Source of the DNA: Acetobacter malorum | GTDB lineage: Bacteria; Pseudomonadota; Alphaproteobacteria; Acetobacterales; Acetobacteraceae | Direction: 5' to 3' | NCBI RefSeq assembly: GCF_001580615.1 | Contig: NZ_LHZC01000056.1 | Location: forward strand, 248,001-312,000 | Length of the DNA stretch: 64,000 nucleotides | Shown here: piece after piece, positions 1 to 64,000 of the stretch | How positions within the stretch are numbered: position 1 is the stretch's first letter | Layout: each line of letters begins with the position of its first letter | Program-made: the position numbers and the translations under genes | The notes under the pieces: model-generated | Told to the model about the DNA's origin: nothing | The model's input: only the letters and a program-made list of their open reading frames with translations | The model's database searches: none

Positions 1-1
1 C

Positions 2-1387
2 CGCCCTTTCATCATGAACAATACAACGCACCGGTCTGCTACAATCCAACGCATTCGGATCGGTACGGACCGTGACGGCAGGATCATGGCCATTGCCCAT
101 GAGAGCACGTCGGGCAATCTCCCTCATGGGCGTCCGGAAGCCGCTATAGATCAGACAAAGCTACTGTATGCGGGTCCTAATCGACTGACCGCGATGCGGC
201 TGGCTGTTCTTGATCTGCCGGAAGGCAATGCGATGCGCGCGCCTGGCGAAGCATCAGGCCTGATGGCGCTGGAAATCGCCATGGACGAGATGGCTGAACG
301 CCTGCGTATGGACCCCGTGCGCTTCCGAATTCTGAATGACACGCAGGTCGACCCCGAAAAGCCGGGACGCCCGTTTTCACAGCGTCATCTCGTTGAGTGT
401 CTGGAGCATGGAGCCGAAAAATTTGGCTGGAGCCATCGAAAAGCCCGCCCCGCATCCGTGCGGGAGGGAGAATGGCTGATCGGCATGGGCGTCGCGGCAG
501 GTTTCCGGAACAATCTCCTGACGAAATCGGCAGCACGCGTGCGTCTTGATTCACAGGGGATCGTGACGGTCGAAACCGACATGACCGATATTGGCACCGG
601 CACCTATACCATCCTTGCCCAGACGGCCGCCGAAATGATGGGAGTTTCCATCGATCAGGTCCGGGTCATTCTGGGTGATTCAGATTTTCCGGTGTCCGCA
701 GGGTCCGGAGGCCAGTGGGGAGCCAACAATTCGGCTGCAGGTGTGTATGCCGCATGCGTCAAATTGCGAGAAAGCGTTGCGGAGAAGATGGGACTACCGC
801 CAGCCGAAGCGCAGTTCTCCGGCGGAAATATCCATGCCGGCAACAGTATTTTCCCCCTTGGGCAGGCTGCGCATGAAGGTGAACTGGTTGCCGAAGATGC
901 CATTGAATATGCGGACGTGGACAAACGATATCAGCAGTCCACCTTTGCGAGCCACTTCGTCGAGGTCGGCGTCAATGGATTTACCGGGGAAGTTCGTATC
1001 CGCCGGATGCTGGCCGTCTGCTCCGCAGGCCGCATCCTGAACCCCAAAACCGCCCGAAATCAGGTTATCGGTGCCATGACCATGGGAGCCGGTGCAGCCC
1101 TCATGGAGGAACTGGCGGTCGATACCGGGCGCGGTTTCTTCGTCAATCACGATCTGGCGGGTTACGAGGTCCCTGTTCATGCCGACATTCCTCATCAGGA
1201 GGCGATTTTTCTTGATGAAGTCGATCCCCTCTCTTCGCCCATGAAAGCAAAAGGTGTGGGGGAACTAGGGCTATGTGGCGTAGCCGCAGCGATTGCAAAT
1301 GCCGTTTACAACGCAACAGCTGTGCGCATCCGTGATTATCCTGTCACGCTCGACAAACATCTGGCTCATCTGCCCCGGATGTCCTGA
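2..1387 (+). CDS. Xanthine dehydrogenase-type molybdopterin-binding subunit, C-terminal part
   Basis: The frame is open from the first bases of the window, so the gene starts outside; about 461 C-terminal residues are present against a usual 700-780. It resembles the large molybdenum-cofactor subunit of the xanthine dehydrogenase/aldehyde oxidase family (PaoC/YagR and isoquinoline 1-oxidoreductase group), which hydroxylates aldehydes or N-heterocycles together with a 2Fe-2S subunit and sometimes a FAD subunit. Visible signs are the cofactor-contact stretch SGGQWGANNSAAG, the segment QVIGAMTMGAGAALMEE, and the C-terminal KGVGELG whose Glu is the general base in the family. An internal ATG at 14 is in frame but is not believed to be the start, because homologous sequence continues upstream of it. 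The substrate cannot be told from this part. Confidence 0.88.
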   Translation, partial: RPFIMNNTTHRSATIQRIRIGTDRDGRIMAIAHESTSGNLPHGRPEAAIDQTKLLYAGPNRLTAMRLAVLDLPEGNAMRAPGEASGLMALEIAMDEMAERLRMDPVRFRILNDTQVDPEKPGRPFSQRHLVECLEHGAEKFGWSHRKARPASVREGEWLIGMGVAAGFRNNLLTKSAARVRLDSQGIVTVETDMTDIGTGTYTILAQTAAEMMGVSIDQVRVILGDSDFPVSAGSGGQWGANNSAAGVYAACVKLRESVAEKMGLPPAEAQFSGGNIHAGNSIFPLGQAAHEGELVAEDAIEYADVDKRYQQSTFASHFVEVGVNGFTGEVRIRRMLAVCSAGRILNPKTARNQVIGAMTMGAGAALMEELAVDTGRGFFVNHDLAGYEVPVHADIPHQEAIFLDEVDPLSSPMKAKGVGELGLCGVAAAIANAVYNATAVRIRDYPVTLDKHLAHLPRMS

Positions 1388-1552
1388 TTGCGGTCAGGCA
1401 TTCGGCCATTGATCTCGGGGGGAAGCGGTTCCAGTTGGTGATATATTTATGAACAGCCGATATAACTTCATGCTCTTTATACACCCTAATCAATAGCTAT
1501 TTCATCACTTACCGTCCTCTGCTGATAGAGTGAGAAGCAGAAGGCCGTTCTG

Positions 1553-2314
1553 ATGAGCAGAAAATTTGAAGGCAAGGTTGCGTTGGTAACGGGTGCCGGT
1601 GCCGGAATGGGCCTCGCCGCCGCTCAGGCATTTGCCCGAGCCGGCGCCAGCGTTGTTCTCGCGGATATCAATGAGGAAAGCGTTGTTACGGCAGCCAAAG
1701 CTTTAAGCTGGGAAGGAGCCAGAGCTCTTGCCGTCAGGTGTAATGTAGCCGCGGAAGCAGATGTTGAAACCATGATGGCGCGGACTGTCGAGACTTTTGG
1801 ACGTCTGGACTGTGCCTTCAACAATGCCGGAGTTATCAGCCAGCACCACGACACAGCAGATCTGCCAGACGCAGAATGGGACCGCGTCATGTCGGTCAAC
1901 CTGCGTGGCACCTGGTACTGCATGAAGCATGAACTGAAACAGATGCTCTCTCAGGGGAGCGGCGCAATCGTCAACGCGTCCTCCATTGGTGGCCTGAACG
2001 GCGTGGCAGGACTGCCTGCTTATATCGCCTCCAAGCACGGCATTATCGGTCTGACGAAATCTGCCGCTCTCGAATGCGCGACTAAGGGGATACGCATCAA
2101 CGCGGTATGCCCCGGTGTGATTGAGACCCCCATGCTGGACTGGCTCACGGGAGGGGATGCGACCGTCAAGGCCGAACTCGTCAAAGCTCAGCCCATTGGC
2201 CGTCTTGGTAAGCCCGAAGAAATTGCTGCGGCTGTACTTTGGCTCTGCAGTTCTGACGCCAGTCTGGTGCTTGGGCACGCTCTTTCGGTCGATGGCGGAT
2301 ATTCGGCCCAGTAA
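1553..2314 (+). CDS. SDR family NAD(P)-dependent oxidoreductase
   Basis: A 253-residue classical short-chain dehydrogenase/reductase, full length for the family. The Rossmann motif TGAGAGMG is at residues 13-20, NNAG at 90-93, and the catalytic Ser144, Tyr157 and Lys161 are in the normal S-x12-Y-x3-K arrangement. The acidic residue after the second strand (ADI, Asp38) suggests NAD rather than NADP. The substrate is unknown. It is the first gene of a rightward group with a carboxymuconolactone-decarboxylase-like protein, an aldo/keto reductase and an alcohol dehydrogenase; the next gene begins 29 bases downstream. The 165-base gap before it is the likely promoter region for the group. Confidence 0.93.
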   Translation: MSRKFEGKVALVTGAGAGMGLAAAQAFARAGASVVLADINEESVVTAAKALSWEGARALAVRCNVAAEADVETMMARTVETFGRLDCAFNNAGVISQHHDTADLPDAEWDRVMSVNLRGTWYCMKHELKQMLSQGSGAIVNASSIGGLNGVAGLPAYIASKHGIIGLTKSAALECATKGIRINAVCPGVIETPMLDWLTGGDATVKAELVKAQPIGRLGKPEEIAAAVLWLCSSDASLVLGHALSVDGGYSAQ

Positions 2315-2343
2315 CCTACGCTGTTTTGAACAGGAAATTTTCC

Positions 2344-2670
2344 ATGTCTGATACTCCTTCCGCCGCACGCAAGGCATTTGGCGATATTGCTCCGGCCCTG
2401 GCCGAATATTCCGACAAGGTTCTTTTCGGGGATGTGTGGGAGCGCCCCAAACTCTCACCGCGCGATCGAAGCCTGGTAACGGTTTCCAGCCTGATCTCGC
2501 TCTACAGAACCAACGAACTCGGCTTCCATATCCGCAAAGCTCTTGAAAACGGCGTAACCCGTGAAGAAATCATCGAGGTCATCACGCATCTGGCCTTTTA
2601 TTCAGGCTGGCCAACAGCCTCGACAGCTTTAACGATCGCACGCGGCGTGTTCGATGAAGCCAAATCCTGA
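2344..2670 (+). CDS. Carboxymuconolactone decarboxylase-like (AhpD-fold) protein
   Basis: A 108-residue protein of the carboxymuconolactone decarboxylase family. The start at 2344 (MSDTPSAARK) is preferred over an in-frame ATG at 2326 because AGGAA lies just upstream of 2344. The family signature is visible as RSLVTVSSLISL followed by ELGFHIRKALENGVTREEI and HLAFYSGWP. The Cys-x-x-Cys of AhpD-type peroxidases is absent, so a disulfide-reductase role is unlikely. Genes of this type are commonly found next to SDR, AKR and YahK-type dehydrogenases; the function there is generally unproven. It is co-oriented with its neighbours and probably cotranscribed. Confidence 0.85.
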   Translation: MSDTPSAARKAFGDIAPALAEYSDKVLFGDVWERPKLSPRDRSLVTVSSLISLYRTNELGFHIRKALENGVTREEIIEVITHLAFYSGWPTASTALTIARGVFDEAKS

Positions 2671-2719
2671 GCACTCTTAAAAAACTTTCTTCAACACGAT
2701 GCAGAGCAAGGATATCCCC

Positions 2720-3718
2720 ATGGACTACCGTTATCTCGGACAGAGCGCGCTCAAAGTTTCTCCTCTTTGCCTCGGGGCCATGATGTTCGGTGGTGAGACC
2801 GATACCCAGACGGCAAAGCGGATTATCGACAAAGCTGCCTCATAGGGCATCAATTTTCTGGATACTGCCGATGTTTATAATGGTGGAAAATCTGAAGAGG
2901 TAGTTGGCACCAGCGTACAGGGCAACCGGGATGCCTGGGTCATTGCCACCAAATTTGGCTATGGGAGTGGTGCCAATCAGCAGGGGCAATCCCGTAAATG
3001 GATCATGCACACGCTTGAAGGAAGCCTCAAACGCCTTGGCACGGATTACGTTGATATCCTGTATTTCCATCGCGCCCTCCCCGGCGTGACACCGGAGGAA
3101 GGACTGCGGGCCATTGGTGACCTGATCTGTCAGGGCAAGATCCGTTATTACGGTGTCTCCAACTTTCATGGCTGGCGGATTGCCGAAGTTGTCAGGCTGG
3201 CAGACCATCTCGGCATTCAGCGCCCTACCGTGAGCCAGCCCCTCTACAATCTGGTGGACCGCTCTGCCGAAGTCGAGCAATTGCCTGCTGCCGGTCAGTA
3301 TAGGCTTGGGGTTGTGCCCTACAGCCCACTGGCCCGCGGCGTCCTGACGGGCAAATATGCGTCCCTCGACAATTTGCCAGAAGACTCACGGGCAGGACGC
3401 GGAGATGCCCGTATTCAGCAGACCGAACTGCGCGCTGAATCTCTGATTATCGCGCAGAAAGTGGCAGAACGGGCCAAAGAAAAAGGTATTTCCTCAATCG
3501 CCTTTGCCCTCGCCTGGGTCTTGAAAAACCGCCTCATCAGCGCAACCATTGCTGGCCCTCGTACAGAAGCGCACTGGGATAGTTACATGGATGCTCTGAA
3601 TGCTACACTGACAGCGGAAGATGAAGCGTTCATTAATAATCTGGTTCATCCGGGGCATGCGTCCACTCCCGGTTATACTGACCCGGCCTACCCGGTTGAA
3701 GGACGCGTTGTCGCCTGA
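2720..3718 (+). pseudogene. Aldo/keto reductase interrupted by an in-frame amber codon
   Basis: The frame from ATG 2720 reads as a full-length aldo/keto reductase (333 codons) except for a TAG at codon 42 (2843-2845). It starts [19 protein letters not shown], runs into the stop after DKAAS, and continues without any frame change as GINFLDTADVYNGG, which contains the catalytic Asp and Tyr region of the family. The lost residue is probably Gln (CAG to TAG), since relatives read AxxxGINF at this point. The remainder keeps the AKR signatures (RLGTDYVDILYFHR, YGVSNFHGW, LAWVLKNRLI). A downstream ATG at 3005 could give a fragment lacking the catalytic Asp/Tyr, so it would not be active. Likely a recent null allele, or a sequencing error. 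Confidence 0.85.
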
Positions 3719-3752
3719 ACCCGAAAAATCCTGAAGAGAACGGAGAAAACTG

Positions 3753-4814
3753 ATGAAAACCTATGGTTTTGCAGCAACCTCATGTGATGCCCCTCTCGCA
3801 CCGTTCAGTTTTGAACGCCGTGAGTTGCGAGACAACGACATTGCCATGGACATCCTGTATTGCGGTGTTTGTCATTCAGACCTGCATCAGGCGCGGAATG
3901 ACTGGGGATGCTCGCAGTACCCCATGGTCCCCGGCCACGAAATTGTCGGCCGTGTGACCGCAACAGGAAAGGCCGTCACACGCTATAAAGTGGGTGACGC
4001 TGTGGCCGTCGGCTGCATGGTCGACAGTTGCCAGACCTGCGATCAGTGCCGCAAGGGCGAGGAACAGCTTTGCCGTGAGGGTAATACGCCAACCTACAAC
4101 GACAAGGATCGTATTACGGGCGAGCGCACCTATGGCGGCTATTCCAAACATCTCGTCGTGCGGGAAGAGTTCGCCCTGAAGGTTCCGGAAACACTGGACC
4201 TGTCCCGGGCAGCTCCCCTTCTCTGCGCTGGCATCACCACCTACTCGCCTTTACGCACCTGGAACATAGGACCGGGCAGCCGCGTCGGTGTTATCGGGCT
4301 TGGCGGCCTCGGGCACATGGCTGTCAAACTCGCCTCTGGCATGGGCGCAGAGGTCACGGTTCTCAGCCGCTCAAACGCCAAGGCGAAAGACGCCCTGGCT
4401 CTTGGTGCGGACCGGCTTCTGGTCTCGACCGACGACACTGCCATGGCGAAGGCGGCTTCCAGCTTCGATCTGATCATCGATACCGTTCCGGTCAAGCATG
4501 ACCTCAACTCTTATATGCCTCTGCTGGACGTTGATGGTACACTGGTGCTCGTCGGTCAGATTGGGCCGCTGAATGAACCCAGCACCGTTCCCCTGATCAT
4601 AGGTCGTCGCCGTATTGCGGGGTCTCCCATTGGAGGCATTGCCCAGACGCAGGAAATGCTTGATTTCTGTGGCCGTAAAAACATCCTGCCTGATTGTGAG
4701 ATGATCCGCATGGACCAGATCAACGCGGCTTTTGATCGACTGGAACGCTCGGACGTTCACTACCGGTTCGTGATCGACATGGCGACACTCACACCGGACA
4801 CAGCGGCCGCGTAA
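3753..4814 (+). CDS. Zinc-dependent NAD(P) alcohol dehydrogenase (YahK/CAD type)
   Basis: A 353-residue medium-chain dehydrogenase of the cinnamyl alcohol dehydrogenase/YahK group, which reduces a broad range of aldehydes, usually with NADPH. Catalytic zinc ligands are seen at Cys40 (CGVCHSD) and His62-Glu63 (PGHE). The structural zinc lobe is at Cys93, Cys96, Cys99 and Cys107 (SCQTCDQCRKGEEQLC). The nucleotide-binding motif GLGGLGHMAVKLA lies near residue 182. Length is normal. It follows the broken aldo/keto reductase by 34 bases, with AGAGAACGGAGAA as ribosome binding region before ATG 3753. Together with the SDR and aldo/keto reductase genes it suggests aldehyde/alcohol interconversion or detoxification. 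Confidence 0.93.
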   Translation: MKTYGFAATSCDAPLAPFSFERRELRDNDIAMDILYCGVCHSDLHQARNDWGCSQYPMVPGHEIVGRVTATGKAVTRYKVGDAVAVGCMVDSCQTCDQCRKGEEQLCREGNTPTYNDKDRITGERTYGGYSKHLVVREEFALKVPETLDLSRAAPLLCAGITTYSPLRTWNIGPGSRVGVIGLGGLGHMAVKLASGMGAEVTVLSRSNAKAKDALALGADRLLVSTDDTAMAKAASSFDLIIDTVPVKHDLNSYMPLLDVDGTLVLVGQIGPLNEPSTVPLIIGRRRIAGSPIGGIAQTQEMLDFCGRKNILPDCEMIRMDQINAAFDRLERSDVHYRFVIDMATLTPDTAAA

Positions 4815-4828
4815 GACAGATGCCCCAT

Positions 4829-4850
4829 GCCCCCCTTAGGGCGAGGGGGC
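4829..4850. terminator. GC-rich hairpin between convergent genes
   Basis: GCCCCC (4829-4834) and GGGGGC (4845-4850) form a six-pair GC stem with a ten-base loop. It lies between the stop of the alcohol dehydrogenase and the stop of the convergent LysR gene, where a shared terminator is expected. There is no clear T tract, so it may need Rho or may simply be an RNA 3' stabiliser. Confidence 0.4.
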
Positions 4851-4866
4851 GTCTCTCAAAAGTCCA

Positions 4867-5760
4867 TCACTGACGATAACGCAACGCATCGACCAGCAAT
4901 CGGAAAGCGGCGGAGGACTGTCGGCGACTGGGATAATAGAGATGGTAGCCGGAAAATGGGGGGCACCAGTCTTCCAGCACCCGGACCAGTCGCCCGTCCG
5001 CAATATGACCCGTCACCTGATCTTCCAGAACACAGGCCAGACCAAAGCCCGCCATAGCTGCCTGCAGGATCATCGGGATGTTGTTGAAGACCAACTGGCC
5101 CTCAACCCGGACATGAAGTTCCCGTTTTCCCTTTTCCAGCTCCCACGCGTAAATGCGGCCAGATGTCTCCATCCGCATGTTGATGCACTGGTGGTGCGCC
5201 AGATCCTGCGGTGTTTTGGGCTTCTTCTTTCCCGCCAGATAGGATGGTGCCCCGACAACCGCCATCCGCAGGTCGGGGCCGATCCTTACCGCGACCATGT
5301 CTTTTGCAATCGACTCTCCCAGCCGCACACCGGCGTCAAAACGCTCAGCGACGATATCTGTGAGGCCTGCCTGAACAGCCAGTTCGACATGCACATCAGG
5401 ATACTCAGGAAGCAGCTTTTCCAGCACCGGCCACAGTAACCGGTTGGCAGCATGCTCAGATGTGGTGATACGGATTGTGCCAGCAGGCCGGTCTCGTAAC
5501 TGCCCAAGCTGTTCAATTTCACCTGCGATACTATCGAGGGCTGGCGCAAGAGTGCGCAAAAGGCGTTCTCCGGCCTCCGTTGGAGAAACACGCCGCGTGG
5601 TCCGGGTCAGAAGCCTGACGCCAAGGCGTGTTTCCAAGCGGCGGATGGTATAACTCAGGGTCGATTGAGATGTCCCCATCCGCGCCGCAGCCCTGGTAAA
5701 GCTCTGCTCTTCCGCCACGATGAGAAACGCGTTGAGGTCGACCAGCTCTTCCCGCCGCAT
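4867..5760 (-). CDS. LysR family transcriptional regulator
   Basis: A 297-residue LysR-type regulator of standard length. The winged helix-turn-helix occupies roughly residues 5-65 (LNAFLIVAEEQSFTRAAARM, then GTSQSTLSYTIRRLETRLGV), followed by RTTRRVSPTEAG and a substrate-binding-like effector domain from about residue 90. The sequence type is that of LysR proteins found beside SDR/AKR/YahK clusters. It is transcribed toward the alcohol dehydrogenase, so it does not share the usual divergent promoter with its presumed targets. Control of the 1553-4814 genes is an inference from neighbourhood only. Confidence 0.92.
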   Translation of the reverse strand: MRREELVDLNAFLIVAEEQSFTRAAARMGTSQSTLSYTIRRLETRLGVRLLTRTTRRVSPTEAGERLLRTLAPALDSIAGEIEQLGQLRDRPAGTIRITTSEHAANRLLWPVLEKLLPEYPDVHVELAVQAGLTDIVAERFDAGVRLGESIAKDMVAVRIGPDLRMAVVGAPSYLAGKKKPKTPQDLAHHQCINMRMETSGRIYAWELEKGKRELHVRVEGQLVFNNIPMILQAAMAGFGLACVLEDQVTGHIADGRLVRVLEDWCPPFSGYHLYYPSRRQSSAAFRLLVDALRYRQ

Positions 5761-5979
5761 TCATGAACTCCCAATATATTTGCAGTCGATCAATATCCAA
5801 TTACTCGACACAACGATACATGCTCATATTTCGAACTATGGATTTTGAGATGTTTCATTCTGATCTGGCCAAGGCTTTGAGCTATTCGGACAGGAGTAAA
5901 GGCGGCCATCGGCAAGAGGTGGCGGCATGATGTCGGCACAGACCAGTCAGAACTGCCACCCGAGTATACAGAAGTGAAA

Positions 5980-6975
5980 TCAGGAAATTTCTACTGACTG
6001 ACGATCCATCAGACGCTGTGCAATCCCGGTAAGTGTTGCCCGCCTTGCCTGCTGAGAGAAGAGTGGCGTGCCAATCATGAGCTCATCAGGGCGGTGCTGG
6101 TCTATAAAGGATGAAATGCGCGTTGCTACGGTATCAGCAGTTCCTACAAACGTATAGCGCAGGGTCCGCTCGATAAGAGCCTGTTCCGGTTCGTTCCAGG
6201 AGACAGACCGAGGTGCTGGAAACTGCGTTGGACGCCCCCGGCGCAACGCAACAAAATGCTGTTCCAGTGACGTTGCTGCATGCTGCGCCTCAGCGAGCGT
6301 TTCTCCGATAATCGCATTGACGGCCAGCATGGCATAAGGCTTTTGAAGACGTTCTGAAGGTTCAAAACGGTCTCGATAAAGTGTTAAGGCATCTTCCATC
6401 AAATCCGGTGCAAAATGACTGGCAAATGCAAACGGTACACCCATGATCGCTGCCAGATGCGCTGAAAACAGGGAAGACCCCAGTAGCCAGACAGGCACAT
6501 CCAGCCCGGCTCCCGGCACCGCAAAGACCTTCTGCCCGGGCTGTATGTCCTCAAAATAGTGCAGGAGTTCCGCGACATCCTGCGGGAAGCGATCGGCAGA
6601 GCCGGCATCGCGCCTCAGCGCCCGCATGGTCGCCTGATCAGAGCCCGGTGCACGCCCCAATCCAAGATCAATCCGTCCGGGGTAAAGGGATTCCAGTGTC
6701 CCGAACGCTTCAGCGACGGCAAGTGGTGCGTGATTGGGTAGCATGATACCACCTGCCCCCACCCGAATGGTTTTCGTCGCTCCCGCGACATACCCGATAG
6801 CAACTGCCGTTGCAGCCGAAGCGATACCCGGCATCGCATGATGCTCAGCCAGCCAGAAGCGACGAAACCCCAACATTTCAGCATGCACAGCAAGATCCGC
6901 GCTGCGATGCAGTGCATCTGCAGCAGAACTGCCCTCATTGATGAACGCCAGATCGAGAATTGAAAGCGGAATCAT
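5980..6975 (-). CDS. Luciferase-like (LLM class) flavin-dependent oxidoreductase, MsnO8-type
   Basis: A 331-residue TIM-barrel flavoprotein of the bacterial luciferase-like monooxygenase class. Start 6975 ([15 protein letters not shown]) is chosen over an upstream in-frame ATG at 7041 because AAAGGA precedes it at the right distance and family members begin with this PLSILDL strand. Family landmarks are [17 protein letters not shown] and [20 protein letters not shown]. Members use FMNH2 supplied by a separate reductase or tightly bound FMN; the substrate cannot be deduced. It is monocistronic as far as can be seen, with the stop 219 bases from the LysR start. It belongs to a different subgroup from the two tandem LLM proteins at 61-63 kb. 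Confidence 0.9.
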
Positions 6976-7503
6976 GGGAGCCGTCCTTTTATTCAGTTCC
7001 CCTTCACATGGGACCGCAGGCAGCTTACGCCAAGGTGCCAACCGAATGTCCTAAGTCTTACCCCGATCTTCATTTCTGGTTCGTTATCATTAGCGAAAAA
7101 TAAGAAAGCAGGCCTACTCTGGTATGCGCTGCTCTTACGGGCGGTGTCGCAGGTCCACGTGTTCTCGGACAATTGATTGAGGATCTGCCTGATCTGACAT
7201 CTTTTCTCCTTCTTGCCGCCCCCGCACTTGTTATAACATTCTTGGGAAGCCTTATCCTGAGGAAACATTTTCTTGCTCTCAGGCCATAATCCGCGACCAG
7301 AGACAGGAAACAATAAAGGAGAAATATATGTAGGACCTGACACATATTCTTAATAAAAGTGCGAAATTACCCCGGCTCTTTTTACGATGGGGCCTCAGAC
7401 TGTTCCAAATACAAAAATAAAAACAAATACGTCGAATGCTTTGATCACCGCAGGATTATTTTCTGCACAGATGTGATCAAAATCATTCCCGAGGAACAAT
7501 ATT
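6976..7503. other. 528-base gap upstream of the porin gene
   Basis: No convincing gene with a start codon is present. The only structure seen is the stretch listed separately at 7104-7289, which reads like the end of a membrane transporter. The promoters of the leftward flavoprotein and the rightward porin must lie here. GAGGAA just before 7504 is the porin's ribosome binding site. Confidence 0.5.
7104..7289 (+). pseudogene. Possible C-terminal remnant of a membrane transporter
   Basis: Between stop codons at 7101 and 7287 a startless frame reads ALTGGVAGPRVLGQLIEDLP, then a hydrophobic segment (SFLLLAAPALVITFLGSLIL) and a basic tail ending RKHFLALRP. Gly/Pro-rich GGVAGP followed by a final hydrophobic helix and a basic tail is what the end of a major-facilitator-type transporter looks like. 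There is no start codon or upstream body, so if real it is a decayed 3' fragment. Chance cannot be excluded. Confidence 0.3.
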
Positions 7504-9183
7504 ATGCGCATTGTCTCAGAACTGGATATCAAGACCAACAAAGCCAGACATGCCTATGGCACCATGCGCTCTGTTTATGCGGTCTACCTGCTTGCGGTTA
7601 TCTGCCTGATTGGCTGGCAACAAGGCCTCTCCCCTCCCGCTATGGCACAGGATGCGCCGGCCTCTACGGAAAAGTCGGCTTCCCGTTCCTCGATTTCAAA
7701 GCAAGATGGCAACCCTCCAGCCGAATCTCAGACAACCAAAAAAACAGAAACCCCCTCATGGCTTCAGCGCGTTATCGGAAACAGAGCGCCAACGCCAAAG
7801 GTGCCTTTTGTCTCCAACCCCACGCCCTTTGCGGAAACCCAGCCGACAGTCCCGCTCTATCAGGAAATTCCTAGCTTCTTGCAGGCCTCTTACGGGGCGC
7901 CCTCATTTGGGCCTCCCTACGGAACCACGCACCTGCTCGGAGACTGGGGAGGAATTCAGCCATGGCTGCAAAAGCGCGGGCTTTATTTTGCACTGAATGT
8001 GTACGAAGACATTGCAGGGAATGTCTCAGGAGGTAAACGGCAAGCCTACAGCGCTGCCGGGCAAGTAGGCTCCACACTGGATGTGGATTGGCAGAAACTG
8101 CTGCACGCAAGCTCCTGGTCCAACGATTTCTGGCTGCACATGCTCGTCGTCAACGGACATGGCACCAACCTTAGCCGCTTGTATGGAGATAACAGCAACC
8201 AGGTCCAGCAGATTTACGGCGCTCGCGGCAATGTGGTCGCGCATTTAGTCTGGTCTTATTTTGAAAAAGCCTGGCTGCAACGCAAAATTGATCTGGCTGT
8301 GGGCTGGATTCCACCTGGCGCATTTTTCCAGAACTCGCCATGGGTTTGCAACTTCATGAATGTGTGGCTCTGCGGCGGAGAATCTCCGACTAAATTCATG
8401 ACAGGCGGTCGTGGCTGGCCATCAGGCAATATCGGCACGATCCTGCGTGTGATGCCCACCCGGCAGTTCTATCTGATGGGCGGCCTCTTTGCCGTTTCCC
8501 CGCACGCTTATAATGGTGGGATCTCCGGCTGGTCATGGGGGCAGGATAATCTAGGAAAGTTGGCTACACACTTCGAGGCAGGGTGGATTCCGCAATTCGG
8601 CCCCCATCATCTGATCGGGCATTATAAGGTCGGAATTATGTACGATAATTCCCGATACAATGATCTTTATGAAGATATTCATGGCGCGCCATGGGTTCTT
8701 ACCGGTCTGCCCGCCCGCAAACAAAGCGGACAAACCTCTGTTTGGGTACTGGCTGACCAGATGCTTGTGCGACACGGCCCCGGTGAAATGAACGGTCTCA
8801 TTTGGGGGGGATATTTTGGATGGGGTTCCGGTAAGACATCCCAGATCAGCCATAGTTTTACAACGGTCCTGATGGACACTGGCGCGTTATGGAAGCGGCC
8901 TCTGGACAGTGTTGGTATCGCATTTCTGTGGTCTAAATTTAGTCGCTCCGCCATCTTATCTCAGGAAGCCGCCGCAGCGGGGAAGCTCCCTCTTCCCGGC
9001 GGCAATTACGGGCTTCCCTACGGTATTCAGGGGCATGAAGCCATTTACGAAGCCTATTACGGCTTCCATGTCATGGAAGGCTTCACCATCAAGCCTGATT
9101 TCCAGTACGTTAATCATGTCGGCGGAACAACGGTCTTCAAAGACGCAGTTGTTCTTAGTACTGCCGTAAATATCGCGTTCTGA
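7504..9183 (+). CDS. OprB-family carbohydrate-selective porin with long Pro/Ser/Thr-rich linker
   Basis: A 559-residue outer-membrane porin of the OprB family, which lets sugars and other small solutes diffuse across the outer membrane. A signal peptide with hydrophobic core (VYAVYLLAVICLIGW, about residues 24-38) ends near AMAQ. Residues about 50-140 form a Pro/Ser/Thr/Lys-rich linker. The barrel domain opens with the family hallmark HLLGDWGGIQPWLQKRG near residue 143 and ends in Phe (TAVNIAF), the usual outer-membrane insertion signal. ATG 7504 has GAGGAA eight bases upstream; an internal ATG at 7564 would also keep the signal peptide. Alone in its transcription unit. Confidence 0.9.
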   Translation: MRIVSELDIKTNKARHAYGTMRSVYAVYLLAVICLIGWQQGLSPPAMAQDAPASTEKSASRSSISKQDGNPPAESQTTKKTETPSWLQRVIGNRAPTPKVPFVSNPTPFAETQPTVPLYQEIPSFLQASYGAPSFGPPYGTTHLLGDWGGIQPWLQKRGLYFALNVYEDIAGNVSGGKRQAYSAAGQVGSTLDVDWQKLLHASSWSNDFWLHMLVVNGHGTNLSRLYGDNSNQVQQIYGARGNVVAHLVWSYFEKAWLQRKIDLAVGWIPPGAFFQNSPWVCNFMNVWLCGGESPTKFMTGGRGWPSGNIGTILRVMPTRQFYLMGGLFAVSPHAYNGGISGWSWGQDNLGKLATHFEAGWIPQFGPHHLIGHYKVGIMYDNSRYNDLYEDIHGAPWVLTGLPARKQSGQTSVWVLADQMLVRHGPGEMNGLIWGGYFGWGSGKTSQISHSFTTVLMDTGALWKRPLDSVGIAFLWSKFSRSAILSQEAAAAGKLPLPGGNYGLPYGIQGHEAIYEAYYGFHVMEGFTIKPDFQYVNHVGGTTVFKDAVVLSTAVNIAF

Positions 9184-9196
9184 ACTTGACCACACT

Positions 9197-9224
9197 ATGC
9201 CCGGAAGAAAGATCTGGGCATTTA
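9197..9224 (+). terminator. Possible terminator after the porin gene
   Basis: ATGCCC (9197-9202) and GGGCAT (9216-9221) form a short stem with a 13-base loop, followed by a short TTT. It begins 14 bases after the porin stop. The stem is short, so this is a weak to moderate candidate. Confidence 0.45.
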
Positions 9225-9367
9225 GGTTCAGGATCTCTTAATTCACTGAACTGAGTGTTGTGCTGTATTTCACAGGCATTCGGGGAGAATGAGGCTGTGA
9301 GTAATATGTTTTTGCTGTCTGAAGGGAAAGAGGCCCATCATTCCGATCAGGGCTGGTCAGTTCGGAT

Positions 9368-9668
9368 TCAATCGGTCGTCGCGACACCATTGATGACATG
9401 TTGCTTAAGGAGTTGATCGATTTCTTTTGCTGGAGTTCTCCAACCCCAGTCTTGCGGTCCCGCATGTTCAGCGCATAATCAACCGTATTCAATATGCCCG
9501 CGCCATGCTGATTAAGGTCCCCTTCCCAATGGCCCGGCACGCCCCTCTCCGCAACGCCTGCCGGGCGATCACTGATCATAATGCGTCTTCGACACAAGAG
9601 AGGCCTCGCTTACGTGCACGCTCCCGAGGAAGACGCAACGCCCGGCCCGAGCGCAGGCCGCTTAACAG
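9368..9668 (-). mobile_element. IS30-family transposase remnant (internally deleted and frameshifted)
   Basis: Read on the minus strand, two short frames carry IS30 transposase signatures. The first (about 9668-9570) reads LSGLRSGRALRLPRERARKR. It continues in another frame as MISDRPAGVAERGVPGHWEGDL, the hallmark IS30 segment before the DDE core. The frame then jumps to the very end of the protein (LNMRDRKTG, then WRTPAKEIDQLLKQH and GVATTD stop at 9368), which matches the RPRKTLGW-TPA tail of the family. Most of the catalytic core is deleted and at least two frame changes are present, so it is inactive. Confidence 0.8.
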
Positions 9669-9679
9669 ATAACTCATGA

Positions 9680-9704
9680 TCCGGGACTAAACCGTGACAC
9701 GTCC
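9680..9704. repeat. 25-bp IS-end-like repeat, copy 1
   Basis: This 25-mer contains ACTAAACCGTGACACGTCC and matches 23 of 25 positions with 42315-42339, where it lies just outside the first gene of an IS3-family element. It is therefore probably the terminal sequence of that element type, left behind next to the IS30 remnant. Confidence 0.6.
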
Positions 9705-10006
9705 CATGGATTATGAACAACGTGTCGATGTAGCAGAGGCCATAATCCACATTACCGTGGGTAGCCTTCTGCTACGCCGATATGATCATTCGTGAATTTT
9801 CAAAAGGACTCTTATAAATAAGCGAACTCGGATCGCAGTTTGTCACCAGCATCACCGCCATCAGCAAAAATATGTCGACCTTTCGAAAAGGGCTGAAGGA
9901 ATTTCCCGTCAATCCCCATCATAGCTGGAGCAATCCGGCATACACTCTGTGCGTTAGCCTATAGACGCAACATGGGCTGGAACAGCCCGGTCTGGGGGAA
10001 ACGGAC
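9705..10006. other. Gap upstream of sthA with a long hairpin
   Basis: No coding frame of interest was seen. GTAGCAGAGGC (9730-9740) and GCCTTCTGCTAC (9764-9775) form an 11-pair stem with one bulge and a 23-base loop; its role is unknown. The sequence GGGGGAAACGGAC before 10007 is a good ribosome binding site for the transhydrogenase. The promoter of that gene is expected here. Confidence 0.4.
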
Positions 10007-11443
10007 ATGGTCGATACATATGATTATGATATGGTCGTGATCGGCAGCGGCCCTTCAGGCCGGCGGGCTGCGGTTCAGGCTGCCAAACTGGGACGATCCG
10101 TACTCATTATCGAGAAAAATGCCAGAGTTGGCGGGGTCTGTGTGCATACCGGCACCATTCCGTCCAAAACCCTGCGGGAGACAGTCCTCAACCTGACAGG
10201 CTGGCGGGAGCAGGCTTTCTATGGCCGGGCTTATCGTGCCTGCAAGGACATAACCATAGCCGACCTGAATAGTCGCCTGCGTAAGACTCTGGATTATGAA
10301 GTCGATATGCTGGACCACCATTTCGCCCGCAATGGCATAACGGTTGCGCATGGCACAGCACGGTTCGTGGATCCGCACCATATTACAATCATCATGGACA
10401 ATAGGGTTGCCCGGACTGTCTCGGGTGACAGGATCATTATTGCAGTCGGCACCCGCCCCCACCGTCCGGCCAACGTGCCCTTTGACGGCAAGGTCGTGCT
10501 GGATAGCGATGAAATGACCAGCCTTGCTCGCCTGCCACGTTCCCTGACGGTAATTGGCGGGGGAGTGATCGGTATTGAATACGCGACAATATTCAGTGCG
10601 CTGGATGTGCAGGTAAGCGTTGTCGAAGCCCATGACAGTATTCTTGATTTTGTGGACCGGGGCATCATTGCCGACTTCATGCACCAGTTATGTGATCGCG
10701 GCATGCGCTTCAGGTTAGGCACCCGGCTGGATTCAATCACGATTACGGATGGTAAACCCGTAGCAATTCTGGCCGATGGCGGGCATATCCGTTCTGATAT
10801 TCTGCTTTATACTGGCGGACGTTCCGGAGCTACAGACCAGCTAGGGCTTGATGCATGCGGCCTGCAGGCCGACAGTCGCGGCCGGTTGCAGGTAGACCCA
10901 AAGACATTTCAGACAGGTGTCACGCATATCTATGCCACGGGCGATGTCATCGGTTTTCCCTCCCTTGCTTCTACATCGCTGGAACAGGGGCGTATCGCAG
11001 CATGTCACGCCTTTGGCCAGCCCGTGCCGCCGGCTCCTGAATTCTTCCCTTATGGAATATATTCCGTGCCTGAAATTTCGACAGTCGGCATGACTGAAGA
11101 ACAGGCAAAGGAAAAATCTATACCGTACGAATGTGGAATTGCACGCTTTCGCGAGACATCACGCGGGCATATCGCGGGTATGCATTCGGGAATGCTGAAA
11201 TTGGTGATTTCTCTTGAAAACCACAAACTGTTAGGGGTCCATATAGTCGGTGAAAGTGCCACGGAACTAATCCATATCGGTCAGGCTGTGCTTAATTTTG
11301 AAGGAAAATTCGATTACTTTATCGATGCAACTTTTAATTACCCGACATTGGCGGAAGCCTACAAGATTGCGGCCCTTGATGCATGGAACCGTATTCCACG
11401 TCTCAGCGGTAACATGAGCCCTCCATCACCTGTGGCGACATGA
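10007..11443 (+). CDS. sthA: Soluble (Si-specific) pyridine nucleotide transhydrogenase
   Basis: A 478-residue flavoprotein of the dihydrolipoamide dehydrogenase fold that transfers hydride between NADPH and NAD in the cytosol. The FAD motif GSGPSGRRAAVQAAKLG is near residue 13, the second nucleotide fold GGGVIGIEYA near residue 184, and the ATGDVIG FAD segment near residue 306. The active-site region reads GGVCVHTGTIPSKTLRE. The second redox Cys of lipoamide dehydrogenase is replaced by Thr, as in E. coli SthA (CTHWGTIPSK), which distinguishes transhydrogenases from disulfide reductases. Full length. It stands alone among IS remnants; no partner gene is nearby. It would drain NADPH excess produced by sugar oxidation. 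Confidence 0.93.
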   Translation: MVDTYDYDMVVIGSGPSGRRAAVQAAKLGRSVLIIEKNARVGGVCVHTGTIPSKTLRETVLNLTGWREQAFYGRAYRACKDITIADLNSRLRKTLDYEVDMLDHHFARNGITVAHGTARFVDPHHITIIMDNRVARTVSGDRIIIAVGTRPHRPANVPFDGKVVLDSDEMTSLARLPRSLTVIGGGVIGIEYATIFSALDVQVSVVEAHDSILDFVDRGIIADFMHQLCDRGMRFRLGTRLDSITITDGKPVAILADGGHIRSDILLYTGGRSGATDQLGLDACGLQADSRGRLQVDPKTFQTGVTHIYATGDVIGFPSLASTSLEQGRIAACHAFGQPVPPAPEFFPYGIYSVPEISTVGMTEEQAKEKSIPYECGIARFRETSRGHIAGMHSGMLKLVISLENHKLLGVHIVGESATELIHIGQAVLNFEGKFDYFIDATFNYPTLAEAYKIAALDAWNRIPRLSGNMSPPSPVAT

Positions 11444-11522
11444 AGAATCAGCTTTCCTTGCCTCCACTGTGCATGAAGGCGGCTGGACTGCCTTCCTACT
11501 GGCTCACCATTTGCAACACCCA

Positions 11523-11731
11523 ATGAGCCGTCGCGGCAATTGCCACGACGATGCTGTGGCAGAGAGTTTCTTCTTATTGCTCCAGCGGAACGCAGCCAAC
11601 ACCGAACCTACAAAAACACGCCAAGAAAGCCGTTGAACTAGATATTTGACCACATCGAAATGTTCTATAATCCGGTGCACAAGCATGTCAGGAACGGAAT
11701 GCTGTCACTCATACAATTCGAAGAACAGTAG
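11523..11731 (+). mobile_element. IS3-family transposase (OrfB) 3' remnant
   Basis: The plus strand reads MSRRGNCHDDAVAESFFLLL, the conserved third-Asp/Glu region of IS3-family OrfB integrase cores. After a frame change it continues as YFDHIEMFYNPVHKH and then RNGMLSLIQFEEQ stop, the usual IS3 end (IEMFYNP-RRH, GMLSP--FE). Only the 3' end survives and it is frameshifted, so it is dead. Confidence 0.8.
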
Positions 11732-11883
11732 ATTTTGAATACTCAAAGCATCTAGAAAAGTAGGGACTATTCACAACTCTGGGGCAGAGTTTTAAGATAA
11801 TCATGTCAGCTTGCAGGAAGCCATGCCCCCAATTTGAACCCGCAAAACTATATTCTTGATTTTATTGAAGTTCATCAACCAAC

Positions 11884-11912
11884 AAAAAAACCGCGTTCCA
11901 TCCGAACCGCGG
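11884..11912 (-). terminator. Strong intrinsic terminator on the minus strand
   Basis: On the minus strand CCGCGGTTC and GAACGCGG form a GC-rich stem (one bulge, five-base loop) followed directly by seven T. The plus-strand arms are at 11891-11898 and 11904-11912, with the A run at 11884-11890. It faces transcription arriving from the right. The nearest intact minus-strand gene ends at 12528, with IS5 debris in between, so the terminator may have been separated from its original gene. Confidence 0.7.
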
Positions 11913-11979
11913 CGTTCTTAGAATATTTTAGTGCAGGATTGTTTGGTTGCGGGGGGAGACACAACCAGAGAAAGCTGCA
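11911..11979. repeat. Direct repeat, copy A (left flank of pyrimidine module)
   Basis: This stretch of about 69 bases aligns with 23208-23275 in the same orientation. Shared blocks are GGCGTTCTT, TTAGTG, TTGGTTGCGGGGG, ACACAACCA and GAAA..TGCA, with scattered substitutions and small indels. The block TGGTTGCGGGGG is the reverse complement of CCCCCGCAACCA, the 3' end of several tRNAs, which is a common integration core. GGTTG and CAACC could also pair as a hairpin. The two copies bracket the pyrimidine module. Confidence 0.65.
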
Positions 11980-12059
11980 ATGGACCCGTGGATTTATTGA
12001 GCAGTTTCACGAATAAATCGGCTCTGCTAGCCCGAGGGGATGATTACGCTACCCGCTAC

Positions 12060-12440
12060 CGGAAAATAAACTGGTGTTCCCGTCACGCGGCGCTAAAGCG
12101 ACACAGATCTCTGACGATTGACATTCCCTATCGCGGCGCGAGTAGGCTTGTACATTTTCTAATCGACAGCACAGAGATCAAAGTCACGGGAGAAGGCCAA
12201 TGGCACAGCCGCAAGCATGGCGGGACATGGTATCAGTGATACTCCTGTCCTGCGAACGCTTCTGGCCCAGATCTCTGAAGATTAGGACATCACGAGATGT
12301 CATCGCCGAAGCCATGTCGAGAGAAAAATTTATTGCATCAGTTTTTGGTCAGCGCCTGAACGCACCCGTTTCCGATCGATAAGATCACCGAAATTCATGT
12401 CCAGGGCGCCATACCCAATCGCCTCACAGCACGCGCCCCT
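12060..12440 (+). mobile_element. IS5-family transposase remnant
   Basis: Frames on the plus strand carry IS5-family transposase signatures in the right order. First come HRSLTIDIPYRGASRLVHFL and IDSTEIKVTGEGQWHSRKHG, then after a stop SDTPVLRTLLAQISED. Then FGQRLNAPVSDR and, in another frame, ITEIHVQGAIPNRLTA, which corresponds to the usual C-terminal LGQRLxxxDFDRQVAE-Q-R-A-LN-FTA. The middle of the protein is deleted and several frame changes and stops are present. Inactive remnant next to direct repeat A. Confidence 0.8.
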
Positions 12441-12475
12441 TTTACACACCTCGTCGGGTAAACAATGGACAATCA

Positions 12476-12522
12476 AAGGACCCTCCCAACACAATCAATG
12501 AATTGTGCCGGAAGGGTTCCTT
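12476..12522 (-). terminator. Probable terminator of the TonB receptor gene
   Basis: AAGGACCCTCC (12476-12486) can pair with GGAAGGGTTCCTT (12510-12522), and an inner stem CACAAT/ATTGTG extends it. It lies immediately past the stop codon of the minus-strand receptor gene and is followed on that strand by a short TTTG. Confidence 0.5.
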
Positions 12523-12527
12523 GGATT

Positions 12528-14987
12528 TTAAAAGCCGGTCGAGAGTGTCACCATCGCACTGAACGGCACCTGGAGATAATAACTCGGGGCAGAGCCGGCT
12601 ATCGTACCGCCGAAAACACCTTTCGTCGCATGTGCATTCGTGGTGAAACCGTAGACGCCACTACGGAACTTAGCACCCGTCAGGTTCTGCATGTTCAGCT
12701 GGATCTGCGGCGATTTCATGAAACCTACGTTGTGGAAACGGTATCCCATGCCGATATTGTTCGTGATGTACTGGGGAATGGCGTTGTCGTTCATGAAAGT
12801 GGCGTACTGCTTGCCCACATACTTGATCTGCCCGGAAAACCAGAAGCTGCCATCGTCATAATCAATGCCGATCCCTGCCATCTCATGCGGAGACCGAATG
12901 GCCGTCTTACCCTTGGTCCGCAGAAAGTCACTGGTCCCGTTGGTCGTGGTCGCCGCGATATTGTTGTCGATGGTCGAGTGCAGATATTCAAACGTGACGT
13001 AGGGACGCAAATGATGCCAGATCGGACGCGTGCCGAGCTGGACATCAACACCCCGGGTCGTCTGGCCACCGGCATTGACGGTCTGGCTGTAAGATGCCCC
13101 GTTCGCCGTCCCGCCCAGGTAATAATTGAGGGACTGCTGGCGGTTCGACAGATTGTAGTTGAAGAAGGACACTGATCCGATAATGACATCGCCGTTGTAA
13201 CGGTATCCCAGTTCTTCCTCGATCGTATACTCGGGATTGCTGGCCCCACCGCGCTGCGTCTGGGTCTTCCCGGTGCCATAATAATCCACAAGAGACGTAT
13301 TGGACGGCATCTTGAAATTGGTGCTGCCAGAAACAAAAATCTGGTTCTTGCGATCAAAGTTCCAGGACAGTCCAACCTGCGGCAGCGGCTCTGCACTGTG
13401 CAGGTTCCGGTTATAGGTCGTGCCGGGCGTGTAGTTGTAGGTCCGGCGCGTCACCATCGCTTCTTTGAAACCCAGCGTGATCTTCAGCCGATCATTGAAA
13501 TATTTCATCTCATCGCCAATGAACAGCATGTTCACCTGCGTCAGGGTCAGGAAGTTGCGGACGTTATAATCCTGTCCCGACGTCGTCTGGAGAATACTGC
13601 TCGTCCCCCAGATATTGGCCGGCTCTCCAGTCTCCTGATTCACCCGCCCATAGGGAGAGAACTGAAGCTCGTTGGAATATTCGTACCACCAGCCGATCGA
13701 AAGGTCATGGTGACGGTCCGGCTTGTAATGCAGGGAAAGCGTATTACCGGTCCGAAACTGTTCCTGATTGGACGGGGTCAGAGCAAGGGCGCGGCTGGCA
13801 CCATTCAGATCCAGCGCAACAGACTGATTACCAAGACCGGTCGAGGCATTCACCAGCCCGGCGCCCGTTCCGTTCCCAATACCATGCCAGAAATAGAGAG
13901 AGTCATCGATCGTGATCTTTGGAGAAACCACGATATGGGTGGGAAGCACCGCAACCACGTTGCGGAAAGGATTGACATGCAGCCGGTAATAATTAGCCCC
14001 TGAACTCACGCCGGTATAGTCCGCCGCATAGTTGTTGCTGTAGCCGGACTTCAGATAGTTCGGCAGGCTCGGATTGAGATAGGAATCATTAATCTGGTCA
14101 TTATAGGACACTGTCAGACCCGTATGACTTCCATTTTTGAAGTCTTTGACGGCCTTGAAATCATAATGGAACTTCTCGGCCTGCCCCGGCCCACGCCACT
14201 GATTGCCCTTCGTGTGGCTGAACGCGAACATGGCACGGATGCCGCTATTGCCGATATAGCCGGAATTCAGGCGCAGGAATTCGCGGAACGTATCAAAGGA
14301 CCCGAAGGACGCATCCAGCAGTCCGCCCGCCTTCGTCGTCGGATTTGTCATGGTCATGCTGGTCAGGCCAGCGGACGCATTCACCACGGGACTGTGGATA
14401 TCGACAGACCCCGGCTGAAGGGAGATATTCTCCAGATCTTCGGATTCCAGAACCTCGTTCGCATAAAACTGGCCGCCGCCAATATCATTCAGTGGTGCAC
14501 CATCAAGCGTCCAGCCTACTTCGCTCTGGTCAAACCCCCGCACATTGACCTGCCCGGAATACAGCCCTGCCGCATCCTGCTGCGAAACGTTCACGCTCGG
14601 CAACATCGCGATAAGCTGCTGGACGTTCGCGGAAGGCATCTGCTTGGCAATAAAATCGCGCGTGACACTCTGAACGGCCTTCGCCGCCGTTTCAACCCGC
14701 ATCAGGCCACCGCCGGGAGAACGCGTCCGTGCACTGCGTCCGGACCCGGAAACGCTGACTTCCTCGACCCGACCGGCCGCCGTCGTGTCGTGCGGAGGAT
14801 TTTTCACAGCGGGTGCAGCCGAAACTGCCGTCTTGCCGGGAGCCGCCGATGCTGGCCTGCTGCCGGAGGACGCAGAAGAAGACGCATGAGACGTATGGCT
14901 TGAAGGTGCCGCGTGAGCAGCCACACTGGCCAGTGCTGTACCCGCAAGAAGCGTTACAGAACAGGTACGGATAAAAGGAAGCGACAT
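12528..14987 (-). CDS. TonB-dependent outer-membrane receptor (pyrimidine module)
   Basis: An 819-residue TonB-dependent receptor starting at 14987 (MSLPFIRTCSVTLLAGTALA, signal peptide ending near AAHA). The in-frame ATG at 15023 would place extra polar residues before the signal peptide. A Ser/Ala/Pro-rich linker precedes the TonB-box region (VEEVSVSG) and the plug (LIAMLPSVNVSQQDAAG, VNVRGFDQSEVGWTLDGAPL). The C-terminal barrel ends MVTLSTGF with terminal Phe. It shares its orientation with the adjacent NCS1 permease and hydrolase genes, and a RutR-box-like palindrome lies about 77 bases upstream. The likely role is active import of pyrimidines or their reduced or ring-opened derivatives; this is inferred from context, not from the receptor itself. 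Confidence 0.9.
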   Translation of the reverse strand: MSLPFIRTCSVTLLAGTALASVAAHAAPSSHTSHASSSASSGSRPASAAPGKTAVSAAPAVKNPPHDTTAAGRVEEVSVSGSGRSARTRSPGGGLMRVETAAKAVQSVTRDFIAKQMPSANVQQLIAMLPSVNVSQQDAAGLYSGQVNVRGFDQSEVGWTLDGAPLNDIGGGQFYANEVLESEDLENISLQPGSVDIHSPVVNASAGLTSMTMTNPTTKAGGLLDASFGSFDTFREFLRLNSGYIGNSGIRAMFAFSHTKGNQWRGPGQAEKFHYDFKAVKDFKNGSHTGLTVSYNDQINDSYLNPSLPNYLKSGYSNNYAADYTGVSSGANYYRLHVNPFRNVVAVLPTHIVVSPKITIDDSLYFWHGIGNGTGAGLVNASTGLGNQSVALDLNGASRALALTPSNQEQFRTGNTLSLHYKPDRHHDLSIGWWYEYSNELQFSPYGRVNQETGEPANIWGTSSILQTTSGQDYNVRNFLTLTQVNMLFIGDEMKYFNDRLKITLGFKEAMVTRRTYNYTPGTTYNRNLHSAEPLPQVGLSWNFDRKNQIFVSGSTNFKMPSNTSLVDYYGTGKTQTQRGGASNPEYTIEEELGYRYNGDVIIGSVSFFNYNLSNRQQSLNYYLGGTANGASYSQTVNAGGQTTRGVDVQLGTRPIWHHLRPYVTFEYLHSTIDNNIAATTTNGTSDFLRTKGKTAIRSPHEMAGIGIDYDDGSFWFSGQIKYVGKQYATFMNDNAIPQYITNNIGMGYRFHNVGFMKSPQIQLNMQNLTGAKFRSGVYGFTTNAHATKGVFGGTIAGSAPSYYLQVPFSAMVTLSTGF

Positions 14988-15063
14988 GGACACGCGTTTT
15001 CCTTCAAAGGACGCATTCTGCAATGTTCTGCTGCAGATGCACGGGGCTGAAAACGTTATGAAA

Positions 15064-15079
15064 CTGACTGAACAGTCAA
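15064..15079. promoter_or_regulatory. RutR-box-like palindrome upstream of the TonB receptor
   Basis: On the minus strand this reads TTGACTGTTCAGTCAG, a near-perfect palindrome (TGACTG-AA-CAGTCA). It matches 12 of 16 positions with the stronger RutR-like site at 20628-20643 and keeps the TTGAC...GTCA frame of the E. coli RutR consensus TTGACCANNTGGTCAA. Its position about 77 bases before the receptor start fits an operator. Regulation by the nearby TetR protein is a prediction. Confidence 0.5.
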
Positions 15080-15161
15080 ATTATTATCAAGCCTGAACCA
15101 GAGATACAATGATTCGATTCCGGAACGGGTCATTTCTTCACAGAACTGTCACGAAACGCGA

Positions 15162-16580
15162 TCATCTGAGCTGCACACTCTGCTTCTGTCGATCGCAGGT
15201 CAGCCCCAGATACAGTCCGAACCCGATGAAAACCCCTGCAAACCAGGACACATTTCCCAAAGCATGCAGGGCTGGGACCAGTTGCCCCGCAGAAGCGACA
15301 GCGCCCCCCACAGCCAGAGTGATGATCGCCGGCACATGCCAGCCTCTTTGGCCATCATAGACATCGCCATGCCGATAAAGCGCGCCAACATCGAGAGCCT
15401 GCCGCCGGACAACATAATAGTCAGCCAGCATGATGCCTGTCACAGGCCCCAGGGTACCGCCGATGATATCAAGCATCCGATAAATATTATCGGCATGATC
15501 GAACCAGAGCCAGGGAACAAAGAAAATCCCCAGAGCAAGAACAAGCCGGCTTGCGCGATTGAAATCAAGATAACGGGGAAAGAGGTTGATAAGGTCGTAA
15601 GACGCTGGAAGAATATTAGCGACCACGTTAACGGACAGTGTCGCCAGAATGAGTGTGGCCCCTCCGATCACCGTAACAAGCGGCTGATTGAGCGCGAGCA
15701 GAAGCTCCGTCGGATTCCAGATCGGCCGCCCGAACAGCAGAACAGTTGCCGATGTAGTGATGATGGCCATCGGTGTGAAAACAAGGGCCGTCAGAGGCAG
15801 ACCAATGGCCTGCCCGATGACCTGATCACGCTGAGACCGGACAAACCGCGAGAGATCCGGGATATTCACGGCAAACGTCGCCCACATCCCGATCATGCCT
15901 GTCACGCCCAGCGCAAACGTTGCCAGAAAGGCAAACCCGTGCAACCGGGACGGGACGGAAAACAGCGGCCCCAGACCATGCCCCACCCGTAGTCCCCAGA
16001 CTGTCGCGACAAGCCCCACGATAATGACCAAAGGCCCGGCAACCAGCTCGAAGTTCTTGATACGATGAACACCATGGCTCGAAATCCAGGCATGGAGCGC
16101 CCAGATGATCGCCATCGCGGCCCATCGCTTTTCCGGCATTCCTAAAACAGGTGTACTGAAAGACGCCCATACCGTACTTAGTGTGGAGAGGATGGCATCC
16201 ATCGCCTGTGTGGCGGCATAAGCCTGAACGGAAAACCAGAAAACCGCGCAAAATCCCCGCAGGACAACGGGAATCTGTGCTCCTTTCGGTCCAAAAGCGG
16301 ACCGGATCAGAACACAGAACGGAATTCCGTATTGCGTTCCGGGCCGTGCATTGAACCACATCGTCACGAACAGGATCGCATAGGCAACCGCCACGACCTC
16401 CAGACATTCCCATGCCGAGAGACCAAGCGCCATAAGACCGGCCGCCGCTTCGTAGGCCACAATATTATGGACCATCCCCATCCAGACCGTAGCCATGTTC
16501 AGCCACGACCAGGTCCGGTTCTCCGGCGCAACCGGGGCCAGTTCCTCGTTATAAAGATCCGCTGCAAAACCCGGCTTCAT
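15162..16580 (-). CDS. NCS1 family nucleobase/hydantoin permease
   Basis: A 472-residue, very hydrophobic protein with about 12 membrane segments, of the nucleobase:cation symporter-1 family (relatives carry cytosine, uracil, allantoin or hydantoins). The N-terminal family stretch NRTWSWLNMATVWMGMVHN and a following long hydrophobic segment with ARPGTQYGIPF are visible. ATG 16580 is chosen over 16676 because GGGGAGGGGCG precedes it and because the longer version would overlap the upstream gene and add a non-homologous tail. It follows the hydrolase gene by 46 bases, so it is probably in the operon preT-preA-hydrolase-permease. Expected to bring uracil, thymine or dihydropyrimidines across the inner membrane. 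Confidence 0.9.
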   Translation of the reverse strand: MKPGFAADLYNEELAPVAPENRTWSWLNMATVWMGMVHNIVAYEAAAGLMALGLSAWECLEVVAVAYAILFVTMWFNARPGTQYGIPFCVLIRSAFGPKGAQIPVVLRGFCAVFWFSVQAYAATQAMDAILSTLSTVWASFSTPVLGMPEKRWAAMAIIWALHAWISSHGVHRIKNFELVAGPLVIIVGLVATVWGLRVGHGLGPLFSVPSRLHGFAFLATFALGVTGMIGMWATFAVNIPDLSRFVRSQRDQVIGQAIGLPLTALVFTPMAIITTSATVLLFGRPIWNPTELLLALNQPLVTVIGGATLILATLSVNVVANILPASYDLINLFPRYLDFNRASRLVLALGIFFVPWLWFDHADNIYRMLDIIGGTLGPVTGIMLADYYVVRRQALDVGALYRHGDVYDGQRGWHVPAIITLAVGGAVASAGQLVPALHALGNVSWFAGVFIGFGLYLGLTCDRQKQSVQLR

Positions 16581-16626
16581 CAACGCCCCTCCCCCACCAG
16601 TCTGAAAAAATCCGGCTACCCGCCTG

Positions 16627-17889
16627 TCAGAGACGCATATCCGTTTCCAGCACAGCCCGGAGAAGCACATTGGCACCGGCCGTCACATCGTCAGGTTCAG
16701 CACTTTCCTCCTCGTTATGGCTGAGCCCTCCGGCACAGGGCACAAAAATCATCGCGGTCGGGGCAACCTGCGCCATATAGGTCGCATCATGCCCCGCACC
16801 CGAAACAATCCGCCGGGCCGGATAGCCCAGCGTATCAGCCGCACGCGTGACGGATGCAACGCACTCCGGATCGAACTGCACCGCAGGCGTATCCCACACC
16901 CGTGCGATATCAAGCGTCAAACCGGCCTTTTCGGCTAGCTCCGACGCCTGTGCATAAAACGCATCTTCCATTTTCTGGACAATGCTGTCGTCGGGGTCGC
17001 GGAAATCGACGGTAAAGAACACCTCCCCCGGGACGACGTTGCGACTGTTCGGCCTGTTCTCAATCAGCCCGACCGTCCCCACCGCATCCGGACCATGCTC
17101 CAGCGCGATTGTCTGCACGGCATCAATCATGCGCGCCGCCGTCACCAGCGCATCCGCCCTCAACCGCATGGGCGTGCTCCCGGCATGGGAATCCCGGCCC
17201 GTGAGCGTCACCTCATACCAGCGCATGCCCTGCACACCCGTCACAATTCCAATCGTCTTATGCTCGACTTCAAGGATCGGCCCCTGCTCGATATGCAGCT
17301 CAAAATAGGCCGCTACAGGATGCGCGCCACAGACCTCCGCCCCGCGATACCCAATGCCCTCAAGCGCATCCCCCAGACGCACGCCCTCCCGATCCTTCGT
17401 ATCGAGCGCTTCCTGCTCTGTAAAAACCCCTGCAAACACACCTGAAGAGAGCATGGCGGGCGAAAAACGCGACCCTTCCTCGTTCGTCCAGTTGATCAGC
17501 TCAATCGGATGACGTGTCTCCCGCCCCGTTTCCTGCAACGCCCGCAGAACCGCCAGACCACCCAGCACACCGACGATCCCGTCGAATTTCCCACCTGTCG
17601 GCTGTGTATCGAGATGACTCCCCATCGTAATGGGCGGCAGCGTATCCTCCGTCCCGGGACGCCGCGCAAACTGGTTGCCCATGGAATCATGGGACACTGT
17701 ACATCCCAGCGCCTCACAGGTCCGGACAAACCAGTCCCGGACCTGACGATCCTCCTCCGTCAGGGCAAGACGTTTGATCCCGCCCTTCGGCGTCCCACCG
17801 AATTTTGCCGTCTCCAGAATATCATCCCAGAGCTTCACGCCATTCACGGTAACATTGCCAACCGCGCCAGATGCATACTGCATGCTCAT
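16627..17889 (-). CDS. M20-family N-carbamoyl-beta-alanine amidohydrolase (beta-ureidopropionase)
   Basis: A 420-residue metal-dependent amidohydrolase of the HyuC/AllC/PydC family. It would cleave N-carbamoyl-beta-alanine (from uracil) or N-carbamoyl-beta-aminoisobutyrate (from thymine) to the beta-amino acid, CO2 and ammonia. Metal ligands are visible at His92 and Asp103 (GSHLDTQPTGGKFDG) and Glu137-Glu138 (NEEGSRF), with further His in ELHIEQGPILE and GGLSHNEEE. GGAGAACAACA precedes ATG 17889. Allantoate amidohydrolases and N-carbamoyl-L-amino acid hydrolases belong to the same family. Assignment to beta-ureidopropionase rests on the neighbouring preTA and dihydropyrimidinase genes. Confidence 0.87.
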   Translation of the reverse strand: MSMQYASGAVGNVTVNGVKLWDDILETAKFGGTPKGGIKRLALTEEDRQVRDWFVRTCEALGCTVSHDSMGNQFARRPGTEDTLPPITMGSHLDTQPTGGKFDGIVGVLGGLAVLRALQETGRETRHPIELINWTNEEGSRFSPAMLSSGVFAGVFTEQEALDTKDREGVRLGDALEGIGYRGAEVCGAHPVAAYFELHIEQGPILEVEHKTIGIVTGVQGMRWYEVTLTGRDSHAGSTPMRLRADALVTAARMIDAVQTIALEHGPDAVGTVGLIENRPNSRNVVPGEVFFTVDFRDPDDSIVQKMEDAFYAQASELAEKAGLTLDIARVWDTPAVQFDPECVASVTRAADTLGYPARRIVSGAGHDATYMAQVAPTAMIFVPCAGGLSHNEEESAEPDDVTAGANVLLRAVLETDMRL

Positions 17890-17927
17890 TGTTGTTCTCC
17901 GTTTTCGGGTTTTTCGTGTCCGGGCGA

Positions 17928-19208
17928 TCAGCCCGCTTTTGCAGGGATCTTGCTCATCGGGTTGTTGGGATGCTCATTCCATGTCTCAACACCCTCGACA
18001 GGCTGCGGCACCATCGTGATGCAGTCATCCACCGGGCAGACATGCGCGCAGAGGTTACAGCCCACACATTCCTCATCAATGACGTCATAATGGCGCTCGC
18101 CATTCAGCAGCGTCTTTGAAATGGCCTGATGGGACGTATCCTCACACGCAATGTAGCAAAGGCCACATTTGATGCAGGCATCCTGATTGATCGACGCAAG
18201 CGTCTTAAATTTGAGATTAAGCTGGTTCCAGTTGACGAAATTCGGAATCGCACGCCCCGTCACATCCGCGATCGTCTCGAAGCCCTTCTCGTCCATCCAG
18301 TTGGACAGGCCATCGATCATGTCCTCCACAATCCGGAAGCCATAATGCATCGCAGCCGTACAGACCTGAAGCGACGTCGCCCCCATGACCAGGAATTCGG
18401 CCGCATCCCGCCAGTTCGAAATTCCTCCGATCCCCGAAATTGGCAGAACGGATGTATCAGGCGTCCGGGCGATCTCTCCCAGCATCCGGAGGGCAATCGG
18501 CTTCACCGCAGGCCCGCAATAGCCCCCATGTGTGCCCCGCCCGTCCACGACCGGCATGGGCGCCATCGCATCCAGATCGACCCCCACCACGGACTGGATG
18601 GTATTGATCAGCGAAACCGCATCAGCCCCACCGCGCAGGGCCGCCCGGGCCGGATTGAGGATATTCGTGATATTCGGGGTTAGTTTCACGATCACCGGCA
18701 TCCGTGTGTACTGCTTGCACCACCGCGTCACCATTTCCACGTATTCCGGAACCTGCCCGACTGCGGACCCCATGTTCCGCTCGGACATGCCATGCGGACA
18801 GCCGAAGTTCAGTTCGATGCCATCCGCTCCCGTCTCCTCGACAAGCGGAAGGATACGCTTCCAGCTTTCCTCCACACACGGCACCATGATGCTGACGATG
18901 ATGGCCCTGTCCGGATAGTCCTTCTTGACGGACTTGATCTCCGCCAGGTTGACCGCCAGCGGACGATCCGTGATGAGCTCGATATTGTTGAGCCCGGCCA
19001 TGCGCTGTCCGTTATAGCGAGTGGCTCCGTAACGGCTGCTGACATTCACGACCGGCGGATCTTCGCCCAGCGTCTTCCACACCACGCCGCCCCAGCCGGC
19101 TTCCAGCGCCCGCCGGACATTGTATTCCTTGTCAGTCGGCGGCGCCGACGCCAGCCAGAACGGGTTGGGAGAACGAATACCAGCGATATTGATACTTAAA
19201 TCGGCCAT
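17928..19208 (-). CDS. preA: NAD-dependent dihydropyrimidine dehydrogenase subunit PreA
   Basis: A 426-residue subunit that carries the FMN-containing dihydroorotate-dehydrogenase-like barrel reducing uracil and thymine to 5,6-dihydropyrimidines. The N terminus (MADLSINIAGIRSPNPFWLA, then SAPPTDKEYNVRRA) and GADGIELNFGCPHGMSER are characteristic. The C terminus has two ferredoxin-type 4Fe-4S motifs, CIKCGLCYIAC and CVGCNLCAHVC, which take electrons from PreT. Length matches E. coli PreA. The gene starts three bases after the preT stop, so the two subunits are translated together. Confidence 0.96.
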   Translation of the reverse strand: MADLSINIAGIRSPNPFWLASAPPTDKEYNVRRALEAGWGGVVWKTLGEDPPVVNVSSRYGATRYNGQRMAGLNNIELITDRPLAVNLAEIKSVKKDYPDRAIIVSIMVPCVEESWKRILPLVEETGADGIELNFGCPHGMSERNMGSAVGQVPEYVEMVTRWCKQYTRMPVIVKLTPNITNILNPARAALRGGADAVSLINTIQSVVGVDLDAMAPMPVVDGRGTHGGYCGPAVKPIALRMLGEIARTPDTSVLPISGIGGISNWRDAAEFLVMGATSLQVCTAAMHYGFRIVEDMIDGLSNWMDEKGFETIADVTGRAIPNFVNWNQLNLKFKTLASINQDACIKCGLCYIACEDTSHQAISKTLLNGERHYDVIDEECVGCNLCAHVCPVDDCITMVPQPVEGVETWNEHPNNPMSKIPAKAG

Positions 19209-19211
19209 GTT

Positions 19212-20555
19212 TCAGTTCCCCGCCTTCATCAGATCCGCCGTGATGGCTTCAGCAGCATTGCGACCATCACGGACAGCCGCCACAGTCAGATCCTCGCCCG
19301 CCGTGCAATCTCCGCCGGCATACACGCCCGTCATGGTTGTCCGCCCCTCGGCATCCACTCTGATGCGGCCCCCCTCGATAACGATTTCGTCCTCCGCCAG
19401 AGGGTCCGGCAGGAACAGCTGTCCCACCGCCTTGAGAACCATGTCCGCCTCAAGCGTGTATTCCCCCTGATCGTAAACAGGGCGCCCGTCTTTCGTGAGA
19501 CCACGGGCGAAGGTGACGGACGCAACCCCGTCCTCCGACCCGTCGATCCGCACGGGAGCCGACCAGTACCGGATCGTAACGTCGTTCGTCTGCGCCCATT
19601 CCTGCTCGACCGTCGTCGCAGACATGTTTTCCGCAGCCCGGCGATAGACCAGCGTGACCTCTTCCGCCCCCAGGCGCTTCGCCTGAACGGCAGCATCAAT
19701 AGCCGTGTTCCCACCCCCAATCACAACCACACGCCGCCCGACGGGAACATCCGATTTTGTCGGAGAGACCCGCAGATCCTCGATGAACTCCACGGCATTG
19801 CGCACGCCCGGAAAATACTCCCCGGTAATCCCCAGCGCCCTGACGCCGGCATGGCCTATCCCGAGGAACACGGCGTCATACTGCGCCCTGAGAGACGCCA
19901 GCGTGATATCCCGGCCAAGCACCATCTCGTTCTCGACCGTGATCCCCCCGATGGACAGGACGAATGCCACTTCCTTCTGCGCGAACTCATCCGCCAGCTT
20001 GTAAGCGGCAACACCATACTCGTTCAGACCACCCCCCTTGGGCCGCGCGTCGAAGACGACAACGTCATGCCCCTGCATGGCCAGCCGGTGCGCACAGGCC
20101 AGCCCCGCCGGTCCTGCCCCCACGACAGCAATCCGCTTCCCCGTCAGGGGCGCCCGGCTGAACGGCTGTTCACCCGTCCCCATCTGCCAGTCCGTGGCAT
20201 GGCGCTGAAGTGTCCCGATCTGGATAGGCCGGTCCTCCTGCGAATTACGGACACATTTGCCTTCACAAAGGATTTCCGTCGGACAGACCCGCGCACAGGA
20301 TCCGCCGAAAATGTTCGATTCCAGAATCGTCCGTGCCGATCCCGTAATATTCCCTGTCGAGATCTTCTTGATGAAGCCCGGAATATCAATTCCGGTCGGA
20401 CACGCCTCAACACAGGGGGCGTCGTAACAGAAGAAACACCGATCAGATTCGATGGTGGCCTGCCCTTCCGTCAGAGGCGGATGAGCATCTGAAAAGTTCC
20501 GGGCAAGTATGTCCGGGGGCAGGCGATCTGCGGCGATATTCGGAGTCTGATTCAT
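19212..20555 (-). CDS. preT: NAD-dependent dihydropyrimidine dehydrogenase subunit PreT
   Basis: A 447-residue glutamate-synthase-small-subunit-like flavoprotein that oxidises NADH and passes electrons to PreA. The N-terminal half has two Cys clusters for Fe-S centres (CFFCYDAPCVEACPTGI and GGSCARVCPTEILCEGKC). A FAD fold follows (GAGPAGLACAHRLA), then an NAD(P) fold (GGGNTAIDAAVQAKRLGAEE), and a final FAD segment (GVYAGGDCTAGEDLTV). ATG 20555 (MNQTPNIAAD) is preferred; the frame could also be opened by TTG 20570. A RutR-box-like operator lies about 73 bases upstream. It heads the leftward operon preT-preA-hydrolase-permease. Confidence 0.95.
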   Translation of the reverse strand: MNQTPNIAADRLPPDILARNFSDAHPPLTEGQATIESDRCFFCYDAPCVEACPTGIDIPGFIKKISTGNITGSARTILESNIFGGSCARVCPTEILCEGKCVRNSQEDRPIQIGTLQRHATDWQMGTGEQPFSRAPLTGKRIAVVGAGPAGLACAHRLAMQGHDVVVFDARPKGGGLNEYGVAAYKLADEFAQKEVAFVLSIGGITVENEMVLGRDITLASLRAQYDAVFLGIGHAGVRALGITGEYFPGVRNAVEFIEDLRVSPTKSDVPVGRRVVVIGGGNTAIDAAVQAKRLGAEEVTLVYRRAAENMSATTVEQEWAQTNDVTIRYWSAPVRIDGSEDGVASVTFARGLTKDGRPVYDQGEYTLEADMVLKAVGQLFLPDPLAEDEIVIEGGRIRVDAEGRTTMTGVYAGGDCTAGEDLTVAAVRDGRNAAEAITADLMKAGN

Positions 20556-20593
20556 GAAGAAAACTCTCAATCATGTGCATTTCGTAACACACC

Positions 20594-20607
20594 ATGACTG
20601 AAGTCAT
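20594..20607. promoter_or_regulatory. Short perfect palindrome upstream of preT
   Basis: ATGACTGAAGTCAT is a perfect six-base-arm palindrome with a two-base centre, 39 bases before the preT start. Its TGACT/AGTCA half-sites resemble those of the RutR-like boxes but are spaced two bases closer. It may be a second regulatory site or chance. Confidence 0.35.
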
Positions 20608-20627
20608 ACCGATTCCGCAACGTAAAC

Positions 20628-20643
20628 TTGACCATGCGGTCAG
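20628..20643. promoter_or_regulatory. RutR-type operator in the preT promoter region
   Basis: TTGACCATGCGGTCAG matches the published E. coli RutR consensus TTGACCANNTGGTCAA at all fixed positions except two (C for T and G for the final A). It sits 73 bases upstream of preT and 70 bases past the stop of the tetR gene, which itself encodes a RutR-like protein. RutR is released from DNA by uracil or thymine in E. coli, so derepression of the degradation operon by pyrimidines is the natural prediction. Confidence 0.72.
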
Positions 20644-20712
20644 AAAATTACATCCTCACTCAAGCAACAATCATTCCCCAATCACCAGAAGGGAGCAATT
20701 TCCTTGCTGAAA

Positions 20713-22903
<2,191 letters not shown>

Positions 22904-22914
22904 CTTACGTCAGA

Positions 22915-22941
22915 CCCGGATCAGGGCTCTCCTGATCCGGG
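22915..22941 (+). terminator. Perfect 11-bp hairpin after dihydropyrimidinase gene
   Basis: CCCGGATCAGG (22915-22925) and CCTGATCCGGG (22931-22941) form a perfect stem with a five-base loop, 11 bases after the stop codon. There is no T tract immediately after it on this strand, so it may act as a weak or factor-assisted terminator and mRNA stabiliser. Confidence 0.65.
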
Positions 22942-23207
22942 AACGGAAAAACGCCAGATGCTCAACCGGGATTGTGAGCAATGGAGGGGAGCGGACAGGT
23001 ATCACCCTACCGTGACAATACCCTGCTATGAGCCCAATCTACGCTGGAGTTTCACTCTCGTCTGCATTCTATATTCTATCCACATCCCGCGCATGGATCC
23101 GCCTCATTCCAGAAAAGGAAGCATTTGGGATCTTCCTTGAGAGAGATCTGGCTGCAATGCTTGTCTTTATGACGAAAAGTAAGAGCGCCATGCATCACCC
23201 CGATGCT

Positions 23208-23275
23208 GGCGTTCTTGGTAAGTTCTTAGTGTAGAATTCATTGGTTGCGGGGGCACACAACCAAAGAAAATTGCA
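23208..23275. repeat. Direct repeat, copy B (right flank of pyrimidine module)
   Basis: This 68-base stretch is the partner of 11911-11979 in the same orientation. It contains TTGGTTGCGGGGG, ACACAACCA and AAGAAAATTGCA. Together the copies enclose IS5 debris and the complete pyrimidine module, about 11.3 kb from repeat to repeat. Confidence 0.65.
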
Positions 23276-23669
23276 GCTTATGAGCGGAATCATCGAACGT
23301 TTAACAGAAAATATAACTCACTGAAAAATAAAGAATATTTTTCTTACATTTGTTTGGATTTTCAGAATCTCTGCTCTTGAAGAATTGGATGAGCATCCAC
23401 CCCATCAGTTCCGCCCTTCGAGAAGCGCAATCCCACAGACAGGGATGGGACGGATTTTCACGTGATTTAGCTACAGGCAGTTCTCCAAAATTGGATACGG
23501 CCCAATCGCTTCCTTAACAGCCTAGACTGTGATCGCAAATATTCACATATTCCGCAGCAAGACCTCAAGGCATTGTGCATGCTGAAGAGTTCGGATTCAG
23601 CCTTATAACGCAAACATTTCACTATGTATTAAAGTGTTATTTCTTATCTGATTTAATTAATTGCGGTTC

Positions 23670-23690
23670 ATATATCATTATACGATATAT
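23670..23690. promoter_or_regulatory. Inverted repeat upstream of TonB receptor 23758
   Basis: ATATATC (23670-23676) and GATATAT (23684-23690) are perfect arms separated by seven bases, 67 bases before the receptor gene. It is AT-rich, so it could be a promoter region by composition alone. It could also be an operator for the adjacent IclR protein. Confidence 0.3.
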
Positions 23691-23757
23691 AGTGTCACAT
23701 TCGTGTTTGAAAAATAAATCACACCATGCAGTATATTGATTATATCAACCGTTTGTT

Positions 23758-26241
23758 ATGGTGGTTTATGGCATGGCGATAAAAGCTTATGTGCCGGTTG
23801 CAGGCACTTTTCTGATTACTTCCCTGACGACGAACGCGCTCTGCGCGGCAACGCCGCAGGGGAAAGAGACTCTGCGCCATTCACCGAGCCAGAAAACAGC
23901 AGCCCCGACGCAGAGCACGAAAACGGTTCGGCAAACGGAAAACCCCGCCTCACCCGTTAATGAACAGGTCGTAGTAACCGGAACGCATTCAACCGGCGTA
24001 AAGGCACGCCAGAGCATCAGCCCGATCGACATCATCACCGCAACGCAGCTTCAGCGATCAGGAGCTATGAATGTCGCGGACGCGTTAGCACGCCTAAATC
24101 CGTCAATCACGATTTCCGCTCAAGGGCGTGATACCGAAGCCCTAACCTCGCAAATCCGCTTGCGCGGGCTTAGTCCCAATCAGACTCTGGTGCTGATCGA
24201 CGGCGCGCGCCGCCATTCCACAGCGAACATGATCATCTATCCTGGGCCTCAGCAAGGATCTACACCTGTTGATCTAAACATGATCCCCGCGTCAGCCATT
24301 GATCATATCGAAATTTTGCGTGACGGGGCGGCGGCGATGTATGGCGCCGACGCTATAGCCGGTGTCGTGAACATCATCCTGAAAAAAAAGAACCATGGCA
24401 TGCAGATCGCAACTCAGACGGGTGCGAATGCCTATGACGGCAGCGGCTGGAATATCCAGCAGAACATTAATTCCGGCTTCAAGATCGGATCATCCGGATT
24501 TTTTAATATCAGCGGCCAATATTATCATACCGACCATGCGGCAGCAGCCAACACCGATGTCCGTACTGGCACCCATAACAATCCCTTCCTCAGTTCACCG
24601 GAGGAAACACGCGGATCGCTACTGGCGAATTTCGGATACGATATCAACGATACGCTCGGGTTCTTCGGCAACATCACGTATGCCCATCGTCATGCCGAAT
24701 CTTATCAGTATCTGCGGGTACCCAGCACCTTACCCGCTATCTATCCCTACGGCTTCGTACCGTCTGAAACGATAGATGAAGACGATTACGCCGCTACTTT
24801 GGGGCTGAAAGGCCAATTGCCCTACGGGGTCAAATGGCGCCTCCGCACCACTTACGGCGCAGACCAAAACCGTATGAGCATGAAAAATACAGCAAACTTA
24901 GGATATTATGCTCAATTTGGAACGACGCCGACGGATTTCTTGGTCGGGAACTATCGTAATTCTCAATGGACCAACGATCTGGATTTTTCGAAAAAGCTGC
25001 ATGTTCTCAATAGGCCTATCGAACTCTACTGGGGTGGCGAGTACAGGCTGGATATGTACCGCCTGAGTCCGGGAGAGCCATTATCCTATTCTTATGGTGG
25101 CTCGAACGGTCAGCCAGGGCTGATGCCACAAAATGCCGGGAACTGGAGCAGAGATGTCTGGGCCGGGTATATTGATATAGACACTCATCCAGTCAAAAAG
25201 CTGGACGTAGATATCGCTGGCCGGTTCGAGCACTATACCGATTTTGGTGATACCGAAAGCGGTAAGATCGCAGCTCGCTACGATTTTACATCCCGTTTCG
25301 GCATACGCGCCACAATCAGTAACGGGTTCCGCGCGCCCACGCTGGCCGAGGAACATTTTAGCACTCTGGGTATATCGCCGTCAGGTGCCTCTGCCCTTTT
25401 GCCGGCCAATTCCGCATCAGCAAAGCTGCTAGGCGGCTCACCACTCAAGCCCGAACGCTCCACAAACGCCAGCGGCGGCTTTTATGTCGAACCGATCAAA
25501 GGCTTGCATGTCACGGCGGATGTCTACCAGATCAATCTGCGCGACCGGATCGTCGGTAGCGGCAATTATAATGGTCCGCTCGCCCTTCAGGCCATCAGCA
25601 TGATGGGAGCGGACGTGCCGACAGCGATTGGTGGAGGCGGCCTGAATACCAACAATGTCACGGGCAATTATTTTTCTAACGCCGCCAGCACCAGAACCCA
25701 GGGCGTAGACATCACTGCCGATTACCGCTTCGATTTTCACCAGAACGGTCTGCTAGACCTGAATCTTGGCATCGATCTTAACAGGACACGGCTGCACCAC
25801 CTGCGTATAGATAATAACGGCAATCCGCTTCTGAGCGCTCAGGGTATCAGCTATCTTACGACGGCCTCGCCACGCAGCAAAATCATCCTGACCGCACATT
25901 GGGAAATCGAAAAATGGGATGTCACCCTTCGCCAGACGCGTTGGGGGCAAACCACAACCATGCAAACCTATCAGGATCAGGCCCCGGCCTCAGTGCGATA
26001 TTCGAACAAGGTGTTTGAGCAGTTCGTCAATACACCACGCTGGACTACGGACATTGAGGTTGGATACCGCCCGCTCAAACGGCTGCGCGTAGCACTTGGA
26101 TCAAACAACATCTTTAACGTCCGCCCACGGCGTTTAACGCCTGAAACCACCATCTACGGCGTCGCATATTACGACAAAGCCTCGTCCCAGGTTCCCATGT
26201 TCGGCGGATATTATTATCTGAAAGGATCTTATGATTTCTGA
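23758..26241 (+). CDS. TonB-dependent outer-membrane receptor (amino acid/amine module)
   Basis: An 827-residue TonB-dependent receptor. The signal peptide (VPVAGTFLITSLTTNALCA) is followed by a polar linker, the TonB-box region (EQVVVTGTHSTG), and a plug with IRLRGLSPNQTLVLIDGARR and DHIEILRDGAAAMYGADAIAG. The barrel C-terminal stretch is YYLKGSYDF with terminal Phe. ATG 23758 lacks a clear ribosome binding site; ATG 23773 (MAIKAYVP) is an equally good start. It resembles the receptor at 36719-39172 far more than the other three in the window. The IclR regulator follows after 39 bases and the catabolic genes after that, so it is likely the outer-membrane gate for their substrate. Confidence 0.9.
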   Translation: MVVYGMAIKAYVPVAGTFLITSLTTNALCAATPQGKETLRHSPSQKTAAPTQSTKTVRQTENPASPVNEQVVVTGTHSTGVKARQSISPIDIITATQLQRSGAMNVADALARLNPSITISAQGRDTEALTSQIRLRGLSPNQTLVLIDGARRHSTANMIIYPGPQQGSTPVDLNMIPASAIDHIEILRDGAAAMYGADAIAGVVNIILKKKNHGMQIATQTGANAYDGSGWNIQQNINSGFKIGSSGFFNISGQYYHTDHAAAANTDVRTGTHNNPFLSSPEETRGSLLANFGYDINDTLGFFGNITYAHRHAESYQYLRVPSTLPAIYPYGFVPSETIDEDDYAATLGLKGQLPYGVKWRLRTTYGADQNRMSMKNTANLGYYAQFGTTPTDFLVGNYRNSQWTNDLDFSKKLHVLNRPIELYWGGEYRLDMYRLSPGEPLSYSYGGSNGQPGLMPQNAGNWSRDVWAGYIDIDTHPVKKLDVDIAGRFEHYTDFGDTESGKIAARYDFTSRFGIRATISNGFRAPTLAEEHFSTLGISPSGASALLPANSASAKLLGGSPLKPERSTNASGGFYVEPIKGLHVTADVYQINLRDRIVGSGNYNGPLALQAISMMGADVPTAIGGGGLNTNNVTGNYFSNAASTRTQGVDITADYRFDFHQNGLLDLNLGIDLNRTRLHHLRIDNNGNPLLSAQGISYLTTASPRSKIILTAHWEIEKWDVTLRQTRWGQTTTMQTYQDQAPASVRYSNKVFEQFVNTPRWTTDIEVGYRPLKRLRVALGSNNIFNVRPRRLTPETTIYGVAYYDKASSQVPMFGGYYYLKGSYDF

Positions 26242-26280
26242 AGTCATGAATATTCTGACAGCATATGAAATGGACAGAGC

Positions 26281-27054
26281 ATGACACGCGGCAGCTCGAC
26301 GCTACTAAAATCAATCAGAATTGTGGAATATCTTGCGGCAGAAAGCGAGCCGCGGGGGATTACGCAGATTACCGACGCGTTGAAGATTGAAAAAAGTGCT
26401 GTTCAGCGCATTCTTTATACGTTGAGCCAGGCCGGATACGTCGAACAGGATGATGGCAGCAGGAAATACAAGATGTCCCTTCTGCTGTGGTCGCTAGGCA
26501 GCAGGATCATCGCGCGCCACCCGGCTTTGCGGGTTGTCCATTCTATGATCCGGATGGCATCCCAGAAGACTGGCTATACCGTTATCGCGACCAAGCTATT
26601 GTATCCACATTTCATCTATCTGGAGAAGGTGGAGGGGCTAAAGGGCCATTTGCTGTCAATTTCTCTGGGAGAAACAATGCCACTGCTTAGAACGGCAGGC
26701 GGGCTGGCTATTGCCGCCTATCTGCCGCCTCAGGCTCTTGCATCCCTGCCGCGCGATCACCTGCCAATCGGTAGAGAGCCGGAAACACTGGAGAGCGCGA
26801 TCCGCGCGATCAGGAGGCGCGGCTACGCCACCACCGAAGGTGCAATCAGAACGAACGTCAATTCACTGGCCGTGCCGGTCTGGTGGCAGAGCACGGAGCC
26901 GTTCGGATCGATCATCTTCACGGCGGAGGACGGTGCGATGCCGCAGGATTCCTATGCCCCTCTGGCCGAGTATGCCCAGTATGTCGGTACAGAAATCACG
27001 AATGCCTTGGGTGGGGATAAATACCGCCGCGCGTGCCTCAACCAGTTCGGCTGA
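26281..27054 (+). CDS. IclR family transcriptional regulator
   Basis: A 257-residue IclR-type regulator of typical length. The N-terminal winged helix includes SIRIVEYLAAESEPRGITQI and SAVQRILYTLSQAGYVEQ. The effector domain follows from about residue 85 (GYTVIATKLLYPHFIYLEKV, GETMPLLRTAGGLAIAAYLP) and the end carries the usual RTNVNSLAVPV segment. It lies between the TonB receptor and the oxidoreductase/ABC transporter genes, all in one direction, and is the only regulator in this module. The inducer is presumably the imported compound or a breakdown product. Confidence 0.92.
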   Translation: MTRGSSTLLKSIRIVEYLAAESEPRGITQITDALKIEKSAVQRILYTLSQAGYVEQDDGSRKYKMSLLLWSLGSRIIARHPALRVVHSMIRMASQKTGYTVIATKLLYPHFIYLEKVEGLKGHLLSISLGETMPLLRTAGGLAIAAYLPPQALASLPRDHLPIGREPETLESAIRAIRRRGYATTEGAIRTNVNSLAVPVWWQSTEPFGSIIFTAEDGAMPQDSYAPLAEYAQYVGTEITNALGGDKYRRACLNQFG

Positions 27055-27082
27055 CCGTGAAGATGATGGAAGGACTGACGAT

Positions 27083-28468
27083 ATGACGAAGAATGCGGAT
27101 ATCACGCCCCGTCAGGACGCCCCGTGCAAATATTTCTCCGAGCGGGGAGAAAGTGCGATTGCCACCACGCCGATCGTTGTGGGCAGCCATTACGATATCA
27201 TCGTTATTGGTGCCGGAATCGTTGGCCTGTCAGCGGCCCTGGCGTTGGCAGAGCGCGGCGTCCGCGTACATGTGCTGGAGGCGCGGCATATCGGATGGGG
27301 CGCCTCCGGGCGGGCATGGGGGCAGGTCGCGGCGGCGGCGAAACATACGCCCAAGGAAATTGACGCCACCTTCCCTCCCGAACGCGCCTGGCGCATCAAC
27401 GAAACGATGGCACGCATTCCGGAAATCGTCTCAGAAACGGTAAGGCGCCACGACATTCAGTGCGAGATGCTGGAAAGTGGCAACCTGATCGCCGCGCACC
27501 GTCCCGGCAAAGAGCTTGGATTGCGCCGCCTTGCCGATGATCTGGCTCGTCGTGGTTACCCCGTGACGCTATTGGAAGACGCGGCCTGCACGACCGTGAC
27601 AGGCAGCCCACGCTATCGCGTGGCTTTGCAAGACAAGCGGGGTATCGCCCTCAATCCCCTGGCTTATACGCGCGGCCTGGCACGGGCCGTTCTGAACGCC
27701 GGCACCAGCATTTCTGAAAATACCACAGTCACTCAGCTGGAAAGAAACGCACAGGGCTGGATCGTGCAAACCGCCCAAGGTGCAATCCGCGCCGAAAGCG
27801 TCATTATCGCCACCAATGCCTTCACCTCCGACCGCCTGCACCCCGGAATCGGTAGCGAAATCTTTCCTGTCAGAGCCTATCAGGCGATCAGCCGTCCGCT
27901 GGACCCGCAAATACTAGCTGGCATCCTGCCGGAGAGGCAGACCCTGAATGATACGCGACGGCTCTTTTCCGGCATCCGCATCTGGCCCGACGGGCGGCTA
28001 CATGTTGGAGTTGACGGTCCGGAACGCTCCGGCGACGGACGCGCCTTCCTAACCGGGGCAAGCCGCCGCCTGCGTATGACGTATCCCCAGCTGAGCCCGG
28101 TCACGTGGCAGGAGGCATGGGGCGGCTGGGTCGACATGACGGCGGACAAATATCCCGTGCTGCACGATCTGGCACCTGGGCTGTGGTCTGCCGCCGGGCT
28201 GAGCGGGCGTGGCATCGGCGTCGGCACTGTGCTGGGCCGGGATCTGGCCCTCTGCGCTCTGGGTCAGGCACCCGATGCCGTTCATCCCATAACGGCGGTG
28301 ACGCCCCGATGGTACCATTTCGCTCACAGTAGCATCGTCCGACTGGCCACCGCCGCCTACAGGATCGAGGACGCCATCGCAGATTTCCGTTTCCATGCGA
28401 TGGGGCAGGAATTTTTTCTGAATCCTCCCCTAGATCGCGTGCAATCCACATCCATCACGAAAGGATAG
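27083..28468 (+). CDS. DAO-family FAD-dependent oxidoreductase (PuuB-like)
   Basis: A 461-residue flavoprotein of the D-amino-acid-oxidase/glycine-oxidase superfamily, closest in layout to gamma-glutamylputrescine oxidoreductases. The FAD fold is YDIIVIGAGIVGLSAALALA with the ribose-binding Glu in VHVLEA, near residues 38-72. ASGRAWGQV follows, and the C-terminal FAD contact region reads AAGLSGRGIGVGTVLGRDLA. ATG 27083 is chosen because GGAAGGA precedes it; the frame is open further upstream but overlaps the IclR gene. It would oxidise a C-N bond of an amine or amino acid, consistent with the amino-acid-type importer downstream. The exact substrate is unknown. Confidence 0.87.
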   Translation: MTKNADITPRQDAPCKYFSERGESAIATTPIVVGSHYDIIVIGAGIVGLSAALALAERGVRVHVLEARHIGWGASGRAWGQVAAAAKHTPKEIDATFPPERAWRINETMARIPEIVSETVRRHDIQCEMLESGNLIAAHRPGKELGLRRLADDLARRGYPVTLLEDAACTTVTGSPRYRVALQDKRGIALNPLAYTRGLARAVLNAGTSISENTTVTQLERNAQGWIVQTAQGAIRAESVIIATNAFTSDRLHPGIGSEIFPVRAYQAISRPLDPQILAGILPERQTLNDTRRLFSGIRIWPDGRLHVGVDGPERSGDGRAFLTGASRRLRMTYPQLSPVTWQEAWGGWVDMTADKYPVLHDLAPGLWSAAGLSGRGIGVGTVLGRDLALCALGQAPDAVHPITAVTPRWYHFAHSSIVRLATAAYRIEDAIADFRFHAMGQEFFLNPPLDRVQSTSITKG

Positions 28469-28471
28469 TCC

Positions 28472-29218
28472 ATGTACCCCATTATTACCTTTAATCCGTC
28501 AGAACACAGGGTCGAAGGGTTCCTGCCCTGGGTAGATGCCGAACATCCCTCTTTTTCTGAAAACAAATTTTTTAGCGGCGCTCTCTATTATGTGCGTAAC
28601 GACGATCATGACGTCTATACCGGCGAAGCACGTTTAAAGGCGTTTGATGCCACTATTGAGTGTTTTCCTGTAGATCTTCTGCTGATCGTAACGGCAGGCG
28701 AGATCAGACTTGAGGACGATGGGGGAACGCCTGCCCGCTTCCAGTCTGGGCAGGCGGTCGTGGTGCCTCGTAGTGCCCGTGTGCACTGGACGCAGACCGA
28801 AGGAACACGTGTCTTCTTCATGCATCATCGCCGCGATACCCCTGACGACCAGACGGCACCGCGCCCCCGCATCCTGCCTATTGATCCCGCTGGCGCTCTG
28901 GAACCCGCCTCCCCTCCGCCTGCAGACCTGATTCTAGGTGCGTCGCTGCCGGCCGTGGGACGCCGCACCCTCTATACCAGCACAGATGGCAAATTTACGG
29001 TTGGCTTGTGGGGGGCCGAGCCTTATCGACGCAGGCTGGCGGCCTTTGGCGATTATGAATTAATGCACTTCCTTGAGGGCCAGGTTACCCTGACCAACGC
29101 CATAGGAGAAAGCCAGACTTACGGGCCAGGTGAGACGCTGATCGTGAACCGGGCAATTTCCAATGCCTGGGAAAGCAACGCTTATATCAAGAAAATATAC
29201 TGCAAGATCTCAGTATGA
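28472..29218 (+). CDS. Cupin-domain (bicupin) protein
   Basis: A 248-residue protein with two beta-barrel halves. The first half holds VDLLLIVTAGEIRLEDDGG and FQSGQAVVVPRSARVHW; the second holds ELMHFLEGQVTLTNAIGE and YGPGETLIVNRAISNAWES. These are the G-x(5)-Gly-Asp/Pro-Gly-type strands of cupins. The usual His/Glu metal ligands are poorly conserved in both halves, so a ligand-binding or isomerase/stability role is as likely as dioxygenase activity. It starts three bases after the FAD oxidoreductase and precedes the solute-binding protein by six, so it is inside the operon. Function unassigned. Confidence 0.75.
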   Translation: MYPIITFNPSEHRVEGFLPWVDAEHPSFSENKFFSGALYYVRNDDHDVYTGEARLKAFDATIECFPVDLLLIVTAGEIRLEDDGGTPARFQSGQAVVVPRSARVHWTQTEGTRVFFMHHRRDTPDDQTAPRPRILPIDPAGALEPASPPPADLILGASLPAVGRRTLYTSTDGKFTVGLWGAEPYRRRLAAFGDYELMHFLEGQVTLTNAIGESQTYGPGETLIVNRAISNAWESNAYIKKIYCKISV

Positions 29219-29224
29219 AGCCAC

Positions 29225-30148
29225 ATGTCGCACGTGCCGCAAATTCGTGATTTGATCATGAAACGGCGCCAGCTGATAGCATCAGTCGGCCTGACGGCAG
29301 CAACTGCTGTCGTTGGCCACAAGGCAGCGGCAAATCCGTATCGCGCCTCGCCACCCAGCACCTGGGATCGCATCGCGCTTACGCGAAAACTACGGGTTGG
29401 CGCCGCCTTGCTGGAACCTTGGTATTTCAAGGATATTCTGCATTCAGGGGCGCCGGGGAGCGTCACAGTGGGGGCCGATATGTGGCGCGGGATCTGCCCG
29501 GTGCTGGCGGCCGATCTCGCCCGGACACTTGAGGTCGATCTCGAAATTGTCGAAACGACATGGGCCAATGCCGTTACCGGCCTGCAGGTGGACCAGTACG
29601 ATGTCATGTTTATGTTGGAGTCGACGCCGCGGCGCGCTCTGGCGGTCGATTTCCTGCCAGTGCCCATGCTTTGGTACCCATTGGGGGTGCTGGCGGACGA
29701 GAGGATCTCGATTGCCCGGTGGTCAGATCTGAACGATAGTCGCTACAGTCTGGCTGTAGCGCTCGGCTCCAATTCCGATGAATATGTAACCTCAGTCGCA
29801 CCACGGGCCAATATCCTGCGCTTTCGTAGCAGCGCGGAGATAATTGCCGCGTTCCAGTCAGGTCGGGTCAACGGCGGCGTACTCTCGGCAATGGCCGCCG
29901 ATATCGCTCGCGTGCATATAGGAACCGGTAAGACAATCCTACCCATGCCGGTTCTGTCTGTGCCCGGTGGCGTAGCAGTGCGAAAGGAAGAGGATAACAG
30001 GTGGAAGGAATTCCTGACCGCTTTCGTCACCCGTTACTACAATACCGGTAAGATGGAAGAAATATACAATACATTTCTGCGCTATCGCGGGGTCAATGCT
30101 GATACCGCCGTTTCGCTAAACCGGCAGGATTGGGGAATAAAGCAGTGA
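29225..30148 (+). CDS. Amino-acid-type ABC transporter periplasmic binding protein
   Basis: A 307-residue family-3 extracellular solute-binding protein. An export signal follows ATG 29258 (MKRRQLIASVGLTAATAVVG, with a twin-Arg-like KRRQLI start and cleavage near KAAA); ATG 29225 is the first in-frame start and which one is used is uncertain. The mature part has the two-lobe layout of polar amino acid binders (LRVGAALLEPWYF, ADLARTLEVDLEIVETTWAN, VDQYDVMF, and SLAVALGSNSDEYV). It is followed by two permeases and an ATPase, forming a complete importer. Specificity is unknown; the enzymes around it suggest an amino acid or amine. Confidence 0.88.
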   Translation: MSHVPQIRDLIMKRRQLIASVGLTAATAVVGHKAAANPYRASPPSTWDRIALTRKLRVGAALLEPWYFKDILHSGAPGSVTVGADMWRGICPVLAADLARTLEVDLEIVETTWANAVTGLQVDQYDVMFMLESTPRRALAVDFLPVPMLWYPLGVLADERISIARWSDLNDSRYSLAVALGSNSDEYVTSVAPRANILRFRSSAEIIAAFQSGRVNGGVLSAMAADIARVHIGTGKTILPMPVLSVPGGVAVRKEEDNRWKEFLTAFVTRYYNTGKMEEIYNTFLRYRGVNADTAVSLNRQDWGIKQ

Positions 30149-30170
30149 TGCCCCCTCTTTCTACCGGGCT

Positions 30171-30863
30171 ATGACCGGATACCGTTCTACTATGCCTTAT
30201 CATTGGGATTTTATGGCGGTTCTACAAGATTATCGCCTGTTTATCGAAGGGGCGAAGGGCACGTTGATCCTGACGACCTTATCCCTATTGCTCGCAATCC
30301 CTCTGGGGGCGCTCCTGTGCGCCCTACGGGTGCTGCGCATTCCGCTTCTTGGTGCCTGGAGTGCCGCTTACGTCGACATCCTTCGCGCCGTTCCGGCCAT
30401 CGTTCTGTTCTATTGGTTGTTTTTTGCCTTCCCGATGATCACAGGCCTCGGCCTGTCGGCGCTCGTCGTCTCGGTGGGCGCTGTGGCATTGCAATCAGCC
30501 GCCTTCTTCAGCGAAGTTTTCCGTAGCGGGCTGAACGCAATACCACGCGGACAATGGGAAGCCGCTTTGTCTCTCGGCATGAGTCGCCATACAGCATTTC
30601 TGTTCGTCATTGCGCCGCAATCATTACGTGCGCTACTGCCCAGCTTCATGACCCGAGCTATTGACCTGATCAAGACGACGACATTCGCATCGGTCATCTC
30701 TTACAACGAAATCGTCTATGCTGCGTCGCAGGTCACGGCGAGCACCTATCATCCTATTGAAACGTATGTCGTTCTCGGCGGCATCTTTTTCGTGCCGATT
30801 TTCGTCCTCAGCATGTTTGCGCGCTCCATGGAGCGGCGTCTCGGCCGGGGCAGGTCACAATGA
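30171..30863 (+). CDS. Polar amino acid ABC transporter permease (first)
   Basis: A 230-residue inner-membrane permease of the HisM/GlnP type with about five membrane segments. The transporter-coupling loop reads EAALSLGMSRHTAFLFVIAP and the family stretch DILRAVPAIVLFYWLFF is present. The start may be 30171 or 30192. Its last codons overlap the next permease by four bases (ATGA), which indicates translational coupling. It forms a heterodimer with the following gene product. Confidence 0.9.
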   Translation: MTGYRSTMPYHWDFMAVLQDYRLFIEGAKGTLILTTLSLLLAIPLGALLCALRVLRIPLLGAWSAAYVDILRAVPAIVLFYWLFFAFPMITGLGLSALVVSVGAVALQSAAFFSEVFRSGLNAIPRGQWEAALSLGMSRHTAFLFVIAPQSLRALLPSFMTRAIDLIKTTTFASVISYNEIVYAASQVTASTYHPIETYVVLGGIFFVPIFVLSMFARSMERRLGRGRSQ

Positions 30864-31540
30864 GGCATACATGGGATTTCAGCTTTCTGGTGCATTATTT
30901 ATTACCATTGGGCCGGGGACTTATGAATACCATATGCCTGTCAGGTGTGGTCATGGTCGCCGGATTCACCCTCGGCCTGCTGGCGGCTATTGCCGCCATG
31001 TCTCCACTTCGCACCGTCCGGATGGCATCTGCAGCCTATGTCGAACTACTCCGCAATGTTCCGGCACTCGTCATTTTATTCCTGTTTTTTTACGTAATCC
31101 CGGTTCTCACCGGCTTTCAGAATGATCGCTTTCTGACTGCATGCGTCGCTTTTTCCCTTTATACCAGCGCTTATTTTTGCGAGATTCTGCGTGGAGGTTT
31201 TCTTGCGGTCGATCCTGGGCAGTGGGAAGGTGGCCAGGCATTAGGGCTGTCGCGCGCCGGAATTTTCTGCTGGATCATCGCGCCGCAGATCATACGAGCG
31301 GCGATGCCGTCCCTGGCCAATGAGGCCATAGAAATCGTCAAGATCAGCACCGTGGCCTCGACCATCGCTTTTCCGGAATTTCTCTATCAAACCAAGATTG
31401 TCAGCGATATCGAATACCGCCCCATCGAAACCTATACGGCATCCGCCATCGTGATGACCATCCTGATCCTGACCCTGACATGGGTAAGCCGGATCGCAGC
31501 GCGACACTTCGCAGGCCATCGGAGGAAAGAAAGAGAATGA
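30860..31540 (+). CDS. Polar amino acid ABC transporter permease (second)
   Basis: A 226-residue paralogous HisQ/GlnP-type permease. It has the [17 protein letters not shown] segment and the ATPase-contact loop [20 protein letters not shown]. Its start overlaps the previous permease and its stop overlaps the start of the ATPase gene (ATGA at 31537), so all three are cotranslated. Confidence 0.9.
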
Positions 31541-32313
31541 GCGTGATAGCGGTCAGAAATATTCACAAGCGCTTCGGCAACCAGGATGTGCTGAAAGGGA
31601 TCGACCTCAGTGTGGCGAAAGGCGAGACGGTCGTATTGCTCGGCTCCAGTGGCTCGGGGAAAAGCACCATCCTGCGCACTCTGAATCTGCTCGACTTGCC
31701 AGACGAGGGTGATGTTTTCCTGCACGGCAACAAGCTGGGCCAGCCACGCCCTGATGGCACGCGCCGTTATCGTGAAGGCGAACTGCGGAGTTTGCGCCGG
31801 CGCGTGGGGATGGTCTTTCAGCATTTCAACCTGTTTCCTCACCTGACGGTAGAAGAAAACATTATGATTGGTCTGCGGCGCGTCCTGAATTACAGCATCA
31901 CGCAGGCACGGGAAAAAGCGCGGCATCATCTGCATCATGTAGGTCTTGCCGAGAAGGCTCTGGCCTTCCCAGATACCCTTTCCGGCGGCCAGCGTCAGCG
32001 GGTAGCGATCGCGAGGGCACTGGCAATGGACCCGGACGTAATGCTGTTCGATGAAGCCACCTCGGCACTTGATCCTGAGCGCGTCAGCGAGGTTTTGCGG
32101 ACGATGAGGCAATTATCGCAAGAAGGCACCACGATGGTCGTCGTAACCCACGAGTTAGGCTTTGCCTACAACGTGGCGGACCGCGTCGTTTTTCTGCATG
32201 GCGGTCGCATTCTTGAGCAGGGTACTCCTACGGAGATTCTTCTGCACCCCACCCACGCTCCCACCCGGGAATTCCTGCACGCGCACACGGAATTCCGGTT
32301 GCCCAGCGCATAG
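31537..32313 (+). CDS. Polar amino acid ABC transporter ATP-binding protein
   Basis: A 258-residue ATPase of the GlnQ/HisP type. The start at 31537 overlaps the permease stop and has GGAGGAAAG upstream; the frame is open back to 31480 but that part lies inside the permease. Walker A is GSSGSGKST, the signature motif [16 protein letters not shown], Walker [14 protein letters not shown] and the switch His is in VVTHELG. It energises the importer formed with the two preceding permeases and the binding protein. Confidence 0.93.
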
Positions 32314-32325
32314 AAGGACGTTCGT

Positions 32326-33330
32326 GTGCTGATCCATCTGAGCCGGGCCGATGCACTGGCCCTTGCCTTTGATATTATGACGCATGCAGGAGCCCGGCCA
32401 GAAGTAGCCGGAATGATTGCTGACTGTCTGGTCCGTGCAGAATGCGACGGCGTTCTCAGTCATGGGCTGTCACGCCTGCCGGACCACGTTGCATCAATCC
32501 GTGCGCACTGGGCCGATCCCGCCGCGTTGCCCGATATCGTGCAGGTGCGGCCCGGCCTCCTGCGTGCCGATGGTGGCAACGGCTTCACGCCAGTTGCCGC
32601 CAGCATGGCCCGAAACCGCCTAACCGAAATGGCTCGGCAAGAAGGCCTGGCTGCGTTGTGCGTGCGTAACACGCATCATTTAGGGGCGCTGTGGTGCGAC
32701 ATCGAACCTTTGGCCGAAGAGGGGCTGGTGGCTGCCAGTTTCGTGCACTCCAGACCTCGCATGGCACCCTACGGCGCGAAGAAGGCTTTAATCGGCACCA
32801 ATGCCATGGCTTTCGCCTTTCCCGACGGACGAGGCGGGGCCATTACTTTCGACCAGGCATCAAGCGTGCTTTCTGTAGGTGACGTGCGCCGCCACGCTCG
32901 CGAGGGCCGCCCCCTTCCCCCAGCCGCCGGACTGACCCGCGAAGGCAGCCCGACGACTGCGGCAGACGACATCATGAATGGTGGTCCCCTTCTGCCGTTC
33001 GGTGGCCATAAGGGAGCTTCGATCGCCTTGATGGTGGAAATTATGGCAGCCGCAATGACGGGCGCGGCATTCGGTTTTGAAGACCATTCGTCCCGTTATC
33101 CCGGGGCAGCCAGTTCGAATGCGGGACTGTTTCTTCTGGTCATGGACCCGGCCATCACCTCCGGCAACGATGCCACGGAGCGCTTCATGCATCTCATCGC
33201 GCATCTGCATTCTGATCCGGACATTCGCCTGCCCGGCGAAAGAAGACACGCAAACCGCGCGCATGCCATGCAGAACGGCATCACTATCGAAGAAGATCTG
33301 GCGAATATCCTTTTTTCGTTACGGCCTTAA
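32326..33330 (+). CDS. LDH2/malate dehydrogenase-type NAD(P) oxidoreductase
   Basis: A 334-residue member of the family that includes ureidoglycolate dehydrogenase AllD, sulfolactate dehydrogenase and delta1-piperideine-2-carboxylate reductase (DpkA). The start is GTG 32326 with AGAAGGACG upstream, 12 bases after the ATPase stop. Family features are CDGVLSHGLSRLPDHVASI near the N terminus, CVRNTHHLGALW in the active-site region and PFGGHKGASIALMVEIMA toward the C terminus. Substrate can be a 2-hydroxy acid/2-oxo acid or a cyclic imino acid. Beside a DAO-type oxidase and amino acid importer, imine or 2-oxo acid reduction is plausible but unproven. Confidence 0.87.
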   Translation: MLIHLSRADALALAFDIMTHAGARPEVAGMIADCLVRAECDGVLSHGLSRLPDHVASIRAHWADPAALPDIVQVRPGLLRADGGNGFTPVAASMARNRLTEMARQEGLAALCVRNTHHLGALWCDIEPLAEEGLVAASFVHSRPRMAPYGAKKALIGTNAMAFAFPDGRGGAITFDQASSVLSVGDVRRHAREGRPLPPAAGLTREGSPTTAADDIMNGGPLLPFGGHKGASIALMVEIMAAAMTGAAFGFEDHSSRYPGAASSNAGLFLLVMDPAITSGNDATERFMHLIAHLHSDPDIRLPGERRHANRAHAMQNGITIEEDLANILFSLRP

Positions 33331-33378
33331 CTGCTTAACTTAGCGCAAAAATATCCTCTGACATCTGGGAGAATTCAC

Positions 33379-34488
33379 ATGAGCGGACCTGTTCTCTTCA
33401 CACCGATAGACATTCAGGGCCTAACCCTGCCCAACCGGATCGTCGTGGCACCCATGTGCCAGTATTCCGCTATCGACGGCCAAATGACGGACTGGCATCT
33501 GACCCACCTTGGCTCCATGGCGCTTTCTGGCGCAGGACTGTTAACAATCGAAGCCACAGCCGTAATGCCCGATGGACGCATCACTTATGCGGATGTCGGC
33601 CTGTGGGATGATCAGACTGAAAATGCCATGCGCCGTGCTCTGGACGTTGTCCGGGCAACTTCAGACGTTAAAATCGCCATCCAACTCTCCCATGCCGGAC
33701 GTAAGGCATCATGCGAGGTGCCGTGGAAAGGTGGAGCGCAAATCGCCCCCAACATGGCGAACGGCTGGCAAACGGCCGCGCCCTCGGATCTACCTTTTCA
33801 GCCAACTGATCATGCGCCCATGAGGCTAGACCGCGAAGGCATGGTCAGAATACGCGACGCCTTTGTCGCATCCGCTCATCGAGCCGCCAGAATGGAGATT
33901 GATGCCGTGCAGTTGCACGCGGCACATGGCTATCTTTTGCATCAGTTCCTTTCTCCCCTATCAAACCAAAGGGACGATTCCTATGGAGGGACGCTCGAAA
34001 ACCGGATGCGCTTCCCATTGGAAGTGTTCGACGCCGTACGTACGGCATTGCCTCACCACCCGGTCTCCGTTCGCGTATCGGGAACTGACTGGGTGGAGAA
34101 TGGTTGGGACATTGAACAGACCACTGCTTTCTCAAAGGCGCTCGAGGCACGCGGCTGCGACGCCATCCACGTTTCCAGTGGTGGAGTAAGCCCCCGGCAA
34201 AATATTTCGGTTGCCCCAGGATACCAAGTTCCACTGGCCCGTGCGGTTAAGCGGGAAACGTCCATCCCCGTTGTGGCCGTTGGCCTGATTACAGGCTTCG
34301 AACAGGCCGAAGCTATCGTGGCTACGGGCGATGCTGACATGATCGCCATTGCACGTACGATCCTTTACGATCCGCGCTGGCCTTGGCACGCAGCAGCGCA
34401 TCTCGGAGGTCATGTTAAAGCGCCCAACCAGTACCTCCGTTGTCAGCCACACATACATCAAGACCTCTTCAAAGTTCCATCATCATGA
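33379..34488 (+). CDS. Old-yellow-enzyme family NADH:flavin oxidoreductase (YqjM-like)
   Basis: A 369-residue FMN-dependent TIM-barrel ene-reductase of the YqjM/XenA class. The class-defining Cys is Cys27 in APMCQYSA. The substrate-binding region includes QLSHAGRKA, then LHAAHGYLLHQFLSPLSNQR and DDSYGGTLENR, the family's FMN-anchoring block. The C terminus has MIAIARTILYDPRWPWHAA. Members reduce activated C=C bonds or act in N-demethylation and ring-reduction pathways. It is the last gene of the rightward module, 48 bases after the LDH2-type gene, with an IS remnant beyond it. Confidence 0.92.
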   Translation: MSGPVLFTPIDIQGLTLPNRIVVAPMCQYSAIDGQMTDWHLTHLGSMALSGAGLLTIEATAVMPDGRITYADVGLWDDQTENAMRRALDVVRATSDVKIAIQLSHAGRKASCEVPWKGGAQIAPNMANGWQTAAPSDLPFQPTDHAPMRLDREGMVRIRDAFVASAHRAARMEIDAVQLHAAHGYLLHQFLSPLSNQRDDSYGGTLENRMRFPLEVFDAVRTALPHHPVSVRVSGTDWVENGWDIEQTTAFSKALEARGCDAIHVSSGGVSPRQNISVAPGYQVPLARAVKRETSIPVVAVGLITGFEQAEAIVATGDADMIAIARTILYDPRWPWHAAAHLGGHVKAPNQYLRCQPHIHQDLFKVPSS

Positions 34489-34706
34489 AAGGATGAATAG
34501 GTTGATTTTACCCACCACTACTTTGGTAAAAGATTTGCAATAAGGATGCAGGATCTGTTTTCGTGCCGTATCCGCAGCAAGATAAAAAACGTCTCCACAA
34601 AACCTAGGGCAATTCAGTATAGTTGCAATATCAGAATAATGTGAGATGCCGCAGCATTCTTTCGGAATTGGGCCCGGGGTAGCTAGCTGCGCAGTTTTCC
34701 ATCCGT
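34489..34706. other. Short gap before the IS remnant
   Basis: No gene, terminator hairpin or clear repeat was recognised in these 218 bases; transcription of the preceding module must end here or in the IS remnant. Confidence 0.4.
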
Positions 34707-34937
34707 TGGGTCTGGGAACGCCTCTTCGCCCTGGTACAGGAACGTGGACAGGGCTTGGAGACGGTCTTTCTCGACGCCCCCAATATTCGTGCCCATCATA
34801 AGGCCGCTGGGGCCCAAAAAAGGAGACCACAGCGAGACCGTCTTAAAGCGCTTGGCCGCTCTCACGGCGGCTATGGAACCAAGGCCTGCGTAGTCGCTGA
34901 CAGGCGAGGTCGAGCTCACCTTCACTTTGGACTTGTA
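34707..34937 (+). mobile_element. IS5-family (IS427-type) transposase remnant
   Basis: The plus strand reads WVWERLFALVQERGQGLETV, then FLDAPNIRAHHKAAGAQKRR and ALGRSHGGYGTKACVVAD. These are the conserved N2 region and first catalytic Asp of IS5/IS427-type transposases (D-T-VRAH--AAGAKK and GRSRGG--TKIHA--D). No start or remaining core is present, so only a middle fragment survives. It marks the border between the amino-acid-type module and the methionine-type module. Confidence 0.8.
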
Positions 34938-35006
34938 ACGATTTGGTGCCGGTCAGGAGTGGCATAACGAGATAAGTGACCGGCACAAAGCTGTTACAAG
35001 TCCAAA
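34926..35006. repeat. 30-bp imperfect inverted repeat next to metI
   Basis: Arms 34926-34955 and 34977-35006 match in 26 of 30 paired positions. The outer 14 bases (TTTGGACTTGTAAC) and inner ten (TGCCGGTCA plus one) are perfect, with a 21-base spacer. It ends four bases from the metI stop. It could be a large transcript-ending hairpin or two facing ends of a lost mobile element, since the left arm overlaps the IS remnant. Confidence 0.7.
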
Positions 35007-35010
35007 TTGA

Positions 35011-35667
35011 TCATAGATTTCTCCTGAATTTACCCGCTAAAAAATTTCCAAAAATTTGAACAATTATTGTAATAATTACAAGTATCCCAACTATCCAGAG
35101 CATCATGCCTGTATTGAACCTCTGATATCCATAACGGATAGCAAGGTCACCTAATCCGCCAGCTCCAACCACACCCGCCATGGCCGAGGCGCTGATTAGG
35201 GTGACCACTGTAACCGTCAGGCCTGAAATCAATCCGGGTAGGGCTTCTGGCAGCAGTACAGACCATACGACTTTCAGGCGCGTTGCCCCCATGGAGCGTA
35301 TGGCTTCAATCAGCGCCGGGTCCACGTCTTTTAAAGACACTTCTGCAATGCGTGCAAAGTACGGAATAGCGGTGATTGAAAGAGGCACAATCGCAGCTCC
35401 GGTCCCAAGAGCTGTTCCAACCAGAAGACGGGTGAACGGGATGAGCAGGACGAGAAGAATAATAAAAGGTACAGCTCTGGTCAGATCAATAATAAAGCCT
35501 AGCCCTTTGCGAATAACAGGTGACGGCCATAAACCGTTTGGGGCCGTTACAGTCAGAAGCAGCGCTAGTGGTAATCCAAAAATTACGGCAATGGCGGCAG
35601 AAGCAAAAACCATTTCCAGAGTTGCCAGCGTTGCCTTCAGGAACAGATCAAATACCTGATGGGACAT
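35011..35667 (-). CDS. metI: Methionine-type ABC transporter permease MetI
   Basis: A 218-residue inner-membrane permease of the D/L-methionine uptake family. ATG 35667 (MSHQVFDLFL) overlaps the end of metN by 20 bases, as is usual for this pair; an upstream in-frame ATG at 35703 lies deeper in metN. Family landmarks are IRSMGATRLKVVWSVLLPEA (ATPase-contact loop) and SASAMAGVVGAGGLGDLAIR, with FNTGMMLWIVGILVIITIIV near the end. It is the last gene of a TonB receptor-metN-metI operon. Confidence 0.93.
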   Translation of the reverse strand: MSHQVFDLFLKATLATLEMVFASAAIAVIFGLPLALLLTVTAPNGLWPSPVIRKGLGFIIDLTRAVPFIILLVLLIPFTRLLVGTALGTGAAIVPLSITAIPYFARIAEVSLKDVDPALIEAIRSMGATRLKVVWSVLLPEALPGLISGLTVTVVTLISASAMAGVVGAGGLGDLAIRYGYQRFNTGMMLWIVGILVIITIIVQIFGNFLAGKFRRNL

Positions 35668-36691
35668 AGCCAAGCACTTCCATTTTTTCGACGTACTGCA
35701 CAATCCAGTTCAGGGCGTTCTCATCGTCGCGAGAGAGAATAACGAGATGTGTTGCGCACGCATCGGAATAATTTTCGTTCAAATTTACTCTCAGCACGTT
35801 TGATGTAATAGAAAACTGTTCATAAAGAGCAGGAATGAGAGACGTGAATAAGGCACTTTCTGAAACCGTCACACGCAGTGCAAGTAATCCTCCATGCGTT
35901 TTTTCGCTCTGTATAACAGACAGTCGCTGGCCTGAAAGAAAGCTCTGCTCTTCTCCTTCAAAAAACTGCGTGAATGTACGCTTCTCTTTTGCACCTGAAA
36001 AATCCTCTGTCCGTGCATCTTCGGTAATACGCCCCTGTTCTAAAACCATTACACGGCGCGCAAGGCGATGGATCACATCCATTTCATGGGTGATCAGCAC
36101 AATCGTGATGTCAAGTTCCTGATTGATCTTGCTCAGCAAAGCAAGAATAGATGATGTTGTTTCTGGATCCAGAGCAGATGTGGCTTCATCGCACAACAGG
36201 ACCGCCGGATTTGTGGCAAGTGCCCGCGCAATCCCTACCCTTTGCTTTTGTCCACCCGAAAGCTGAGAAGGATGTTTGTTTTCATGCCCTTCCAGTCCGA
36301 CCAGCCCTATCAGTTCCTGAATTCTTGCTGTACGCGCTGATTTGGAAAACCCTGCAATCTCAAGAGTCAGAGAAATATTACCCCACACAGTCCGGGATTT
36401 AAGCAGGTTAAAATTCTGGAAAACCATGCCAATACGCCGGCGAAGTGCAAGGAGTTCCTTTTCTTTCAACCTGCCGATTTCTTGGCCTTCAATAAAAACG
36501 CCTCCCGCATCCGGGGTTTCCGCGCCGTGCAGGCAGCGGAGCAGCGTTGTCTTCCCTGCCCCAGACCGTCCGATAATCCCAACAATGTCGCCTGCCTTTA
36601 TGGAAAAACTCACCCCCTCCAGTACAGGGCTGCCGCCAAAAGCTTTGTAAAGCCGGTCAACTCTCAGACTATCCGTCAGACTCTCAGGCAT
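35648..36691 (-). CDS. metN: Methionine-type ABC transporter ATPase MetN with NIL domain
   Basis: A 347-residue ATPase of the MetNIQ importer. Walker A is GRSGAGKTT, the signature LSGGQKQRVGIARALA, Walker [14 protein letters not shown], and the switch His is in LITHEMD. The C-terminal 75 residues form a NIL-type sensor domain (LLALRVTVSESALFTSLIPA, SNVLRVNLNENYSD) that in E. coli MetN binds methionine and shuts transport down. It follows the TonB receptor gene by 27 bases. The substrate may be methionine or another sulfur compound, because metQ here is coupled to a dioxygenase gene. Confidence 0.94.
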   Translation of the reverse strand: MPESLTDSLRVDRLYKAFGGSPVLEGVSFSIKAGDIVGIIGRSGAGKTTLLRCLHGAETPDAGGVFIEGQEIGRLKEKELLALRRRIGMVFQNFNLLKSRTVWGNISLTLEIAGFSKSARTARIQELIGLVGLEGHENKHPSQLSGGQKQRVGIARALATNPAVLLCDEATSALDPETTSSILALLSKINQELDITIVLITHEMDVIHRLARRVMVLEQGRITEDARTEDFSGAKEKRTFTQFFEGEEQSFLSGQRLSVIQSEKTHGGLLALRVTVSESALFTSLIPALYEQFSITSNVLRVNLNENYSDACATHLVILSRDDENALNWIVQYVEKMEVLGYVPSGI

Positions 36692-36718
36692 GCGATTTCT
36701 CTGAAAATGTGGCGTTGT

Positions 36719-39172
36719 TCATATTTTTAAATCCGCACGCAGATAGTAAAATCCGCCCTCTTCTGAAAGCTGCTGGCTAAGCGTATCATAGAGGTTATTG
36801 TTATAATCTGCCGTAAAAGAAGGCACCCGGCTCGGGTAAGCATTTCCAATATTATTGCCACCCAACGCCAGATGAAGCTGAGGCAGCACCTGATAGCCTA
36901 CCTCAAGATTGGTCACAAAGCGCGGGCGGTTGATCTGATGGTAAAACTCTGTGGTGGAAAAGGCATTTGGCCCAGAGACAAACGTCAGATTTGACGTTGT
37001 GTGGCCATAGCGAATTTCATGTACGGCCACATCCCATTTTCCCAATGTCCATCGGCCGCCAAAAATAAGCTTGTTGGAGGGGTTTTCCGTCGACATCAGG
37101 CTGATCTGCTGAGCATTCAGGACGGGATTGCCCTCCCCTGTCTGAGCAATATTTTTGACTTTGGTATGATTGAAATTAACGGCGGCATCCCAGTCCACCT
37201 TTCCAAACCGGCCGAAATCCGTGGCGTAACGGGCTGTGATATCAAGGCCTGTAGTGCGCGTGTTGGCACCATTGGTGAAATAATTTGTACTGACCGCGGA
37301 TTCATCTCCAGTAAACCCGGATGTATTCACGCCGGCAGCTGCGTAAGCCTCAATGGCGCGTGCGCCTGAAGCATATCCTCCATCAACAATCCGGTGTTTG
37401 ATAGAGATCGTATAAGCATCAATGTTGATATGAAGCCGTGGCAAAGGGTTCAGTATCATCCCGACGCTGAAATTTGTTGATGTTTCAGGACGCAACCCCG
37501 GCGAACCCAAGGCACGTGCAGCTGCAGAGTTTGCTGCAATTTGCCCCGTAGCGTAGTTCGGGCTGGAAATAAAAGCGGCAAAATTCTGCTCAGCAAGAGT
37601 AGGTGCCCGAAAGCCAGTACTAGCTGTCCCACGGAACCCGATATATTTGTTGATATCATAACGGCTGGAAATTTTGCCGGTCCGTGCGTTCCCAACGTCA
37701 TTATAATGCTCAAACCGACCAGCAATATCCACCCGCCAGCGCGAGATAATTTGTGTCGACAAATCAATATAAGCTGCGGCCACATGTCTGGCGGAATTAA
37801 CCGCGTTTTCTGGCGTTTCTCCCTGGTACCCCTGTGCCCCGCTCAGATAATATGACAACGGCTCCCCGGCCCCGATTGAATAGGTGTCTCTGCGATATTC
37901 GCCCCCAAACGCAATATTCAGAGGTCTGTAGAGAAACGGCAGATCAACACCCCGCCGGATATCGAGGTTATTTGTCCACTGCTGATTGGAGTAATTGCCC
38001 AGGTAAAAGCGGGACGGTGAATAACCGGTTTCTTTGTAGGCATCCGCATTGGCTGAGTTGTAATCGGCCAGCCTATCGTGGTCTCCGCCAATGGTGGAAC
38101 TAAGATCCCAGTCAAAGCCGTATAATTTTTTCCCTCGAAACCCTAACGTAAAGCCATAATCATTTTCAGGCATTGTCTCCACAGGTTCAAAACCATTCGG
38201 ATACATGCCCTGAAGCCCGTCGGCTGCCGTCGTGCTTGGCGCGCGTAAATAGGTCCAGCGTTCAGCATCCCGATGTGTAAAGGTGCCAAACCCATAGAGT
38301 TCAACCTGATCTGTCAGATGATAGCCGAAATTCGCCTCGATTGATTCCCGTGTGACCTGCGGCTGACCAGTTGCGAGGTCATTATTACGCCCGGTTCTGG
38401 GGTCAATCCCTGTCCTCTGGGTACGATCCTGATGCTTGAATTCTGCACTGATATTCACATATCCACGCTGCCCCAGAGCAAACCCCGCGTTCAGGTTTTC
38501 CCCTGTCGTAAAGCCATCTCCGGCAGCATATCCGCCGTTCGTGGCTTGCATGTGCAGACCGTGACTGTTTGATTTCAGGATCACATTGATAACGCCTGCA
38601 ATGGCGTCAGATCCATACTGGGCTGCGGCACCATCCTGCAGGATTTCAATGTGGTCAATGGCCGAGATTGGCAACATGTCTAAATCAACAGGCGTCGTGC
38701 CCTGCTGGGAAGATGCGTCGACAGCAATGGCTGCTGTTGTATGCCGTCTTTTTCCATTAATCAGAACCAGTGTCTGATCAGCATTCAAACCACGCAGACT
38801 CAGCGCATCCACGACTGACCCCTGATCTGATCCATTAACTTCCCGGCTGACGGACGGAGAAAGCTGGACAAGAGCCTCCCGAATATCCGTCATGCCCGTT
38901 GCTCTGAGCTGATCCCCGCCAATAATGGTGATTGGACTGACACTTCTTGCAGCGGTTTGAGACGGATCACGTGTTCCTGTCACAATCACCTGTTCAGGTT
39001 CATCAGAAGTTTCATGGTCTGATTGTGTTGTACGGAATGTATTCCTGACAACAGCCACCTTCTGAGAACGCGCGCCCTTATCAGAAGGGTTTTGTCCACT
39101 TCCGCTCTCCGCAGCCAGAGCGGTCGAGGCAGAGAGACCAAAAACAATCGGTGCCAGAATATAACAACGCAT
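36719..39172 (-). CDS. TonB-dependent outer-membrane receptor (MetNIQ module)
   Basis: An 817-residue TonB-dependent receptor; ATG 39172 (MRCYILAPIVFGLSASTALA) begins directly with a signal peptide, and the upstream in-frame ATG 39232 would add a polar leader. The TonB-box region is EQVIVTGTRDPSQ. The plug includes LSLRGLNADQTLVLINGKRR and DHIEILQDGAAAQYGSDAIAG, strongly like the receptor at 23758-26241. The barrel ends FYYLRADLKI. It is the first gene of an operon with metN and metI and diverges from the dioxygenase-metQ pair. Coupling of a TonB receptor to a methionine-type importer is uncommon and suggests a larger or scarcer substrate. Confidence 0.9.
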   Translation of the reverse strand: MRCYILAPIVFGLSASTALAAESGSGQNPSDKGARSQKVAVVRNTFRTTQSDHETSDEPEQVIVTGTRDPSQTAARSVSPITIIGGDQLRATGMTDIREALVQLSPSVSREVNGSDQGSVVDALSLRGLNADQTLVLINGKRRHTTAAIAVDASSQQGTTPVDLDMLPISAIDHIEILQDGAAAQYGSDAIAGVINVILKSNSHGLHMQATNGGYAAGDGFTTGENLNAGFALGQRGYVNISAEFKHQDRTQRTGIDPRTGRNNDLATGQPQVTRESIEANFGYHLTDQVELYGFGTFTHRDAERWTYLRAPSTTAADGLQGMYPNGFEPVETMPENDYGFTLGFRGKKLYGFDWDLSSTIGGDHDRLADYNSANADAYKETGYSPSRFYLGNYSNQQWTNNLDIRRGVDLPFLYRPLNIAFGGEYRRDTYSIGAGEPLSYYLSGAQGYQGETPENAVNSARHVAAAYIDLSTQIISRWRVDIAGRFEHYNDVGNARTGKISSRYDINKYIGFRGTASTGFRAPTLAEQNFAAFISSPNYATGQIAANSAAARALGSPGLRPETSTNFSVGMILNPLPRLHINIDAYTISIKHRIVDGGYASGARAIEAYAAAGVNTSGFTGDESAVSTNYFTNGANTRTTGLDITARYATDFGRFGKVDWDAAVNFNHTKVKNIAQTGEGNPVLNAQQISLMSTENPSNKLIFGGRWTLGKWDVAVHEIRYGHTTSNLTFVSGPNAFSTTEFYHQINRPRFVTNLEVGYQVLPQLHLALGGNNIGNAYPSRVPSFTADYNNNLYDTLSQQLSEEGGFYYLRADLKI

Positions 39173-39201
39173 CTTATAGTGATTTCCATAAATAACTTTA
39201 A

Positions 39202-39226
39202 CACAATTATTCCATGTGGAATTGTG
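39202..39226. promoter_or_regulatory. Imperfect palindrome upstream of TonB receptor 36719
   Basis: CACAATTATTCCA (39202-39214) and TGGAATTGTG (39217-39226) are inverted copies around TG, the left arm carrying three extra bases. It lies 30 bases upstream of the chosen receptor start. A related inverted repeat with the shared core GTGGAATT occurs upstream of the receptor at 45038-47332. Confidence 0.45.
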
Positions 39227-39260
39227 AGTCAAACAACGAATAATTTATGGATTTTCTATA

Positions 39261-39282
39261 TAACGCGATTTAATATGCGTTA
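39261..39282. promoter_or_regulatory. Inverted repeat in the divergent TonB/dioxygenase promoter region
   Basis: TAACGC (39261-39266) and GCGTTA (39277-39282) are perfect arms separated by ten AT-rich bases, midway between the divergent receptor and dioxygenase genes. It is a plausible binding site for an unknown regulator; no regulator gene is nearby. Confidence 0.35.
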
Positions 39283-39363
39283 AATGGTGCCTGTCAGAGC
39301 CTGACGCCGGTTTCGGCCACGGTCTGACATCTGGCAAATACCGTAGCTGAAAGTGATCAACGC

Positions 39364-40407
39364 ATGACGCGGACTGCTTATTCTCTGCCAACCATTGATC
39401 TTTCGCTCTGGGACAAAAGAGGAAAGCCCGACGAAGCCTTTCTGGATTCACTGAGGCTTGCTGCCCATGAATACGGCTTTTTTTACCTGAAAGGGCATGG
39501 AATTCCCTTATCCCTGAATGCCAAACTGCTCCGGCAGGCGCAGCAGTTTTTTTCTCTGCCTTTCGAGCAGAAAGAGCAGATTGCCATGATTCATTCCCCG
39601 CATTTCAGAGGATATAATCGTGCAGGGCTGGAGCTAACGCGCGGCAGGCAGGACTGGCGTGAACAGATTGATATCGGCTCAGAAAAAGCTGCCCTGGCAG
39701 ATCTTGAGAATAAGCCCGCCTATCTGCGCCTTCAGGGGCCTAATCAATGGCCTGAAGCCCTCCCTCACTTCAAAAAGACGGTTCTGGCCTGGCAGAAGCA
39801 AACTCTCAATGTGCTGCGCCTGCTTCTTGAAGCACTCTCCCTGTCTCTGGCACAGGATAAAACAGCCTTTCATCCGGTTGTGAATGACGCGCCCTATCTC
39901 CTTTTAAAGCTGATCCATTATCCGGGTTCTCAAAATAATGATGAAGGTCAGGGGGTCGGTCCGCACAAAGACAGTGATCTGCTGTCTCTCATCCTACAGG
40001 ATAACGAAGGCGGCCTTGAAGTTGAACTGACGTCCGAGCAATGGCTCAAGGCTCCGCCACAGCCGGATACGTTTATCGTCAACATCGGTGAACTGCTTGA
40101 AGTCGCAACCAACGGGTATTTCAGGGCAGCCATTCATCGTGTGGTCAGTCCCCGATCGGGGCATGACAGACTCTCCGCCGCATTTTTCCTTGGTGCGCAA
40201 CTGGATTCCACAATACCCATCCTGCCTTTGCCGGAATCCCTCACAAAATCCAGCATCGGGCTGACGCTGGACCCGGAAAATCCTCTTTTCTCCCAGATTG
40301 GACAAAACACCTTGAAGGGCCGCCTCAGATCGCATCCCGACGTCGCAGCCCGCCATCACAGTGACCTTCTTTCTCCGGCATTATCGAAAGTTCTTCACCA
40401 TGCCTAA
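39364..40407 (+). CDS. Isopenicillin-N-synthase-like 2-oxoglutarate/Fe(II) dioxygenase
   Basis: A 347-residue non-haem iron oxygenase of the IPNS/flavanone-3-hydroxylase family. The N-terminal domain has LRLAAHEYGFFYLKGHGIP and FRGYNRAGLE. The iron ligands are His201 and Asp203 (GPHKDSDLLSL) and His258 (AAIHRVV), and the 2-oxoglutarate-binding Arg269-x-Ser271 follows (DRLSAAFF). The stop overlaps the metQ start by eight bases, so the two are cotranslated. A dioxygenase coupled to a methionine-type binding protein suggests oxidation of an imported compound, for example to release sulfur; the substrate is unknown. Confidence 0.9.
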   Translation: MTRTAYSLPTIDLSLWDKRGKPDEAFLDSLRLAAHEYGFFYLKGHGIPLSLNAKLLRQAQQFFSLPFEQKEQIAMIHSPHFRGYNRAGLELTRGRQDWREQIDIGSEKAALADLENKPAYLRLQGPNQWPEALPHFKKTVLAWQKQTLNVLRLLLEALSLSLAQDKTAFHPVVNDAPYLLLKLIHYPGSQNNDEGQGVGPHKDSDLLSLILQDNEGGLEVELTSEQWLKAPPQPDTFIVNIGELLEVATNGYFRAAIHRVVSPRSGHDRLSAAFFLGAQLDSTIPILPLPESLTKSSIGLTLDPENPLFSQIGQNTLKGRLRSHPDVAARHHSDLLSPALSKVLHHA

Positions 40408-41248
40408 TGTGTTCTTTCCCCGACGTTCTACCACACAGGGTCGTCGTTTTAACCGTCGTACTGTCCTGACGCTTCTGGCTGCGACACCAGTCATTCTGTC
40501 ATCTGCCGCAAGAGCACAACAGTCTCGCCCGATACGGGTTGGCATCCTCTCCGGTGAGGATGAGGATATCTGGAACATTGTTCAGGAAAATGCCCGGACA
40601 GCCGGTCTGGCCATTGAGGCTATTCCCTTTTCTGAAGGAACACCAATCAATGCGGCGCTGGCGGCCGGAGATCTGGATGCGAATGCCTTCCAGCATGGCC
40701 CCTATCTTCAAGCACAAAACACGGCTCTGGGCGCACATATTGTCCCGGTCGGTAATACATATTTCGCACCAGTCGGGTTTTATTCCAAAAAATGGACAAG
40801 CCTTTCTGCTCTGCCGCAAGGAGCAACAATTGGGGTTCCCGCGGACCCGACAAATGAAGGCAGAGCCCTGAAGCTGCTTCAATCCTTAGGTCTCTTAAAA
40901 ATTGCAACCGTACCGGATGGAATGCCCACGGCGCTGGATATTGCGGAAAACCCCAAGTCTCTGACAATTAAAGAGCTGGATGATCCTGTTCTGGCGCGAT
41001 CCCTCCCCGATCTGGATGCCGGGGTGGTTATTACGGAATGGGCCTATAAAGCAGGGATTGACCTCAACAAAGAGCGCCTCGCGCGCGAGAGTATGGAAAA
41101 TAACCCGTACATCAATTTTATCGCGGTGAATGAGAACAATGCCCATGCAGCATGGATACAGCCGCTCGTGAAAGCTTTCCAGCAACCCAATGTGCGGGAA
41201 AAACTCCTTGAAGCCTATCATGGCGCAATTATTCCATCGTGGAGTTAA
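40400..41248 (+). CDS. metQ: MetQ/NlpA-family substrate-binding protein lacking a lipobox
   Basis: A 282-residue periplasmic binding protein of the MetQ/NlpA family. ATG 40400 lies inside the dioxygenase stop region; the frame is open further back. The N terminus has a twin-Arg-rich signal (RRFNRRTVLTLLAATPVILS) cleaved near ARA-QQ, with no lipobox Cys, whereas most Gram-negative MetQ proteins are lipoproteins. Family landmarks are IRVGILSGEDEDIWNIVQEN, DANAFQHGPYLQ, FAPVGFYSKKW, and PADPTNEGRALKLLQSLGLL. It would feed the MetN-MetI transporter encoded on the opposite strand about 4 kb away. Confidence 0.92.
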   Translation: MPNVFFPRRSTTQGRRFNRRTVLTLLAATPVILSSAARAQQSRPIRVGILSGEDEDIWNIVQENARTAGLAIEAIPFSEGTPINAALAAGDLDANAFQHGPYLQAQNTALGAHIVPVGNTYFAPVGFYSKKWTSLSALPQGATIGVPADPTNEGRALKLLQSLGLLKIATVPDGMPTALDIAENPKSLTIKELDDPVLARSLPDLDAGVVITEWAYKAGIDLNKERLARESMENNPYINFIAVNENNAHAAWIQPLVKAFQQPNVREKLLEAYHGAIIPSWS

Positions 41249-41324
41249 ATGAATAATGCACCACAAGGGGACGCAGAATGCTGAGCAGGCCATTTTGTAA
41301 GGCTAGAAAAATACCACTTATCGC

Positions 41325-41996
41325 TCACTCACTATGATTTTTATAGACAATATCAAAAATGCGCCGGCGTCTCCCCTGCCAGTATTTTTCCAGAGATCGA
41401 AAAATTCTGTCGTCCTCGCACTGCGTCACATTGAACCGCATGAAGGAAGACGCCGACTGACTGACACTAAAGATATTTCCCGAAGCATGGCCGCCTTTGC
41501 GTCCATCCGGAAGGTGCCAGCCGATGACTCTTCGTGAGAAGAGCTCCAGCGCCACAGCCAAGTAAAGCCAGCCTTCACGTGTCCAGATGTATGTTATGTC
41601 CGCTGTCCATTTCTGGTTAAGTGCTGTTGCTGAAAAATCCTGTCCCAGAAGGTTGGGTTCAATACTGTGCGTGTGCGAACTGTTGGTGGTCACTTTGAAG
41701 CGTCGTGTCCTGACAACCCGGATGTCATTCTCCCGCATCAGGCGTCCTACACGACGATGCGCGGCAGAAAAGCGACGAGTTATGAGAGCCCTGGTCATAC
41801 GGGTGCGCCTGTAGCACTGCTGGTTCTGCATATGAATAGTCCGGATATGCACCATCAGGGCATTATCCTGCCTTCTACGGGCACAGACCGGACGCGTGCG
41901 CCAACCTCGAAAACCCCGGTCACTGACAGCAAAGAAACGGCAGACGCGCTCTTGTGAAAGCGGACCATGATACCGCGCGATGAACGCAAACCTCAC
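41325..41996 (-). pseudogene. IS3-family OrfB (integrase core), C-terminally truncated
   Basis: The first 165 or so residues match IS3 OrfB. There is an HTH_21-like region (RCFFAVSDRGF-type start with MRENDIRVVRTRRFKVTTNS), then the first catalytic Asp in QKWTADITYIWTREGWLYLA, and VALELFSRRVIGWHLPDG. The next conserved block with the second Asp (HSDRGSQY) and the final Glu is absent; the frame runs on with unrelated residues to a stop at 41325. It overlaps orfA by four bases, consistent with programmed frameshifting in intact relatives. Not functional. Confidence 0.8.
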
Positions 41997-42277
41997 GACC
42001 TTTGGCTCGCGAAAAACTGCGTCGCTTTTTTTGGCAGTTCCCTCTCCTCCTGAAGCAGAAGGTTCTCACGGCGCAGTCTCTCGTTTTCGCGCAATAGCGC
42101 AGCATGATCCGTTGCATCAGGCTTCACCGTGTCAGCTTTCCGCGCTTCACGGCTCCACGTCTTCAAGGTGGAAGATCCAATCCCCAGATCCTGAGCAATA
42201 CGCTCACGCGAAAGACCGCTACCCAGCGCCAAACGCACCGCCTCGTGTCTGAACTCGGCCTTGTAAACTCGTCCCAT
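41993..42277 (-). CDS. IS3-family OrfA (transposase DNA-binding subunit)
   Basis: A 94-residue intact OrfA with a helix-turn-helix (FRHEAVRLALGSGLSRERIA, LGIGSSTLKTWSREARK) followed by a leucine-zipper-like coil (LLRENERLRRENLLLQEERE). Normal length for the family. GGAAATTTGGA precedes ATG 42277. Since OrfB is truncated the element cannot transpose by itself. Confidence 0.88.
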   Translation of the reverse strand: MGRVYKAEFRHEAVRLALGSGLSRERIAQDLGIGSSTLKTWSREARKADTVKPDATDHAALLRENERLRRENLLLQEERELPKKATQFFASQRS

Positions 42278-42314
42278 TCCAAATTTCCTTCATGACCATC
42301 TTCGGTCTTAAAGG

Positions 42315-42339
42315 TCCGGAACTAAACCGTGATACGTCC
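42315..42339. repeat. 25-bp IS-end-like repeat, copy 2
   Basis: This 25-mer containing ACTAAACCGTGATACGTCC matches 23 of 25 positions with 9680-9704. It lies 38 bases outside the OrfA start, where the terminal repeat of an IS3 element belongs. Confidence 0.6.
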
Positions 42340-42608
42340 ATCCTGTTCCTGGAGCGGATCAGCGCCGCCGCGTAGCAATCCAGAGCACGGAACTGCCTCC
42401 AACACAGAGCAAAACTCTTCACACAAAAACCGGAAGCAGCATCCGTCGATGCCGAAAATCAGGAACTAAGAACTTCAATCAATAGCTCTTCGAAGTCTGC
42501 GCCTTATAAAAGACCACCAAACCACTAGCAAAGACCAATACCATAAGACATTAATTGTTTTTCATCTGTATAATAGAAATATTTTATTAAATAATAATTC
42601 AAATTACA
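42340..42608. other. Gap between the IS element and the PAP2 gene
   Basis: No gene was recognised. The left part is GC-rich and carries a short minus-strand frame (FALCWRQFRALDCYAAALIR) that might be transposon debris but could not be matched to a family. The right part, just past the PAP2 stop, is AT-rich. Confidence 0.35.
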
Positions 42609-43379
42609 TCAATTGTCCCTTTGACACTCTTTGTTCGATTTTGGTCGCAGCATCAGTATTTCTCTCTTTGCTATTATCGCTTCATTTTTATATAAAGAGT
42701 TCGTTTGTAATGCAGAAAAAACAACGCTCCCAACTAAACGTCCCGCGGCGACATCTGTCGGATAATGAAATCCGCATACGAGACGACTCTCACCATAATC
42801 GTATCCCCTATGCAGCAAAACATCTGCCAAATTCGGTTGTAATTCTGATAAGATCAACGCCCATGCCCAACCTATTGCCGCATGACCGGAAGGATAAGAA
42901 CTGGTTTTTGCCAAAAGCTGACCATCTACACATGGCTGAAATTTTAAATCAACGTAAGGCCGTATCCTCGTTTGTCCATCAACTTTGAGGGATTTTTGGA
43001 CGGTTTCAACATCCATCACAATACGAGCAAGCATCGTCGCCAAAACAGGAGCACGTTGCGGATCAATTTTTTTTCCTAATGCACATTCAAATACTTTCGG
43101 TGCATCGGGTTGACCCAACTGTGCATCTTCAGCCGCCTGCTCTCTGCGTGCCGGGGTCGCTAAAGCATGAATTTGCAGTAACTGCTTTTTATCGTTGAGG
43201 TCCTGCCATGAGCCGCTCACAGGAAAAGATGGCAGAAAAGCTGCCGCATGTGGTGCTTGACGTGAATGTAAATAACCATGCGGATACTCCGCAGGCATTG
43301 ACCACAAATGCGGTTTAGGATGAGCGCAGGCTGTTAACAGCAATAACATAGAAAAAAGAAATAAGATGTTTTTTTGCAT
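42609..43379 (-). CDS. PAP2-family (class A-like) acid phosphatase, putative lipoprotein
   Basis: A 256-residue phosphatase. ATG 43379 begins a lipoprotein signal (ILFLFSMLLLLTACAHP, lipobox LTAC). The PAP2 catalytic motifs are all present: KVDGQTRIRP (K-x6-RP), SSYPSGHA (PSGH) and SRLVCGFHYPTD (SR-x5-H-x3-D). This layout is that of class A non-specific acid phosphatases, which hydrolyse phosphomonoesters in the periplasm. It starts four bases after the phoD stop and is cotranscribed with phoD and the TonB receptor upstream, pointing to phosphorus scavenging. Confidence 0.9.
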   Translation of the reverse strand: MQKNILFLFSMLLLLTACAHPKPHLWSMPAEYPHGYLHSRQAPHAAAFLPSFPVSGSWQDLNDKKQLLQIHALATPARREQAAEDAQLGQPDAPKVFECALGKKIDPQRAPVLATMLARIVMDVETVQKSLKVDGQTRIRPYVDLKFQPCVDGQLLAKTSSYPSGHAAIGWAWALILSELQPNLADVLLHRGYDYGESRLVCGFHYPTDVAAGRLVGSVVFSALQTNSLYKNEAIIAKREILMLRPKSNKECQRDN

Positions 43380-43383
43380 ATAC

Positions 43384-45003
43384 TTACACTTGAACCAGAC
43401 GTGGTGAACCTCGTTCCACAATAAATGTGGCCGAGTTACTGCACGGACTATTCTGATTTGTGGCATCAACTATGCTACGCATCACAGTTTTTACATATTT
43501 TCTATTAAATTCAGATAAAATATACCCTCTCTTACGGCTATCAAAAAATTTTATGTCCGGATTTTCTGGTAAAACTGAAACAATATTCTTATAAGGCGGT
43601 CCGAAAGACGTAATAGAACTTCCTAAAAATTCAGGGGCGACAATTTGCGACTTAACATTATGTGCACGTCTTCTGATTTCACTCACAAAATGAGAATGGT
43701 AATCTCCGCTAAATATAACAGGAGATGGAGGAGAGAGATAAGCAAGTGCATCTGTCAAACGGTTTCGGGCTCCCTGGAAACCATCCCAAGTATCCGTCCA
43801 GTAACGATAGCCGTTATGTTCTGGGGTCGGAGCCCTTAAAGAAGCGACCATTAGATCTTGAGCAATGACAGTCCACAACACTGACCGATCTTTCAGCGCT
43901 TCGAAGAGCCATTGTTCTTGCATTTGGCCTAAGAACGTCCGGTTTGGATCAGCCAGATCTCGGCAGGTATCTCGCTCCATATGGCCGTCACGCCCTACAG
44001 TGCCCGGCGCACAGGGTTGTCGTGCCCGATACTGGCGACCATCGAGCATATTAAGCACGGCAAGGTCTCCAAAATAGAAACGACGATAGATTTTATATTC
44101 TCTGCCATACCCCAAAACACTCGGTCTTACTGGCATATTTTCATACCATGCCTGGTATGCTGCTCTTTGCCGCAAGACAAAATTTCGCACCTGTTCTTCT
44201 GGATGGGAAGACCAGACCCCTGAATAATCATCTTCGACTTCGTGGTCATCCCAGATAGGGAGCCAGGAGGTTGCGGCGTGAGCAGCCTGCAACGATGGAT
44301 CTGTTTTCTGCAAAGCATATCGCCAGCGATACCCATCTAAGGTCGATGCTGTAGAGGTCTGATAACTTCTGACTATACCCGGATAATGCGCTGTATTAAT
44401 ATTGTGTTCGTAAATATAATCGCCCAGAAACAAAATTAGATCTGGTCTATCATCAGCAATATGCTGATATGCACTGTAATACCCTGCCTCCCAATGCGCA
44501 CAGGATGCTACAGCAACTTTTAATGAAGAGACTGCTGCGCCTTGATGCGGAAGAGTGAGGCCTCGACCAACAATGCTTTGCGCGCCCAAAGCTGTAAAAC
44601 GATACCAGTAAGGCCGATAGGCCTGTAAACCTTGCAGCACGACCCGCAATGTGTAGCCCGAAACCGCACTTGTTTGTATAATGCCGCTTTGCACAATACG
44701 CTGCATTTGCGAGTCTGTGCTCACCTGCCAATGAACGTCTACTATATCAGGTAATGCTGGAGGCTGATCAGGCAAAAGAGGCAATGTGCCTAGTCGGGTC
44801 CAGATAACAAATCCTTCTGTATCTGGATCCCCACTTGCAACGCCAAAAGGAAAAACAGTTTGATCTTTTTGAAATGAGTAAAAACTCCTTCTAAAAGCAG
44901 ATGCCTGCTTTCCAAAAGCTACGCTTGCAGCGGAAGACATTCCACCCACAAGCGCCTGACGCCGTGAAAAGAAAGAGGCTTTACTCATAATAGTATTTTT
45001 CAT
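43384..45003 (-). CDS. phoD: PhoD-type alkaline phosphatase D
   Basis: A 539-residue phosphatase/phosphodiesterase of the PhoD family, exported folded by the Tat system: the N terminus has FFSRRQALVGGMSSAASVAF. Metal-site motifs are FPFGVASGDPDTEGFVIWTR, LFLGDYIYEH, PIWDDHEVEDDYSG and FSGDYHSHFV. The start may be 45003 or 44988. AGGAAGG lies directly before the former. Length is normal. It sits between a TonB receptor gene (35 bases upstream) and the PAP2 gene, forming a three-gene leftward operon. PhoD enzymes release phosphate from diesters and monoesters such as nucleic acids, phospholipids or teichoic acids. Confidence 0.93.
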   Translation of the reverse strand: MKNTIMSKASFFSRRQALVGGMSSAASVAFGKQASAFRRSFYSFQKDQTVFPFGVASGDPDTEGFVIWTRLGTLPLLPDQPPALPDIVDVHWQVSTDSQMQRIVQSGIIQTSAVSGYTLRVVLQGLQAYRPYWYRFTALGAQSIVGRGLTLPHQGAAVSSLKVAVASCAHWEAGYYSAYQHIADDRPDLILFLGDYIYEHNINTAHYPGIVRSYQTSTASTLDGYRWRYALQKTDPSLQAAHAATSWLPIWDDHEVEDDYSGVWSSHPEEQVRNFVLRQRAAYQAWYENMPVRPSVLGYGREYKIYRRFYFGDLAVLNMLDGRQYRARQPCAPGTVGRDGHMERDTCRDLADPNRTFLGQMQEQWLFEALKDRSVLWTVIAQDLMVASLRAPTPEHNGYRYWTDTWDGFQGARNRLTDALAYLSPPSPVIFSGDYHSHFVSEIRRRAHNVKSQIVAPEFLGSSITSFGPPYKNIVSVLPENPDIKFFDSRKRGYILSEFNRKYVKTVMRSIVDATNQNSPCSNSATFIVERGSPRLVQV

Positions 45004-45037
45004 CCTTCCTGTTTGCATTTCATACAAAAATCAATTT

Positions 45038-47332
45038 CTAGAAGTCAGCACGCAAACGTACTTCCCATGTTGCGGGCAATCCTGCCACTGCAATGTTATC
45101 TCCCCCCACGAAGTAACCGCGTGTTACATCATAGTGTTTATTTGTAATATTTCTGCCGATACCTTCTATTTTCCATGGACCATTATGAGGCGCGAACGAA
45201 ATATATCCGCCCCAAAGCGTATACCCGGGCAACACATCAACTGCAGTCAACGAATGATCTGTCGTGCGCAAGCTGTAATCCATGCCAGTCACAATATCAT
45301 AACGCCCGGCATGCCACGTATAATCAACAGACCCATTCGCCGTAAAATGAGGGACATCTATTGTCCGGCCAGAAACATTTTGAGAAATACCGGTCCACAC
45401 ACCATTAACTTTCTGTGCGCCCACAACCGTACTGAATTTGTCATAGGCACCCGTCACATAAGCGCCTGATTGAGAAATATGGAGATCTGGCAGAGGAGAC
45501 CACGCAAACTCATATTCTCCCCCAAACATATGGGATTTAGGGGCATTAACGAACAGTCCAATAGCAGACCCCGTTGTTGGGCTATAAACTTTTGACTGAA
45601 CCTGCCGATCAAAATAATCGTAGTAAAAGAAATCTGCATTAAATTTAATATTATATTTCGGAATAACCAGCTTATTACCGACTTCAAATGAATAAAGTTG
45701 TTCTGGCTTAAACGGATTGGTCATTTGGTTCACATCAGATGTGTTGTATACTGTGAAACCTCCTGACTTTATCCCCTTACTAAATGTAAAATACAACATA
45801 TCATGCGCCATAGGATGATACTGAATACTAAATTTAGCTGATGGAAGGGTATAATCCTGGGATTGGCGCGCCACATAATTCTGTGGATTGGTAACAACAC
45901 CCGCAGTCAGATAATGTGCATATGCATTATTAAGTGTGCGCTTTTCATGCTCGATACGAATACCTCCTACAACCTGCAACTTTGGTGTAATATCGTATTG
46001 CACCTGCCCGAACCCACTTATAGTATTAACCTCTTGCGAGTAGCGGACATCTCCATCTGTATTATACAGAGCCTCAAAGCCCGACTGGTAGCGGTCATTA
46101 AGCCACTGATGACCGTAATAGATACCTCCAATCCAGTGGAAACGCCCTGATGTGTTAGACGAAAAACGCAATTCATCTGCAACTACGTTCGCTCGTGTAC
46201 GAAAAGCAACATCCGCTAAAGACAGAGCTGAATCGTCAAAATTATCATATTCGTTACGCTGCATATAATCGTAACTTGCAAGATTGGTTAACGTAAAATT
46301 CTGAAATTGCTTATCTAATCTCAAGCTTGTACCGCCTGTATCAATATGGCTGTAAGGCTTCTGGTCAGGATTAATACCAACTTCTTTCGCAAATTGCTCC
46401 GAAGTACCCCAACGTGTATCATAACGGCTCGCAGAAGCTGGCATTGGGTTCGTTTTACTTAAACTCGTAATAGGAGACCATGCATAAGGGCCAATTGCGT
46501 CTGATCGATCTCTGCTTCCATGCAGATTCCATTCAAATTTTAAAGTATTAGATGGTGTATAATCTACAAGAAGACGCGCAGCACCACGGTTGACATTGCC
46601 TAAATGCGTCTGGGTTTCTGGATTATATTGCCAAGCCCCACCTTGCTGTGTTTGTCCCGACAAACGAAATCGTAATTTGTCGTTAATAGGGCCAGAAATA
46701 TAGCCATCGACCTTCCCGCTATCGAAGCGGCCATATTGGGCAGTAATACCGGTTTTGAAAGTCTCCGTTGGTTTGTTAGTGATATAATTGATAGCGCCCC
46801 CAGTCGTATTGCGCCCATAGAGCGTACCTTGAGGACCGCGTAACACTTCCACACGCTGCATATCAAACATCATTCCATTAATACCAAATGGAATCGGATT
46901 TGCTACTTCATCAATATATATCCCAACAGTTGGTGAATTATTACTTGAGTAATTACTAAAACCAACCCCACGTATTGTATATGTATATTGTCCACTTCCA
47001 TATGACGGCTGTATTTGCAATGATGGCGTTGCATACTGAAGATCAAAAACGTTATTAATATTTCTATTTTCAAGAACTTTGGCAGAGATAACGCTAATAG
47101 ATGTACCAATATTCTGAGGATTCTGAGCACGACGCTCTGATGTCACAATGACGTCTTCCACACGAGAGGCCGGCACAGAAGAAAGCTTTTTAAGTTTAGG
47201 TTTTTTTTTCGACGCTGCAGAATGCTCCGACGTGAGCGATGATTTTGTATCCTGCGCATAGCTTATAGTCGTTACAGGCATCGCAACGATTCCTGCCATT
47301 AAAGCCAGGCGCCTTTTCTTTATGAAAGACAT
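45038..47332 (-). CDS. TonB-dependent outer-membrane receptor (phosphatase operon)
   Basis: A 764-residue TonB-dependent receptor. ATG 47332 (MSFIKKRRLALMAGIVAMPV) starts a signal peptide ending near SYAQ; upstream in-frame ATGs exist at 47365 and 47383. The TonB-box region is VEDVIVTSERRAQNPQNIG. The plug has TIRGVGFSNYSSNNSPTVGI and RVEVLRGPQGTLYGRNTTGG, and the barrel ends WEVRLRADF. It is a close paralogue of the receptor at 57580-59937 (same SERR...PQNIG, NNVFDLQY, GVGF and ETQQGG blocks). It is AT-rich compared with the genes at 50-56 kb. Its operon partners are phoD and a PAP2 phosphatase. Confidence 0.9.
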   Translation of the reverse strand: MSFIKKRRLALMAGIVAMPVTTISYAQDTKSSLTSEHSAASKKKPKLKKLSSVPASRVEDVIVTSERRAQNPQNIGTSISVISAKVLENRNINNVFDLQYATPSLQIQPSYGSGQYTYTIRGVGFSNYSSNNSPTVGIYIDEVANPIPFGINGMMFDMQRVEVLRGPQGTLYGRNTTGGAINYITNKPTETFKTGITAQYGRFDSGKVDGYISGPINDKLRFRLSGQTQQGGAWQYNPETQTHLGNVNRGAARLLVDYTPSNTLKFEWNLHGSRDRSDAIGPYAWSPITSLSKTNPMPASASRYDTRWGTSEQFAKEVGINPDQKPYSHIDTGGTSLRLDKQFQNFTLTNLASYDYMQRNEYDNFDDSALSLADVAFRTRANVVADELRFSSNTSGRFHWIGGIYYGHQWLNDRYQSGFEALYNTDGDVRYSQEVNTISGFGQVQYDITPKLQVVGGIRIEHEKRTLNNAYAHYLTAGVVTNPQNYVARQSQDYTLPSAKFSIQYHPMAHDMLYFTFSKGIKSGGFTVYNTSDVNQMTNPFKPEQLYSFEVGNKLVIPKYNIKFNADFFYYDYFDRQVQSKVYSPTTGSAIGLFVNAPKSHMFGGEYEFAWSPLPDLHISQSGAYVTGAYDKFSTVVGAQKVNGVWTGISQNVSGRTIDVPHFTANGSVDYTWHAGRYDIVTGMDYSLRTTDHSLTAVDVLPGYTLWGGYISFAPHNGPWKIEGIGRNITNKHYDVTRGYFVGGDNIAVAGLPATWEVRLRADF

Positions 47333-47366
47333 TTTAGAAGATACATAAATTACGAGGCCGCTCATG

Positions 47367-47431
47367 TCACTAAATAATTCCACTATATATGTCAGTTATT
47401 AACCTTCATTAACACACGTGGAATTTAGTGA
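47367..47431. promoter_or_regulatory. Inverted repeat upstream of TonB receptor 45038
   Basis: TCACTAAATAATTCCAC (47367-47383) and GTGGAATTTAGTGA (47418-47431) are inverted copies, the left arm with three extra bases, separated by 34 bases. The second arm shares GTGGAATT with the palindrome upstream of the receptor at 36719-39172. The spacing would suit a looping repressor or two half-operators. Confidence 0.4.
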
Positions 47432-47552
47432 ATCAAGCTATATCATGATTCCTATGCGCGAATTCATCAACAGGCAAACTTTAGTTGTTTTTTTGCAACA
47501 GTCGCTACGAACATTAGATTTTTTTAATATACAACATATTATCTCATACTTA

Positions 47553-48902
47553 TTACGCGAACAACGACCTGTCCCGAGCCTCCTTAGCAAGCATGCTGAG
47601 GCCAGATTTCTCATAAATTTCTGCTAATGCTTTGTTGGTCGGAGCATCATACGGCGCGACAAGGCGCCTTGTTTCTAAAACCTGTTGTGCTCTGGAATTT
47701 CTACCAGTACGTAGCATGGCGTCCAGAGCGACCTGCTCAAACAGGTCCCGCTGCGCGTGACTCCCACCAATCTGGTCAATACGTCCCATAACCGGATCCA
47801 ACAGAGGCAACACGGCGTCATAACGCTCCTGAGCATGAGCGGCCAAAGCATCTGCCAATGCAAGACCCACCTCATGCCATGCAGCATGAAGGTTCGACTT
47901 TTTCTGCGCTGCAGCATGTCGTATTGCGTTGAGCAGCAGATCGCCCTCTGGTTTATGGGCACGTAACAGTCCGTAAAGATAATGGAGTGTCAGAAAAGGC
48001 TGGGAGACATCCTGCTGCCGCACTACAAGATAATCGCTTAATTCCTGCCAGCGTGTACCAACAGCAACACCCGTTAATTCAAGACGCAATAACAAAGAGA
48101 CTGCTCCCGCTTGATCCTGCGAGAATGTACGGTCACGCGCCCAGCAATGCTCATCATATATTGCCAACGCCACGTCCTGTTGATCTAGGCTGATATGGAA
48201 AAGAGCCTTATGCCACCAAAGATGTGTGTAAAGAAAAGAGGTGAGACGCCCCCACTCCTGAGTGTGGGCAGACAGAAAGGACACCCCTTCTTCAATACGG
48301 CCTTGTGTGAGCATGATATGGGCCAGAGCATGCTGCGCCCATGCTTCTTTTGGATTTATCGCCAACGCTTGGCGTGCTGCATGCTCCGCATGATCAAAAA
48401 GATGGCATTGCTCAAACGCAAATGCCCGCATCCCCTGAAAATATGCGTTGTTGGCAGCAGCTGAGTGGCAGAGTTCCGTAACGCGGAGCATTTCCAGAAA
48501 TCGCCCATTATTGAAATCATCATACTGATGAATTTTTAGAGCAACGAGATCACGCGGCCATTGTCTTAGAAGCGTTTGTAAGGTTTGCCTGACGCGCGCC
48601 ATGTCAGCCTGTAGCCAGAAAGTGAGTGTTTGCAAGAGCAGTTGCTCACGCGCATTAAGACCTGTTGCGGCCATAGCATTTTTAGCATACTGCTGCGCCG
48701 CCTGTGGAATTTCACCTGTTTCAGACAACATCCACAGCAAACCAGCATAAATATGCACCAGACCATTATGGGATGTCTCAGCTGCTGCAAGAATATTGAT
48801 AATGCACTGATTATAGCCGAGAAAACCCTCTATAAAATCATTGATGGCCTGAAGGTCTTGCTCATTTTGAACTGTCGTGGCGTTCCCAAGTATGTCCTGC
48901 AT
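47553..48902 (-). CDS. TTC38-like tetratricopeptide repeat protein
   Basis: A 449-residue soluble protein without signal peptide, built of helical pairs with TPR character (for example HAEHAARQALAINPKEAWAQ and HALAHIMLTQGRIEEGVSFL). The overall layout is that of the TTC38 family found in some bacteria and eukaryotes: a QWPRDLVALK segment, HLWWHKALFHISL, and a late LEVALDA-type helix. Biochemical function of the family is not established. It is the last gene of the leftward monooxygenase/Dpp operon, 15 bases after the alpha/beta hydrolase, so it is expected to act in the same process, perhaps as a scaffold. Confidence 0.82.
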   Translation of the reverse strand: MQDILGNATTVQNEQDLQAINDFIEGFLGYNQCIINILAAAETSHNGLVHIYAGLLWMLSETGEIPQAAQQYAKNAMAATGLNAREQLLLQTLTFWLQADMARVRQTLQTLLRQWPRDLVALKIHQYDDFNNGRFLEMLRVTELCHSAAANNAYFQGMRAFAFEQCHLFDHAEHAARQALAINPKEAWAQHALAHIMLTQGRIEEGVSFLSAHTQEWGRLTSFLYTHLWWHKALFHISLDQQDVALAIYDEHCWARDRTFSQDQAGAVSLLLRLELTGVAVGTRWQELSDYLVVRQQDVSQPFLTLHYLYGLLRAHKPEGDLLLNAIRHAAAQKKSNLHAAWHEVGLALADALAAHAQERYDAVLPLLDPVMGRIDQIGGSHAQRDLFEQVALDAMLRTGRNSRAQQVLETRRLVAPYDAPTNKALAEIYEKSGLSMLAKEARDRSLFA

Positions 48903-48917
48903 GTCTATGTTTCTTTT

Positions 48918-49769
48918 TTACGGGTGATCAGTTTTTACGCGCTGGATGAGCTGCTCTATAAGCTGGTTAACCTGCTTGGGCTGTTCAAGCATGATCTGAT
49001 GCCCGCACGACTCCAAAACGGACAAAGTTGACCCAGTTAACGCTGCATTTAAATTTTCGACTGTGGAAAACGGTACAATACCATCCTGCTTACCTGCTAC
49101 CAGCGTGACAGGAAAAGGCGGTAGGCGATGCAAGCTTTGAGCTGTAAAGACAGGGCCATTCCGTAACAGCGCGCGCATCATGAAAAGGGTATTGCCCTGT
49201 GTTGCCAACCGCTCCTGTGCCATCAAGTCTGCATCGGTATTCGGATGCCATGCCAGAGCCTCAAAACGGCGCGCAAGGCGCGGGCGCAAAAGCTCCATCG
49301 CTGGCAGCGGCAAATGATCCATCCAGTTGTTAAAAAGGCCGCGGCGACTTTGCTCATGGGGTGCAGGTCCTAGGAATGCTGCCCCCTCTATGGGTAAAAC
49401 ATGGTGTTTCTGCCAGACTTGCAGCAACCATGCTAGTGTTATGCAGCAGCCAAAAGAATGTGCAATAATAATATTTTTTTCTGTTTTATATTTTTCAAAA
49501 ACTGTTTGAAAATCTGACAGAAAAGCCACAGCCGCAAAATCTTTTTCCCGTTTGGAATTCTGGCTCCTGCCGTGACCAAAAGCATCCCAAGCTACAAGAT
49601 TGACGGCTTTATGGGAAAAATAAGCTAGCTGCTCCCGCCACTGGTTTTTATTACCACCCCCACCATGCACAAAAAAAATGGTTAAGGGTTCCGCTGCTTG
49701 GCGGGTTACCACATGCAGCTTACGGCCTGATGTAATGGGCAGGGTATGGTCTTGCAAAGAGTGCATCAT
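48918..49769 (-). CDS. Alpha/beta hydrolase
   Basis: A 283-residue cytosolic alpha/beta hydrolase. The oxyanion strand is FFVHGGGGNKNQW near residue 33, and the nucleophile elbow is IIAHSFGCCI with Ser in A-H-S-F-G. The acid is likely in AGKQDGIVPF and the catalytic His in ESCGHQIMLEQP near the C terminus. No signal peptide. The substrate is unknown; an ester, amide or lactone produced by the neighbouring flavin monooxygenases would fit. It lies three bases after the P1 peptidase stop. Confidence 0.88.
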   Translation of the reverse strand: MMHSLQDHTLPITSGRKLHVVTRQAAEPLTIFFVHGGGGNKNQWREQLAYFSHKAVNLVAWDAFGHGRSQNSKREKDFAAVAFLSDFQTVFEKYKTEKNIIIAHSFGCCITLAWLLQVWQKHHVLPIEGAAFLGPAPHEQSRRGLFNNWMDHLPLPAMELLRPRLARRFEALAWHPNTDADLMAQERLATQGNTLFMMRALLRNGPVFTAQSLHRLPPFPVTLVAGKQDGIVPFSTVENLNAALTGSTLSVLESCGHQIMLEQPKQVNQLIEQLIQRVKTDHP

Positions 49770-49772
49770 ATT

Positions 49773-50789
49773 TTATACCTGCTCTCTCTTGTAGGCCTGT
49801 TTTGAAAAAACCTCCTGCCAACCAGGTACACAGTTTGCCCAGCCCAATGACGCGGCATGGTACACACCAAGAGCAATGGCGCGCGCTGTCACTATGGTGG
49901 CTGCCTGTAGAATTTCACAAAAATCAGTCAGGCTTGGGGCAGGCTTTTCTTCTGTGGAAACACCGAAAATGGTATCACCGTCTTGTGGCAGATGTGCAGG
50001 AAAAACACCGCGTGCCACCCCATCCTGCCCGACAATGGCCAGACGTTTGGCTTGCACGGGCGTAAGCGCTGCATTGGTTGCAACAATGCCGATAGTTGTG
50101 CCCGCTACGTAATCCGGTTTTATGCGGAGTTGTTCCGCGGCCTGTGCACTGTCAAGAGGAAAGCCCAGCCCTCCGAATTCCGCCCCGTGTTCAAAAGGAG
50201 CACTCCAAAAATGCGGCCCGTCACCCACTGTGGCGTTCCCAATAGCATTGACCGCTATAAGGGCGGAGACTGTATAGCCCCCGACCGTTACCATGCTGGC
50301 GCTACCAAGGCCGCCACGAAGGGTAGCCGTTGTAGCCCCGGTGCCAGCCCCGACCGTACCCTGTGGCACCGCATCAGACGAAGCAGCCTGCGCAGCCTGC
50401 TCTCCCAGATGTGTATAAAACCCGCGCGGCCATGTTTTATCGCCGCCATTTGCCAAATCAAACAGACTGGCCTGAACAACAATAGGAACACGAATTTTGT
50501 TTTGAACGGCAGGTTTTTTTTCAAATTCCTGCTGCAGCACGGATTGCACTCCACTGGTTGCATCCAACCCATAGACAGACCCACCTGACAGTACGATGGC
50601 ATGAATGCGATCAACCATCATTTCAGGCTCAAGCAAAGCTGTATCCCGCAGAGCAGGTGCACCGCCAAGAACGCTGACGGAGGCTATGGCAGGTTTAGCA
50701 AAACGCACAACAGACACCCCCGTACGATGCATGAAGTCCTGCACATTCCCAACGCTTATGCCTGCAATATCTGTAAGAGAGCCGCTCAT
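49773..50789 (-). CDS. P1 family (DmpA-like, S58) peptidase
   Basis: A 338-residue N-terminal-nucleophile hydrolase of the P1/DmpA family. The start ATG 50789 overlaps the stop of the preceding ATPase gene by four bases (ATGA). The family core is IHAIVLSGGSVYGLDATSGV, GTVGAGTGATTATLRGGLGSAS, and the self-cleavage region AGTTIGIVATNAAL, where Thr231 is the expected new N-terminal nucleophile. Downstream it reads QDGVARGVFPAHLPQDGDTI. Known members cleave N-terminal L-, D-Ala- or beta-amino acyl amides and peptides. Coupling to a Dpp-type importer suggests that the imported compound is a small or unusual peptide or amide. Confidence 0.9.
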   Translation of the reverse strand: MSGSLTDIAGISVGNVQDFMHRTGVSVVRFAKPAIASVSVLGGAPALRDTALLEPEMMVDRIHAIVLSGGSVYGLDATSGVQSVLQQEFEKKPAVQNKIRVPIVVQASLFDLANGGDKTWPRGFYTHLGEQAAQAASSDAVPQGTVGAGTGATTATLRGGLGSASMVTVGGYTVSALIAVNAIGNATVGDGPHFWSAPFEHGAEFGGLGFPLDSAQAAEQLRIKPDYVAGTTIGIVATNAALTPVQAKRLAIVGQDGVARGVFPAHLPQDGDTIFGVSTEEKPAPSLTDFCEILQAATIVTARAIALGVYHAASLGWANCVPGWQEVFSKQAYKREQV

Positions 50790-51562
50790 ACGTTTGTGTC
50801 TTTCCATAAGTCTTTCTGAAGCAAAGCTGCGGTGTACGCAGAGCGTGGGTTTGCAAATATCTGCTGGGCTGGCCCTTCCTCCACAATCGTGCTGTCAGCC
50901 AGCACGACCACTCTGTGAGCCATATGCCTTACCACCGCCATATCATGGCTAATAAAAATAAGAGAAAGGCCGGTCTTTTGCTGTTGTTCCAGCAGAACGT
51001 TCAACACGCGTGCCTGCGCTGAAACGTCCAGTGCCGAGACGGCTTCATCTGCTATTACGAGAGACGGCTGGCCAACAAGTGCACGTGCAATGGCTATACG
51101 CTGCCTTTGACCTCCCGAAAATTCGTGCGCGCGCCGAGCGAAACTCTCTGGCGGCAACCCTAGGACATGGAGCATTTTGGCTATGTGCTCATCCTTCTGC
51201 TCTTTACTGAGAGTGTGCGTCCACAAGGGTTCGTGCATAATAGCGCTAACAGTCTGCCTTGGGTCCAAAGAACTGTAAGGATCCTGAAAAATCATTTGCA
51301 GGTCAGAGCGGAGTGCTCTGTTTTGCCGATGAGACAAAAGCTGTGTTTCTACCCCCTTATAGCGCACGCTTCCGCTTGAAGGAGGCACCAGCCCTGCCAG
51401 AATATGGGCCAGTGTTGTTTTACCCGTGCCAGACTGGCCCAATATGGCCACCGTCTCACCCTGTTTTACTCCAAAATTTAGCCCACGCAGGATAGACCGC
51501 TTACCATTCCGCCCCTCTTTCCGCGAAAAAGAGACATTCTGCACAGCCAGAAGGTCAGTCAT
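50786..51562 (-). CDS. Dpp/Opp-type ABC transporter ATP-binding protein (second)
   Basis: A 258-residue ATPase of the peptide/nickel transporter family. ATG 51562 has AAGGAG eight bases upstream and overlaps the preceding gene's end. Walker A is GQSGTGKTT, signature FSGGQRQRIAIARALV, Walker B LVIADEAVSALDV, switch His in FISHDMA. It lacks the C-terminal oligopeptide-specific extension with Cys found in many DppF/OppF proteins. It pairs with the ATPase encoded just upstream. Confidence 0.92.
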   Translation of the reverse strand: MTDLLAVQNVSFSRKEGRNGKRSILRGLNFGVKQGETVAILGQSGTGKTTLAHILAGLVPPSSGSVRYKGVETQLLSHRQNRALRSDLQMIFQDPYSSLDPRQTVSAIMHEPLWTHTLSKEQKDEHIAKMLHVLGLPPESFARRAHEFSGGQRQRIAIARALVGQPSLVIADEAVSALDVSAQARVLNVLLEQQQKTGLSLIFISHDMAVVRHMAHRVVVLADSTIVEEGPAQQIFANPRSAYTAALLQKDLWKDTNV

Positions 51563-52400
51563 ACTGCGCACTCCTTATAGCCTCTGGCTCAAACAGGCTT
51601 AAAGGAGGACGTGGTGTAAACTGCAGAGAAAGCTCTAGAAGAGCACGCAAATAACTCGAATTTGGCTGGGTCATCACCGTTTGGGTTGGCCCATACTCCG
51701 CACAGCGGCCTCCGCGCAACACCAGCACCGTCTCTGTGCTATGAGCCACCAGTTCCAGGTCGTGTGAAATAAGAACGACTGCCATATTTCTTTGCCTGAC
51801 CTGCTGTTTCAGCAACATGACAACCTTACGACGTGTTGTTGGGTCTAGTGCTGTGGTGAATTCATCAGCAATAAGTACTGTCGGTTCTCCCGCCAGAGCC
51901 GCTGCTAAAAGAACACGCTGTCTTTGCCCCCCGGACAGGGCAAAAGGATAAGCCTGACGCATGGAAGCGCCACCCGTCAGACCTACCTGCGCAAGCCAGT
52001 AGTCAACACGCTCAACACGCTCCTTTTTACCCAGGCCTGCAGGCAGTACTTCTGCAATATGGGCAGCTACCGTCATACCGGGGTTGAGCGCTTTCATGGG
52101 TTCCTGCGGCACATATCCGATACCCTGCCCCCGCAGCCGGTAGCGGGCTTTCTCTGGCAACGCAGAAAAATTCCTACCTGTTACCAGCACCTTGCCCGTG
52201 GTGTGAAAGACTGGCGGCAGCAGCCCAAGACACGCAAGGCCCAGCGTTGTTTTGCCGCTCCCTGACTCACCAACAACACCCAAAATTTCGCCAGCCTGCA
52301 CATCAAAGCTCACGTCATGCAGCACATTACGCGGTGTTGGAGAATAAGGCAGGCCAACGCTGACATGCTGCACCTGCAAAGGAATGGCGTGCACCGTCAT
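51555..52400 (-). CDS. Dpp/Opp-type ABC transporter ATP-binding protein (first)
   Basis: A 281-residue ATPase of the peptide/nickel family. Walker A is GESGSGKTT, signature [17 protein letters not shown], Walker [14 protein letters not shown], and switch His in LISHDLE. The start overlaps the permease stop by four bases and the end overlaps the next ATPase, so translation is coupled along the whole transporter. Confidence 0.92.
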
Positions 52401-53242
52401 GATTTTTTCTCCTGCCGTGTGAAACGGTCTCTCAGCCCATCCCCCACCATATTGGTGCCCAACACAAGCAGCAGAACAACCACACCAGGCACCGCCACCA
52501 GATGCGGATGATCATAAATATGCACCTGATAAAATGCGAGAATACGCCCAAGCTCTGGCAATGGAGGCGGCGCGCCCAAACCAAGGTAAGACAACCCTGT
52601 TTCGGCCAGCATGGCCAGTGCCACGTTGACAGAAAACTGCACAAGCAAACCCGGTACCATGTTGGGAACTACATGACGCAGTAGAATACGCCATGGCGTA
52701 AGTGCTGAAAGGCGCGCTGCCGCTATGTAATCCTGCGCGTAAATATTGGCTGCGGCCTGCTGCCCCAGCCTGACGAAGCCGGGAATAAAGAAGAGGGCTA
52801 GAGCACATATTTCCTGCACGACACCAGCGCCACACAACGTCACCAGAAGGGCCGCTATAATAATGGGAGGGAAAGCAATACCCAGCTCAACCACGCCGTT
52901 TGCAATGATTTTTGTTTTCTGACCTGTTCCCGCAGCCAGAACACCCAGGCCAGTACCCAGCCCAAGCGCCAGAACCATTGAAAAGAAGCTTATGGCGTAG
53001 CTGTTTACTGCGCCAACAAGTGAAAACGCCAATGTGTCCCGGCCCAGTGGGTCTGTCCCCAGCCAATGTGAAGGCGTGGGGGGGGTAAGGCGGGCATGTA
53101 TATTTATGCTAAAAGCAGCATGTAAATGCGCAAGCCATAGCACAACACCAGGCACCAGAATGCCCAGCACACATACACACCCAAGCCCAAGCCCAAGTAA
53201 CGGGAACCTTGCTTCTCCTGTAATACGGTGCAGAATACTCAT
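52397..53242 (-). CDS. Dpp/Opp-type ABC transporter permease (DppC-like)
   Basis: A 281-residue inner-membrane permease with about six hydrophobic segments. It has the family N-terminal HWLGTDPLGRDTLAFSLVGA and the ATPase-contact region AARLSALTPWRILLRHVVPN. Overlaps of four bases with both neighbouring genes show tight coupling. Confidence 0.92.
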   Translation of the reverse strand: MSILHRITGEARFPLLGLGLGCVCVLGILVPGVVLWLAHLHAAFSINIHARLTPPTPSHWLGTDPLGRDTLAFSLVGAVNSYAISFFSMVLALGLGTGLGVLAAGTGQKTKIIANGVVELGIAFPPIIIAALLVTLCGAGVVQEICALALFFIPGFVRLGQQAAANIYAQDYIAAARLSALTPWRILLRHVVPNMVPGLLVQFSVNVALAMLAETGLSYLGLGAPPPLPELGRILAFYQVHIYDHPHLVAVPGVVVLLLVLGTNMVGDGLRDRFTRQEKKS

Positions 53243-54207
53243 GCTGCATGACCATTTCGGTCAGAGCTAAGCCATGGACTCAAACGTATTTCCAGCCACT
53301 GGAAAAGCCCTTTCTCAAACACCACCACAGCCACAATCAGCAACACGCATGCTTGTACAACGGGCACATCCCGCTGATTGACAGCTTCCAGCAACAAGGC
53401 ACCCGTGCCTTTAAGATTGAAGACGTTTTCCACAATAATGGTGCCAGAAAGCAGCAAGGGAATTTGCAGAGACAATACCGCAAGAACAGACGGCAGGCTG
53501 CGCGGGAGCACATGCCGAAACAGGACCTGTCGCTCTGACAGACCATGCGCACGGGCGGTCAGTATGAAAGGCTCTTCCAGCACGGCTATAACGGCAGAAC
53601 GCGTATAACGCGCAAGCACAGCTGCCTGAGGCAAGGCCAGCGCTACGGCTGGCAGCACCAAAGACCGCAGGGCAGCGCCCACCCCCTGCCCCCACCCGGA
53701 AAAACCGCCCGCAGGGAACCAGTGGAGAGAGAGGGAGAAAAACCCGGTAAGCAGCATGGCCAGCCAGAAATCAGGCACAGCTTTTGTAAGCTGTATGCCT
53801 CCCATAAAAACAAGATCCAGCCATGTACCTCGTCGTGTTGCCGTAAACACGCCCAATGCCACTCCCAGAGCAACGGCCGCCGTAAGCGCAAACCCGGCAA
53901 GAGGCAAGGACACCTGCAGCCGCTCGGCCAACAGGTACCAGACAGGCACGTTATACCCGTAGCTCCGTCCGAAATCTCCTTGAAAAAAGCCTGTTGCCCA
54001 ATGCCAATATTGCACAGGCAATGGCTGGTCCAGGCCCAGCTTATGGTGCAGGGCGGCCAACGTATCAGGTTGGGCGTCCACCCCTAAAATTACCTCAGCA
54101 GGATCTCCGGGAAGGAAAGCCATGCTGAAAAAAATAATAAGGCTAGCTAATACCAACAGAACTATTCTGCTGCCTATAAAACGTAATGGCCACAAAAAAT
54201 TTTGCAT
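53239..54207 (-). CDS. Dpp/Opp-type ABC transporter permease (DppB-like)
   Basis: A 322-residue permease. ATG 54207 overlaps the stop of the binding-protein gene by one base (TAATG) and is preferred to the upstream in-frame ATG at 54264. Family landmarks are FLPGDPAEVILG, LGLDQPLPVQYWHWATGFFQ-GDFGRSYGYNVPV and ARAHGLSERQVLFRHVLPRS. It forms the membrane channel with the DppC-like protein. Confidence 0.92.
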   Translation of the reverse strand: MQNFLWPLRFIGSRIVLLVLASLIIFFSMAFLPGDPAEVILGVDAQPDTLAALHHKLGLDQPLPVQYWHWATGFFQGDFGRSYGYNVPVWYLLAERLQVSLPLAGFALTAAVALGVALGVFTATRRGTWLDLVFMGGIQLTKAVPDFWLAMLLTGFFSLSLHWFPAGGFSGWGQGVGAALRSLVLPAVALALPQAAVLARYTRSAVIAVLEEPFILTARAHGLSERQVLFRHVLPRSLPSVLAVLSLQIPLLLSGTIIVENVFNLKGTGALLLEAVNQRDVPVVQACVLLIVAVVVFEKGLFQWLEIRLSPWLSSDRNGHAA

Positions 54208-55733
54208 TATTGGCCCCAGAATACGTTGGACATTGGGGTGGCAGGCAACGGCAGCCTGTTCCATAATCCTTTCACTTCGCGTCGTGCTATATTGGTGCGC
54301 GGCACGAAAAAAAGGAAAACATTTGGCACATCATGGGCCAGTTTCTCCTGCATTTGCACAGAAAGAGTATGCCGTTTAACCGGGTCCTGTTCAGCTTCAT
54401 AGGCGGCATAAAGAGCCTGAAAGGACGAATTATTATAGCCAAAGTAATAGTCTTTTCTTGCATAAATCCCAATATCATCTGGCTCGGTATGGGCAATAAT
54501 AGTCATATCAAAATCATGATGACCAAACACCTGCGCTAACCATGCAGGCCATTCAAGCTGTACAATTGTCACGTTAAGGCCAATTTGTTCCAGATACGCA
54601 GCCACCAGTTCACCAGTGGTATGTGCATACCCTATTGGTGGCAAAACCAGCTTCAAACGCGTACCAGGCTCAACACCGACCTGTTTGAGCAAAGCCTTGG
54701 CCTTTCCTGGATTATACGGATAAACATCCGATAAATCCGTATAATTCGGGTTTTCGGGACTCATGTGAGAGCCTAAAACCAATGCACCCGGAATATCCAT
54801 TGCCTCTGTAATACCCGCCCGATCCAACGCATACATCAGAGCCTGCCTCACAAGAGGCTGAGCAAACAGTTTGCGCCGATTATTAAGAGCAAGCATAGCT
54901 TTAAAAGGCGCCAGCCCCTGTTTGACAACAAAAGCAGAGTTTTGCTCAAACCGCGCTGCCATTTCCGGCGCGGGAAAGCTTGGGTAAGCATCCAACTGGC
55001 CATCCAGCAGTGCATTGGCTGCTGCTAGCGGCTCTGTGTAAAACCGGAATGTAACGGCATTGAGTTTTGCCGGCGTGCCCCAGTAGGCCTGATTTTTTTC
55101 GAGGGTGATGCTTTCGGCCCGCTTCCAGTCCTTAAATATGAACGGTCCGGTACCTATCGGATGCTGAGCGTTACCGCTGGCGGATTGAGGCGCAACAATA
55201 ACGGCATCCGCCCAGGCGAGCTCGGATAAGAAACTTGCATGAGCAGTCCTAAGCGTTACAAGAACTGTCATGTCAGATGAGCAGGAAACGTCCTGAATAT
55301 TCTCAAAAACCAGCTTTTGTGGATTAAGACTTTCTGGTGACCGTGCTCTATCAAGAGAGAATTTGACCGTAGCGCAGGTTAAGGGCGTACCATCATGAAA
55401 ATGCACGCCGGGATGCAGAAAAAAAGTATAATGCAATCCATCAGGTGAAATAGACCAGGCTTGAGCGAGAAGCGGGTGTATGGCCCCTTGCTCGTCAACC
55501 GCCGTCAACCCCTCATAAATATTGGCATACGTGACGTTCCGGATGCCTTCTGACGGATTAGTTGTGGGATCCAATGTTGCGGGAGAAATATTAACACCCA
55601 CAGCAACGCTTCCGTCCTGCGCGCTAGCCATAGCGGAAGAGGTCATACCCCCAAGAGCATAAGATAGCGCAAGGCCCAGAACAATTCTGAGACCTGTTTT
55701 TTTGGAAACACGAAGCGTTGCAACAGAAAACAT
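54207..55733 (-). CDS. Family-5 extracellular solute-binding protein (Dpp/Opp/Nik type)
   Basis: A 508-residue periplasmic binding protein with a signal peptide (GLRIVLGLALSYALGGMTSS, cleavage near AMASA). Family-5 features are ISPATLDPTTNPSEGIRNVTYANIYEGL, LTCATVKFSLDRARSPES, IGTGPFIFKDWKRAESITLE and FYTEPLAAANALLDGQLDAY. Such proteins bind di- and oligopeptides, nickel, glutathione, opines or sugars. Its start overlaps the monooxygenase stop by one base (TAATG), so importer and enzyme are coupled. The substrate is not evident. Confidence 0.9.
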   Translation of the reverse strand: MFSVATLRVSKKTGLRIVLGLALSYALGGMTSSAMASAQDGSVAVGVNISPATLDPTTNPSEGIRNVTYANIYEGLTAVDEQGAIHPLLAQAWSISPDGLHYTFFLHPGVHFHDGTPLTCATVKFSLDRARSPESLNPQKLVFENIQDVSCSSDMTVLVTLRTAHASFLSELAWADAVIVAPQSASGNAQHPIGTGPFIFKDWKRAESITLEKNQAYWGTPAKLNAVTFRFYTEPLAAANALLDGQLDAYPSFPAPEMAARFEQNSAFVVKQGLAPFKAMLALNNRRKLFAQPLVRQALMYALDRAGITEAMDIPGALVLGSHMSPENPNYTDLSDVYPYNPGKAKALLKQVGVEPGTRLKLVLPPIGYAHTTGELVAAYLEQIGLNVTIVQLEWPAWLAQVFGHHDFDMTIIAHTEPDDIGIYARKDYYFGYNNSSFQALYAAYEAEQDPVKRHTLSVQMQEKLAHDVPNVFLFFVPRTNIARREVKGLWNRLPLPATPMSNVFWGQ

Positions 55734-57061
55734 TATGGAATTTCACCTGGAGCAGGGCGAGCAAGACCAAGATGCTCCCGCAGAGTTGTACCCGTGTAAC
55801 TTTTGCGAAAAAGACCTCTTTTTTGCAATTCCGGCACGACCAGATCAACAAAGTCATTCAGGCTTTTTGGCAGAATAGGCGGCATGATATTAAATCCGTC
55901 TGCGGCCCCTGTCACAAACCACTCTTCAAGCTGATCTGCTATCTGAGCTGGGTCACCCCAAATGGTCCAGTGCCCTCGTGCCCCACTCACTTCCAGATAA
56001 AGCTCCCGTATACTCAGGTTGCGTTTACGGGCCATTTGCAAAAGCAGTGTCTGTCGGCTTTGGTTCCCGTTAATAACAGCCGGCGGCTCTGGTAATGGCC
56101 CATCCAGAGGTAGGCCACGCAGGTCCGTACCCGTCATGCGGGAGAGCAATAGAAGACCCACTTCCGGGTGTGTCAGGTTATCAAGCTGGTCTTTCAAATC
56201 TTCTGCTTCTGCCTGAGTGCGCCCAACAAGAGGATACACGCCCGGCATGACTTTGAGGGAAGAAACGGGTCGACCGATAGCGCGCATCCGGTCATGCAAA
56301 TCTGCTCGGAAAGCGCGGGCTTCTACTACATCCTGCTGGGCTGTAAAAACCATTTCTGCTGTTTCTGCAGCCAGTTGGCGGCCGGGCTCAGAGGACCCCG
56401 CCTGCACAATGACAGGCCTCCCCTGAGGGGAGCGTGGAATATCCAACTGGCCGGACGCAGCAAACAGCGGGCCATCATGCGTGACGCCACGCCGCAGGGC
56501 CGGATTAAAAAATAAGCCGCTCTCCACATCCCTTACAAAAGCACCATCATCCCACCCATCCCAGAACTTCATGACAAGATCAGCAAATTCCCGAGCACGC
56601 TGATATCTGTCAGCATGGCGGATATGGTCCGGCACGCCATAATGTACAGACTCACGCACATTCGCTGTTGTCACCAGATTCCAGCCGGATCGCCCCCCGT
56701 TGATCTGGTCGAGAGACAGAAACTGGCGTGCCAGATGATAAGGTACCGTGTAGGTTGTGCTGACAGTACCCACAACACCAATGCGGTGCGTTACTGCGGA
56801 AAGTGCTGAAATAAGCGTGAGGGGCTCAAAAGATGACGCATAGGTCATCCGCTTGAAGCCCTCTATCCCGTCCTCATCAATTCCGCTGGTAAAATCTGCT
56901 ATGAACACCGCATCAAACAGGCCGCGCTCCGCAGTTTGCGCCAGTTCAACATGATGTTGAAAGTTGACCCCTGCATCCTTAACCGAACCAGCATGCCGCC
57001 ACGCCGCCGCATGGTGCCCTGTCGGGAGAAGAAAGGCTGCAAGGTTCATGGTACGCGACAT
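55733..57061 (-). CDS. NtaA/SnaA/DszA-family FMN-dependent monooxygenase (intact)
   Basis: A 442-residue flavin monooxygenase; ATG 57061 (MSRTMNLAAFLLPTGHHAAA) is preferred to 57106. Characteristic blocks are RGLFDAVFIADFTSG, FEPLTLISALSAVTHRIGVV, RQFLSLDQINGGRSGWNLVT and SPQGRPVIVQAGSSEPGRQL. Family members (nitrilotriacetate, EDTA, dibenzothiophene-sulfone and dimethyl-sulfide monooxygenases) use FMNH2 and O2 to cleave C-N or C-S bonds. No flavin reductase is adjacent. It is the first gene of the leftward operon with a Dpp-type importer, P1 peptidase, hydrolase and TPR protein. Confidence 0.92.
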   Translation of the reverse strand: MSRTMNLAAFLLPTGHHAAAWRHAGSVKDAGVNFQHHVELAQTAERGLFDAVFIADFTSGIDEDGIEGFKRMTYASSFEPLTLISALSAVTHRIGVVGTVSTTYTVPYHLARQFLSLDQINGGRSGWNLVTTANVRESVHYGVPDHIRHADRYQRAREFADLVMKFWDGWDDGAFVRDVESGLFFNPALRRGVTHDGPLFAASGQLDIPRSPQGRPVIVQAGSSEPGRQLAAETAEMVFTAQQDVVEARAFRADLHDRMRAIGRPVSSLKVMPGVYPLVGRTQAEAEDLKDQLDNLTHPEVGLLLLSRMTGTDLRGLPLDGPLPEPPAVINGNQSRQTLLLQMARKRNLSIRELYLEVSGARGHWTIWGDPAQIADQLEEWFVTGAADGFNIMPPILPKSLNDFVDLVVPELQKRGLFRKSYTGTTLREHLGLARPAPGEIP

Positions 57062-57579
57062 ATAACTATACCTCTTCGTGATATAAATAGCGTGCCTGAA
57101 AATCACCCTTTACAGAGAACGCACACCCCCGCCAGACACGGAACAACACTGACGATATAAGCTTCACATTCGAAACACAATACGACGAAAGAATTATTTT
57201 TACGATTCATAGACGTTGTTTTGTAAGACTGGGAATACATTTATATCATTGTTTTTTCTTGTTTTTTTAATTTTCTTCCCAAAAAAAATGGTTAGAAATG
57301 AAACGAAACAACGTTTTTTATCCTTAATTTCCGTTAATTATTATTTTTTGTGGTTGTTTTTTATTTTAACTATATGTGATAGTTTTATGAGATTATCTTC
57401 GCATTGCCCGCGCAAAGCATAACCGGAATAGTGAGAAAAATGCGCGAACATGACCTGCTTTTAAAGCCTACCACGATGGGGCCTACAAACCGCACAAGAC
57501 ATATAGACGGAACCCGATGTTGACCGCTGGCCCGTGCTCACTTCCGCGATTGCGCATTTTTATCAGGGACACTTAAATT
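57062..57579. promoter_or_regulatory. AT-rich divergent promoter region between the two monooxygenase operons
   Basis: These 518 bases separate the leftward monooxygenase operon from the rightward TonB-monooxygenase operon and contain no convincing gene. The middle (about 57180-57400) is very AT-rich with long T runs; the right third returns to a mixed composition. No Fur-type box or strong palindrome was seen. GGGACA ahead of 57580 may serve as ribosome binding site. Confidence 0.45.
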
Positions 57580-59937
57580 ATGCTTTCGTCGAAAGCTTCT
57601 TTCTCTTGCAGACTTCCCACCCTCTCCCAAAAATCCACGCTTCTGGCGTCAAGCATGCTGTTCGTCACGCTCGGTGGGCAGGCATTGGGGCAGACGGAAC
57701 ATAAACCCGGACACCCACTCACATCCGAAGGTAAAAGCCGAGACAAAGCAAAACCAAGCCTGGCACACCCAGCCAAACCTGCGCCGGATGTTACAGCACA
57801 TGAGGCAGAGGAGGTTCTGGTTACGTCTGAGAGACGCACGGAAAGCCCGCAGAACATTGGTGCTTCTCTTAGTGTTATTGGCGGCAAAACACTGCAGACC
57901 CGGAACGTAAATAATGTCTTTGATTTGCAATATCTCACTCCCTCCCTGCAAGTTACACCGCAATTTGGAAGTGGCCAGCCCGCCTACGCCATCCGTGGCG
58001 TAGGATTCAATGACTACGCAAGCAATAACGCGCCCACCGTAGGCATTTATGTAGACGAAGTGGCCAACCCCGTACCCTTTGCAACAAACGGCATGATGTT
58101 TGATATTAGCCGCGTAGAAGTGCTGCGCGGTCCGCAAGGAACATTATATGGCCGCAACACAACAGGCGGCGCCATTAACTACATCCTAAACAAACCAACC
58201 TCCACCTTTCATGCCGGTGGGGATGTGCAGTATGGACGCTTTGATAGCGCAAAAATTGACGGTTATATCTCCGGCCCCATAACAGATAAGCTGCGTTACC
58301 GGCTATCTGGCGAGACCCAACAGGGCGGTGACTGGCAATATAACAACGCAGGGTTGGGGCTTGGTCGTGTGAACAGAGGGGCTGCACGCCTGCTGCTTGA
58401 CTATCAGGCAACAGATACCCTGAAATTCGAATTTAATCTACATGGTAGCCGAGACCGCTCTGATGCAAACGGGCTGCACTTATATGGCCCTATGGCGGCA
58501 TATAACAAACTGAATCCGTCCGCTCCTGTTTATGCTGTCAGCTCCGATAGATATCAGACAAATTGGGGCACATCCCCTGAATTTGCCAAACAGCTTGGCA
58601 TTAACCCGAATACAAAACCGTTCTCACATGTAGATGTAGGTGGCATGAGCTTTCGGGCGGAGAAAACACTCCCCTTCGCCACAGTGACGGACCTGCTCAG
58701 CTATGACAACATGCAGCGTCAGGAATATATGAATTTTGATGCATGGCCTGCAACGCTGGCTGATGTTTCCTTCAAGACGCGCGCCAATGTTCTTGCCAAT
58801 GAGTTGCGCTTTACTTCTCCTAATAAACAGCGCCTCACATGGGTTGCGGGTATTTACTATGCGCACCAATATATGAATGACCGTTACCAGTCCGGATTTG
58901 CAGACCTTTACGGTTTTGACAGAGACCTACGCTATTCACAGTTTGTAAACACCATAAGCGGCTTTGGGCAGGCAACATATCATATAACCAGTAAACTCCG
59001 CCTGACTGGCGGTATACGCATTGAGCACGAACAGCGTAAACTGGCAAATATGGGGTCCTTTCAAGTCATAAATGGTGCAATCACAAACCCCGGCAACGTA
59101 CTGCATGGACAGAGCACGGATTTCACCCTTCCATCTGGCAAATTCGAGGTACAGTACAACCCGATAAAGAATAACATGCTTTATGCATCTTTTACACGCG
59201 GCATTAAATCTGGCGGCTTTACAACATATAATTCAAACGCAGTTGGTGTATCTGCTGCGCCGTTCAAGCCGGAATCTTTGCTGGCGTATGAAGTCGGCAA
59301 TAAATTCTCTCTCCCGGAGCAGCATTTGCGTTTAAACGTCGCTGGTTTTTACTACGATTATAGTAACCAGCAAATTCAGTCAGCCTCACTTAACCCACAG
59401 ACAGGGCTGGTAGGTTCCATTGTTAATGCTCCACGTTCTCACATGTATGGTGGAGAAATTGAAGCAGAATGGCACCCATTATCAGGTTTAACACTTTCCC
59501 AGTCCGCTGGGTTTGCTGTGGGAGCTTTTGACAGGTTTTCATCCCTTGCAGGAGCACATATTGTAAACGGCACCTATGTAGGTGACTACAGAAATCGTAA
59601 GGGAGAGCAGCTTCCTTTCCCACAATTTACTGTAAACGGCTCTGTAAGTTATAACTGGAGTCTTGGTGATTACGCCCTGACAACAGGCGTGAACTACAGC
59701 CTGCGCAGCACCTATCATTCCCTTTTTGGCGCAAATTACAATGTGCCCGGCTACACCCTTTGGGGAGCAGATCTAGGCTTTGGCCCCAAAAATGGAAAGT
59801 GGTCTGTTTCTGCTTTTGGAAAGAATATTTTTAACAAAAAATATGATGTTGAAAGAAACTATTTTGTCGACGGCGCCAATGTTGCCCTCGCAGGTATGCC
59901 TGCCACCTGGGGTGTACGGCTTAGCGTGAATTACTAA
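57580..59937 (+). CDS. TonB-dependent outer-membrane receptor (monooxygenase module)
   Basis: A 785-residue TonB-dependent receptor with a signal peptide (STLLASSMLFVTLGGQALGQ). The TonB-box region is EEVLVTSERRTESPQNIG. The plug carries AIRGVGFNDYASNNAPTVGI and RVEVLRGPQGTLYGRNTTGG, and the barrel ends WGVRLSVNY with terminal aromatic. It is a close paralogue of the receptor at 45038-47332; the two flank the monooxygenase/Dpp operon. It is followed after 43 bases by a broken monooxygenase gene and two LLM genes in the same direction, presumably one operon, and diverges from the Dpp operon. Confidence 0.9.
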   Translation: MLSSKASFSCRLPTLSQKSTLLASSMLFVTLGGQALGQTEHKPGHPLTSEGKSRDKAKPSLAHPAKPAPDVTAHEAEEVLVTSERRTESPQNIGASLSVIGGKTLQTRNVNNVFDLQYLTPSLQVTPQFGSGQPAYAIRGVGFNDYASNNAPTVGIYVDEVANPVPFATNGMMFDISRVEVLRGPQGTLYGRNTTGGAINYILNKPTSTFHAGGDVQYGRFDSAKIDGYISGPITDKLRYRLSGETQQGGDWQYNNAGLGLGRVNRGAARLLLDYQATDTLKFEFNLHGSRDRSDANGLHLYGPMAAYNKLNPSAPVYAVSSDRYQTNWGTSPEFAKQLGINPNTKPFSHVDVGGMSFRAEKTLPFATVTDLLSYDNMQRQEYMNFDAWPATLADVSFKTRANVLANELRFTSPNKQRLTWVAGIYYAHQYMNDRYQSGFADLYGFDRDLRYSQFVNTISGFGQATYHITSKLRLTGGIRIEHEQRKLANMGSFQVINGAITNPGNVLHGQSTDFTLPSGKFEVQYNPIKNNMLYASFTRGIKSGGFTTYNSNAVGVSAAPFKPESLLAYEVGNKFSLPEQHLRLNVAGFYYDYSNQQIQSASLNPQTGLVGSIVNAPRSHMYGGEIEAEWHPLSGLTLSQSAGFAVGAFDRFSSLAGAHIVNGTYVGDYRNRKGEQLPFPQFTVNGSVSYNWSLGDYALTTGVNYSLRSTYHSLFGANYNVPGYTLWGADLGFGPKNGKWSVSAFGKNIFNKKYDVERNYFVDGANVALAGMPATWGVRLSVNY

Positions 59938-59980
59938 TCTTCCTGAATGGGTTTTCCCCTTTTTTACAAGGATACCTATA

Positions 59981-61288
59981 ATGAGTAAACGAGCTGGGCA
60001 TATGAACTTGCTCGCCATGATCAATAATGGCGGGCATCATTTGGCGGCATGGCAGCACCCCAAAGGCCAGGCTGGTGCGGGCCTGAACATTCAGAACTAT
60101 ACTCACATCGCACAGGTAGCGGAAAAAGGGCTCCTGGATGCCGTTTTTATTGCGGATGTTGTCGCATTATGGGGGCAAGATCTGGAGGCTCTTACACGCA
60201 CATCTCGCGGTGAGCATTATGAGCCCCTTACACTGCTATCTTATCTTGCGGGTGCAACGCAGCATATCGGGCTTATTGCTACAGCCACAACAAGCTACAA
60301 CGAACCGTATCATATCGCCCGAAAATTTGCGTCTCTTGACCATCTCTCCGGTGGACGTGCCGGATGGAATGTTGTGACATCTGTTGTTGGGGCGGAAGCA
60401 CGTAATTTTGGGCGTGACGCGCATTATCTTCATAACGAGCGATACGAAAGAGCAGAAGAGTTTGTTGATGTTGTAAGAAAATTATGGCAGTCGTGGGAAG
60501 AAGGGGCTGTTATTAAGGATACCAAGAACAGCCAGTATTTTATACCAGAAAAAGTGAAAAATATTCATTATAAAGGGAAGCATTTTTCTGTCGAAGGTCC
60601 CCTTAATATTTCGCGCACGCCGCAGGGTGAACCAGTTTTGGTTCAGGCCGGAGCCTCTGAAAGCGGAAAACGACTTGCTGCACGGATTGCCGAGGTTATT
60701 TTCTCACCCCATGATGATATAAAAGCTGCCAAAAAATACTATCACGATATTAAAACTACGGCTTCTCAGTTTGGCAGAACAAAAGAGAGTATTCGTATTC
60801 TGCCTGGCATAACACCTGTTGTTGGAAAAACACGTCAGGAGGCGAGGGATTTTTTCTAGCAGTTACAAAACCTAATTGACCCTGTTCTGGGCCGCCGGCT
60901 TTTGGCTGATACATTGGGAGATGATATAGATCTGAGCAACCATGATGTAGACGGCCCACTACCCGATATTCCTATTGGCAATAAAGGTAGCAGACGGGAT
61001 TTTGCTGTTGCTCTTGCAAAAGAAAAACATTTATCCATTCGGCAGCTTTATCTTCATCTTTCCGCAAGAAATGCCATTGTTGGAACAGCTGAAGACATTG
61101 CAGACCGTTTTGAAGAATGGTACGATAGCGAAGCAGCCGACGGGTTCAACCTGTTTTTTACACATGACCCCGGTGGAATAGAAGACTTTGTTGAACTGGT
61201 TATACCAGAATTGCAGAAACGAGGGCGCTTCAAGACAAAGTATTCAGGCAACACGTTAAGAAGCCATTTTGGATTTAGCGTACCATAG
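59981..61288 (+). pseudogene. NtaA/SnaA/DszA-family monooxygenase interrupted by an amber codon
   Basis: The frame from ATG 59981 (MSKRAGHMNLLAMINNGGHH) is a full-length paralogue of the monooxygenase at 55733-57061 (436 codons), but codon 293 is TAG (60857-60859). Before it the sequence reads GKTRQEARDFF; after it, in the same frame, QLQNLIDPVLGRRLLADTLG and on to the normal end TLRSHFGFSVP. A CAG (Gln) to TAG change would explain it. The 292-residue N-terminal product would lack the last part of the barrel. TAG is also used as a true stop in neighbouring genes, so recoding is unlikely. The rest of the operon downstream is intact. Confidence 0.87.
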
Positions 61289-61316
61289 TCCCTTCATGCT
61301 GAGAAACAGGCTTCCC

Positions 61317-62309
61317 ATGACTAAGAATAATGGCAGAAAAAAGCTGACCTTTGGTTTTCTCAATAGATTTTATACTCCTTCTGCCAACGATAATCGTTCC
61401 TCATATCATACGGGTTTATCGTTATTAAAACAGGCGGAACAAACCGGCCTGTCCACAGGCTGGGTTGCACAACATCACTTTCATACCGAGACGGGTGCCC
61501 TGCCCTCTCCTCTCCTCTGGTTGGCTCATGCTGCACAGCATACACGCACAATCCGGCTTGGCACGGCTATTATCATTCTACCTCTTGAGCCTGCATTACG
61601 CCTAGCAGAAGATGCTGCCGTTCTGGATATTCTTAGTAATGGGCGACTGGAACTCGGGTTAGGAAAGGGATTTGACCGTGAAAGCTTTGAGCACTTTGGC
61701 ATTCCGCTAGAAGAACGTGGCAGAATATATGACGATCATCTTGCAAAGTTAAGTAATGCTCTTGCCGGAAAACGCATTACTGACGATCTGGTTCTCTCTC
61801 CACCCACCCCGGAACTTGCGCAGAAAATATGGGAAAGCAGCCGTAATATTCATGACGTTGCTCTACGTGGAAATGGGCTGATCCTCGCACCGCAACCACC
61901 TGACAAACCGTCACACTCACTGTTGATAGAACAGTATTTAAATTTCTGGCGCGACCAGAATTCTCAAAAAGCAGCACGCATAGCGTTCATGAGAGCCATT
62001 ATTCCCGGAGCAGATAAAAAGACAGTTGAATCTGAGATTGGTAGCGATATTTTACGTTATGTCCGACGTTTTGTGCCAGAAGCAAGTGCTAACAACCTCC
62101 AAACCTATTTGAAAAATGCAGGTGTTTTTTGGGGCCATCCAGATGAGATTATTGAAGATATGTCTAAAGATACCGCATTGCAGTATATCTCTCATTTTGC
62201 CGCGCAAGTGCAGACCTTTTCCACACACGAGGATCAGGCATCACACAGATTACGCCTTTATACGGAACAAATTATACCAGCCGTAAATTCTCTTTTCGGG
62301 GAAGCATAG
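61317..62309 (+). CDS. LLM-class flavin-dependent oxidoreductase (first of tandem pair)
   Basis: A 330-residue luciferase-like flavoprotein; ATG 61317 (MTKNNGRKKLTFGFL) is preferred over in-frame ATGs at 61269 and 61296 because the first overlaps the previous gene. Family blocks are TGLSTGWVAQHHFHTETGAL, TIRLGTAIIILPLEPALRLA and NGRLELGLGKGFDRESFEHF. It starts 28 bases after the broken monooxygenase gene and five bases before the next LLM gene. The two are paralogues of each other and may form a heterodimer like LuxAB, or act on successive substrates. Confidence 0.88.
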   Translation: MTKNNGRKKLTFGFLNRFYTPSANDNRSSYHTGLSLLKQAEQTGLSTGWVAQHHFHTETGALPSPLLWLAHAAQHTRTIRLGTAIIILPLEPALRLAEDAAVLDILSNGRLELGLGKGFDRESFEHFGIPLEERGRIYDDHLAKLSNALAGKRITDDLVLSPPTPELAQKIWESSRNIHDVALRGNGLILAPQPPDKPSHSLLIEQYLNFWRDQNSQKAARIAFMRAIIPGADKKTVESEIGSDILRYVRRFVPEASANNLQTYLKNAGVFWGHPDEIIEDMSKDTALQYISHFAAQVQTFSTHEDQASHRLRLYTEQIIPAVNSLFGEA

Positions 62310-62314
62310 TCACC

Positions 62315-63289
62315 ATGACGCACCCTTTCAAATTGGGTTTTCTGACGCATGTAAGTGCTGACGCTGAACCGCAGACAACCTATCACAACCTGATCAAACT
62401 TTTTGTAGCAGCCGAAAAACTTGGTTATGGAAGTGGCTGGATAGCACAGCATCATCTATCACGCGGGACAGGCCTTTCGCCCTCCCCACTTCTGCTTCTT
62501 TCCGCTATATCGGCCCACACTGAGCATATTCATCTGGCAACAGGCATTACGGTTTTGCCTTTTGAAGACCCAATACGCCTGGCTGAAGATGCGACTTTAC
62601 TCAATAGCCTAAGCAAAAAGCGTGTACAACTTGGATTAGGGAGTGGAGGGGCCAATGTAGTCTCATTCCCCGCTTTTGATGTAGAGTATGAAAAACGTGC
62701 CACGATATTCAATGATAAATTATATGCTTTACAGAATGAGTTTGAAAATTCCACGTTATCGGATACTCAGGATTTACGGAAAAAATTATGGCAGTCACAC
62801 AGCACGCCTGAGGGAGCTGCATTAGCCGCGCAACAGGGCAACGGTTTACTTTTAGGGACGGCAGTTCATAACCCGGCAACAGTGCAAAAACCTCTAGCTG
62901 AAACATATCTTAACACGTGGAAAGATGCACTTGAAAAACCGCGGCTTGGCATTATTCGGGCAGTCTTTCCTGCATCCGACCGCAAGACAGCACAGCAGGA
63001 ACTTGCCCCGGATCTACGACCCTTTGGTGACTGGCTAAAACGGGAAAAATTGGCTGACGGAGACATATCCACTGCGGAGATTATCAATAAATTAAATGTC
63101 CATCACGGAAGCGTGGAAGATATTACCTCTAGCTTACAAAAAGACCCGTGTCTGTTTGATTATTTGACCGATTTTATTGTTGTCGTGCAGTCAGCTAGCA
63201 GCACGATTGACGATGCCATTAAACGACTGGAAATTATTGCCAAACATATTGCGCCAACATTTGGGTGGAAGAGCCGTTCCTCAGATTAA
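62315..63289 (+). CDS. LLM-class flavin-dependent oxidoreductase (second of tandem pair)
   Basis: A 324-residue luciferase-like flavoprotein paralogous to the preceding gene. Shared blocks are GYGSGWIAQHHLSRGTGLSP, HLATGITVLPFEDPIRLAED and KKRVQLGLGSGGANVVSF. It is AT-rich like its partner. It ends the rightward operon and is followed by a bidirectional terminator. A reduced-flavin supplier is required in this class unless FMN or F420 is bound tightly; the nitroreductase-family gene at the right edge is the only nearby candidate and is on the other strand. Confidence 0.88.
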   Translation: MTHPFKLGFLTHVSADAEPQTTYHNLIKLFVAAEKLGYGSGWIAQHHLSRGTGLSPSPLLLLSAISAHTEHIHLATGITVLPFEDPIRLAEDATLLNSLSKKRVQLGLGSGGANVVSFPAFDVEYEKRATIFNDKLYALQNEFENSTLSDTQDLRKKLWQSHSTPEGAALAAQQGNGLLLGTAVHNPATVQKPLAETYLNTWKDALEKPRLGIIRAVFPASDRKTAQQELAPDLRPFGDWLKREKLADGDISTAEIINKLNVHHGSVEDITSSLQKDPCLFDYLTDFIVVVQSASSTIDDAIKRLEIIAKHIAPTFGWKSRSSD

Positions 63290-63343
63290 TAAATAACTAT
63301 ACTTATAATGTTTATATTATTTAATTAGATTAATTATAGCATT

Positions 63344-63374
63344 CACGTTGCCCGTTTGAAAGATGGGCAACGTG
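63344..63374. terminator. Bidirectional terminator between convergent genes
   Basis: CACGTTGCCC (63344-63353) and GGGCAACGTG (63365-63374) form a perfect ten-base stem with an 11-base loop, between the stop of the rightward LLM operon (63289) and the stop of the leftward nitroreductase gene (63395). A T-rich stretch follows on the plus strand. Confidence 0.7.
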
Positions 63375-63394
63375 ACACAGCTAGTCTTTTTATA

Positions 63395-64000
63395 TCACTC
63401 GGCCTTGAGTTCTGGCCATGCCGCAGAAAACGCCACTTCCTCTAAAGGAAGGCGATCAGAGAGTTGTTCTTTTTTCTGTAAATACTCTGGTAAGCTCTCT
63501 TTTTTCCCAAGGCGACCAATTATGAGTGCAGCATGCAGCGCATAGTTCTCAGGTATGTTAAGCTGAACGTGAGCCATATCATGGTCAAAACCACTGACCG
63601 GATGCGCTACCCACCCATCATGAAAAGCTTGAAGCTGGACGAGAAGGCTGGCAGCGCCCGCATCAAAAGCATGAGTAGAATTATCTTGGTCCAAGCCAGT
63701 TTTCTCATTTTTTATCGTGTGTTGGGATGCCACATACACCACGGCAGAGGCATTTTCAGCCCAAGCACGATTAAACGGCACCAACCACGCCAGAAAGCGC
63801 TCCCACTCTGGCGTAGAACGTCGTGCATATAGAAAACGCCATGACTGACGGTTATAAGCCGATGGAGCCCAGCGCCCTGCTTCCAGCAATGCCAGCAGCT
63901 CTGCCTCACTTATATCAGCCGCAACAAAAGCACGGGGGGACCAGCGCTCAAGAATAAACGGTGCCGCAGAAGAAAACCTTGCTTCTATGCTAGACGAAAC
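63395..64000 (-). CDS. Nitroreductase-family protein (5' end outside window)
   Basis: At least 201 residues of an FMN-dependent nitroreductase-family protein; the frame is open to the right edge, so the N-terminal residues lie outside. The region RWSPRAFVAADISEAELLAL, then LEAGRWAPSAYNRQSWRFLY, is the family's FMN-binding N-terminal block. LLVQLQAFHDGWVAHPVSGF and LIIGRLGKKESLPEYLQKKE follow. A TTG at 63889 is not a credible start, since homologous sequence continues upstream. Members reduce nitro groups, quinones or flavins. It could in principle supply reduced flavin to the monooxygenases of this region. Confidence 0.87.
   Translation of the reverse strand, partial: VSSSIEARFSSAAPFILERWSPRAFVAADISEAELLALLEAGRWAPSAYNRQSWRFLYARRSTPEWERFLAWLVPFNRAWAENASAVVYVASQHTIKNEKTGLDQDNSTHAFDAGAASLLVQLQAFHDGWVAHPVSGFDHDMAHVQLNIPENYALHAALIIGRLGKKESLPEYLQKKEQLSDRLPLEEVAFSAAWPELKAE

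Follow-up and report, generated by a model that had tools for sequence, protein, structure and literature searches.

TauABCD, SsuEADCB and AtsK-type systems are sulfate-starvation systems, and TauD and AtsK use 2-oxoglutarate (2OG)/Fe(II) chemistry. Isopenicillin N synthase (IPNS) proper binds ACV and is not known to use 2OG. According to a published report, MetQ-, MetN- and O-acetylhomoserine (OAH)-sulfhydrylase-type proteins encoded in the Rhodospirillum rubrum region Rru_A0774-A0796 rise on methylthioadenosine relative to sulfate (PMC4958253). The marBHDK genes of this organism are Rru_A0793-0796, and methylthio-alkane reductase (MAR) is described as oxygen-independent (PMC12552129). A locus of Acetobacter malorum joins a methionine-type importer to an IPNS-like oxygenase and a TonB receptor. 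Our preferred reading of it, with a probability of roughly 0.53, is a sulfur-scavenging module in which an organosulfur compound would be imported and then oxidised, thereby freeing its sulfur.

Layout of the cluster and its recurrence

The window, i.e. the whole stretch of DNA that was analysed, spans 64,000 nucleotides, and all positions refer to it. The original prediction described TonB receptor, metN and metI genes read leftward and dioxygenase and metQ genes read rightward from a 191-base gap. Indeed, all five ORFs were found and their families matched; their start codons are predictions. On the minus strand lie a TonB-dependent outer-membrane receptor (36719-39172) with Plug (PF07715, 66.5 bits) and beta-barrel (PF00593, 101.3 bits) domains; a MetN-type ATPase (35648-36691; PF00005, 128.5 bits) with a weak C-terminal NIL region; and a MetI-type permease (BPD_transp_1, PF00528; 35011-35667, with its ATG at 35667, the Pfam scan having used 35011-35676). 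The MetN and MetI frames overlap by 20 nt. On the plus strand lie the IPNS-like Fe(II)/2OG-type dioxygenase (39364-40407) and a MetQ/NlpA-type periplasmic binding protein with an altered methionine pocket (40400-41248; PF03180, 234.8 bits). The dioxygenase stop overlaps the metQ start, as had been claimed: the metQ ATG lies at 40400-40402, just ahead of the dioxygenase TAA at 40405-40407. This 8-nt overlap makes translational coupling of the two genes likely.

The divergent intergenic region (191 bp, 39173-39363) contains an AGTCAA block that is identical in all eight aligned sequences. Read leftward, it gives TTGACT-N17 followed by TAA in seven of them and by CAA in one Gluconobacter locus (L038). 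We read TTGACT-N17-TAA as a putative leftward promoter; a promoter scan of 34800-41400 did not list this site, and it returned four promoter-like sites against 6.1 expected, i.e. fewer than chance. Among the scanned window genes that flank the cluster, Pfam and NCBIfam recognised no sulfur genes.

The complete split arrangement, frames intact, is present in relatives as well, and is thus more than a product of chance. It was found in an uncultured Acetobacter MAG (L031/L035) and in Gluconobacter kondonii, G. cadivus, G. albidus, G. cerevisiae and G. cerinus (L036-L040). All six of these retain the 8-nt overlap (ATGNNTRA), and their TonB receptor partner is 87-88% identical. An A. persici draft (L041) has the same layout with broken frames; trees and counts do not include the disrupted copies from A. 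persici (L003, L033 and L041). Within Acetobacter itself the cluster is rare, occurring among 37 genomes (G000-G036) in the window's own, in G036 and in G010, where it is broken in the draft; another of these genomes (G032) has the oxygenase without MetQ.

The presence of the receptor raises a question: might the cargo be a metal chelate? TonB receptors often carry chelates, and the window's receptor matches siderophore- and B12-receptor models of NCBIfam, with scores well short of every cut-off; near the L089 linked operon, too, there is a gene for a TonB receptor, 30% identical to that of the window. In such a case, the receptor would import a thio- or amino-acid-type metallophore and the oxygenase would modify or open the chelate. 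We consider this improbable, because the oxygenase-MetQNI run occurs without a TonB gene in Klebsiella, Trabulsiella, Kosakonia and Aeromonas, and because many oxygenase orthologues lie among sulfur genes.

The oxygenase and its gene neighbourhoods

The assignment of the oxygenase to an IPNS-like rather than a taurine-type family was borne out by its HxD...H and RxS motifs and by its domains. Both PF14226 (DIOX_N, 113.5 bits) and PF03171 (2OG-FeII_Oxy, 85.1 bits) exceed their cut-offs, and they were the sole Pfam families at E<=0.001; PF02668, the TauD family, was not among them. Residues H201-x-D203, H258 and R269-x-S271 are kept in all 57 rows of the oxygenase alignment, and the C-terminus carries an NPLF...LKGRLRSHPDVA stretch. 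We compared a structure model (mean pLDDT 85.3) with solved folds. The nearest two were tied: 6jyv (VIA Z 35.8, rmsd 2.9, 313 aligned) and 9ovh (VIA Z 35.7, rmsd 2.0, 285 aligned). The former is PaIPNS of P. aeruginosa, in which the HxD and RxS motifs are visible in the alignment, but which is only about 31% identical to the window's enzyme. PaIPNS is reported not to bind ACV and to lack a known function (PMC12329707). Among the matches listed, IPNS chains scored 32-37 bits.

The genes that surround the orthologues of the dioxygenase were then tallied in 56 rows, of which one (L147) duplicates another (L054). MetQ lies within 6 kb in 19 rows and an OAH-sulfhydrylase-type gene (>=36% identity) in 18, with a single row having both; MAR-type genes lie within 6 kb in two. 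Counting all sulfur labels, “Ssu” among them, 41/56 orthologues have a labelled sulfur neighbour in their 1.5-kb flanks vs. 0/26 distant paralogues, 24 of these controls coming from the window's genus and many being near-copies. A labelled neighbour is absent in seven rows, and four more have only a weak match (34-35%) at 4-5 kb. The “Ssu” label is unreliable beside MetN, since SsuB and MetN, being both ABC ATPases, hit one another in searches; it was therefore dropped where MetN is present, and the argument rests on MetQ, the OAH sulfhydrylase and MAR. On the oxygenase tree, the MetQ link requires five changes, at least four of them by well-supported branches.

Annotated records contain the same associations. 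An oxygenase-MetQ-ATPase-permease run is found in Klebsiella (megablast against E. coli genomes gave no match to this operon). In Roseomonas, the oxygenase gene adjoins one for a transsulfuration enzyme, with SsuA/SsuD, and in Pseudoroseomonas its neighbour is a sulfate ABC system. In Chlorohelix it lies behind nifBHDK-like genes, whose D subunit matches the MAR structure 9fmg with 475 bits; the best chain outside two MAR-like ones reached 134. The window's own genome has OAH-sulfhydrylase-like matches that share 30-40% identity with the linked type. Because many relatives of the oxygenase adjoin MetQNI, OAH sulfhydrylase, Ssu/LLM or MAR-type genes, a role in sulfur metabolism is suggested.

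These neighbourhoods also bear on another explanation, in which the cluster detoxifies a plant or microbial amino-acid analogue, with or without sulfur, or uses it for carbon or nitrogen. 2OG oxygenases have broad substrates, and the nearest relatives with solved structures either use a variety of compounds or have no assigned function. However, the repeated linkage to OAH-sulfhydrylase, SsuD-like and MAR-type genes would be left unexplained, and we rate this explanation as slightly more improbable still than chelate uptake.

The MetQ pocket and the MetN tail

Does a MetQ that is linked to such an oxygenase still bind methionine? A report on N. meningitidis MetQ gives its methionine contacts as Y81, F98, H100, Y103, R156, N213 and N238 (PMC6739813); we mapped these to E. 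coli numbers by our own alignment. The window MetQ keeps five of the seven (R144, N229, F86, H88 and Y91) and has Gly in place of Tyr69 and Ile in place of Asn202. Tyr69, which packs on the methionine thioether, is lost in 18/20 linked MetQs and kept in all 53 distinct unlinked rows (55, two PDB chains included, minus L185, a second row of the linked L097 gene, and L177, a second row of the L130 gene); seven near-identical unlinked MetQs omitted from this count all have Tyr69. Asn202, which holds the methionine alpha-groups, is lost in 8/20 linked vs. 0/53 unlinked rows. In place of Tyr69, two separate MetQ lineages have Gly and a third row has Ala; in the window's clade, Asn202 has become Ile. 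Two linked MetQs (L094 and L097) still have both residues. The linked proteins form about four groups, and few independent events thus lie behind these counts: in a sign test of Tyr69 loss against linkage on independent pairs, two of four pairs were informative (p 0.5, not significant).

The sensor (NIL) tail of MetN is missing in 13/19 linked proteins (18 surveyed plus the window's, which has the tail) vs. 1/27 unlinked ones, a count separate from the broad background MetQ set; short tails are confined to two groups. In the window MetN, a NIL region is at the expected place with 13.6 bits (cut-off 24). In the linked MetN of L094 the NIL domain is strong (54.9 bits), and the unlinked MetN of L106 also has no NIL match. 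All three importer subunits are recognisable as MetNIQ-like by Pfam/NCBIfam, but they fall below strict NCBIfam cut-offs, which were applied to the window proteins and not to their unlinked relatives: MetQ scored 177.6 bits (cut-off 374) and, against the MetQ/NlpA subfamily, 182.4 (228.85); MetN scored 275.9 against TIGR02314 (499.7), and MetI 193.1 against PRK10782.1 (212). The window MetQ contains no cysteine and hence no lipobox. We rejected the idea that a missing lipobox distinguishes linked MetQs, as 28/29 unlinked loci also show none with the same simple pattern, the printed stretch starting past the signal start for some rows.

An ordinary methionine or D-methionine importer, whose oxygenase degrades surplus methionine or taps it for sulfur by oxidation to homocysteine or methanethiol, would accord with the five retained contacts and with the fact that the window MetQ is the only clear one found in its genome. 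Unlinked MetQs also vary at contacts other than Tyr69, Arg144 and Asn202, so the site tolerates change, and a changed contact residue alone is no proof of a new ligand: Asn229 is absent in 7/30 unlinked MetQs (six Cys, one Asp), and His88 in 7/30 of the background MetQs, a second unlinked set that took the best match per genome and so favours canonical proteins (the oxygenase was sought in 1.5-kb flanks). We nevertheless regard such an importer as rather doubtful. The Tyr69 and Asn202 replacements and the weak or missing NIL tails speak against it, as do a genome with a linked system that also keeps a separate MetQ (G097; 91% identical to that of E. coli) and the adjoining sulfonate, LLM-monooxygenase and MAR-type genes, which point to scarce organic sulfur.

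The original prediction that the ligand is not plain methionine thus gained comparative support from the pocket, the NIL tail and the sulfur neighbours; the retained contacts and the lack of another clear MetQ in the genome weigh on the other side. Because Tyr69 and Asn202 are lost and linked MetNs mostly have a missing or weak NIL tail, we judge it likely, and the linked MetQs look re-specialised. The ligand is probably an amino-acid-like thioether other than methionine.

The putative sulfur-scavenging module and its described counterparts

Under the sulfur-scavenging reading, an organosulfur compound would cross the outer membrane via the TonB receptor, and the re-specialised MetQ would bind it and deliver it to MetNI, which would import it. 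The Fe(II)/2OG dioxygenase would then act in the cytoplasm, hydroxylating a carbon adjacent to the sulfur; the unstable product would presumably collapse, splitting the C-S bond and freeing methanethiol or another small thiol. Transsulfuration-family enzymes could then convert the thiol to homocysteine, methionine or cysteine. As part of this model, the cluster would be expressed under sulfur limitation. Published work gives an indirect hint from another genus, an induction in Y. pseudotuberculosis, involving an oxygenase that may be an orthologue, that was seen in H2O2-treated wild type and not under sulfur limitation. Literature on P. aeruginosa and Stenotrophomonas had no bearing on the module, nor had that on S. 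marcescens, apart from a remark that its methionine transporters rise without sulfate. Among the matches listed in open-licence literature, as excerpted, no description of this module or its chemistry was found.

A broader and more tentative proposal, which we hold to be possible but on balance unlikely, sees the oxygenase family as the aerobic equivalent of MAR. The enzyme would cleave methylthioethers with O2 and 2OG to methanethiol for direct methionine synthesis. Different bacteria would have equipped it with different importers; MetQ-type importers would have joined it several times, and no fewer than two separate lineages of MetQ would have lost their fit to methionine.

If the sulfur-scavenging reading is correct, a widespread oxygenase family annotated just as “isopenicillin N synthase family” would acquire a physiological function in sulfur nutrition. 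Many of the adjoining importers now labelled “methionine” would then carry a wrong annotation, the MetQ pocket change being a sequence mark that tells them from methionine importers. Acetic-acid bacteria and enterobacteria would gain an O2-dependent route to sulfur of the thioether type, possibly with release of volatile thiols.

Beside PaIPNS, three described systems frame the comparison. The window's importer resembles MetNIQ in its subunits and most of its methionine contacts, but differs in the two changed contacts, in a NIL region below cut-off and in its metQ, which lies apart, behind the oxygenase. DIOX orthologues adjoin genes like those of the R. rubrum sulfur-salvage region in L057 and L145; the window's cluster itself contains no recognisable MAR gene. 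Finally, as in the TauABCD, SsuEADCB and AtsK-type systems, a presumed organosulfur ABC importer is linked to a putatively sulfur-freeing oxygenase, for which the 2OG/Fe(II) chemistry of TauD and AtsK is predicted; the window's cluster departs from those systems in its DIOX_N/IPNS-like oxygenase, its MetNIQ-type importer and the inclusion of a TonB receptor.

The divergent cluster and its distribution

The original prediction placed a TonB receptor, metN and metI leftward and a dioxygenase and metQ rightward of a 191-base gap, and the five genes were found so placed. The TonB receptor (39172-36719, − strand), a MetN-type ATPase (36691-35648, −) and a MetI-type permease (35667-35011, −) are separated by the 191-bp gap from a Fe(II)/2-oxoglutarate (2OG) dioxygenase of an IPNS-like family (39364-40407, +) and metQ (start at 40400, +). 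Families were assigned by Pfam and, for MetQ, MetN and MetI, also by NCBIfam, although all three fell under the curated cut-offs of the NCBIfam methionine-transporter models. The metN and metI frames, both behind the TonB receptor gene, overlap by 20 nt. The predicted overlap of the dioxygenase stop with the metQ start proved to be 8 nt long and is kept in six of six intact relatives.

An uncultured Acetobacter (L031/L035) and five Gluconobacter species (L036-L040) share the divergent arrangement, all frames being whole. A draft of A. persici JCM 25330 (L041/L033) shares it too, but there the frames of the oxygenase, the TonB receptor and MetQ are all interrupted, in pieces 84–99% identical to the window; sequencing error or decay could be responsible. 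An AGTCAA block in the divergent gap is identical in all eight aligned sequences. On the leftward strand the block spells TTGACT, and 17 nt further on stands TAA in seven of the eight sequences and CAA in the Gluconobacter locus L038. We read this element as a putative promoter; it was absent from the sites reported by an automatic promoter scan.

Within the genus the cluster is patchy, occurring in 3 of 37 genomes (one broken), with one more genome having the oxygenase without MetQ. Of 200 genomes surveyed in the family, 14 had an oxygenase orthologue (E<=1e-60), as did 21 of 398 in the phylum; the window's own is in both counts. Further ones came from Actinomycetota and Chloroflexota. An IS3-type transposase piece with rve and HTH_21 domains (41325-41996, −) lies immediately behind metQ and may bear on this patchy spread. 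Further along, at 45038-47383 (−), is another TonB receptor, with a Plug domain in Pfam, next to putative phosphatase genes that resemble PhoD and PAP2 on inspection; GC is lower in this stretch (0.44–0.45; 42609-47383). An operon-like run at 26711-34488 (+) holds a pipecolate-oxidase-like FAD enzyme, a putative cupin-like protein, a polar amino-acid-type ABC system, an old-yellow-enzyme relative and an Ldh-type dehydrogenase, whose top NCBIfam match, L-sulfolactate dehydrogenase, scored 153.8 bits against a far higher cut-off of 500.

The oxygenase and its sulfur-related neighbors

Iron and 2OG residues are present in 57 of 57 oxygenase rows. A C-terminal LKxRLxSHPxxA was matched strictly in 44 and as variants in the other 13; none of seven outgroup rows has SHPxxA. 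The predicted structure (mean pLDDT 85.3) most resembles PaIPNS (6jyv; Z 35.8, rmsd 2.9, 313 aligned) and 9ovh, a reconstructed EFE ancestor (Z 35.7, rmsd 2.0, 285 aligned). PaIPNS is described, in excerpts of PMC12329707, as without known function. For the modeled oxygenase, such comparison identifies a fold and suggests a cofactor, but does not indicate a substrate.

Which genes accompany the oxygenase? We took 56 orthologue rows (>=44% identity) with their flanks and labeled neighbors by BLAST against a small reference set. Within 6 kb, MetQ occurred in 19 rows, an O-acetylhomoserine (OAH) sulfhydrylase-type protein (>=36% identity) in 18, one of which had MetQ too, and methylthio-alkane reductase (MAR)-type genes in two. 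In four further rows the sole label was a weaker sulfhydrylase-like match (34–35%) 4–5 kb away; in eight, labels were limited to Ssu, LLM, ACAD or TonB. Seven rows, four of them from Actinomycetota, had no label, and no clear sulfur-related genes were seen in the inspected flanks of some of these. Within 1.5 kb, 41 of the 56 orthologues had a labeled sulfur neighbor vs. none of 26 distant paralogues, a control weaker than its size implies, as 24 came from one genus.

Individual loci were varied. On a Klebsiella plasmid record, oxygenase, MetQ, ATPase and permease are consecutive; this segment (IncFIB/IncHI1B) adjoins IS5 and Tn3 transposases, and a similar one, with an identical MetI accession, was seen in a linear record of 14.9 kb titled "Pseudomonas sp. 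A2 plasmid", which may be a contaminant. A transsulfuration enzyme adjoins the oxygenase in annotated records of Pseudoroseomonas (an OAH sulfhydrylase; TIGR01326, above cut-off), Roseomonas and Azospirillum, the first two loci also having sulfate or alkanesulfonate genes. LLM monooxygenases and msuE lie near the oxygenase in Phyllobacterium, as do an LLM and an acyl-CoA-dehydrogenase-like gene in Rhizobium. In A. suratthaniensis it is preceded by an SsuB-like ATPase, an SfnB/DszC-like dehydrogenase (below cut-offs), an NtaA/DmoA-type monooxygenase (above its cut-off), a TonB receptor and a lactate-dehydrogenase-like gene.

In Chlorohelix, nifBHDK-like genes precede the oxygenase; their D subunit scored 475 bits against MAR structure 9fmg and 473 against the equal-length chain 9d9u, vs. 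at most 134 for all other nitrogenase chains among the matches listed. In G593, an Acetobacteraceae genome, the oxygenase has an OAH sulfhydrylase on one side and a NifB/MarB-type gene on the other, with two MarDK-type pairs about 14 and 21 kb away. This genome (loci L195 and L145) has four MAR-type D subunits, 43–46% identical to the Chlorohelix one, and two of the four lie no more than about 25 kb from the oxygenase; Ssu-like genes and OAH sulfhydrylases occur in the vicinity.

Repeated joining and an altered importer

A maximum-likelihood tree was built from 57 oxygenases, the window's among them, and seven outgroup rows; on it the MetQ label required five changes, of which well-supported branches force at least four. 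It marks an Acetobacter/Gluconobacter clade, an enterobacterial/Aeromonas clade, a pair in another alphaproteobacterial family, and the row L101. Gene orders differ (DIOX-Q-N-I, Q-N-I-DIOX or split), and the linked MetQs derive from separate lineages. That the genes were joined repeatedly, and in different orders, speaks for a common function. The number of gains is uncertain, since one gain with two losses would also account for three changes.

Judged from its sequences, the importer has changed in the linked systems, in both the MetQ pocket and the MetN tail. The methionine contacts described for N. meningitidis MetQ (PMC6739813) were mapped by our own alignment to E. coli Y69, F86, H88, Y91, R144, N202 and N229. 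Position 69 is Gly in 16 of 20 linked MetQs (Tyr in two, Ala in one, Asn in one) and Tyr in 53 of 53 distinct unlinked rows; the tree needs three changes here, two of them forced. Position 202, Asn throughout the unlinked MetQs, is Ile in seven of the 20 linked ones, all from the clade that includes the window, and Val in another. A sign test on independent pairs had two informative of four, too few for significance, and L094 and L097, linked yet Tyr at 69, are real exceptions. The other contacts are less telling: unlinked MetQs have Cys (6/30) or Asp (1/30) at 229, position 88 is non-His in 7 of 30 background rows, and R144 is conserved throughout. Genome G097 carries, beside its linked MetQ (Gly), one 91% identical to that of E. 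coli (Tyr), so the linked MetQ there is a second system. The Cys229 proteins are six unlinked Acetobacteraceae MetQs (L103, L104, L106, L110, L115, L116), which may have another ligand too; Asn229 to Ala lowers methionine binding by five orders of magnitude, according to excerpts of PMC12357092.

Of 18 linked MetNs, 13 lack the tail that follows the ABC core (13 of 19 counting the window, which has it), vs. 1 of 27 unlinked ones. The 13 form two groups, four from Gluconobacter and nine enterobacterial or Aeromonas-like. Where Pfam NIL was scored (cut-off 24), linked MetNs gave 13.6 (window), 21.7 (L031), 24.1 (L040) and 54.9 (L094), and four unlinked ones 39.9, 32.3, 39.6 and no match (L106). 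This C-terminal domain senses methionine for trans-inhibition. The sole unlinked tail-less MetN (L126, G482) is from a genome with an oxygenase elsewhere, beside an OAH sulfhydrylase.

Could the importer simply carry methionine? That reading, the less probable one, has in its favor that the window MetQ keeps five contact residues and that a search of its genome found no second clear MetQ, only one further weak match (E 3.6e-4). A ligand other than methionine is probable, in an estimate lowered a little because certain contacts differ among unlinked MetQs as well.

Proposed function and known systems

We put the probability that the module serves sulfur nutrition at about 0.8. The receptor, re-specialized MetQ and MetNI would import an amino-acid-like organosulfur compound; the oxygenase would hydroxylate it next to sulfur, freeing a thiol for assimilation by transsulfuration-family enzymes. 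C-S cleavage to a thiol is more tentative, with odds slightly below even. A published hint from Y. pseudotuberculosis, whose gene is a putative counterpart of the oxygenase, names H2O2 as stimulus in the excerpt, not sulfur limitation. In R. rubrum, excerpts report MetQ-, MetN- and OAH-sulfhydrylase-type proteins up on methylthioadenosine vs. sulfate (PMC4958253); they are numbered A0774-A0791, a series leading up to marBHDK (Rru_A0793-0796 in excerpts of PMC12552129).

A search of open-licence papers found no description of the module or its chemistry among the matches listed. Taurine and alkanesulfonate systems already pair an importer with a C-S-cleaving oxygenase. The window cluster shares that logic, C-S cleavage here being a proposal, and is new relative to those systems in its oxygenase family, its MetNIQ-type importer and its TonB receptor.
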